A stretch of DNA of 29,104 bases from IMG/VR virus record IMGVR_UViG_3300025874_000059, positions 1 through 29,104 of that record. One strand, written 5' to 3'. The notes under the pieces were generated by a model. The model did no database searches. It saw nothing but the letters and a program-made list of their open reading frames with translations, and was not told the DNA's origin. Origin of the DNA: a virus. The position numbers were made by a program, and so were the translations under genes. Positions 1 through 29,104 of the stretch are shown piece by piece. The stretch's first letter is position 1. Every line of letters starts with the position of its first letter.

Positions 1-72
1 GTACAAAATAATTTATTATTCAAGTCGCTTAAATTTATTTCTGTTATAACATCGTAATTCGTGTTATACGTA

Positions 73-1350
73 TTAAGCGTTTTCTCCAAAGTTGTAATCA
101 TAACCTTCTATTTCTTTTATATTTAATTGATATTTTATAAACACCTCTCTAATTTTCCACAAAACATCTTCTTCATCCTCATCAAAGTCAAACAAAAAAC
201 TATCATAAGTATAAAGCACTAGCTTTGTCTTGTATCCCCGTAATATACGAAACATATCCCACAAAACCAAACAGTTAACGCTTGTCTCCAAATTTTGTAA
301 CACATAGTTAAATAACTTTTGCGGATTCATATTATCCAAGTTTTCTTTTTTATACAAATATCCAGAAACCGGACATTCTATGAACCCGTCGCTTTGGAAC
401 TTATTCCAATTATCTCCTACGTATTTCTCTATTTTTTGGAAAAATTCAAGTCCTTTATATTCCTTAAAGACTCCACCATAGAGCTGTTTGAAAGTAAGCT
501 CTTTCGCTTTCTTATAATCCACTTTATATAGGGAAGCAAAATGAGCGTGAATATCACTAGTGGTAAAAGTATAATCAATGAGGCGAGCAGCCAAGCTAGG
601 ATGGTAAGCACTAATATCAATTTCCACAAACTTGTTATTACGTGGTATAAAACTTTTCCTACATCCATTTTCTTTATTAAGTGCCGCATAATTTACATTT
701 TTAAATTTATTTGATGGTCTTGTTGTTGTTGTTTTTAAGTTGAACTGTGTGTAGACATATTCACCATCAACGGGGTGGAAGTATTCACTGAAGGTTTTAT
801 TGTGTATTCGTACTCCATTTCTCTCGATGGCGTTGAATACCATTGAGGTTTTACTGTTAAAGAATTCATCATATTTTGTTTTTTCTTTGTTAATATTCGC
901 TTTTAGATCTCCAAAAATTATCTCGCACAATTCATAATGTTTAACAATGGGTATAATTAGGTTTAACTCATGGTTATCCTTGTGTTTACTATAGTATAAA
1001 TCGTGTGTTGGCGTTGTAGGGCGTATATATGTATGAGGAGGTGGAGTTATGTCATAAAGAGTTTTGTTTGGAAAATAATGTAATGTTTCCTTTTTATCAC
1101 GACAATATAACACTTCAAACTTATCTATCAATTCGTTTACACGCGTATTTAAAGCATTTAAAGATTCACTATGCGTAACGCATACCATAAAGCCTTTGCT
1201 CGCTTCAATTGGTCTAATATACACTAAACTTACGTGGTTTAATACAGGGTGGATCGTGTCATTATAAGGTATTACCTCAATGAACGCCTTTTTATAACCA
1301 CTATTTATCAAAACATTTAACTGTTCCTCGTTTTCTACAAGCCAGTACAT
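73..1350 (-). CDS. Short, divergent family A (Pol I-like) DNA polymerase
   Basis: 425 aa. The C-terminal half carries the family A polymerase signatures in order. A T/R motif lies near 206-212 (TTTTRPS, matching the TGR of Pol I). Motif A is at 243-256 (EIDISAYHPSLAAR) with the likely metal ligand D245. The O-helix is at 283-292 (K-x3-F-x3-YG: K283, F287, Y291, G292). Motif C is at 380-385 (YTYDSF) with D383. Odd point: motif C is normally HDE, but here Tyr replaces His and Ser replaces Glu. The first ~150 residues show no clear 3'-5' exonuclease motifs, and the whole protein is far shorter than full-length Pol I. T4 itself uses a family B polymerase, so this could be an accessory, repair or priming polymerase, or the replicase of a divergent lineage. 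It follows the baseplate operon after 33 bp, with no motif of the late-gene type in front. Confidence 0.75.
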   Translation of the reverse strand: MYWLVENEEQLNVLINSGYKKAFIEVIPYNDTIHPVLNHVSLVYIRPIEASKGFMVCVTHSESLNALNTRVNELIDKFEVLYCRDKKETLHYFPNKTLYDITPPPHTYIRPTTPTHDLYYSKHKDNHELNLIIPIVKHYELCEIIFGDLKANINKEKTKYDEFFNSKTSMVFNAIERNGVRIHNKTFSEYFHPVDGEYVYTQFNLKTTTTRPSNKFKNVNYAALNKENGCRKSFIPRNNKFVEIDISAYHPSLAARLIDYTFTTSDIHAHFASLYKVDYKKAKELTFKQLYGGVFKEYKGLEFFQKIEKYVGDNWNKFQSDGFIECPVSGYLYKKENLDNMNPQKLFNYVLQNLETSVNCLVLWDMFRILRGYKTKLVLYTYDSFLFDFDEDEEDVLWKIREVFIKYQLNIKEIEGYDYNFGENA

Positions 1351-1383
1351 ATAACCTTATTTTACCCTAATATACGAATGGTT

Positions 1384-2235
1384 TTAGTAGCCTCCAAATG
1401 TATTTGTACTTGTTTTAGTAGGTTCATTATACGAACCGGATTGTATAGTTGGAGGTAAGGGGTTTAATATAGAACCCGTTGGTATAAATTCCAAATAGTC
1501 ATGGGCTTCCATTTTATGTTGTCTTCCAACCATTGGTCCTTTTTCAGGATGTATATGGTAATAACCTATATAAGCTTTTTTAGTTTTAGTATATCTTATT
1601 TCTTTCCCATTACTGTACAAATTTTCATTTTTACCGTAATTATAATATTGAGAGTATTTTTTATTAAAATAGTTTGAAAAACCATATATTTGTTGGTTTT
1701 GTTCAGTTAATCTTACACTATTATAATTAGATTTAGATACTTCTTTTTCTTTACCCGTTAACGCCCAAGTCAGTTGGATTGGGGTGTATTTACCAAATTG
1801 AACTGATGGGGATTTGTTTATGAATTGTTGGTATATTTGTTGGTTTGTTTCTTGTGTTGTTCTTTGTGGAAAGGTGTATAAAAAATACCTATTAAAAAAC
1901 CCATTTTTATAATCTTGGGGGGTAGGTTGGGGATTAGTTTGTTTAGGAGATTGGGGAGCTCTACCAAGTTTAAAACCTTGTTGTTTTTGTAAAAATTTAT
2001 AAGAAGGTGACCAATAAGTGTCTTGAATTATTTCTAAATCATTTCCATAATCAACATCATCCCTAATAGGTACTAATACATCATTTGGTTTATCATCAGG
2101 ATTTTTTCCTGTAAATCTTTGATTATTAGAAACTTGATAGTAATATCCTTTATATGGTTTGCTAGTAAAAGAAATCATATATTCATCACCATTAGTGTAT
2201 AAATTTTCTACTATTTGTGATTTAGGATAATACAT
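1384..2235 (-). CDS. Putative baseplate/tail structural protein with an internal duplication
   Basis: 283 aa and not assignable to a named T4 protein. It is the last gene of the tight baseplate operon, with only 2 bp separating it from the hub-lysozyme gene, so a baseplate or tail-tip role is inferred from position. The N-terminal segment around residues 10-45 (ENLYTNGDEY...PYKGYYYQ) resembles the C-terminal segment around 205-255 (ENLYSNGKEI...AYIGYYHIHPEKGPMVG), suggesting two copies of one small domain separated by a Gln/Asn/Pro-rich linker. The second copy ends in a His-rich stretch (GYYHIHP, GRQHKMEAHDYL) that could bind metal; this is speculation. No signal peptide or membrane segment is visible. 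Confidence 0.7.
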   Translation of the reverse strand: MYYPKSQIVENLYTNGDEYMISFTSKPYKGYYYQVSNNQRFTGKNPDDKPNDVLVPIRDDVDYGNDLEIIQDTYWSPSYKFLQKQQGFKLGRAPQSPKQTNPQPTPQDYKNGFFNRYFLYTFPQRTTQETNQQIYQQFINKSPSVQFGKYTPIQLTWALTGKEKEVSKSNYNSVRLTEQNQQIYGFSNYFNKKYSQYYNYGKNENLYSNGKEIRYTKTKKAYIGYYHIHPEKGPMVGRQHKMEAHDYLEFIPTGSILNPLPPTIQSGSYNEPTKTSTNTFGGY

Positions 2236-2237
2236 AA

Positions 2238-5200
2238 TTATGATGTTGGGTTTCCGGGGTTATCTGTAAACCAAATATCTGCTTCTTCCATTCTTCTTGA
2301 TTGCAGTAAAGTTGGTTTATCTTTTGTTCCTATAATTGTTTTTTCTAATTGATACCCCGCCGATACATAGTCTTTAGAATTAATAAAATTATATAGTGGT
2401 TTTTTAGGATCTGAAACTCCATAACCAGAATTATAAGAAAAATGTAAAAGGGCATCATATTCATTTTGAGTAAGGGGGACTTTTATTCTCCCATTTGCAA
2501 CCATATTTTTACCAAAGTTGGTTGCAACGTCATTAAATCCTTTATTAGCGGATTCTTCTGTAATTGTGTCTCCTAACCGAATTTCAGATGAGCTGTTTCT
2601 TCCAAATGCCCCATTATATGTTAATAATTGAGGTTGTGAGTTAGATCCTATTGGGGTTCGAGTATACTGTTGGCCAGGGGTATAAAAAGTTTGTCCATAT
2701 CCTATTGTAACAGGTTTTCCATCATCCGCACCTGGGTCATCGTATGCTTTCAACCTTAATGCCTCTGATTTTTTAAGCTTTTGTCTAATAAAATTAGAAG
2801 GAGTAAGTTGAGTAGCAGGGAACCTTTGTGCCGTACCATTTATACTTCTATCTCCTGAAATGACTAAAGGGTTAGATTGGTCTAATCCTAAGAAAGAAAA
2901 TAACCCATTATCAATTAATTCAGTGTTTTCAATTTTAGTAGGGGGAATACTAATAGTAACTAATTGAGTTTCCCATTTTTCATCCACTATTTGGTGGTTT
3001 ACTTTTTGAATAACAAAATCTATTGTATTAGTTAAAGCACTAGATATATATTCGGGTGGTAAAAATTTTTGGTTAATATTTAATTTTTGGTATAGTTTAA
3101 CTCCTGAAATACCCTCCAATGTTAAACTTAATTCTACAGGAATAAATCCTTGTTGATTTGAGGGGTTACCTGTTAATCTATATATTTTTTGATCCCTTAG
3201 TCTAATATATTCTTTAAATGCTTTTTTTCCTTGACTAGAAAATGTAGAATTTGCTACATTAAGATATAAAGCTTCTCCTGGGGTAACTGTAAAGTCTTCC
3301 CCTTGTTCGTTTGTTTTACCTACGATTATACCACTAAAGGCATATATAAGCCAAGATTGGTAAGAAGAAGATAAATCAATATCATCCTGTGTTAATACAT
3401 TTAACCCTGCTCCTTGTTTCCATGAAATATAACCACTTATAAAACTTTCAAGTGATTCATTTTGAAAAGAATATCCTTTATATTTACCTGACTTTGTTGA
3501 TAAAATTATATATCCACCATTTCTAGCATACTGTTTACCACTTTGGTCTTTATCCCAAATTAATTTATTTCCTGAGTCTTTATTGGCTTCTGATGCTTCT
3601 TTATCTTCTTTAGCTACATAATCAGCAGCATGACTTCTTGCACCTCGTTTACCTTGACCTTGCTTAAAGGGTTTAGTTTTTCCCCACCATGATGTTAATT
3701 CTTCTCGTATTACTTCTTGTTTGTTATTTTCATTATCTTGTTCTCTTTCAGTTGGGGTTTTAAATTCACTAGGAAGGACAATTTTCTTTTGAAATCTGTC
3801 TTGAAGACCTGCATTCCATTTTGAAAAAGCTGTTCCATCTGTAACTTTAGTAGTTGACCCCCCGGCTGTAGTTCCTATGGTTATCATAGAAGCTAAATTA
3901 GAATCTATTTTAGTAGCAAAATTAAAGTTTTTTACAAAATTTGATTGATTGTTAGATGAATTAAATCCAAAAATTTCAAAAGGAACAACATCTGTTGGGT
4001 CTGGGACTTTAGAGAGTAATTTTTTGATTAGTAGATCATTGCCTTTTATAGGGTTTTGATCAATAAATACTATTTCATTTCTTTCAGAATTGATAATGGG
4101 TTCAATTTTGTTTACACTACCTAAGGAACTATTTATACCATCGCATATACCTTCTAAAAAATTAAATAAACTTAATTCATTATCTTTTGATATATTTCTT
4201 TTTAATAACTTTTTTATAAATGAAAAATTTAAGTATATGTTCATTAATTTTCCATAAAATAAATCTTTATCACCCTCATGTTCAAGAACAAAAAATTCCT
4301 TAATCCAATTACTTCGAAAAATAGATGGAACAGTTACCCCATTAACATAAATTTGAGGTTTAACAAAACAAATATTAAGATCAAAAGATATCTGGTTGGG
4401 TTGGGCGCTGACAACATTTAAGTTTTCATCTAACCCCATAGATAATATAGGTACTGCTTCTTTATTTTCTACTTTAGGAAGAATATTGTTATAAATTTTT
4501 GATAATACTTCACCAAAAGTAACAAAATAACTATTTTCTTTAGTAAGACCATCAACAATCCCTAATTTACCACTTAAACCAGGATTTTTTTTGAGCATTT
4601 TTTGATATTCTTCTTCTGCTTTTCTTTTTCTTTTTCCTTGATTTCCTCTTTTATTTTCATCATTAAATTCAAAACTTGGAGGTTCTTTATAGTTTATACT
4701 TTTAAGATTAATATATTTACCATTACCCCATACAGCTTTATTTTCAGTATCCGCCTTTACTTCATCATCTAACCATTGTTCTAAAGTAGTATCAGCAGTT
4801 GTTTCCCCATCTGCATTAGCTTTAAAAGATTTTATTGGAGCCGGAAGATTTAACTGTAAAGATTCTATAACATCTCCTAATGTAGTAAGTTTTAAAGTAA
4901 TATTATATACACCATCAGGTGAGAAATCCCAATTAAAATTTGTTACTCTACCAAAAAACCCATCATAGTTGCCTGAGTATTTCTTTCTATATGTTTCTAT
5001 TTTTTTTAATAATTCTAATTGACTATATCCTTGATTATCAAAAAATATATCTTCTATTATTGTATTTTCTACTTCTCTTAAACTCCCAGAATTATCTACA
5101 TATTTGTTAAAACCCCATTCTAACATCATAGTAAAACCTAATCTTAAATATAATAATTCAATAAGTTGAAATTGAAATGTATTATAAGCTTTTAATTGTA

Positions 5201-5834
5201 TTGTTGCAGATCTAATTGAACCTCTATTTATACAATCAATTTTCGCTGAGGTTATACCAGGCATAGGTTGTTTTCCAAATTGATTTCCTCCTAAACCATA
5301 TGCTGAAGTATCGTTCCAAATATTATCTGAAAAGTTTATGTCTGATCTTTGGGAAATTTTTCCATTTTTTAGTTCTCCTAACCCACCAAATAGTATAGAT
5401 TGTTTAGCTAAAGTTTCTTCACCCCCATATTGTTTTATTTGGGCTTCCGAAAATCCTAGGTTTTTTAATTTAGTTTTAGCTTCAGATAATTGTAATTTAT
5501 TATTTTCTTTTATTTGTTCAGAAATTAATTTATATTTTTCTTTACCTTGTTCAGATAATACAGGTAGATAAGGGACTACAATTTCATAGTCTTCGTCTTT
5601 TAAAATCCCACTACCTGCTTGGTCTTGAAATTCCTTTTCTGTTGGGATGATAGATGGGTTATAAAAATTAACTCCAGAAGCTAATTTTAAAAAAGAATTT
5701 TTATTATTTTGAAGTTGGATTTGATTTGGGGATTTTAATTTTGACCCAAACCCCACACCACTAAGCTCTTGTCGAGCTCGGATTTGATCGAATACATATG
5801 TATCAAACTGTTCTCCTATTAAATTTCCGGTCAT
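2238..5834 (-). CDS. Giant baseplate hub protein with C-terminal T4-type lysozyme domain
   Basis: 1198 aa. Roughly residues 1013-1198 form a GH24 (T4 lysozyme-like) muramidase: EALRLKAYDD at 1024-1033 followed by TIGYG from 1043 aligns with T4 lysozyme E11, D20 and T26, giving the candidate catalytic residues E1024, D1033 and T1043. A 4-residue insertion lies between D and T, and a ~35-residue insertion follows TIGYG. The later LTQNEYDALLHFSYNSG and SRRMEEADIW segments also fit the family. The first ~1000 residues look like hub or baseplate structure. In T4 the hub lysozyme belongs to gp5 and the hub ring is gp27; here a much larger protein carries the enzyme at its very C-terminus. The likely role is local peptidoglycan digestion during injection. 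It sits between a gp53/LysM-like gene and another baseplate-operon gene, with 2-bp gaps on both sides. The exact T4 counterpart of the N-terminus is uncertain. Confidence 0.85.
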   Translation of the reverse strand: MTGNLIGEQFDTYVFDQIRARQELSGVGFGSKLKSPNQIQLQNNKNSFLKLASGVNFYNPSIIPTEKEFQDQAGSGILKDEDYEIVVPYLPVLSEQGKEKYKLISEQIKENNKLQLSEAKTKLKNLGFSEAQIKQYGGEETLAKQSILFGGLGELKNGKISQRSDINFSDNIWNDTSAYGLGGNQFGKQPMPGITSAKIDCINRGSIRSATIQLKAYNTFQFQLIELLYLRLGFTMMLEWGFNKYVDNSGSLREVENTIIEDIFFDNQGYSQLELLKKIETYRKKYSGNYDGFFGRVTNFNWDFSPDGVYNITLKLTTLGDVIESLQLNLPAPIKSFKANADGETTADTTLEQWLDDEVKADTENKAVWGNGKYINLKSINYKEPPSFEFNDENKRGNQGKRKRKAEEEYQKMLKKNPGLSGKLGIVDGLTKENSYFVTFGEVLSKIYNNILPKVENKEAVPILSMGLDENLNVVSAQPNQISFDLNICFVKPQIYVNGVTVPSIFRSNWIKEFFVLEHEGDKDLFYGKLMNIYLNFSFIKKLLKRNISKDNELSLFNFLEGICDGINSSLGSVNKIEPIINSERNEIVFIDQNPIKGNDLLIKKLLSKVPDPTDVVPFEIFGFNSSNNQSNFVKNFNFATKIDSNLASMITIGTTAGGSTTKVTDGTAFSKWNAGLQDRFQKKIVLPSEFKTPTEREQDNENNKQEVIREELTSWWGKTKPFKQGQGKRGARSHAADYVAKEDKEASEANKDSGNKLIWDKDQSGKQYARNGGYIILSTKSGKYKGYSFQNESLESFISGYISWKQGAGLNVLTQDDIDLSSSYQSWLIYAFSGIIVGKTNEQGEDFTVTPGEALYLNVANSTFSSQGKKAFKEYIRLRDQKIYRLTGNPSNQQGFIPVELSLTLEGISGVKLYQKLNINQKFLPPEYISSALTNTIDFVIQKVNHQIVDEKWETQLVTISIPPTKIENTELIDNGLFSFLGLDQSNPLVISGDRSINGTAQRFPATQLTPSNFIRQKLKKSEALRLKAYDDPGADDGKPVTIGYGQTFYTPGQQYTRTPIGSNSQPQLLTYNGAFGRNSSSEIRLGDTITEESANKGFNDVATNFGKNMVANGRIKVPLTQNEYDALLHFSYNSGYGVSDPKKPLYNFINSKDYVSAGYQLEKTIIGTKDKPTLLQSRRMEEADIWFTDNPGNPTS

Positions 5835-5836
5835 AA

Positions 5837-6133
5837 CTATCTTTCATTTAAAATTCGAAACTCACTTATTAATTGAGCCGTGTTTTGAGGTATTCTAATT
5901 TGAATACCTATTGGAATATGGTATGAATTTTGTTCTAACCCTGGATTAGAGCATGATATAATCCACCAGAGTTTAGCATCGCCATAATGTTGTTGTGCTA
6001 ATTGATCAAATCTATCATCTTCCTGAGTAACTACATAAATATCATTTGAACTATAAGGTACAACAGGATATTTAGTAGTCCCATAGTATTTAATTCCTCT
6101 TCCATATATATTTGTAATTGAATATCTATCCAT
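5837..6133 (-). CDS. gp53-like baseplate wedge protein with LysM-type fold
   Basis: 98 aa. The central part (residues ~30-85: NDIYVVTQEDDRFDQLAQQHYGDAKLWWII, then SYHIPIGIQIRIP) has the LysM / tail protein X pattern: a strand, a helix with the xLAxxxYGDxxLWW signature, then a 'P.G..IRIP' strand. T4 gp53 is a LysM-containing baseplate wedge protein, and phage P2 gpX is another small tail LysM protein, so the assignment is to this class rather than to a proven orthologue. It lies 2-4 bp from its neighbours within the baseplate operon, which supports co-translation with the hub components. Confidence 0.72.
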   Translation of the reverse strand: MDRYSITNIYGRGIKYYGTTKYPVVPYSSNDIYVVTQEDDRFDQLAQQHYGDAKLWWIISCSNPGLEQNSYHIPIGIQIRIPQNTAQLISEFRILNER

Positions 6134-6137
6134 AATA

Positions 6138-8009
6138 TTAATTTATTCCTTTTGCTTTTTTAGTAAATACATCACCAACTAAGTCTGTGCCTTCTTGATT
6201 AGTTGTTGAAGAGGGTATAGTAAAGTTTTCAGAACCATTATTACCATCATAATTGTTTCCATTTTTATTCCTTAAGGCAATATACCTTTCATCACCCCAA
6301 GCAGATACAAAAGTAGAACCATTTTCAGTTAAACCCTCAAATGTGTTTTGTTGAATCCTTGGGACAAAATTATGTATAGGTTTAAATTCAAAACCGGTTA
6401 CAGTCATTATCATAGGTAATTCTTTAGTCTTTTTTCCCCCATCATTTGCCCCTGTTTCACTATCAACATCTATTTCAAATGGGGATTCTTTTGGGTAGGA
6501 TAAATTTAATCCAGTAATTATACCAGGTTGTTCATAACAATAACCTCCAAAAGTTAAATATGCAATATTTCCTTGCATGTAACCATTAGAACTGTAATCT
6601 GGGGCTAAACTTGAAGCCAGATAATTTAATTTTTGGTACATAGGAATTAATTCATCAATGGATTGGGCTGCTAATGTCCACCCCATAGATATTGATCTAC
6701 CAAAACCACCATATCTAAAGAAGCTTTCAGCTCTACCCATAAATTTTTCTTCACCCCATTGTGCTGAGTAATTATCTGAAAATGAATCTATAAATGCTCT
6801 AAAATGAATATACCTTTTTAATCCTTCAGGATTATTAGCATTATTATCTAATATTCCGATTCTAAATTTAATAAAATCATTTTTAATGTTGTTTCCAGCA
6901 TTTATTACATTAGTAGATTGGTAAAGAGGAAGGGCATTTAACTTATCTAAAGGACCAGTCCCAGTTCCAATATTGTAGTTTGATAAGTTTTTGTTTCTTC
7001 TTCCAGGATTACCAATATTAACTCTTTCTTCAAAATTCCCATTTGCACCACTTTGGTAATCTATGGTTGTTGAGATTAAAGAATTTGGTTTTCCTGGGTC
7101 TAGTGAAGTCCTAAAATCAGGTAATATTTGGTCTTTTGATTTTCCTACTTTAGAATCTGCAGCCGAAACTATTCCACTATAGTTGAGTAATTTAAATTCC
7201 TTTTTAAATTCTTCATTATCATATAATTGAGTATTAGTAGCTCTTCTTATAGTAGTTTGACCTACTCCTAAAATAGAGCCTGGACCTCCATTGTATCTTA
7301 GTATCTCTTGTTGGTTATCATTTATTCCTAACCCACTGTTACTATTTTTACCAAATAAATTATTAAGTAAACCACCACCAAATCCTTTTATACCCCCTCC
7401 AGTTAAAGAACCTAAAAAAGTATCAATGGAATTATTAGAATCGGTTTGTGCTACTCCTATTTTAGCTCCAACTAAATTTACTAATCTATTTGTTTCTGGT
7501 AGTTGTTTATTATTAACTCTCTTTACATATATAGGCTGTTCTAAAGGAAGCTCAGCATTTAGTATATTATCTAGTAACCCAATACCTGTATTAGCACCTG
7601 ATTGTGATGTGTTTTTAAAAGGGTTTATACCTTGTTTTAATAAATGTGATCCTGCAGATCCTACTGCTAGTTGAGCTAAAGTAGAAGTTGGAAGGTATAC
7701 CCCATCATTTATAGGGTTAAAAGATACATCTGAGCTGGATTGAATTTTTACTGAAGTACGAGATAAAATATTTTGTTTTGCAGCAAATTGTAACCCCTTA
7801 GGGGATATCATAAATTTACCCATTCGAGATAAATCATCACCTACATGCTGTAAAGTGTTTGCTCTTAAAAGAAAATCAGGACCACCAGTATCTCCAGGAG
7901 TACTGTCAATAGATTTGGTAATAAAAGGTTCTCTACTATCACCACCACCTATACGGTCTTGTCCATACCTTAATGATTTAAGGTCTGTTGTTAAATCTAA
8001 AAGCCCCAT
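6138..8009 (-). CDS. Baseplate structural protein, possibly gp48/gp54-like tube cap or initiator
   Basis: 623 aa. The N-terminal ~350 residues are Gly/Asn/Ser-rich and look like an extended structural segment. The C-terminal ~230 residues form a compact β-rich domain (starting around FIKFRIGILDN and including FRAFIDSFSDNY near residue 403, SMGWTLAAQSIDELIPMYQKLNYL, and a conserved-looking end at MTVTGFEFKPIHNFVPRIQ). It sits downstream of the tape measure and upstream of the gp53-like gene, where tube-cap or baseplate-hub genes are expected, so gp48/gp54-type function is inferred. The FRAFIDSF octapeptide also occurs in the gp15-like protein encoded at 20544-21467. It begins with MGLLD, as does the small protein encoded just upstream. 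A baseplate role is likely; the precise T4 equivalent is not proven. Confidence 0.72.
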   Translation of the reverse strand: MGLLDLTTDLKSLRYGQDRIGGGDSREPFITKSIDSTPGDTGGPDFLLRANTLQHVGDDLSRMGKFMISPKGLQFAAKQNILSRTSVKIQSSSDVSFNPINDGVYLPTSTLAQLAVGSAGSHLLKQGINPFKNTSQSGANTGIGLLDNILNAELPLEQPIYVKRVNNKQLPETNRLVNLVGAKIGVAQTDSNNSIDTFLGSLTGGGIKGFGGGLLNNLFGKNSNSGLGINDNQQEILRYNGGPGSILGVGQTTIRRATNTQLYDNEEFKKEFKLLNYSGIVSAADSKVGKSKDQILPDFRTSLDPGKPNSLISTTIDYQSGANGNFEERVNIGNPGRRNKNLSNYNIGTGTGPLDKLNALPLYQSTNVINAGNNIKNDFIKFRIGILDNNANNPEGLKRYIHFRAFIDSFSDNYSAQWGEEKFMGRAESFFRYGGFGRSISMGWTLAAQSIDELIPMYQKLNYLASSLAPDYSSNGYMQGNIAYLTFGGYCYEQPGIITGLNLSYPKESPFEIDVDSETGANDGGKKTKELPMIMTVTGFEFKPIHNFVPRIQQNTFEGLTENGSTFVSAWGDERYIALRNKNGNNYDGNNGSENFTIPSSTTNQEGTDLVGDVFTKKAKGIN

Positions 8010-8016
8010 ATTTTAT

Positions 8017-8223
8017 TTATCTAGGTAAATTATCTAAGTACTTTACTGGGTCAGCAGAATCTAAATTAGATGGTGCTGGTTTACCATTAAGTCTTGGAGT
8101 GCCGTCTACTGAATATGTGTCATGTAAAGTAGATGTTGAAAATTCAGGTGTTGAAGGGGTTACCCCATTTAAATTAGATAAGTTTGAACCACCTTGTGTT
8201 TGTAATTTGTCTAAAAGTCCCAT
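8017..8223 (-). CDS. Small virion-associated protein of unknown function
   Basis: 68 aa, Ser/Thr/Pro-rich with no predicted membrane segment. I do not recognise it. It is accepted as real because it fills the space between the tape measure and the 623-aa baseplate gene, starts 8 bp after a full copy of the recurrent promoter-like motif (8232-8246), and ends 7 bp before the next start. Its N-terminus, MGLLDKLQTQ, resembles that of the next protein (MGLLDLTTDL), and both start regions could be related by duplication or share a targeting role in the baseplate. It is probably the first gene of the 8223-1384 baseplate operon. Confidence 0.6.
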   Translation of the reverse strand: MGLLDKLQTQGGSNLSNLNGVTPSTPEFSTSTLHDTYSVDGTPRLNGKPAPSNLDSADPVKYLDNLPR

Positions 8224-8231
8224 AGTTATTG

Positions 8232-8246
8232 TTTTATTATAAATAT
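8232..8246 (-). promoter_or_regulatory. Promoter-like motif copy (baseplate operon)
   Basis: The coding-strand sequence is ATATTTATAATAAAA, ending 8 bp before the ATG at 8223. It is one of ten near-identical sites in the window, all upstream of late structural genes or phoH. I read it as the phage's late promoter or a translation-leader element. Confidence 0.55.
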
Positions 8247-8250
8247 TATA

Positions 8251-10266
8251 TTATTGTATTTGTCTAGAACCTACAGCAAAAGCAGTACCTACATTAGTAC
8301 TATCCATTTGAACTGTTCCTTCTTTACTTAAAATTTGTTTTAATAACATGTTTGTTTCACTCATATTAGCATTTCCTCCTGCTCCACCTTGTGTATTGAT
8401 ATTTGGAGAAACGGCAATACCATCTCCTGCTGCTGTAATATCCGTTGCACCAAATCTATCTGTAATAGTAAATGGTCCTTTTCCTGGAGGTGCAACTCCA
8501 TCTGCTACTGTTGATGCTATTCCCCCAACAACAGCTCCTGCAAGTGCTATTCCTGCTAATATAGGTAGAGAGGCAACACCAAATGTCATTGCAATTGCAA
8601 CTGCTGCTGCGGCTGCTGCTGCTACTAATAAATATTTACCAAAAGATTGAACTCCTTCAGATAATTTAGTCATTGCTCTTGTTTGCATTTCTGTTAAAGA
8701 TTGCATTTCCTCATTTGCTAGAACCTCATCTGATTTTCTATCTAAATCTTCTTGGGCCTGGGTGGATAATGCTTCTTGGCTTACTAAACTATCTGCTAAT
8801 TGGTCTGCACTCATTCCTAAGGCGCCCGCTAATGCTTGTTGTTGAATAACATTCATATTTTGTAGTTCTTCTAAACTACCTGCTTCTTCAACTAATGCTC
8901 TAGCTAATGCTTCTTGATCTCCTGCTAAAGCTGCTGCCCTAGCTTTTTCAAGATTTAAATCTCTACCAATTAACAATTCTGCCTCTAATTCTTTTTGGAT
9001 AGAAGATTCAAAATCTAATAATTGTCCTGCAGACCCTGCAACAGCACTCATTTCAATACCCAAAGATTTTGCTGTGGCAACTGCTTTTGTTAAACCACCT
9101 TCAATACCCATAGCATTAACTCGGGCTAAACCTGTTATTTTATTAGCTTCATCTAAAACATCTGATAATTTTAATCTAATACCAAATTCTCTTTCAGCAT
9201 CTAAAACTCCTTTTGCTTGTTCTTTTTCTAATGCTTTAAAACTTTTACCCGCAATCATAGCTTGTTTAGCCATGTTACCTACTGCTTCTTCTGATAATCC
9301 AAGCAATGCAAGTGATTCAGCTGCTCCTTCTCTAATATCTTTATCAAAGGCAATAGCCGTTCCCCCTAAAGCTTTATTTAGGGACATTACTGCTTTTTTC
9401 TGTTCTTTTATAGTAATACCAGTAAGACCTGCTGCCTTACTAGATTCATACATTTCATTTTTAAACTCCTTAGCTTCTTTTTTAGACATGCTAAGACCAC
9501 GAGCAATTTCAGTTGTAGATTGATCTGCCTTTTTAAATTGATCAAATAAAGCACCAGCTACTTTAAATAAAGCCCCTGCTGCACCTAACCTAACTGCAGA
9601 TTTATCTATATTTTCAAATAATTTTTTACTTAAATTCCTTGCATTTTGTAAACCTGTAACTTGTTTACCTGATGCATCCGATTGTTCTTTATTTAATTTT
9701 GCTGCTTCCGCTGCTGCTTTCTTAAAATTAAACAGCTTAGCTATACCACCTGCACCTGCCTTTTGGAGTATTCCTTCAACCCCATCAGCTAATTTACCCG
9801 CTATTCCTAAACTTTCTCTTTGTTTTTTATTTTGTGCCTCAAGGTTAGCTAGTATTTTTTTATCTAACGCAAAAGTTTCTTCTAAGGCAGAAATCTCATC
9901 TATGTTAAGTTGAACCCCTTCTCTTTTAAGGAATTCTATTTTTCTAAGGGTTATTGATTGTTGTTTTTGAACTTTTTCAACTTCTTTAATAAGTTCCGCT
10001 TCTATATCATACCCTGCAGCTACCTTTTTTTGAATAGCCGCATAATTATCTAATTGTTTAGAAGTTTGGTTTATAGCAGAAGTTATATCCCTACTATATG
10101 ATTTATATAATTTTTGAGTGGCATCATCGGCACCCTTTATTTTATCAGAAATTTGGGATTGAATAGAAGCACCTAAAGAAAGTAGTTGGTTATCTAAAGC
10201 TCCAATTTCCTCAGAAAATTTCTGTATTTCATCATTAGCTTTTTTTACATCGTCTCCTAAGGCCAT
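8251..10266 (-). CDS. Tail tape measure protein
   Basis: 671 aa. Residues 1-160 are heptad-rich coiled coil (Glu/Lys/Gln/Leu). A long helical central region rich in Ala and Glu follows. A strongly hydrophobic stretch around 550-590 (YLLVAAAAAAAVAIAM, then a Gly/Ala membrane-like segment) is followed by a short Gly-rich C-terminal tail. This helical architecture with a hydrophobic segment is typical of tape measure proteins, which set tail length and may enter the host membrane. It lies directly after the gp26-like gene and the out-of-frame chaperone ORF, as chaperone genes precede the tape measure in many tailed phages. The T4 tape measure gp29 is of similar size (about 590 aa). No peptidase or lysozyme motif is seen here; lysozyme is on the 1198-aa hub protein instead. 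Confidence 0.8.
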   Translation of the reverse strand: MALGDDVKKANDEIQKFSEEIGALDNQLLSLGASIQSQISDKIKGADDATQKLYKSYSRDITSAINQTSKQLDNYAAIQKKVAAGYDIEAELIKEVEKVQKQQSITLRKIEFLKREGVQLNIDEISALEETFALDKKILANLEAQNKKQRESLGIAGKLADGVEGILQKAGAGGIAKLFNFKKAAAEAAKLNKEQSDASGKQVTGLQNARNLSKKLFENIDKSAVRLGAAGALFKVAGALFDQFKKADQSTTEIARGLSMSKKEAKEFKNEMYESSKAAGLTGITIKEQKKAVMSLNKALGGTAIAFDKDIREGAAESLALLGLSEEAVGNMAKQAMIAGKSFKALEKEQAKGVLDAEREFGIRLKLSDVLDEANKITGLARVNAMGIEGGLTKAVATAKSLGIEMSAVAGSAGQLLDFESSIQKELEAELLIGRDLNLEKARAAALAGDQEALARALVEEAGSLEELQNMNVIQQQALAGALGMSADQLADSLVSQEALSTQAQEDLDRKSDEVLANEEMQSLTEMQTRAMTKLSEGVQSFGKYLLVAAAAAAAVAIAMTFGVASLPILAGIALAGAVVGGIASTVADGVAPPGKGPFTITDRFGATDITAAGDGIAVSPNINTQGGAGGNANMSETNMLLKQILSKEGTVQMDSTNVGTAFAVGSRQIQ

Positions 10267-10273
10267 ATGGGTA

Positions 10274-10288
10274 TTTTGTTATAAATAT
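10274..10288 (-). promoter_or_regulatory. Promoter-like motif copy (tape measure)
   Basis: The coding-strand sequence is ATATTTATAACAAAA, ending 7 bp before the tape-measure ATG at 10266. It has the C variant at the y position of the consensus ATATkTATAAyAAAA. Confidence 0.55.
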
Positions 10289-10302
10289 TAAAAGAAGGGA
10301 TT

Positions 10303-10587
10303 TTACTTATAACTAGTTTTATTTTGAAACTTAGGTTGATTTACTTGACCCTTAGTATTAACTAAAGAATCTTTGTCTTTAGATTTATTTGCTTTTTCAT
10401 TTTGGGACTTATTGTACTCATTTATTTCATGGAAAGTAAATTTACGTAACCAAATAGGCATATTATATATCGTAAACCAATCATAGCCTCCATTTCCATG
10501 GAAGACTATGTTATGTATTTGGGTAAATAAATTTTTTCTGTATATTGGGCTATTTTCCAAAGTCAGGCCAAAAAAATCCAACCCCAA
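10303..10587 (-). CDS. Tail assembly chaperone-like ORF, probably a frameshift extension
   Basis: A 94-codon frame overlapping the end of the gp26-like gene by 38 bp. The only start at its 5' end is TTG (10587); the first internal ATG is in YNMPIWL near residue 43. The segment GGYDWFTIYNMPIWLRKFTFHEINEYN resembles small tail-chaperone proteins of other tailed phages, in which a '(M)P.(W/Y)LR.F' core is followed by a charged tail. Its frame is +1 relative to the upstream gene, and the overlap contains GGA TTT TTT TGG (a T7 run) where a P-site Phe-tRNA could slip forward by one base. Position just before the tape measure matches the lambda G/GT arrangement. Either TTG initiation or a programmed frameshift fits; I favour the frameshift. 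Confidence 0.6.
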   Translation of the reverse strand: MGLDFFGLTLENSPIYRKNLFTQIHNIVFHGNGGYDWFTIYNMPIWLRKFTFHEINEYNKSQNEKANKSKDKDSLVNTKGQVNQPKFQNKTSYK

Positions 10588-11284
10588 TTGGAATTGTTTT
10601 TGTTGTTTCGCTACTTGAGGGAAAAAAAGTTAAATCTACATCTGGTGACATTGATTTAATGTATTCTCTAAGCGCACGAGCATCTCGTGCTAGCAGATAT
10701 TTATCTACAAATTCTCGAATATCTTTTTTATCTGTTTTTCCTTCAACTGAAAGTATTGTGTGTTTTAATCTTGTAGTAAGAGTAGGGTCCGATTCTTTAT
10801 TTATTTTCTTTAAACCATCCAGTTCACGTTGAATTTTTGTTTCATCCCCGTGATTTAATAACTTAAAAACAATTTCATTCCCAGAATGTGGGAATGTAAA
10901 GTTAAATTCATTTTTACCTGATTTAAACAAATCTTCATCTATAGTTGTATTTTCAATATCTGTTAAATCTACAGTTTCTTCTATCCCATCAAATGCAAAA
11001 GTGTAATCTTTACCATATCCTAAGATACGGGCCGCAATCATAATGGCGTTTTTATCCCCAATTAATAAATCATTATAATCTATTTTAGAAACAATTAATG
11101 ATTGAAATAATTTATCTAATACTGTTCCTTTTTGAATGTAAGAAGCATTGGTAAGAATGTCTTCTTCTTTAGCTGTCATATATTTAATTTCAATTTTTCC
11201 ATCAGCTAATGGTGAATCCTTTGAATATAAATACCCTTTAGAAGGTAAGTCTACTATTTCTGTTGCTAGTTTAAAATCTGCCAT
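10550..11284 (-). CDS. T4 gp26-like baseplate/tail assembly protein
   Basis: 244 aa. The N-terminal region (IVDLPSKGYLYSKDSPLADGKIEIKYMTAKEEDILTN, about residues 10-47, then KGTVLDKLFQSLIV) matches the pattern of the T4 baseplate-protein family that includes gp26, where 'LPS.G..Y' and 'MTA.EEDILT' are hallmarks. T4 gp26 is about 208 aa and takes part in baseplate hub assembly. Proteins of this type immediately before the tape measure can also act as tail assembly chaperones, and the overlapping +1 ORF here strengthens that idea. A core-only variant of the promoter-like motif lies at 11316-11325. The stop codon falls inside the overlap that holds the possible slippery run. Confidence 0.75.
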   Translation of the reverse strand: MADFKLATEIVDLPSKGYLYSKDSPLADGKIEIKYMTAKEEDILTNASYIQKGTVLDKLFQSLIVSKIDYNDLLIGDKNAIMIAARILGYGKDYTFAFDGIEETVDLTDIENTTIDEDLFKSGKNEFNFTFPHSGNEIVFKLLNHGDETKIQRELDGLKKINKESDPTLTTRLKHTILSVEGKTDKKDIREFVDKYLLARDARALREYIKSMSPDVDLTFFPSSSETTKTIPIGVGFFWPDFGK

Positions 11285-11315
11285 AATCTTTATTTAATAA
11301 TAACGTTTGTTCATA

Positions 11316-11325
11316 TTATACATAT
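11316..11325 (-). promoter_or_regulatory. Promoter-like motif core (gp26-like gene)
   Basis: The coding strand reads ATATGTATAA followed by TATGAA. Only the 10-base core matches the recurrent motif; the AAAA tail is not conserved. It lies 31 bp before the ATG at 11284. Confidence 0.4.
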
Positions 11326-11361
11326 GAATATAATATATTTTTAATGCACTTCCACATAATT

Positions 11362-12114
11362 TTAAAAGAAAAGTTTATTAGTTTTTGTTTCAGGATCATA
11401 ATAATAATGCCCTTGAAATGTTATTCTTGAATCTCCTTCTTTTAATTCAAATCCCCCAATTCTATGAGATAATTTTGCTTCCCATATATGTAAACTACCT
11501 AATTGATATTCTTCTGTAGCAGGAACACCAGAATTTGTATTAATAATAATAGAATTAGCTGGGCCACTTCCATGGGTACTAAAAGATGATGATTTGGTAG
11601 GACCAGTTTCATATTCTAAATAAGGGGTAGTACCTTTAGATTCTATAAGGATAACAAATGAATATATTTTGTTAATATCAAGATTAGGATAATAATCTAC
11701 AATACTAACATCAGTATGATATTTAAACTCATTAAAAGGTTGAGGGTGGGAAGCATATACATGAAACCCAGGTATAGTAAGATCAGGTTCTAATTCAGAT
11801 TCTATGGATGTAATTTCTGTAATTTTATTTATGGTTTTTGTATATAACCAATAAAATTTTTCTAATAGTGCAAATTGGGTTCCTAAGGTTATATCTTCCT
11901 TATGTCCCTCTAATCTATATAACGGATCACCTAAAAGATATTCTGCTTTGTATTGGTCCTTTAAAACTTCTATAATGGGGGTGTCTTTATAAGGTAATAA
12001 ACCTGAATTCCTATATTGGGAGGAATGTTTCCAATATTGTTTTAAATCATAAACTCCATCTTTAATTAAATTAATTTCAGATAAAGATAAAAAGTTTGGA
12101 TAGTTTTGAACCAT
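11362..12114 (-). CDS. 2-oxoglutarate/Fe(II)-dependent dioxygenase
   Basis: 250 aa. The double-stranded β-helix signature is present: HxD at 133-135 (KYHTDVS), a distal His at 217 (KLSHRIG) and Arg at 230 (SRITFQGH). This is the expected 2-His-1-carboxylate iron triad plus the 2OG-binding Arg 13 residues after the distal His. The family hydroxylates proteins, nucleic acids or small molecules; the substrate here is unknown. The gene lies between the tube gene and the gp26-like gene, inside the tail block, suggesting that it either modifies virion proteins or is a moron. It begins 15 bp after a strong intrinsic terminator and has no copy of the promoter-like motif, so its expression probably depends on readthrough or an unrecognised promoter. 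Confidence 0.8.
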   Translation of the reverse strand: MVQNYPNFLSLSEINLIKDGVYDLKQYWKHSSQYRNSGLLPYKDTPIIEVLKDQYKAEYLLGDPLYRLEGHKEDITLGTQFALLEKFYWLYTKTINKITEITSIESELEPDLTIPGFHVYASHPQPFNEFKYHTDVSIVDYYPNLDINKIYSFVILIESKGTTPYLEYETGPTKSSSFSTHGSGPANSIIINTNSGVPATEEYQLGSLHIWEAKLSHRIGGFELKEGDSRITFQGHYYYDPETKTNKLFF

Positions 12115-12128
12115 ATAACTAAGATAAG

Positions 12129-12151
12129 AAAAAGCCTGGCCGAAGCCAAGC
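12129..12151 (-). terminator. Intrinsic terminator after the tail tube gene
   Basis: On the minus strand, GCTTGGC-TTCG-GCCAGGC forms a 7-bp stem (one G-U pair) with a UUCG tetraloop, followed at once by TTTTT. It lies 30 bp after the gp19 stop. The opposite strand lacks an equally good T run. Confidence 0.85.
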
Positions 12152-12181
12152 TATTTTCTAAATCAGGGGTGGGTAAAATTT

Positions 12182-12670
12182 TTAGAAGTTTAAGATACAA
12201 TAATCTGGTTGTACTGTAATGCTTATGTTCTGAGCAGTATCTACAGTATCCCAATTATAATCTCCAAATGATGTGCTTGTAATAAATGCACCTTTTATAA
12301 TCCATTCAGATACAATATCTCCTACAGGTCCTAGTACGTTAAAAGTAAGATCTTTTTTATAGAAATCACTATACCCATCACGACCAGTAACTGATTCGTG
12401 GTGTAAACGTACCCATTCCATAGTTGCTTGTGCTCCCGATGGTGTAATTGGGTCAAATAATGTTAAAGAAATTGGATCCCAAGTGGATTTTCCTTTTACA
12501 TATCTTGATACATTAATATGATTTAATTCAACTGTACCTTGTGATAAGGTTACAGCCCCTACTTCTTTTACTAAATAAGCAGGAATACCGTCAATATACA
12601 TGACGAATCTGTTTGCTTGTTTTGGCTCAAAAGCGGTGAAAAATATTTCGTTTGGATCTAATACTGCCAT
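12182..12670 (-). CDS. 19: Tail tube protein gp19
   Basis: 162 aa, nearly the same length as T4 gp19 (163 aa). The N-terminal segment FEPKQANRFVMYIDGIPAYLV is the family's 'P...NRF...I.G....L' entry into the tube β-barrel. The central part, WDPISLTLFDPITPSGAQATMEWVRLHHE, is characteristic of tube proteins. The C-terminus (GAFITSTSFGDYNWDT...ISITVQPDYCIL) matches the usual last strands. Its position directly downstream of the sheath gene is the T4 order 18-19. A full promoter-like motif precedes it and a strong terminator follows, so it can be made as its own transcript, consistent with a highly abundant structural protein. Confidence 0.93.
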   Translation of the reverse strand: MAVLDPNEIFFTAFEPKQANRFVMYIDGIPAYLVKEVGAVTLSQGTVELNHINVSRYVKGKSTWDPISLTLFDPITPSGAQATMEWVRLHHESVTGRDGYSDFYKKDLTFNVLGPVGDIVSEWIIKGAFITSTSFGDYNWDTVDTAQNISITVQPDYCILNF

Positions 12671-12682
12671 TTTATTTTTTTA

Positions 12683-12697
12683 TTTTATTATAAATAT
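12683..12697 (-). promoter_or_regulatory. Promoter-like motif copy (tail tube)
   Basis: The coding-strand sequence is ATATTTATAATAAAA, ending 12 bp before the gp19 ATG at 12670. Confidence 0.55.
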
Positions 12698-12712
12698 TTA
12701 TCTTTTTAATTC

Positions 12713-15064
12713 TTACGCTGGAAATGTTGCTCCAGTTGGTAGTACATTGAAATCTAGGATTACAAATTCTGCTGTTTTTGTTGGTTGTAAGAAAATCTGA
12801 CCTACTAACTCATTTCTATCTATTGTAGATGCCGTGTTATTAGTATCATCCATTACTACTTTAAAAGCATATAATCCTTGTCTTTGTTGTACTCCTTCTA
12901 AATATGGGTTAACTACACTTAAGAAGTTATTTCTTGTAGCAATTGTATTTTGTTCAAATACTAAACCATCAGCTACTCCAGATATAAATCCTTTAAGGGA
13001 AATTAATAGTCTACGTACATTTACTCTATCTAAAGCACTAGCACGTTTTTGTAATGTTTTTTGACCAAATACAACTACTCCTGATTGTGGGAAAGTTGCT
13101 AATGGGTTAACGTTTGCTTCATATAAAGTATCTCTATTAGTTGCAGATAATTTTCTTTCAGCTCTAACTACTTGACCTAAAGCTCCTCTAGTTAATCCAG
13201 CAGGTGCAAACCATGGTTCACTTGAAGCGTCTGTAAATACATACACTCCAGGAATTACAGTTGAAGCTGGTGAATAAACTAATTCACCTGTTTGTGGATC
13301 GATCATTTGAACCCATGGCCAATAAGTTGCAGCATAACTGTTATCAAATGCAGAAGCTGCTTGTGAAACTGATGCTATTGAACTACCATATTTTACTAAA
13401 TCTAGTACTGCGATTGCATCGCCTCTTTGGATTGTATTTGATAATAAAGATGTTGTTTGAGTTGCGTGAGTTGCGTTAAGTAACCCAGGAGCACTAATAA
13501 CATTATATTGGTATTCATCTATATTTCCTAATAAAGCAATCGCGTTATCATAATTACTACCAGTTAACCCTTGTGTATCAAATGCAGCACCATCTCCTAT
13601 GTTTCCATAAAAGTTAGCAACACGTCCCGAGGTGGCAGTTGTTATATTTTCTCCACTAGCTCCATTAAATGAACCAGAAGATACTGCTGGTAAAGAACCT
13701 GTAAATTGAGCTTTTGCTTGACCATTATTATCGAAATAATTTGGTGTTTTTAAATTTACTGATTTTACTCTTACATATCTTGATAAATTAGCATAAGATC
13801 CTGATTCTTGAATAAAGTAATCTGATCCTTCATTAACTAAATTTTTATTAATGTCACCAATTTGTGCTGATATATAATTTGGTTGATATGGGTCTAGTGA
13901 TAAGTTATTATATTGTTCTAATACTACTTGTTGGTTTGTATTATCATTACCTCTACGAATAATTAAACTAAATGTTCCTGAAGCTGTATTTACTGAAGGA
14001 ATTGACCAACGAACATTTTCTGCTGATCCTGTTGATAAAGCACCACCTGTTAATTCGGTTGTACCTGTATTCATTACTGCTCCTTCTGAAATTGTTTCTA
14101 ATTCAAAAGGTGTAACATCATCTGATAAATTAGCAGCAACTAAAGTTACTGTAAAAGTTCCGGCAGTTAAATCTGCTGCTGTTACTGTAAGTACTACATC
14201 TGTACCTGCTACTCCTCCTAAAGCTGTTTGTATATCGGCTGCAGACCAAGTAAATGTATCATTTACTTTAACTCCTTCTCCAGCTGATGTAGCTGCAATT
14301 GCTGTTAAATTTGAAGCACCTGCTCCACCTGCAAACGTTAAAGACCAAGCTTGACCAGTTGCAGTTGTACTTGTTGTTGATGAAGGGTTAATTGTAGTTG
14401 TTCCTGCATCATAAGTATCTGTTGCTGCAAATCCAGTTGATCCTAATAAACTAGTTGTTACAATTGGTGAACCACCATTATCGTTTGTTGAAAAAGTTAA
14501 TGTATCTCCTAAATTGTACCCTGTACCCGCTGTTGAAGCTGTTATTGCTACTGGTGCGCCAGCAGATGTATCTAATTTAAATGTTGCTCCTGTTCCACTT
14601 CCATTTGTTGTAAATGTAGCACTTGTATAAGTTACTGCACCCGAACCTGTAAAATCTGAACCAGCATCAACACCTGCAGCAAATAAAGCTGCGGCATTAG
14701 TAGCTATATCAGCACCTGTACCTGTTTTTAATTCTGAACCATCTACGGTGTTAATAAATGAACTTGTAGCAGAAGTAAAGGTTTCTGGAGTTACTCTAGT
14801 AACTAGTAAACTTGTTCCACCACTTTGAAAATAGTTATTCGCTGCTAATGAAGTCAAATATGAATAAGCAATGGATGCACTTTGTACTGTAGTACCAAAA
14901 ATTGCTGTATATTCACTAAAAGAGGTAACCAATGTAGGTACTTCAACAGGTCCTAAAGCAGCTGGTCCTATAATAGCAGCACCAATTTCTGCGGGTTGTT
15001 GAGTAATAAATGATTGGTCGTTTTCTCTAGCTAATACACCTGGAGATAATAATGTTTCTGCCAT
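12713..15064 (-). CDS. 18: Contractile tail sheath protein gp18
   Basis: 783 aa. The N-terminus (LLSPGVLARENDQSFI...AAIIGPAALGPVEVPTLVTSFSEYTAIFG) is the classical sheath start, with 'SPGV...E.D', 'GPA..GP...PTLVTS..EY...FG'. The C-terminal ~220 residues (from the VFTDASSEPWFAPAGLTRG region through FGQKTLQKRASALDRVNVRRLLISLK to the end) form the conserved core that mediates sheath-sheath and sheath-tube contacts. T4 gp18 is 659 aa; the extra length here is mainly a Gly/Thr/Ala/Ser-rich stretch at about residues 110-330, which looks like surface-exposed β or Ig-like insertions. The gene is followed directly by the tube gene, and a promoter-like motif (T-to-G variant) stands 24 bp upstream of the start. 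Confidence 0.93.
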   Translation of the reverse strand: MAETLLSPGVLARENDQSFITQQPAEIGAAIIGPAALGPVEVPTLVTSFSEYTAIFGTTVQSASIAYSYLTSLAANNYFQSGGTSLLVTRVTPETFTSATSSFINTVDGSELKTGTGADIATNAAALFAAGVDAGSDFTGSGAVTYTSATFTTNGSGTGATFKLDTSAGAPVAITASTAGTGYNLGDTLTFSTNDNGGSPIVTTSLLGSTGFAATDTYDAGTTTINPSSTTSTTATGQAWSLTFAGGAGASNLTAIAATSAGEGVKVNDTFTWSAADIQTALGGVAGTDVVLTVTAADLTAGTFTVTLVAANLSDDVTPFELETISEGAVMNTGTTELTGGALSTGSAENVRWSIPSVNTASGTFSLIIRRGNDNTNQQVVLEQYNNLSLDPYQPNYISAQIGDINKNLVNEGSDYFIQESGSYANLSRYVRVKSVNLKTPNYFDNNGQAKAQFTGSLPAVSSGSFNGASGENITTATSGRVANFYGNIGDGAAFDTQGLTGSNYDNAIALLGNIDEYQYNVISAPGLLNATHATQTTSLLSNTIQRGDAIAVLDLVKYGSSIASVSQAASAFDNSYAATYWPWVQMIDPQTGELVYSPASTVIPGVYVFTDASSEPWFAPAGLTRGALGQVVRAERKLSATNRDTLYEANVNPLATFPQSGVVVFGQKTLQKRASALDRVNVRRLLISLKGFISGVADGLVFEQNTIATRNNFLSVVNPYLEGVQQRQGLYAFKVVMDDTNNTASTIDRNELVGQIFLQPTKTAEFVILDFNVLPTGATFPA

Positions 15065-15088
15065 CTTTATATGTTATTTTTAATATTG

Positions 15089-15103
15089 TTTTATTATACA
15101 TAT
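15089..15103 (-). promoter_or_regulatory. Promoter-like motif copy (tail sheath)
   Basis: The coding-strand sequence is ATATGTATAATAAAA, ending 24 bp before the sheath ATG at 15064. It carries the G variant at the k position. Confidence 0.55.
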
Positions 15104-15122
15104 TAAAGACTTTCTCAAAGAA

Positions 15123-15374
15123 CTATTTTAGTTTAATAAATTCTCCTTTTTCTAGGTCAATATTACCTTCTCCATACTTTTCTTGTAATTCTTTACCTGT
15201 TTTTTCTTGGTCTTGGAGGAGTGATTGATATTGGTTTTGGAGATTTTTTTTATCCTTTTCTAAAAATACTTTCCTTAATTCAATTTGGCCTAGGGAAAAA
15301 GTAATTTCGTTTTCTGATCTTTGGAAATCTTTTAATTTTTGTAACTCTTCTTGTAATAACTTTGTTGTACTCAT
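15123..15374 (-). CDS. Small coiled-coil protein of unknown function
   Basis: 83 aa, highly charged and almost entirely helical by inspection. Heptad-like Leu/Ile/Phe spacing runs from about residue 5 to 68 (LLQEELQKLKDF...LGQIELRKVFLEKDKKNLQNQYQSLLQDQ), so a coiled coil, perhaps prefoldin-like, is likely. I do not recognise a family. It lies between the glycosyltransferase cassette and the sheath gene and has its own copy of the promoter-like motif only 6 bp upstream of the ATG. It is thus probably expressed with the tail genes. A small assembly chaperone or scaffold for sheath or tail completion is possible but unproven. Confidence 0.65.
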   Translation of the reverse strand: MSTTKLLQEELQKLKDFQRSENEITFSLGQIELRKVFLEKDKKNLQNQYQSLLQDQEKTGKELQEKYGEGNIDLEKGEFIKLK

Positions 15375-15380
15375 TTTTTA

Positions 15381-15396
15381 TTTTGTTTATAAATAT
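15381..15396 (-). promoter_or_regulatory. Promoter-like motif copy (coiled-coil gene), with a second core nearby
   Basis: The coding-strand sequence is ATATTTATAAACAAAA (one base longer than the others), ending 6 bp before the ATG at 15374. A second copy of the core (ATATTTATAATA) lies at 15410-15421, inside the last codons of the upstream glycosyltransferase gene, making a tandem pair. Confidence 0.5.
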
Positions 15397-15398
15397 TA

Positions 15399-17195
15399 TT
15401 ATTCTATTCTATTATAAATATCACTTTCTAATTTAGAAGTAAGGTTTATTAGTTCATTATTATGATAATATCCCAGGTCTTCTATTTTAGAAAAATATAC
15501 AGTAAATTGTTTATCATTTAAGGTAATATCCTCTCCATTTACTCTTATCTTTATTTGTTTTTCTTCAAAATTATCATATATAAAAACTTTATTTTCAGAA
15601 AAAAACAATTTGTATTGATCATTACTTTTATTATAATTTAATACATCAGGGTTTCCTGTATTTAACATTCCTACAATTTCAGTTTCAACTTTAACATAAT
15701 TAAAATTAGAAATTAAATGACCCCAATATGCTTCTGCATCTGTAAAAGATTGTCCCGTTGTTGGGTTTGAGCTAGTATATTCTTGTTTGGATATTAAGTT
15801 ATTAATTCTGTTAGCATTTTCTTTACTTAAAATATTAAATAATAGGCTTGGGAATAAAGAGGCATTAGTAGTAGGATCTTTAAAATCACTACATATAAAA
15901 TCTTTTGGATTATTAATCATATTTAACACCCCCTGAGTTATTTCTATATCGTAATTTATAAAAGAATAGTGAGAATAATCTAAATTTTGACAAAAAGCAA
16001 TAGCATTCTTCTTTAAATTGAAAACTGTCCACCCATAATCATTCATCATATGTGATATTTTTATTGGAGGTTTTTCACCACATGGTGTACATTCAATATT
16101 AACGCTTTTCCAAAATACCATTCCTCTTTCAGGATATTTTAGAATAGGATTACTCTTATCATACACTAAATAATCTATATTATTTTGAATTTCTATTGGA
16201 AGAGGGGAATGGGTAGATACCAATATATCATATTTATCTTTTAATGATAAAATCATATTGGATAATAAGTCAAGTTTACGTTGGGTATCGCAATAACATA
16301 AAATAATAACTAAATTTTTATTTTTCATAATATTATAATCATTAAATGCTTTTTCTAAAGTTTTAGCACTTTTGGGTTTTACTGAAGGGTCTGGTCCGTG
16401 TATAAAATAGGGTTCTAATGAAGATTTATCGTACATAACATCAAATCCTTGTTTTAAAAAATATGGGTTAACTAAAGTTTCTTCTTTTGAACTATAATAG
16501 TTATTCCAGGTAATTGGTAAATCTAATATTTTGTTTTCTTCCCATAATACATTATTTGCTACTCTTTCTTCGGAAAAAGCATTGTCATCTGCATATAGTT
16601 TAAGGCTATAATTATTTAATTCTTTATTCCATTCTAAACATTTTTCAAAGAATGGTTTACTATCCCTATTATAAAAATAAAAATTAGCGGCTAATAATTT
16701 TTGGTTTGGGTTTCTTTTAATGTTCTTTATAGCAGCTATCTCACCCCCATAATTACCTTCTAATCTTATACCTTTATGATGTCTCCATTGATTAATGTCT
16801 TTATGAAAATATTGAGCAAATAAAGGGTAATCCTTTAAAGATGATAAGTATTGTAAAGAGTTATCGATATTTTCAGTTACAAAAGCATCACCATCTATCC
16901 ATGCAAAGTTATTATAATTTTCTTCTAATGAATCTAGATTTGCTAAATACTTAGCAAAATATATAGAATAATCTTTATGAAATAAATCGGGTTCATGTGT
17001 AGAATTTATAGTAGGTTTAGGATTATAATTAATTCTTTTATTAGTTACATTAGGTAAATCAATTGTAGAATCACAATTAAAACCATATACTATAAGTTTG
17101 TATTCTGAATATTTTAGTAAACTTTTAGCAAGTACCTCAATCATTGATAAATAATTTTGGTTCCCTCCTGTTGTCCAAACAAATTTATTATTCAT
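15399..17195 (-). CDS. Two-module glycosyltransferase (GT-A type)
   Basis: 598 aa. Residues 1 to ~285 form a GT-A-like module: FVWTTGGNQNYLSMIEVLAKSLLKYS at the start is typical of GT8-like enzymes, and NNFAWIDGDAFVTENID at 96-110 contains the metal/nucleotide-binding DxD (D101-G-D103). From about residue 291 a second module begins (KNLVIILCYCDTQRKLDLLSNMILSLKD, then DILVSTHSPLP), which looks like another nucleotide-sugar transferase or a degenerate relative. No membrane segment is evident, so it is probably cytoplasmic. The start overlaps the preceding glycosyltransferase by 8 bp, implying translational coupling. It is the last gene of the five-gene cassette; donor and acceptor are unknown. 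The first module is assigned with good confidence, the second with less. Confidence 0.72.
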   Translation of the reverse strand: MNNKFVWTTGGNQNYLSMIEVLAKSLLKYSEYKLIVYGFNCDSTIDLPNVTNKRINYNPKPTINSTHEPDLFHKDYSIYFAKYLANLDSLEENYNNFAWIDGDAFVTENIDNSLQYLSSLKDYPLFAQYFHKDINQWRHHKGIRLEGNYGGEIAAIKNIKRNPNQKLLAANFYFYNRDSKPFFEKCLEWNKELNNYSLKLYADDNAFSEERVANNVLWEENKILDLPITWNNYYSSKEETLVNPYFLKQGFDVMYDKSSLEPYFIHGPDPSVKPKSAKTLEKAFNDYNIMKNKNLVIILCYCDTQRKLDLLSNMILSLKDKYDILVSTHSPLPIEIQNNIDYLVYDKSNPILKYPERGMVFWKSVNIECTPCGEKPPIKISHMMNDYGWTVFNLKKNAIAFCQNLDYSHYSFINYDIEITQGVLNMINNPKDFICSDFKDPTTNASLFPSLLFNILSKENANRINNLISKQEYTSSNPTTGQSFTDAEAYWGHLISNFNYVKVETEIVGMLNTGNPDVLNYNKSNDQYKLFFSENKVFIYDNFEEKQIKIRVNGEDITLNDKQFTVYFSKIEDLGYYHNNELINLTSKLESDIYNRIE

Positions 17196-19479
17196 TAAGT
17201 AAAGGTTTTATTTTATGTAATACTTGTTCTACGGAAATAGATTTTTGGCAAATATGTTGTTTATGTGTTCCCTTATTTTCTGGGCACCAATCCCAGTCCC
17301 CTGCATCGAATACATGAGTATTATGAGTCCAACAATTATTACATACGTTATGGTTTTCAATTTTAGTTAAGTTATTAGGTATGTCATACCCATAAGGAAC
17401 AAAATTATTTATCATTATTGTATGTTTATTTAAAGCCCAGTTTATCCAAGATAATCCTGATCCTAGTCCTATAAATAAATCGGAATGGTGTATATAATTA
17501 AATAGTTCATCCCAAGGTAATTTTGATTTATCTATTATATTAGTTCCCTTAAAACCATTTAAAGTTAAACTAACTACTTTATAACCCTTAGAATGTAATA
17601 TCTTAGCTAAATTTCTCCAATTTTCATGAGGCCATTCTTTTAACCCAGATGTTGATTGAGGTCCTATACAAACATATTTTCCTTTTATAGGTCTTTTATG
17701 TGGGGTAAAATTAATACCATGGTTTATAGGAGTATAAGGAATATTTAAAATATCACTTGATGTTTTTATTAAAGGGATAGTATTTACTTGGTTAGGATGG
17801 TCGGAGAAATTTTTCCATCCTCCTTTTTCATCTCTAAACCACCCAATTTGGAAATGGGCATAACTTGGGGGGTTATCTCCAGGGTTTACGAATGTTATAT
17901 CTTTATATGGTTTTAAATTTTTAAACCACTCATTATGGAATGTGCTAACTATGACATTACATTTATATTTATTTTTAAATTCTACTATTTGAGGTGCCCA
18001 AGCTAAGGTATCTCCTATTGATTTTGATTCAAATGATATTTTTACAGTTTTATCTTTTAAACTAAAGGTGTGTACTATTTTACCATTTATTTTTATTATC
18101 CAAGGTATATGATAGCTTTTATTACATTTAGTCCACATATTGTTACTGATAGTACTACTATGAAGGGTTTTATTAGTAGACCCATCTATAAATTCAACAA
18201 AATATTTGTTGTTATGATGACCTAGTACTTCTACTTTAGGACCTAAATTAAAACTTATTTCCACTTTATTCTTAGGTAAACTTTCTAACAAATCTTCAAT
18301 TTCTTTACCTGCGATTTTAGCAGCATTTTCCCATGTAAATTTTTCTCGTATTTCAATAGATTCTTTTAATGCCCGTTTTTTATGTTTTTTATAGTTAATA
18401 TAAGCATCTCTCATTACTTTTTTTAAGTCATTAAAATCGGGATCATAAAATTCCCCCTCTAACATTTCTTGAGAAAAACTACTATATTCACCTTTTTTAG
18501 CTTTTGATGTAGATAATATGTTTACAGGTAATCCTAATCCCTCTGCAAATTCTAATTGTGCACTACAGTTAGAATAAATGGAGGGAGTACCACAAGCCAT
18601 AGCTTCAATTAGAGGTAAATTCCATCCTTCTGATCTTGCGCAAGATAAAAAAACATGCCCCTTTTGTAAATACTTAATGTATTCTTTCCTAGTTGGGAAA
18701 TGTTTTATTTTAATTCTGGGGTCATTTAAATTATAGTTTTTAAGTCTATTTTCTGTAGATTTAAATTCATCTTTAGCATAGGGGTTATCAATAGATACTA
18801 TTAAATCCACGGGTTCATCCTCATTAAATTCTTGTAAAAAAGATTCTATAATTTCCTTAGTAGATTTTCTATAATCCCACCTACCAAATAAAATAAATTT
18901 AAACCTATTATCTTTATATTCTGGGAGGGTTGATTTATTATTAGGTTTAAAAATTGACCCATCTACAGCTTCAGGTACTACTTTTACTTTATGAGGTTCT
19001 ATTCCTTGTTCTATAGTACAATCTCTTTGCCATTTAGAAGCAACCCAAACTTGATCAAAAGTTTTTAATTGATTGAAAAAATAATCAGGTTGTCTTGTAG
19101 TTTCCCAAACATTATAAGCAATCTTAGGACCATCATAGTTTTGATAGAAAAAATGATGGTTAGTTTCATTAAGGATAATATTTACATTATGTTTAAAAGT
19201 GTTTGGGTGTTCTTTATAAAAGGGGTAATGTTGAAGGGAATTATCATTATCCCATAAAGATTGTTCTACTAATAACTTTTTATCTTTACTATCAAAATCT
19301 TCTTCCCCATTATGAGGTTCATCATTAAAACCATCCCAAGATTTACCTATTGTAAAGTTTCTAACCTTTAAATCATAGAGGTTAGAAAGTTCTCTATAAA
19401 ATGCTCTAGTATGATTTGCATACCCCGTAGTCCCTATATAACTACCATGTGAAAATATTTTAGGCTTTATCTTTGTCAT
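17188..19479 (-). CDS. Fusion glycosyltransferase: GT4 domain plus TibC/BAHT-type O-heptosyltransferase domain
   Basis: 763 aa in two enzymatic halves. Residues 1 to ~400 are a GT-B, GT4-like transferase: a Gly-rich start (HGSYIGTTGYANH), FILFGRWDYRKS near 195-206, and the E-x7-E motif (E284 to E292 in SEGWNLPLIEAMACGTP). Residues ~405-763 resemble the bacterial autotransporter heptosyltransferase (TibC/Aah, GT9-related) family: SIGDTLAWAPQIVEF at 487-501, YVCIGPQSTSG at 602-612, GLGSGLSWINWAL at 671-683, and a terminal four-Cys metal finger with C713, C716, C732 and C744 (VCNNCW...DWDWCP...ICQ). TibC-type enzymes O-heptosylate Ser/Thr-type sites in repetitive surface proteins and use an iron finger. 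A fusion with a GT4 domain in a phage tail operon is unusual. It overlaps the upstream gene by 20 bp and the downstream one by 8 bp. A sugar other than heptose is possible. Confidence 0.85.
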   Translation of the reverse strand: MTKIKPKIFSHGSYIGTTGYANHTRAFYRELSNLYDLKVRNFTIGKSWDGFNDEPHNGEEDFDSKDKKLLVEQSLWDNDNSLQHYPFYKEHPNTFKHNVNIILNETNHHFFYQNYDGPKIAYNVWETTRQPDYFFNQLKTFDQVWVASKWQRDCTIEQGIEPHKVKVVPEAVDGSIFKPNNKSTLPEYKDNRFKFILFGRWDYRKSTKEIIESFLQEFNEDEPVDLIVSIDNPYAKDEFKSTENRLKNYNLNDPRIKIKHFPTRKEYIKYLQKGHVFLSCARSEGWNLPLIEAMACGTPSIYSNCSAQLEFAEGLGLPVNILSTSKAKKGEYSSFSQEMLEGEFYDPDFNDLKKVMRDAYINYKKHKKRALKESIEIREKFTWENAAKIAGKEIEDLLESLPKNKVEISFNLGPKVEVLGHHNNKYFVEFIDGSTNKTLHSSTISNNMWTKCNKSYHIPWIIKINGKIVHTFSLKDKTVKISFESKSIGDTLAWAPQIVEFKNKYKCNVIVSTFHNEWFKNLKPYKDITFVNPGDNPPSYAHFQIGWFRDEKGGWKNFSDHPNQVNTIPLIKTSSDILNIPYTPINHGINFTPHKRPIKGKYVCIGPQSTSGLKEWPHENWRNLAKILHSKGYKVVSLTLNGFKGTNIIDKSKLPWDELFNYIHHSDLFIGLGSGLSWINWALNKHTIMINNFVPYGYDIPNNLTKIENHNVCNNCWTHNTHVFDAGDWDWCPENKGTHKQHICQKSISVEQVLHKIKPLLNE

Positions 19480-19678
19480 TTAAACCAAATTTACTATATT
19501 TGTACCATAATCGTTCGTGAAAAAAATACAAAATCATTTTTGTAAATACCTCTACACCACCAATAGCTAAACCAGTTGTCCAACTACCTGTTATAACACC
19601 TGATAGGATAATAGTATCTATTGTTCCTATTATTCTCCATGAAAATGTTTTAGCAATATGTCGTTTATAGCTTACCAT
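19460..19678 (-). CDS. Small DUF2061-type membrane protein
   Basis: 72 aa. The sequence KRHIAKTFSWRIIGTIDTII, a hydrophobic first segment (residues ~17-33), a Gly/Ala-rich second segment (~34-55), and the terminal ILYFFHERLWYKY fit the DUF2061 (PF09834-type) pattern, whose hallmark is the 'K..LY..HER.W' end. These are small integral membrane proteins of unknown biochemical role, sometimes encoded next to adenylylsulfate kinase genes. Here a CysC-like kinase gene is two genes upstream. The start overlaps the nucleotidyltransferase gene by 14 bp and the stop overlaps the next gene by 20 bp. It could anchor the cassette's enzymes at the membrane; that is inference. Confidence 0.8.
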   Translation of the reverse strand: MVSYKRHIAKTFSWRIIGTIDTIILSGVITGSWTTGLAIGGVEVFTKMILYFFHERLWYKYSKFGLNDKDKA

Positions 19679-20063
19679 CTTTTTTCATTTGTTTTCTGAT
19701 ATTAGTAGCAGATACATCTCTTATTTCTTCAGGGGGTACGTGTTCTATTATATCATATCCTACACCTCTACCTATATTTATAGATTCAATATCAGGTATA
19801 GTAATTATTTTTACTCTACCCTGTTCTACCAAATCCTTTAATTCGATTTGAAGGTTTGCTTCTACTTCTTTTGAAGTCCATGGGTTTTTTTCATCAGGTT
19901 CAATGTCCCTAATACAGATTAATACATTTTTTCCGTTATCTAAACGTTGATCAATTAACCAACGATGCCCTTGGTGCCAAGGTTGCCATCGTCCAATATA
20001 CATCGAATACTTTATTTCACTATCTGAGGATTTGAATGCTGCTTGTGCTAAGTATTTTTTCAT
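19665..20063 (-). CDS. Cytidylyl-/adenylyltransferase-like nucleotidyltransferase (HxGH family)
   Basis: 132 aa. The class signature is complete: YIGRWQPWHQGH with HQGH at 30-33 binds the nucleotide phosphates, and SATNIR at 118-123 is the C-terminal ISxTxxR-type motif. Compact members of this superfamily include NadM-type NMN adenylyltransferase and glycerol-3-phosphate cytidylyltransferase. Which nucleotide and which acceptor are used cannot be told from sequence alone. It is not a classical ATP sulfurylase, because the sulfurylase QxRNPxHxxH motif is absent. The gene overlaps the CysC-like gene by 4 bp (ATGA arrangement) and the DUF2061 gene by 14 bp. A plausible job is activating a small molecule for the glycosyltransferases encoded downstream. 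A second in-frame ATG at residue 21 (just before YIGRW) is an alternative start. Confidence 0.82.
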   Translation of the reverse strand: MKKYLAQAAFKSSDSEIKYSMYIGRWQPWHQGHRWLIDQRLDNGKNVLICIRDIEPDEKNPWTSKEVEANLQIELKDLVEQGRVKIITIPDIESINIGRGVGYDIIEHVPPEEIRDVSATNIRKQMKKDGKL

Positions 20064-20491
20064 ATTTGATTTAAGATTTTTTGTAAAGATTCTTCAGGTG
20101 TATCATCTGTCGTATCTATACTAATAAAATTTTCTTGGGGACCAATATACGCTATTGCTTTAAAATGGTCACGTTCTCTTAGTTCTGTTGTGTAAGTATA
20201 GATTTCTTTAATATTATCACCTAGTAGGGTTTTAAAATCTTCTCTTTGATCTAAATAGGGGGATACTAAAGAAACTATAACATCGTTCCCTTGGTTGTGT
20301 AAATAATGTGCAATACGTTGAGCGGTACCAACATTTTCAACTCTACCTTTAATAGAATAGTCCTTATTAGAAAATAATTCTCGCATATCATCCCCATCTA
20401 TTCTATAGGCGTTGGGGAGATGTTTATCTTGAAGTAAATCAGCTAAAGTTGTTTTACCATGAGCTGGTTGGCCAGTAAACCAATATATCAT
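20060..20491 (-). CDS. Adenylylsulfate kinase (CysC)-like P-loop kinase
   Basis: 143 aa. Walker A is at residues 7-14 (GQPAHGKT); DGDDMR at 32-37 corresponds to the LDGDxxR motif of APS kinases; SLVSPYLDQRE at 74-84 corresponds to the SPYxxxR motif. Bacterial CysC is usually about 180-200 aa. Here the segment after the RD.KG-like position is very short (ELRERDHFKAIAYIGPQENF), so most of the lid region that closes over APS, including the FTGxxxxYExP stretch, is missing. The kinase fold is clear, but APS as substrate is uncertain; phosphorylation of another hydroxyl compound is possible. It is the first gene of the five-gene cassette, 52 bp after the gp15-like gene, with no promoter-like motif copy in that gap. 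Confidence 0.8.
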   Translation of the reverse strand: MIYWFTGQPAHGKTTLADLLQDKHLPNAYRIDGDDMRELFSNKDYSIKGRVENVGTAQRIAHYLHNQGNDVIVSLVSPYLDQREDFKTLLGDNIKEIYTYTTELRERDHFKAIAYIGPQENFISIDTTDDTPEESLQKILNQI

Positions 20492-20543
20492 ATAACGTTA
20501 TTTTTGTAACCATAATGTACGTAACTAATTTAATTAATCCAAA

Positions 20544-21467
20544 CTATTCTTTTCTAGTTTGCCCACCAGGAAAAGTTCTAACTCCGGGTTTAAATGTGTC
20601 AGCATTACTAGTAGTTTCAAAATTAATTGTAACTTTAGATTTAGAATTCCATTTTTGAATTGAATGCATTTCTTTTTGGATTGTATCAGGTATAATATAT
20701 CCTCTTAATTGGATTTTGAATGTTCCTTTTACTAATCTATCCATACCTTGGGTTAAAGAAGTTTCAGTTGCAAAAGAATCAATAAAAGCTCTAAATTTAA
20801 ATCTTTCTGGATTACCCCAATAAGCATCTGAGGCATATTCACAAGCTTCTATAATTTTGTTTAATTGTTCCATATAATAGGACTGCACGATAACACTATA
20901 TTCTAATGTTACAAAATCAGGCATAGCTACTGCATAGTGTTCTTTTACAGGTTTTTTATTATTTAGTACAGAAAAATTATTATAAAAATTGTCTGGGCTG
21001 TACTTTTTTTGGAATGATCCATATAAATTTACCCCATTAGCATCTAATTTATTAGACACTGTTCTATCTTTAGTTAATGTATCCCGTTTTAAAACAATAA
21101 TAGGTAACATTATAGCACCATTTTTATCTCTGTAATAACCATCACGTTGAAATGATTTCCACCTTTCAGGTGAACCATATATTACGGGAACATTTCTTCT
21201 TTCCCCATTTTGGAATACAAAGGGTTTGATTACATTTTTAAAATAATAAAATACTGCTTCATCAAGATCTTGTATACCTATTGAAAATGGTTTTGTAGAA
21301 TCTTCTTTAAAGCTTAGTTTTGTAGATCTATTAAAATCTATTCCCGTTTCTGATTCATTAGGGTTAATTCTAGCATTAGGATTACCTCTTTCAGTGTCAT
21401 AAGCAGTTTGCTGTTCAACACTTAATTGTCTTTGGGTTTTTGGTATTGGTTTTCTAATTTTGCTCAT
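20544..21467 (-). CDS. 15: Tail sheath stabilizer / tail completion protein gp15-like
   Basis: 307 aa (T4 gp15 is 272 aa). The core region has the gp15 pattern: VFYYFKNVIKPFVFQNGERRNVPVIYGSPERWKS (about residues 71-105), where gp15 proteins show 'R.VPI.YAS.E', then the central YSVIVQSYYMEQLNKIIE, and a C-terminal KGTFKIQLRGYIIPD like the 'L.F...G.MYP' end. T4 gp15 forms the hexamer that terminates the tail and joins it to the neck. Order and contacts with gp13 and gp14 are conserved; the start codon overlaps the gp14 stop by one base (TAATG). The FRAFIDSF octapeptide near residue 225 recurs in the 623-aa baseplate protein. Confidence 0.85.
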   Translation of the reverse strand: MSKIRKPIPKTQRQLSVEQQTAYDTERGNPNARINPNESETGIDFNRSTKLSFKEDSTKPFSIGIQDLDEAVFYYFKNVIKPFVFQNGERRNVPVIYGSPERWKSFQRDGYYRDKNGAIMLPIIVLKRDTLTKDRTVSNKLDANGVNLYGSFQKKYSPDNFYNNFSVLNNKKPVKEHYAVAMPDFVTLEYSVIVQSYYMEQLNKIIEACEYASDAYWGNPERFKFRAFIDSFATETSLTQGMDRLVKGTFKIQLRGYIIPDTIQKEMHSIQKWNSKSKVTINFETTSNADTFKPGVRTFPGGQTRKE

Positions 21468-21997
21468 TACATTCGTTCTAAATAAGGAGAAATCGCTACT
21501 TTATCTGCTGGTATATAATATGTTGATACTAAAATGGATAAGTCACTTCCAAATTTTTCTAAACCTGGGTTTAATGGGTTTAGTTTTCCGTCTGAATCAT
21601 TATTAGGATAATCAGGGTTTTTTCCTCCCCAATATTGATTACCTATTGTACTTTGTACACCATAATAGCTTTCTTGGTATAAAATGATATCACCAACTTC
21701 AGGTACTACATCAGCATCAACAAGGTCATCTCTAAAAAAGTAAAAATTAATTGGTTGGGCAAACTGAATACCTTCCTCATTTTCAGCATATGCCTGATCC
21801 TGTCTATCAATTAAAACATTAAATAGAAAAGGACCGTTATAAAATTTAGATCCAGCGGCTTCACCATATATGTTTACTTTAGTTTCTTCTAATTTAAATT
21901 GATACAAAGCACATTGTTGGGTAATAATATTACCCATCAATTCTCTATTTAATTTTCTTACCAGAGAAACATCCCTCTGTCCTGTAAACATTGCCAT
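21467..21997 (-). CDS. 14: Neck protein gp14-like
   Basis: 176 aa. DVSLVRKLNRELMGNIITQQCALYQFKLEETKVNIYGEA near residues 9-47 is the gp14 signature region, in which the 'TKVN.YGE' segment is strongly conserved. Later, RDDLVDADVVPEVGDIILYQESYYGV (about 109-134) matches the 'D....VGD...Y....YEI' part. T4 gp14 is 256 aa, so this version is short. gp14 with gp13 forms the neck that joins the DNA-filled head to the tail. The gene is 3 bp downstream of the gp13-like gene and overlaps the gp15-like gene by one base. The upstream AGGA is one of the few Shine-Dalgarno-like sequences in the window. Confidence 0.83.
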   Translation of the reverse strand: MAMFTGQRDVSLVRKLNRELMGNIITQQCALYQFKLEETKVNIYGEAAGSKFYNGPFLFNVLIDRQDQAYAENEEGIQFAQPINFYFFRDDLVDADVVPEVGDIILYQESYYGVQSTIGNQYWGGKNPDYPNNDSDGKLNPLNPGLEKFGSDLSILVSTYYIPADKVAISPYLERM

Positions 21998-22000
21998 ATA

Positions 22001-23152
22001 TTATCCTATAAAAATTGTCCAAGGGACTTGTTGTAATTCTACCATTTTAGATTCTGCTTCTTGTGCCTTTCTTTCTAATAGGGCTTTTCTAGAAGTTTCA
22101 TCAAGATAAGCTCTTAATCTTTCTAATAATGCTGTTTTTTCGGCTGTTGCTGCTGCTATTAAATCTCCTTGATTTAAATTAACTTCAGCATTTGGAATTG
22201 GTATACTTGTATATTTACCTCTAATATACCCTAACATTTCTTTAGCAATAGCTAGTGTCATTTCAAATATCCATTGTCTACCAATAGAATTGATTAAACT
22301 ATATTTCGGGTTTTGGAAATTAGCATTACCTACATTATTAACTTGATCTGTGGCACATTTTACCCCTCCTCTATCTTTTTCAAAAATATATTGAAACCAA
22401 ATTTTTCCACTTTGTTCTGGAACTGGAAATACTTTAAGATCATTAGCATGTATTTCAAAACTATAATTTGACCATCTAACTTGTTGGTTCATTTCGATTG
22501 ATTGAATTACTTGCATATCATAGCTTAGGGGCATCATTAAAAATCCCATATCACCACCAAATCCTCCTACACCCACCATTCCGGCAGCAATTGCACCTCC
22601 AAAACCAAAACCATTATATGGATCTAAATATAAATCAGATGCGGGGATTGGTTCTTGGTAAAATACACGTTTAATTTCTATTCCTTCGGAATAAGCAGAC
22701 CCTGTAAACCCACTAGCTGACATAAATGTTTCAAAACTGTAATTTTGTTGGCCTTTAGTTAAATCAAAAGAACCTGAATACCAAGGGATTGTACCTCCTA
22801 CTCCTGCTTCATCAGCATATTGTTGAGTTAGTTTTATAATAGGTTTAAAACTTGGTGTTATTATAGTTTCATTTAATTCTTCAAATATTGAAATACCTTC
22901 TAAATCTAAAAAATTATCTCTAACTATATAGGCCCATATTTCATTTCCATACATAGTTACCGCTTCTTCAAATGCAGTATAAAAAGAACCAGATTGAAGT
23001 TCTATATCTACTAAAGGATAACCCAATCTGTTTGCACAGAAAACAGCTACTTTATCTGCATCTCTTCTAAATTCAGCATCATTATCATAAAAACCAAAAG
23101 GTGTTTCTCCGGGTGCGAATGAACTTGAACCGTCCCAAATAGGTATATTCAT
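22001..23152 (-). CDS. 13: Neck protein gp13-like
   Basis: 383 aa. Residues ~25-75 (NDAEFRRDADKVAVFCANRLGYPLVDIELQSGSFYTAFEEAVTMYGNEIW) follow the gp13 pattern of an N-terminal helix pair: 'V..RLG.P..DIE......I..A...Y'. A second helical part lies in the C-terminus (YSLINSIGRQWIFEMTLAIAKEMLGYIRGKY, then a coiled segment DLIAAATAEKTALLERLRAYLDE). T4 gp13 is 309 aa. A hydrophobic Gly/Met-rich insert around residues 185-205 (GFGFGGAIAAGMVGVGGFGG) is unusual. Gene order 13-14-15 is that of T4 and supports the assignment. A full promoter-like motif sits 8 bp before the start and a terminator lies just upstream, so the neck genes have their own transcription unit. Confidence 0.8.
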   Translation of the reverse strand: MNIPIWDGSSSFAPGETPFGFYDNDAEFRRDADKVAVFCANRLGYPLVDIELQSGSFYTAFEEAVTMYGNEIWAYIVRDNFLDLEGISIFEELNETIITPSFKPIIKLTQQYADEAGVGGTIPWYSGSFDLTKGQQNYSFETFMSASGFTGSAYSEGIEIKRVFYQEPIPASDLYLDPYNGFGFGGAIAAGMVGVGGFGGDMGFLMMPLSYDMQVIQSIEMNQQVRWSNYSFEIHANDLKVFPVPEQSGKIWFQYIFEKDRGGVKCATDQVNNVGNANFQNPKYSLINSIGRQWIFEMTLAIAKEMLGYIRGKYTSIPIPNAEVNLNQGDLIAAATAEKTALLERLRAYLDETSRKALLERKAQEAESKMVELQQVPWTIFIG

Positions 23153-23160
23153 AATCTATA

Positions 23161-23175
23161 TTTTGTTATAAATAT
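23161..23175 (-). promoter_or_regulatory. Promoter-like motif copy (neck operon)
   Basis: The coding-strand sequence is ATATTTATAACAAAA, ending 8 bp before the gp13 ATG at 23152. It starts directly after the terminator at 23177-23202. Confidence 0.55.
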
Positions 23176-23176
23176 G

Positions 23177-23202
23177 AAAAAAAGGACTCATATTGAGTCC
23201 TT
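23177..23202 (-). terminator. Intrinsic terminator after the fibre gene
   Basis: On the minus strand, AAGGACTCA-ATA-TGAGTCCTT forms a perfect 9-bp stem with a 3-nt loop, followed by a run of T residues. It lies 26 bp after the fibre-gene stop. Confidence 0.85.
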
Positions 23203-23227
23203 AAATTTTTTTATGTAAAGTGTTAAT

Positions 23228-23893
23228 TTAATTTTTTACTACCAAATATTTAGAACCACTTGTAGCATTACCACTTAACCATAACCTCCCAGATTCTGCT
23301 GGTTCTGAAGTTGGTAGATTATATAAGTAAAATTCTGTCCCATCAATTGATCCTGAAAATGAACCAGATAATGAGCCTGTTATATCAGCAGATCCTGTAA
23401 AAGAACCAGATAATGAGCCTGTTATATCAGCAGATCCTGTAAAAGAACCAGATAATGAGCCTGTTATATCAGCAGATCCTGTAAAAGAACCAGATAATGA
23501 GCCTGTTATATCAGCAGACCCTGTAAAAGAACCTGTAAATTTACCATCGAACCCACCTGATATTAAACCATCAGCTTCAAGTGATAAAGAACTTGTAATT
23601 TGTCCTACTCCTGATCCACTTACAAAGACTATAGACCCATTACTAACAAACAATTCTTTCCAAGGTTTTTCTTGTGTACCTAAAGTTGCTTCAACTTCTG
23701 CAGGAATAATACTCCCGGAGAATAAAGAAGAGCCTAATACTTCAAGTGCGTTATTAGCCCCATCTGAACCTGAAATTATAAAGGGACCTGAAGATGCGGT
23801 TATTGCATGAGATCCTGTAAAGTATCTAAAATTATCATCTAGTTCGTCAATTGTTAATGCTGAACCTTTTACTGATCTATAAGTTAATGCCAT
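23228..23893 (-). CDS. Short fibre-like virion protein with Ser/Thr/Gly repeats
   Basis: 221 aa. The N-terminus (MALTYRSVKGSALTIDELDDNFRYF) is of a kind common on phage fibre and virion-attachment proteins. From about residue 118 to 176 four near-identical copies of a 14-residue unit (SGSFTGSADITGSL) follow, suggesting an extended β-rich or β-helical shaft. The C-terminus (YLYNLPTSEPAESGRLWLSG) looks like a small capping or decoration domain. The repeats are identical at nucleotide level, too. The dense Ser/Thr content makes this protein a candidate acceptor for the glycosyltransferases encoded at 15399-19479; that link is inference. It has its own promoter-like motif and terminator. Confidence 0.75.
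   Translation of the reverse strand: MALTYRSVKGSALTIDELDDNFRYFTGSHAITASSGPFIISGSDGANNALEVLGSSLFSGSIIPAEVEATLGTQEKPWKELFVSNGSIVFVSGSGVGQITSSLSLEADGLISGGFDGKFTGSFTGSADITGSLSGSFTGSADITGSLSGSFTGSADITGSLSGSFTGSADITGSLSGSFSGSIDGTEFYLYNLPTSEPAESGRLWLSGNATSGSKYLVVKN
23367..23534. repeat. Four tandem 42-bp repeats inside the fibre gene
   Basis: Four head-to-tail copies with a 42-bp period start at 23367, 23409, 23451 and 23493. The first three are identical over the unit; the fourth differs at 23519 (C for T) and diverges at its end. They encode the 14-residue Ser/Thr/Gly unit and keep the frame. A partly matching, diverged segment lies at 23349-23366. Confidence 0.95.
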
Positions 23894-23909
23894 TTTTATT
23901 TTAATTTAA

Positions 23910-23924
23910 TTTTATTATAAATAT
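23910..23924 (-). promoter_or_regulatory. Promoter-like motif copy (fibre gene)
   Basis: The coding-strand sequence is ATATTTATAATAAAA, ending 16 bp before the ATG at 23893. Its first base touches the stop codon of the upstream gene. Confidence 0.55.
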
Positions 23925-24466
23925 TAAGAAGAAGCTATAAAATATTCTATTTGGATATCTTTAGTATCTGCTTTTGCTTTTATTGATGTTAATGAAGCAA
24001 AACCACCAATATATTGTTCATCAACATATCCTTCTACAACATAATCATAGTAGTTATTACTATCAAATTGACCATTAGAAAACACCATTGACTTACCCGG
24101 GTCTAATTTGAATAGACCATCATCACCAGAACCAAAATCAGTTGTATTTGGATTTTGAGCATCGGGACTATCCTGAATTAAGTAAAGAGAAACAAAATTA
24201 GAAGAACATAGATTTGTAAATCTCATATACTTAATTGTATCTCTTACAAATGAACCTGCTACTTGTTGTTCTTCAGAATCAACAAATCTTAAGATTTCAA
24301 CTCCACTACCACTAAATTTGGTAGATATAGTATCAACTCTTCTTACTGTTTGAGTAATACCTGGGATTGTGATTTCGTTTATACAAATCTCCTCATTTTT
24401 ATTAGGTAAGGTTATACTTTCTTGTATAAGTACTTTTAACGAACCACTAGTTATACATTGTGCCAT
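23924..24466 (-). CDS. Unknown virion structural protein
   Basis: 180 aa, β-rich, with no membrane segment or signal peptide. I do not recognise a named family. A recurring theme of phage decoration or attachment proteins is visible: TIKYMRFTNLCSSNFVSLYLIQD near residues 78-100, followed by a Pro/Asp-rich loop and LDPGKSMVFSNGQFD, a layout often seen in jelly-roll-like virion proteins. It lies between phoH and the fibre gene in a set of short, individually promoted genes, with a full promoter-like motif 7 bp upstream of the ATG. A head- or neck-associated decoration or whisker protein is a reasonable guess, based only on its position. Confidence 0.65.
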   Translation of the reverse strand: MAQCITSGSLKVLIQESITLPNKNEEICINEITIPGITQTVRRVDTISTKFSGSGVEILRFVDSEEQQVAGSFVRDTIKYMRFTNLCSSNFVSLYLIQDSPDAQNPNTTDFGSGDDGLFKLDPGKSMVFSNGQFDSNNYYDYVVEGYVDEQYIGGFASLTSIKAKADTKDIQIEYFIASS

Positions 24467-24473
24467 TATATAT

Positions 24474-24488
24474 TTTTATTATAAATAT
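24474..24488 (-). promoter_or_regulatory. Promoter-like motif copy (180-aa virion protein)
   Basis: The coding-strand sequence is ATATTTATAATAAAA, ending 7 bp before the ATG at 24466. It lies 4 bp beyond the phoH stop codon. Confidence 0.55.
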
Positions 24489-24492
24489 GATA

Positions 24493-25230
24493 TTAGTTTT
24501 TATTATTATAATTATATGAACCAGAAATTGTAATACTTGCTCCTTTTTCTATAGCTTCATTGTAATAGTTTATTAAATCTTCTACAATTTCATTTCTATG
24601 GTTAGTAGTTAAAGTAATTGCTTCTAAATTTTTAATTTTTCTAGCAGCAGCATATAGAAATTTAAAACCTGAATCTGATTTTTTCTTTAAATCTGTTTGA
24701 TGGGAATCACCACATACTACCATTTTACTTCTTAAACCAATACGAGATGTAATCATCTCCATTTGTTCATGAGTTACATTTTGTGCTTCATCTACTATTA
24801 TTAAAGAATCTAAAAATGTTCTACCTCGCATAAATGACACGGGTACAATTTCTATTTTACCATCTTCAATCATTTTTTCAACTTTAACTTTATCATATAA
24901 TGCAAAGAAATTTTGGTAAATAGGTTGAACCCAAGGATCCATTTTTTCTCTTAAGTCACCAGGTAAAAAACCTATTTCTTCTTTAGATACCGTAGGTCTA
25001 GTAATAATTATTTTATCATATTGTTTTCTGAATAATCCATCTAGTGCAACATTACATGCTAATAATGTCTTTCCACTACCTGCACTTCCACCTAAAAGGG
25101 TAATAGTGTTTTCGAGGATAGATTTTTTAGCTGCTTTTTGTTCTTCATTAAGTTGGAGTTTGAACTTAATTGGGTTTTTAGGAACTCTCTTAGAACGAAA
25201 TACATCGTCCGTATGGTGTTTACTTGCCAT
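24493..25230 (-). CDS. phoH: PhoH-like P-loop ATPase
   Basis: 245 aa. Walker A is at residues 48-55 (GSAGSGKT), preceded by ITLLGG; Walker B is at 143-151 (LIIVDEAQN) followed by VTHEQMEMITSRIG, a very typical PhoH sequence. The sensor-like GDSHQTDL is at 174-181. PhoH proteins are RNA-linked P-loop ATPases of the SF1-like group; phoH is common in marine phages, where its role is not settled (phosphate stress or RNA metabolism have been proposed). The gene lies just after the capsid-gene terminator and has a promoter-like motif 118 bp upstream of its start, leaving a much longer leader than for the other genes. Confidence 0.92.
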   Translation of the reverse strand: MASKHHTDDVFRSKRVPKNPIKFKLQLNEEQKAAKKSILENTITLLGGSAGSGKTLLACNVALDGLFRKQYDKIIITRPTVSKEEIGFLPGDLREKMDPWVQPIYQNFFALYDKVKVEKMIEDGKIEIVPVSFMRGRTFLDSLIIVDEAQNVTHEQMEMITSRIGLRSKMVVCGDSHQTDLKKKSDSGFKFLYAAARKIKNLEAITLTTNHRNEIVEDLINYYNEAIEKGASITISGSYNYNNKN

Positions 25231-25348
25231 AAATTCTTGAAATTAAGGGTTAGGTTATTAGTGAATGAAACCGTTGTAAATACGTTAAAAAACCGTAAAT
25301 TATGGATATAGCTATATAATGAGATAAATATAGTTCGGATATAACGCA

Positions 25349-25363
25349 TTTTATTATACATAT
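25349..25363 (-). promoter_or_regulatory. Promoter-like motif copy (phoH, long leader)
   Basis: The coding-strand sequence is ATATGTATAATAAAA. It begins 7 bp after the capsid-gene terminator and ends 118 bp before the phoH ATG, unlike the 6-31 bp at the other sites. Confidence 0.5.
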
Positions 25364-25370
25364 GAAAAGT

Positions 25371-25397
25371 AAAAAAAAACCCGGCCTAAGCCGGGTT
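25371..25397 (-). terminator. Strong intrinsic terminator after the major capsid gene
   Basis: On the minus strand, AACCCGGC-TTAG-GCCGGGTT is a perfect 8-bp GC-rich stem with a 4-nt loop followed by a run of at least seven T. It lies 30 bp after the gp23 stop and insulates the head operon from phoH. Confidence 0.92.
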
Positions 25398-25427
25398 AAT
25401 TTTATCAAGATTTGGTTATTCTATATA

Positions 25428-27071
25428 CTATAGAGTCTCTAAACCATTAACTTGGATTTTACCATAAAATTCTGGACGAACCATTTTCTTAGCATAACGA
25501 GTCATCAATCCTTTACGTGGAGTAAAAGTTGCTGGATCATATACTAATGGAGTCATGATTAATGGAATGTATGGAGCAAATACAGCACCAGTTTCTAGGA
25601 ATTGAGCACCTTTAAATCCTAACAAGATTTGATTATCTGTCATATAAGGATTTTTGTATACTTTATATCTTCCGTTAAATGCACCTACTTTTTGTACACC
25701 AAATGCATAACTTGCTTTAGATACATCTCCATCAGCATCACCAGCAAATCCAGGAATAGATTCAATGATTGTACTAATTGCAGGAGAAATTACCATAAAG
25801 TTAGCACCACCTCTAAGAGTTTTCTGGTGAATTACATTAGATAATTTCTGGATTTTAGTTCCTAATGTTTGGAACCATTGTCCTTGTGAATTATAAAATC
25901 CTAAGTCTGAAACAGTACCATTAGTACCATTATCAACAATAGATCTGTTGTTAACTGCAGACCATACTTCTGTTCCAGCAGCAGCAGATTCAACTAACAT
26001 ATCTAAAATCTCTAAGTCAATTTCTAATGAAATATACTCACTTAAGATAGAAGTTAATTCAGCTTCAGCATCTAATGCGTGGTAAGCGTTTAAATCTTGT
26101 GCGAACTCAGGAGTCCATACAGCTTTTAACTTACGAGTTTTAGCTACGATAGCAGATGATTGCATCTGTACGTTGATTTCTGGAATTACGATTGGAGTAT
26201 TGTTACCGTTTAGGCTATTATTTCCATCTTCAAAATCACCTCTTTCATTGTCTACTGGAGCTAATGAATAAGATACAGCAGTTGCTACTGCCGGATCAAG
26301 AGAATCTTCATCAATAACAAATTCTATTCTTGTTCCATCAGTACTAAACTGAGTAAATTGTGGGTATTGTCCTGTTGCAGCAGGAGCATTTGCACCTACT
26401 AAATAGAAACTTCTGATTGCTTCTGCATCATAATTACCATCTAGAGTAGAGGCTAATATAGAAGCAGTAACTACAGTACCAGCAGCTACGGAAGCAGAAA
26501 ATGCTGAATCGTAATTAACTGAAGCTAGAGTTGCTGAACCTGTAGTAGCATTACCAATACCAACTACGGAAGCAGTTGTATTAATAGAATATCCATATCT
26601 TCCTGAACCATATAGACCACCTGAATTAGTGTTCCCGAAAGGAGCAGTAGAAGGATTAGTTCCTTCGTTTCCGTATAAAGATGCATCTTTTACAAATGGT
26701 GTTTTATTAGCTCCATATTGGAAATCTAAATAAAATACAAGACCTGAAGGTAAGTTCATTGGTTGAACGCTAATGAATTCTTTCGCTGCGATTTGGCCAA
26801 ATACTTTTCTTACCAATGGTAAAGCAACACCTGCCCACTGAGCACCTGTTCCTGCTGTAAAAGTACCAGAACCTGCACCACCACCGGTGTTAGATTCTTC
26901 TACTACTAATTGTTTTGCTTGATTTTCAAGAATAATTCCCATGTTGGTTTTATTAGTACCAGACATTCCTTCTAACAAACCTGTTTTTTCCCATTTTGAT
27001 GCCAATTTGGCTGCGTCACTCTGCATTGAGTGGTATGGGTTCGCGCTTTCTAATAGAGTATTTAAGCTCAT
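25428..27071 (-). CDS. 23: Major capsid protein gp23
   Basis: 547 aa (T4 gp23 is 521 aa). The N-terminal propeptide-like part ends in GIILENQAKQLVVEESN (residues 45-61); the segment around E58 aligns with the T4 region cleaved by gp21, so processing near residue 58 is likely (inference). AALPLVRKVF-type sequence (VALPLVRKVFGQIAAKEFISVQPMNLPSGLVFYLDFQYG, around residues 82-120) is the hallmark of gp23. The C-terminal part (YKVYKNPYMTDNQILLGFKG, then APYIPLIMTPLVYDPATFTPRKGLMTRYAKKMVRPEFYG) is the conserved end. Order 21-22-23 is that of T4. No gp24-type vertex gene follows; phoH does. Confidence 0.96.
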   Translation of the reverse strand: MSLNTLLESANPYHSMQSDAAKLASKWEKTGLLEGMSGTNKTNMGIILENQAKQLVVEESNTGGGAGSGTFTAGTGAQWAGVALPLVRKVFGQIAAKEFISVQPMNLPSGLVFYLDFQYGANKTPFVKDASLYGNEGTNPSTAPFGNTNSGGLYGSGRYGYSINTTASVVGIGNATTGSATLASVNYDSAFSASVAAGTVVTASILASTLDGNYDAEAIRSFYLVGANAPAATGQYPQFTQFSTDGTRIEFVIDEDSLDPAVATAVSYSLAPVDNERGDFEDGNNSLNGNNTPIVIPEINVQMQSSAIVAKTRKLKAVWTPEFAQDLNAYHALDAEAELTSILSEYISLEIDLEILDMLVESAAAGTEVWSAVNNRSIVDNGTNGTVSDLGFYNSQGQWFQTLGTKIQKLSNVIHQKTLRGGANFMVISPAISTIIESIPGFAGDADGDVSKASYAFGVQKVGAFNGRYKVYKNPYMTDNQILLGFKGAQFLETGAVFAPYIPLIMTPLVYDPATFTPRKGLMTRYAKKMVRPEFYGKIQVNGLETL

Positions 27072-27103
27072 TTTTTTAGTTTTTAAAGTTTTAAAATTGT
27101 TTT

Positions 27104-28183
27104 TTAAATCAATCCAGCAAGTTTACGCATACGATTGTATACATCATTGCTTTCAATAATTGGTTTTTTAGCTTCTGTTATTGTTCCAGTTGCTTTAGAT
27201 GCACTACCTTTTGGTCTTGCAATAGCTTCTGATTTTGATACTAAACCTTCGTTTAATGTTTCAAAAATAACTTTAGCTTCTTTTACTGTTGACGCTTTGT
27301 CAAATGCTTTAAGCACTTTAACTTTTTTGTCTTCAGATAAGTTTTTAGATTTGAATACTTTGTTTGTATAAAGTAACTTAGCATTAAGTAAATTAACTTC
27401 TTGTAATTCAATTTTAAGAGCTTCGATTTCTTCAATCGCTTCTTTAAATTTCATTTTTTCAGTTTCAGCTTCGATTTTATCGTCTTTTTTACGATCATCA
27501 CCTTCAGCTTTTTCTTTTTTAGACATTTCGTCTAAATCTTCTACTTTTGCTTCGTCAATTTCTATATCAACATCAACATCTTCAATATCTTCAACATCGT
27601 CAACGTCTACAACGTCTTCAACATCTTCCTCTTCGAAGTCTTCACCTGCTTCAATTGTTCCGTCTGTTACTAAATCTTTAATAACATCCTCAATGAATCC
27701 TTTTAAGTCATCTTCTGACATATCTTCAAGATCAATTTCTTCATCTTCAAGACCATCTTCCGTGTCTTCTTTCTCATCTTTTTCGCCATCTAAGTAGCCT
27801 TCTTCCTCAGCATCAGTACGTTCGTCCTCTTTCAAGTCCTCTTTTTCGTCCTTTATACCGTCTTTGTAGCCTTCTTCTTCAGCGTCTGTTCGAGCGTCTT
27901 CATCCAATTCAAGTTCAGCAAGTAACTCGTCTAGGTTAATTTCATCAAGCTCTTCTTTTTCTTCTTTTACGTCATCATACGCCTCTTCTAAATCAGCTTC
28001 AACTTCTTGGATTTCAGTTTCTTCAACTTCGTCTTTGTCCATTTCTTCTAACTTTGCAGATAACATACTTTTTAGATGAGGTGTAAAAGCCTCTTCAAGA
28101 GCAAGTTTTGCGTTTGCAATAGCAGTTTCTTTAACAGCTTTAGCATCAGCGATTGCTTCTTTTAACAAATCATTGTTTGCCAT
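27104..28183 (-). CDS. 22: Prohead core scaffolding protein gp22-like
   Basis: 359 aa, extremely acidic, helical. A central Asp/Glu-rich zone (residues ~48-215) is followed by a coiled coil at ~243-275 (KMKFKEAIEEIEALKIELQEVNLLNAKLLYTNK) and the more conserved KVLKAFDKASTVKEAKVIFETL and C-terminal DVYNRMRKLAGLI parts. T4 gp22 is 269 aa; the extra length comes from the acidic zone, which contains a duplicated 24-residue unit (R98-TDAEEEGY and R122-TDAEEEGY). The gene lies between the protease and major capsid genes, as in T4. Scaffold proteins are degraded by gp21 during maturation. Confidence 0.88.
   Translation of the reverse strand: MANNDLLKEAIADAKAVKETAIANAKLALEEAFTPHLKSMLSAKLEEMDKDEVEETEIQEVEADLEEAYDDVKEEKEELDEINLDELLAELELDEDARTDAEEEGYKDGIKDEKEDLKEDERTDAEEEGYLDGEKDEKEDTEDGLEDEEIDLEDMSEDDLKGFIEDVIKDLVTDGTIEAGEDFEEEDVEDVVDVDDVEDIEDVDVDIEIDEAKVEDLDEMSKKEKAEGDDRKKDDKIEAETEKMKFKEAIEEIEALKIELQEVNLLNAKLLYTNKVFKSKNLSEDKKVKVLKAFDKASTVKEAKVIFETLNEGLVSKSEAIARPKGSASKATGTITEAKKPIIESNDVYNRMRKLAGLI
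27764..27898. repeat. Duplicated 72-bp segment in the scaffold gene
   Basis: Two in-frame copies with a 72-bp period encode DARTDAEEEGYKDG and DERTDAEEEGYLDG plus the following KDEKED in the acidic zone of gp22. The copies have diverged at synonymous positions, so the duplication is old compared with the fibre repeats. Confidence 0.8.
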
Positions 28184-28207
28184 AATCTCAAAATTTTTTT
28201 TGTGAAA

Positions 28208-28227
28208 TACGATTATTAGGAATCGTA
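28208..28227. promoter_or_regulatory. Hairpin in the gp22 leader
   Basis: TACGATT and AATCGTA form a 7-bp inverted repeat with a 6-nt loop, ending 24 bp upstream of the gp22 start codon. It has no adjacent T run and could fold in the gp22 mRNA leader; the function is unknown. Confidence 0.35.
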
Positions 28228-28281
28228 ATAGGTAGTTTTTTTATATTGGTGCCATATAAGATACTCATGACACATTGCGGT

Positions 28282-28333
28282 CATACGTATGTAAAAATAT
28301 TTTAAGACACAAGAAGCGCTCAAAAGAGCGCTT
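28282..28333. other. Palindrome and 8-bp hairpin between gp21 and gp22 genes
   Basis: The interval between the gp21 stop and gp22 start (28184-28372, 189 bp) contains a 10-bp palindrome CATACGTATG at 28282-28291 and a perfect 8-bp stem AAGCGCTC-loop-GAGCGCTT at 28314-28333. The stem has no adjacent T run on the minus strand (TTCTTGTGTC follows), so it is a weak or non-canonical terminator or an mRNA processing structure. No copy of the late promoter-like motif is present here, although a promoter for gp22-gp23 would be expected. Confidence 0.4.
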
Positions 28334-28372
28334 TATGCATTAAATCCGTCGGTAGCGTCCGAAGAAATATTA

Positions 28373-28978
28373 TTATATTATAGGACATGAACCTTTTGAA
28401 CAAAGGATTTCATGTATTACTTTATTTACATTGGTATAATCATATGTAACTGTATTTTTACCTTCATTTAAGGTAGTCATATAAGAACCTGGGTTTGAAG
28501 GTGTTGAGACAAAATCCCAACATAATAATTCAAAGTCATCTTGTACCTCCATTACTCCACCTTTATCTTCTAAAGAACCCATACCACGAGATGATACACC
28601 TACTGTAACACCACTTTTAATTAATTCTTTAAGTATATTTCCTGATGGGGTAGGTAGTATTTCAATTTTACCCATTACATTATTTCCATCCCACCAATAT
28701 TCTGATATTAGATGTGATACATTTTTTAAGTTTACTACAGTAGATTCAGGATGATCTAATTCCCCCATTGAACGTCTTTGTTCAACTAGTTCATTATATT
28801 TTTCCATTTCTCTATCCCATAAACCCTTTGAGTAATAACGTCCGTTACCATTTTTAACTTCAGCCGTAGCTAAAATACCCTCAACAAAAAGATTTCCACT
28901 CTCCTTATTAACATTTTCAGTTAATTGGGAGGGGGATATCTTTACAGTATGAGTTTCTATTAATAGCTTTTTGCTCAT
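28373..28978 (-). CDS. 21: Prohead core protein protease gp21
   Basis: 201 aa (T4 gp21 is 212 aa). It is a serine protease of the herpesvirus-assemblin/gp21 type. GRYYSKGLWDREMEKY at 46-61, MGELDHPE with His76 at 71-78, GVTVGVSSRGMGSL with the candidate nucleophile Ser129/Ser130 at 123-136, and LLCWDFVSTPSNPGS at 151-165 are the conserved landmarks. The enzyme cleaves scaffold and capsid proteins after Glu in L/I-x-E-type sites during head maturation. The gene precedes gp22 and gp23, as in T4. Its start is one base beyond the stop of the preceding gene. The C-terminus ends with two close cysteines (CSKGSC), an oddity of unknown meaning. Confidence 0.93.
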   Translation of the reverse strand: MSKKLLIETHTVKISPSQLTENVNKESGNLFVEGILATAEVKNGNGRYYSKGLWDREMEKYNELVEQRRSMGELDHPESTVVNLKNVSHLISEYWWDGNNVMGKIEILPTPSGNILKELIKSGVTVGVSSRGMGSLEDKGGVMEVQDDFELLCWDFVSTPSNPGSYMTTLNEGKNTVTYDYTNVNKVIHEILCSKGSCPII

Positions 28979-28979
28979 T

Positions 28980-29104
28980 TTATTTATCTTCGATTAAAGA
29001 AACATCTACTATTTTACCATTTTCAACTTTATAATCTTTATCACTACCACCAGCTAAATCTGCAAATCTTACGAGTTTAGCTCCAGGACCAGCATTTTCA
29101 CTAT
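28980..29104 (-). CDS. 3' end of an upstream gene, truncated by the window edge
   Basis: The last ~41 codons of an open frame run from the window edge to a TAA at 28980-28982, ending DYKVENGKIVDVSLIEDK. The stop is one base before the gp21 start codon, so the gene is in the same operon. In T4 the genes just before 21 are the small prohead core genes 67 and 68, so this may be a prohead core component, but the visible fragment is not diagnostic. Confidence 0.6.
   Translation of the reverse strand, partial: SENAGPGAKLVRFADLAGGSDKDYKVENGKIVDVSLIEDK

Follow-up and report, generated by a model that had tools for sequence, protein, structure and literature searches.

Background

Divergent family A DNA polymerases designated divPolA1 have been reported from 14 phages, among them Flavobacterium phage immuto (Yutin et al. 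2024, Virol J 21:200, PMC11348598). In that description, the palm residues are kept, the thumb is truncated and the exonuclease is inactivated. Each gene accompanies a regular polymerase (PolA, PolB or PolC) and is followed by replication genes, and its surroundings are better conserved than those of the 'regular' polymerases (PMC11348598). Evidence on two of the residues that are changed in these proteins comes from the PolA of Thermus phage vB_Tt72, an active polymerase that carries a Ser at the position of E883 of Pol I (PMC9324360). Its S616A variant retains 76% of the activity and replacement of either catalytic Asp by Ala leaves 4%, while E389A, at the E710 position, brings activity down to 35% (PMC9324360).

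The divPolA1 gene and its surroundings

The DNA analysed here (the window) is a virus fragment of 29,104 bases that, besides a divPolA1 gene, consists mostly of a T4-like structural module. ORF analysis places the divPolA1 gene on the minus strand with an ATG start and a length of 425 aa; the plus strand across 73-1350 has many stop codons. The features are as follows.

1..89, minus strand: conserved partner gene, 5' end only, with a TTG start at 89; overlaps the polymerase 3' end
73..1350, minus strand: divPolA1 short family A DNA polymerase, from motifs, profiles and an AlphaFold2 model
1384..2235, minus strand: 283-aa protein encoded upstream of the polymerase; a protein that shares its C-terminal sequence lies upstream in the related contig L008 (9094-9966)
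2238..28978, minus strand: T4-like structural module with a lysozyme-bearing hub, baseplate wedge, tube, sheath, PhoH and gp23-type major capsid protein

The L008 counterpart of the 283-aa protein gave no Pfam or PHROG match, and we do not argue that this protein belongs to the polymerase module. The nearest named relatives of the window's capsid protein and sheath are Flavobacterium phage immuto, Microcystis phage Mel-JY01 and LR756508, a 484 kb uncultured phage, and all three also carry divPolA1. The proximity of phoH to the structural genes is consistent with the far-T4 phages of Roux et al. 2015 (PMC4360716). Within the structural module, the 1198-aa hub protein (2238-5834) has a C-terminal phage lysozyme domain; the protein in hub position of L008 (5581-9090) differs from it at the C-terminal end, and relatives may thus exchange the lytic domain. 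Two large proteins of 598 and 763 aa lie within the structural gene cluster (15399-19479), the 763-aa one with a glycosyltransferase profile match, and a fibre-like protein (23228-23893) has tandem GSLSGSFTGSADIT repeats and, after them, a small C-terminal domain.

The window protein is homologous to immuto gp1 (QQO91680.1) over its full length, with about 39% identity (tblastn E 3e-73), and it has the palm catalytic residues and the truncated thumb of divPolA1. It is thus a member of a family that is already published. Homologues are numerous: one search gave 122 confirmed stretches with divPolA1 homologues, and two alignment-based scans returned at least 600 rows each. A reading of this DNA made earlier from its letters (the sequence-only reading) had proposed a specialised lineage of phage polymerases. 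This is borne out for a lineage of family A, in a T4-like background and with the predicted palm and fixed motif changes described below; the novelty does not stand, since the lineage has been published as divPolA1 (PMC11348598). The main text of that paper does not discuss the invariant E710-to-His change or the linked partner gene.

Fold and domains

The single divPolA1 protein matches phrog_17 in PHROG (E 8.6e-6). A phmmer search with this one sequence gave nothing useful from the PDB or Pfam, where the family profile alone succeeded. PF00476 was matched in 57 of the 78 family members, and the 78-sequence profile (A5) retrieved E. coli Klenow from the PDB (E 2.9e-8) and, more weakly, the Bst and Taq polymerases. 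Profile-profile comparison with five PolA gave E 2e-10. Judged by these comparisons, homology to family A is beyond chance. The AlphaFold2 model (mean pLDDT 92.2, pTM 0.90) predicts a polymerase palm, and its best 50 Foldseek matches in the PDB are all PolA-type polymerases (apicoplast, Pol I, Taq, Bst, theta, nu), with a TMq of 0.75-0.77 for Klenow. The following regions were delimited.

Residues 1-155: degenerate exonuclease-like domain, as implied by superposition of the model on Klenow
Residues 159-190: palm start
Residues 209-214: motif 1 (T-x-R-P-S-N)
Residues 245-253: motif A, D245 in DISAYHPSL
Residues 279-293: motif B / O helix, K283-x3-F287-x3-Y291-G
Residues 345-356: Pol I Q849-type motif
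Residues 376-389: motif C (KLVLYTYDSFLFDF), Y382-D383-S384

The N-terminal domain shows no exonuclease similarity by sequence, either in Pfam or by hhalign against exonuclease domains. Since residues 160-425 alone (62% of the chain) could not reach a TMq of 0.77, the N-terminal domain would have to superpose on the Klenow exonuclease domain as well, and the model implies that residues 1-155 form a degenerate domain of this kind. E176 and R211 are separated by 35 residues, as against 127 between the corresponding Glu 541 (in IERNG) and Arg668 of Klenow, so the thumb is nearly gone; the equivalent spacing is 23-41 residues across the 78 homologues. The canonical Pol I-type thumb subdomain, of about 100 residues, is absent from divPolA1. 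Loss of the thumb is expected to cost a polymerase DNA affinity.

The sequence-only reading had assigned the gene to family A, and the phrog_17, PF00476, Klenow and profile-profile matches agree with it, as does the palm predicted in the model. It had also seen no proofreading domain, which is right at the level of sequence and incomplete at that of the model, where residues 1-155 are implied to be exonuclease-like. Features beyond that reading are the loss of the thumb, the replacement of E710 by His and the downstream gene linked to divPolA1.

Two other assignments were rejected. The look of DISAYHPS together with YDS hints at family B; the O-helix pattern K-x3-F-x3-YG and the profile matches, all to PolA, exclude it, and divPolA1 has neither a PF00136 match nor the motif spacing of a family B gp43. 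A T7-type RNA polymerase is absent from the matches, and similarity to it in sequence or fold is not above that to DNA polymerases.

Active site and conservation

By alignment with Pol I, R668 corresponds to R211, D705 to D245, E710 to H250, K758 to K283, F762 to F287, Y766 to Y291 and Q849 to Q352, and H881-D882-E883 of motif C to Y382-D383-S384. The motif residues named in the sequence-only reading (D245, K283/F287/Y291, D383 and a YDS motif C) are all correct. The two catalytic Asp residues, the O-helix Lys and the equivalents of Phe762, Tyr766, Arg668 and Gln849 are unchanged in 78 aligned homologues. In a set of 120 non-redundant representatives, clustered at 85% identity, D245, H250, K283, R211, E355, Y382 and D383 are kept in all 120, and F287, Y291 and Q352 in 119; position 384 is Ser in 77 and Ala in 43. 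The search patterns of two later scans contained motif C, and counts of this motif there are therefore partly circular. The unbiased count comes from close loci found without motif C in the search, where YDS was present in 81/81, the window's own copy included. H250 was part of no search pattern.

Neither the HDE motif C nor the steric-gate Glu of motif A, both typical of Pol I, is present: the homologues have YD[S/A], and every one has His at the E710 position. Comparison of divPolA1 with nine relatives gave a dN/dS of 0.14-0.22, indicative of strong purifying selection. Together with the conserved motifs, this rules out decay of the family, and the altered motif C is an ancient, family-wide signature instead of damage. 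Two individual copies deviate. The homologue at L073 10001-11287, in an otherwise intact frame, has an altered motif A (DVKSMH) and NS for YG in motif B, and this lone exception is possibly dead or repurposed. In L056 (10001-11275), a stop two codons ahead of the usual end removes the final residues only.

Since Tt72 PolA is active with Ser at the E883 position, YDS and YDA are compatible with catalysis and YDS is no sign of its loss; by this analogy, the altered motif C would carry little functional weight. More out of the ordinary is the replacement of E710 by His. No tested precedent for an invariant His at this position was found in the open-licence literature and, with the activity of Tt72 E389A at 35%, divPolA1 may have low activity or a changed choice of substrate.

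Linked partner gene and downstream module

A small gene of 126-157 aa lies downstream of divPolA1 in 234/260 loci, and most of the others end too soon. This gene may be the partner of divPolA1. In the window, its product begins (M)EKTLNTYNTNYDVITEINLSDLNNKLFC... and the gene is interrupted by the contig end. When the partner alone served as query, all 80 of the 80 nearest loci had divPolA1 upstream in the same orientation, in most cases overlapping it. A search for distant partners found divPolA1 within the flank in 50/79, with too little upstream sequence in 18. This left 11 apparent absences; of eight of these contigs that were tested, seven carry divPolA1 at a greater distance upstream and one is a fragment of 8.7 kb. 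Of 50,697 phage records, six contain the full divPolA1, and the full partner is present in these six and in no other. Invariant residues of the partner include HRK(K)xxNTxYTxNxLN and a Trp. Its AlphaFold2 model is of moderate quality (pLDDT 87, pTM 0.74), no convincing match was obtained among Pfam, PHROG, PDB sequences or PDB folds, and, with a median net charge of 0, the protein has no clear basic character.

In relatives, the order downstream is divPolA1, partner, gp32-like SSB, UvsX/RecA, 5'-3' exonuclease and DnaB helicase. The window ends 72 bp past the divPolA1 stop; in L008, which is 85% identical, the replication genes follow directly. In the branch to which the huge phage LR756508 belongs, divPolA1 and partner are separated in about 50 loci by a larger gene family with a median length of 460 aa (e.g. 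L087 13010-14086).

A second polymerase in the relatives

The family B domain PF00136 was found in ten long relatives (G002, G005, G006, G018, G028, G029, G030, G031, G032 and G033) and also in Mel-JY01 and LR756508. In G030 the partner is present and divPolA1 is not on the contig, which has only about 300 bases ahead of the partner. A full-length PF00476 PolA of about 780-800 aa occurs in immuto and in G012-G017. A search of the long relatives with immuto gp72 gave no match, as expected for those with a PolB in its place. A match to PolC (PF07733, bacterial Pol III alpha) came from LR756508 only. This 484 kb phage (L087, L109, L110, L289) has divPolA1, PolB in pieces and the PF07733 match, and possibly carries three polymerase families, as far as profiles tell.

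The family B polymerase is split in the window's nearest clade. In G002, which belongs to the window's clade and whose divPolA1 is 77% identical, it forms two ORFs with four ORFs between them: a 569-aa part with the exonuclease and motifs A and B (L104, 52527-54236) and a 318-aa part that begins at motif C (55924-56880). In G005 and G006, and probably in G031 and G033 too, gp43 is likewise divided between motifs B and C. A 241-aa gene just past the split gp43 in L104 may encode a gp45-type sliding clamp, a candidate without Pfam confirmation. Rhodothermus phage RM378 has a split PolB, and neither divPolA1 nor the partner.

The sequence-only reading had raised the presence of another polymerase elsewhere in the genome. 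There is none in the 29 kb window, nor was a second polymerase found in G001, a fragment of 120 kb that is the nearest of the long relatives (85% identical); nearly all long relatives have a PolB or PolA, from which we infer that divPolA1 is probably a second enzyme beside a canonical polymerase in the window's phage as well. That reading had also set against itself the pairing of a family B gp43 with decayed motifs in relatives: the gp43 is present in close relatives, and the decay is false. With intact motifs and a gp43 in close relatives, divPolA1 is probably an additional polymerase and not a replacement of gp43.

Proposed function

In our view, divPolA1 is probably a second, catalytically competent, exonuclease-dead and nearly thumbless polymerase for short synthesis, possibly stabilized by the partner, with family B gp43 or full-length PolA as the main replicase of these far-T4 phages. 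It would perform short, low-processivity DNA synthesis, filling gaps or extending intermediates of recombination or primer removal, alongside the gp32-like SSB, UvsX/RecA, 5'-3' exonuclease and DnaB helicase, in the setting of recombination-dependent replication or repair. The small partner protein could contact divPolA1 and hold it on DNA, replacing the missing thumb. The co-location with recombination genes fits several roles.

A stricter arrangement, rather unlikely, is that divPolA1 and its 126-157 aa neighbour are the two obligate subunits of one polymerase, with the thumb supplied in trans, the His changing sugar or base selectivity, e.g. towards tolerance of ribonucleotides or modified nucleotides. 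It is improbable that divPolA1 is the main replicase and the gp43 or PolA elsewhere accessory. The gene does head a conserved replication/recombination cluster, in surroundings better conserved than those around the 'regular' polymerases (PMC11348598), but it lacks a thumb and a detectable proofreading site, the relatives encode a polymerase that does have an exonuclease domain, either PolA or, together with a palm domain, PolB, and a genome of more than 150 kb is unlikely to be copied by a proofreading-dead, thumbless enzyme. Synthesis of RNA or mixed primers through a changed sugar gate, in the manner of a primase or RNA polymerase, has little probability. The ribonucleotide-excluding Glu (E710 of Pol I) is His in every homologue, the third residue of motif C is Ser or Ala, as in the HDS of T7 RNA polymerase, and an RNA polymerase role was raised for the separate divPolA2 by Yutin et al. 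(PMC11348598); against this, the DNA-polymerase residues Phe (F762) and Gln (Q849) are retained, the best fold matches are DNA polymerases, immuto encodes its own DnaG primase and Tt72 PolA, with its Ser, is a DNA polymerase. Equally doubtful is a catalytically dead DNA-binding scaffold or regulator, which the degenerate exonuclease, lost thumb, non-canonical motif C and broken motif B of L073 would suit, but not the catalytic Asp pair and O-helix Lys kept in 120/120 representatives under strong purifying selection.

The odd motif characterises a family found in a common phage group and is not the mark of a decayed gene, and, to judge by the relatives, these phages run two DNA polymerases. The strict linkage to a small gene of unrecognised fold offers a testable lead on how a thumbless polymerase functions, and the fixed Glu-to-His change makes the sugar selectivity of a natural PolA testable.

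Comparison with known polymerases

The divPolA1 protein shares with E. coli Klenow the palm and fingers fold, motifs A, B and C, and the equivalents of Arg668, Lys758, Phe762, Tyr766, Gln849, Asp705 and Asp882. It differs in a thumb region about 90 residues shorter, in His for E710 and in YD[S/A] for HDE. Unlike E. coli Pol I, it has no sequence-level exonuclease motif or 5' nuclease domain, the 5' nuclease being a separate nearby gene. With T7 RNA polymerase it has in common a Ser as third motif C residue (HDS) and a motif A without Glu at D+5; this position is Gly there and His in divPolA1, and the O helix of the T7 enzyme has Met for Phe. T7 RNA polymerase gave no sequence match to divPolA1 and lies outside the best fold matches.

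Among phage enzymes, Tt72 PolA resembles divPolA1 in its Ser at the E883 position and is active, whereas it keeps E389 (E710), a 107-residue thumb and strong proofreading (PMC9324360). The divPolA2 of barbaviruses is likewise an extra exonuclease-less, thumb-less PolA beside PolB, but by description its N-terminal domain is unrelated and its neighbourhood variable (PMC11348598). The closest likeness is to immuto gp1, which shares the truncated thumb and the intact Asp pair of the palm and, probably, the loss of the exonuclease sites; to judge by the window's relatives, downstream replication genes and coexistence with a regular polymerase are likely to be common to both as well. The two differ in that other polymerase, which is a split family B gp43 in close relatives of the window protein and a full PolA in immuto.

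Follow-up and report, generated by a model that had tools for sequence, protein, structure and literature searches.

In phage T4 the gp27 fold and a lysozyme are found together at the tail tip, the lysozyme being the middle part of a separate protein, gp5, which also carries an OB fold and a β-helix (PMC3004832). According to the same account, the VgrG proteins of type VI systems with C-terminal effectors consist of a gp27-like part followed by varied C-terminal domains, and VgrG resembles the entire gp5-gp27 complex. Larger hubs are described for the Bacillus phage 0305phi8-36, in which gp147, like its BtI1 homologue, is a gp27-type protein far exceeding T4 gp27 in size, with fused peptidoglycan-cutting end domains that are replaced between genomes; gp147 harbors a transglycosylase at the N-terminus and NLP and M23 domains at the C-terminus, few genomes were compared, and the abstract speaks of conserved structural domains fused to exchangeable ones (PMC2147016). 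For this phage, exchangeable wall-cutting domains on a hub are already in the literature. Tal of TP901-1 exemplifies the virion-associated lysins, which combine a virion-binding domain with lytic domains; the endopeptidase examples in a 2017 review concern phages of Gram-positive hosts with phi6 as the Gram-negative exception, and for phages of Gram-negative hosts the review knew a single proven virion endopeptidase (PMC5380687). Finally, the baseplate of phiCD508 is devoid of a peptidoglycan-hydrolase domain according to its authors (PMC11948020).

Very probably, the protein described here is a gp27-type hub at the centre of a contractile tail, with a refillable C-terminal slot for a peptidoglycan-cutting domain.

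The hub-lysozyme protein and its surroundings

The window, i.e. the whole stretch of 29,104 nucleotides that was analysed, harbors the following features around the hub gene.

1384..2235, minus strand, 283-residue protein directly downstream of the hub gene, with a relative in 68 of 82 first-set loci
2238..5834, minus strand, whole hub-lysozyme ORF, 1198 residues, ATG start
2283..2774, minus strand, GH24 lysozyme domain, residues 1021-1184 (E1024, D1033, T1043)
2574..2693, minus strand, segment separating TIGYG from GDTIT, with an insertion, residues 1048-1087
2787..2936, minus strand, linker, residues 967-1016, with pLDDT below 50 for 967-1000
2937..5834, minus strand, hub core, residues 1-966, predicted gp27-type fold with large insertions (AlphaFold model and VIA-align)
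5837..6133, minus strand, Phage_tail_X / baseplate wedge (gp53-like) protein of 98 residues, directly upstream of the hub gene (Pfam, PHROG)
6138..8009, minus strand, tail protein of 623 residues without Pfam or PHROG match, with a relative in 79 of 82 first-set loci
8251..10266, minus strand, putative tape measure protein of 671 residues, assigned by position, with a relative in 75 of 82 first-set loci

A gp27-type hub gene is expected after the tape measure and LysM/gp53-like genes. The window fits this rule, given the tape measure assigned by position, and phage immuto displays the same order with one small ORF in between, the gene at the matching place being annotated as tail tape measure protein. 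The original prediction named no strand for the ORF; read on the plus strand, the frame of 2238..5834 contains stops throughout.

Pfam Phage_lysozyme (PF00959) matches residues 1021-1184 with an E-value of 1.9e-13 and 51.3 bits, above the curated cut-off of 22.3, and over the complete profile (positions 1-125 of 125), leaving 14 residues C-terminal of the match. PHROG 7 ('endolysin') matches the ORF as well (E 2e-17), and solved lysozymes are found by sequence, with 9kbs_A on top (E 6e-07). The catalytic motif of GH24 is E-D-T, and E1024, D1033 and T1043 can be read directly from the translation; E and TIGYG recur in 14 of 14 GH24 tails in a pattern search. The originally predicted ORF of 1198 residues with a complete C-terminal GH24 domain and these three residues is thereby confirmed, and domain and catalytic residues together suggest that it cuts the wall. 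The estimate of about 35 inserted residues after TIGYG was a fair one: the PF00959 match spreads 164 residues over 125 profile positions, and the spacing from TIGYG to GDTIT amounts to 40 residues in the window, compared by eye with 30-36 in those relatives that were counted within its GH24 group; L028, which belongs to a different GH24 group, has about 13, and relative to L028 the insertion comprises about 27 residues. L002 and L003, relatives at 62-63% in their best segment, keep both the gene order and the C-terminal GH24 domain, and the fusion is therefore not a product of chance.

Residues 1-1000 match no Pfam or PHROG family, and a hub-profile sequence search of the PDB returned nothing trustworthy. 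An AlphaFold model of these residues, of middling quality (mean pLDDT 71.1, pTM 0.58), was compared with known structures. Foldseek against the PDB gave no match at E ≤ 0.001 (best 1.4e-3). VIA-align matches cover model residues ~42-966 and include T4 gp27 (1k28_D, Z 10.1, 215 aligned residues, 4.5 Å), Mu gp44 (1wru, Z 9.7, 282 aligned), the pyocin R2 hub (6u5h_A, Z 10.8, 279 aligned), phi812 (9euf_E, Z 10.5, 283 aligned), a VgrG chain (8gra_G, Z 9.3) and the needle chain of phiCD508 (9g8s_q, Z 9.3). Of the 50 VIA-align matches listed, all except the last are by title phage baseplate or tail-tip proteins, tailocins, contractile injection systems and VgrG; their Z-scores range from 6.5 to 11.7, with Z ≥ 8.0 in 42 of the 50, although middling Z-scores are common and a 1000-residue model is a hard case. 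The T4 gp27 profile Phage-tail_1 (PF09097) gives no match in the ORF, nor did any control genome pass its cut-off. Since no sequence similarity to gp27 can be detected in Mu gp44 either (PMC3004832), a sequence match to Phage-tail_1 does not define the gp27 fold family. The proposal of a hub-like N-terminus thus holds up against gp27 by structure prediction, and the model supports a gp27-type hub for residues ~42-966 at the level of the fold. Family knowledge and gene order further suggest that the hub sits at the tail tip and is trimeric.

The Pfam scan of the ORF revealed no Gp5 family, i.e. neither an OB fold before (Gp5_OB) nor a β-helix after the lysozyme (Gp5_C), and no gp5-like part was recognised in it although VgrG chains match the hub. 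Nor was a separate gp5/gp27 pair, which would have spoken against the original prediction, recognised in searches of 12 and 10 records: Gp5_OB and Phage-tail_1 were found in 0 of 12, and Phage_base_V, phrog_1259 and PAAR each in 0 of 10, while 5 of 10 contained GPW_gp25, a further baseplate family. These negatives are weak, as the controls failed (no match above cut-off to Gp5_OB and Phage-tail_1 in 14 well-known genomes) and the records are for the most part fragments; both sets do contain the complete immuto genome. Two other candidates were discarded. The 283-residue downstream protein, tried as a tip candidate, yielded a model (pLDDT 71.1, pTM 0.45) whose best PDB match reaches only Z 2.4, and a 139-residue protein before gp25 in immuto, considered as spike, appears helical by eye and has no informative PHROG match.

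The hub stays while its C-terminal domain is replaced

From the 339 and 416 relatives returned by two scans, 80 per scan were retained, so that the classes given below represent a sample. In the first set the hub was matched in 81 of 82 loci (not counting L001, which is the window itself) and 69 have a closed 3' end; from the 80 of the second set, five were dropped as belonging to the same contig or genome as earlier ones (L085, L157, L159, L161, L162) and six more for an open 3' end, leaving 69. Including the window this amounts to 139 hubs, some of them cut at the 5' end. The hub profile reaches position 889-896 of 896 in 138 of 138 relatives; the filter required no more than 850, and all it excluded were the first halves of L128 and L132, both of them split hubs. 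The C-terminal tail following the hub comprises 170-369 residues in 138 of the 139 hubs and 5 residues in one. L113 is a hub without tail domain, and weaker, partial profile matches point to probable tail-less hubs in Microcystis phage Mel-JY01 (671 residues) and in a 484-kb uncultured phage. A collection of bacterial and archaeal genomes yielded 39 pattern matches and 0 relatives.

Nine Pfam families have at least one tail above their curated cut-off, namely GH24, VanY, M15_4, Amidase_2, M23, GH19, Phage_lysozyme2, DUF2272 and DUF5675. VanY and M15_4 are related at the superfamily level, and nine families are therefore not nine folds. Judged by these matches the tail domains are mostly of wall-hydrolase type; DUF5675 and DUF2272 stand outside that reading. 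Classes were formed by single-link clustering (phmmer E < 1e-12) and named from representatives, some by eye and with part of the tails scanned, and M23, VanY, GH24, Phage_lysozyme2 and DUF5675 each merge more than one cluster by family name. The largest class, M15-like b with 28 members, matches only PF13539 and below cut-off (E 0.0096). A loose metal-site pattern is present in 28 of 28 M15-like b, 33 of 33 VanY and 10 of 18 M15_4 tails, and an amidase pattern in 6 of 8 Amidase_2 tails, with LHHTAG seen by eye in L053 and L061. Among the M23 tails the L115 cluster alone passes the cut-off, L135 lying below it and L081 having no match. L163 is Phage_lysozyme2 by Pfam (4.7e-7), but PHROG 181, to which the GH19 tail L049 has its best PHROG match, is matched by L163 as well; L163 and L164 were counted once, under Phage_lysozyme2. 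Class A tails gave no informative match in any library tried, profiles of three tail groups and the single tail L081 found nothing trustworthy in the PDB, and NCBIfam gave one weak, meaningless match on ten tails. PDB matches of the M15-like b profile to Hedgehog domains (E 0.067) and of the class B profile to syntaxin (E 0.025) were not trusted. In phage immuto, an isolate, a VanY domain is fused to the hub protein, gp033 of 938 residues; the host of immuto is Flavobacterium, a Gram-negative genus.

Close hubs with different tails demonstrate that the domain is replaced while the hub stays. The hubs of L061 and L064 are 98.5% identical, with an amidase-class tail in the former (PHROG scan only, E 0.013) and a VanY-like one in the latter (22.3 bits, below the VanY cut-off of 25), and tails of different class are likewise found in L163/L152 (92.6%) and L033/L042 (88.6%). 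At the DNA level L061 and L064 agree by 97.4% over 7159 columns up to L061 position 10290, about 70 bases past the hub end; beyond it there is no match until 11135, inside the next gene. L012 and L009 are alike up to L012 position 11120; their similarity sets in anew at the stop codon, position 11698. DNA similarity resumes in the 283-residue gene after the swapped domain, and the junction on the hub side lies in or near the start of the linker, which by alignment is recognisably similar in the window and in L004 despite its different tail.

A tree of 106 of 137 hubs, for which same-class hubs more than 97% identical were removed and the split hubs L128 and L132 left out, implies at least 26 changes among 13 tail states; it is a quick tree with long branches, whose errors would add changes. 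At the same time the tail labels are clustered on it (26 changes versus a shuffled mean of 49.4, a value as low being reached in 0 of 200 shuffles), GH24 is found in 8 of the 9 members of the window's clade, and 17 of the 20 kept hub pairs at ≥85% identity share the superfamily; because same-class hubs had been removed, pairs of differing class are over-represented here among close hubs. The original prediction overlooked that domains have been exchanged repeatedly in the C-terminal slot, which is the more interesting fact.

Proposed mechanism and alternatives

In the mechanism we propose, the hub would form the centre of the contractile tail, with GH24 hanging on a tether of about 50 residues predicted to be disordered. 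Contraction would drive the hub into the periplasm, where the tethered lysozymes may open the wall locally, the task given to gp5 in T4. Over evolution, the stretch between the conserved hub end and the conserved next gene would be replaced by another domain, presumably by homologous recombination in the two conserved flanks and possibly as a fit to host wall chemistry. Beyond the window, we lean towards the view that in a broad group of immuto-related phages the hub C-terminus is a dedicated slot in which glycosidase, amidase, carboxypeptidase/endopeptidase-type and other domains swap while the hub hardly changes, probably tracking the host wall, with the entry enzyme evolving independently of the tail machine.

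Alternatively, a protease might cut the lysozyme off the hub during maturation to yield a free enzyme. The linker between the two parts, by prediction disordered over 967-1000, would suit such a cut, T4 gp5 is cleaved in the linker that follows the lysozyme (PMC3004832), and the similar linker start in the window and L004 makes a shared site conceivable. However, a free enzyme need not share the chain of the hub, as the tails do in 138 of 139 cases, an argument of economy only. Release by cleavage appears improbable; it is compatible with the tethered, refillable slot.

It is very unlikely that chimeric metagenome assembly produced the swaps. All but one of the 138 relatives come from IMG/VR contigs, but the classes recur across numerous contigs, two contigs per side display one of the swaps (L163 and L164 versus L152 and L154), and the isolate immuto carries the fused VanY. 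That the tails are in frame follows from their definition and does not argue against chimeras. A role of the fused domain in lysis at the end of infection is equally hard to uphold, since it is joined to a hub-type protein and immuto possesses separately annotated endolysin and lysozyme genes; several tails do match PHROG families named endolysin, yet such names denote a domain type and not a tested role. Old divergence of the tails alongside their hubs, in line with the clustered labels, the GH24-dominated clade of the window and the class shared by most close hubs, is the least probable reading, contradicted, unless the pairs are assembly artefacts, by the differing tails of hubs 98.5%, 92.6% and 88.6% identical and by DNA breaks on both sides.

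Comparison with known systems

The natural pairs indicate that a gp27-type hub tolerates many domains at one position, sometimes with little other change in the hub. This opens a direct test of whether host range or entry efficiency depends on the entry enzyme. The group, of which one cultured close member was found, is moreover a source of predicted amidase- and peptidase-type wall enzymes borne on hubs.

As in T4, a gp27 fold and a lysozyme are combined, but here the lysozyme is the C-terminus of the hub-type protein itself, which matches no Gp5 profile. With VgrG the hubs share the varied domains behind a gp27-like part; contrary to VgrG, they displayed no recognisable gp5-like part, and what is fused to them, in phages, is mainly of wall-hydrolase type. 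Tal-like lysins likewise join virion-binding and lytic parts, the sole cultured close relative here infecting Flavobacterium, and the bare hubs resemble the phiCD508 baseplate. A close counterpart is 0305phi8-36 with its large hub and replaceable end domains. Exchange of the breadth and recency seen here was not found in the literature searched: instead of domains at both ends, there is a single C-terminal slot, in which at least nine Pfam families occur among 138 relatives and are exchanged even between near-identical hubs.

The hub-lysozyme protein and its neighbours

The 29,104-base virus record contains the following ORF.

2238–5834, minus strand: hub-lysozyme ORF of 1198 aa (ORF call)

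The GH24 lysozyme originally predicted at its C-terminus, with E1024, D1033 and T1043, is borne out by Pfam (PF00959 at residues 1021–1184, scoring 51.3 bits where 22.3 is the cut-off), by a PHROG match in the last part of the ORF and by solved lysozymes matching the C-terminus by sequence (best E 6e-07); the three residues are confirmed. The gap between TIGYG and GDTIT comprises 40 residues; by eye 30–36 are found in the counted relatives of the window's GH24 group and about 13 in the related locus L028.

For residues 1–1000 Pfam and PHROGs gave no matches. The structure model of this part (mean pLDDT 71.1, pTM 0.58) found weak Foldseek matches in the PDB, the best being a phi812 baseplate chain (E 1.4e-3). 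Using VIA-align, the first 49 of the 50 matches listed are by title baseplate, tail-tip, tailocin, injection-system or VgrG structures (Z 6.5–11.7), including:

T4 gp27: Z 10.1, 215 residues, 4.5 Å
Mu gp44: Z 9.7, 282 residues
Pyocin R2 hub: Z 10.8, 279 residues
Cyanophage A-1(L): Z 11.7, 262 residues

Coverage extends from about residue 42 to 966 and stops where the linker starts; pLDDT is below 50 in residues 967–1000. The gene order, namely putative tape measure, 623-aa protein, LysM/gp53-like protein, hub and 283-aa protein, fits the hub reading and is identical in the cultured Flavobacterium phage immuto except for one small ORF. With these fold matches and this gene order, the predicted hub identity of residues 1–1000 appears well supported at fold level; its trimeric state and position in the tail we infer. 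Profile searches of the relatives' records found no spike protein, a kind of negative that carries little weight.

Further genes of the window are:

10303–10587 and 10550–11284, minus strand: overlapping ORFs in different frames, directly before the putative tape measure gene
1384–2235, minus strand: 283-aa protein after the hub
19665–20063 and 20060–20491, minus strand: small nucleotidyltransferase-like and adenylylsulfate-kinase-type ORFs, by eye only
23228–23893, minus strand: protein built with repeated GSFTGSADITGSLS units

The overlapping pair, also present in relatives L002, L003 and L004, may encode tail chaperones made by programmed frameshifting; the ORF overlapped at its end is PHROG 150 (baseplate hub). 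In the 283-aa protein, for which no fold match was found, H227, H240 and H245 are invariant (alignment of 24) within a YHxHPxKGPMVGxxH-like motif; many of its relatives are shorter (about 200–225 aa). The two small ORFs lie among structural genes and adjoin, by eye, two glycosyltransferase-like ORFs (15399–19479).

Domains at the C-terminal slot

Among the first relatives, the lysozyme is kept in L002 and L003, and the same place is occupied by DUF2272 in L004 and VanY in immuto. Two profile scans of IMG/VR yielded 339 and 416 relatives, 80 being retained from each; since the scan patterns sit inside the hub, the scans are not selective for the type of tail, i.e. the stretch following the conserved hub end. 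Removal of duplicates and 3'-open ORFs left 139 hubs, window and immuto included. Two split hubs had their first halves removed by the hub filter (profile end at least 850), which took out nothing else. The hub alignment comprises 49 hub parts from the window and IMG/VR loci only. The profile match ends at position 889–896 of 896 in all 138 scored hubs (the window was not rescored), and the tail measures 170–369 aa in 138 of the 139 (median 225 across all), the exception being L113 with just 5 aa. For nine Pfam families, one or more tails score above the curated cut-off.

Tail classes among 139 hubs (membership by clustering, family scans on representatives only; DUF2272 and DUF5675 are family names and do not imply a wall-cutting role)
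VanY: 33, three clusters
M15-like b: 28
M15_4: 18
GH24: 14, two clusters
Amidase_2: 8
DUF2272: 8
A: 6, no informative match
Phage_lysozyme2: 5
M23: 5
With AWC motif: 5, PHROG 9589 endolysin (E 0.005)
DUF5675: 3
B: 2, PHROG 90 endolysin
GH19: 2
C: 1, PHROG 7182 transglycosylase
None: 1

Judged by eye, the AWC-motif class presumably resembles a cysteine hydrolase. Three hubs end directly after the hub part, lacking an enzyme domain:

L113: 4992–7115
L165: 9733–11748
L166: 4938–7121

Besides L113, hubs without a tail domain are carried, on weaker and partial profile matches, by the 484-kb genome of an uncultured phage (728-aa frame) and by Microcystis phage Mel-JY01 (671 aa). The fused domain is thus not universal. 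In L128 (2128–5999) and L132 (4175–8031) the hub gene consists of two overlapping open frames, split near profile position 363–399 with extra residues flanking the split on both sides.

Exchange of tails between close hubs

The hubs of L061 and L064 share 98.5% identity across 905 residues, yet their tails differ: the former is of the amidase class (own best match PHROG 1794 amidase, E 0.013), the latter VanY-like (22.3 bits, under the cut-off of 25). Different tails are likewise found in L152 and L163 (92.6% across 760 hub residues), L033 and L042 (88.6%) and, as two M15 types, L031 and L069 (87.9%). The DNA of L061 and L064 aligns at 97.4% identity across 7159 columns as far as L061:10290, about 70 bases beyond the hub end; no match follows before 11135, inside the next gene. 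For L012 (class A) and L009 (GH24), identity is about 80% until L012:11120 and resumes at about 83% from 11698, at the stop codon.

A quick tree of 106 hubs, flagged for long branches meeting, takes at least 26 changes for 13 superfamily states (shuffled mean 49.4) and 36 for 19 fine states. Tail superfamily differs in three of 20 kept hub pairs of at least 85% identity, most close hubs being of the same class. From the close pairs with different tails and the mostly constant class among close hubs it follows that the slot is passed down for stretches and refilled repeatedly. The window's own lysozyme may belong to this exchange, as hinted by sequence identities: 69% in the hub and 59–60% in the lysozyme core towards L002 and L003, compared with 58% and 75% between L002 and L006. 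As route we infer homologous recombination in the conserved flanks, and as cause a fit to host wall chemistry; among the hub carriers, host information covers immuto and Mel-JY01.

Relation to known hub proteins

In T4, according to PMC3004832, hub and lysozyme are two proteins, the lysozyme lying mid-gp5 with the maturation cut behind it, whereas in the window the enzyme sits on the hub-type protein itself. VgrG proteins fused at the C-terminus to effector domains, mentioned in the same paper, are a parallel. The nearest described case is the gp27-type hub gp147 of Bacillus phage 0305phi8-36, whose fused wall-cutting domains are exchangeable (PMC2147016). Searches of open literature, in which subscription journals and preprints are mostly missing, did not turn up the present breadth of tails or the close pairs. 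A hub with exchangeable wall-cutting domains is thus already known, and the breadth and the close pairs appear to be the addition made here.
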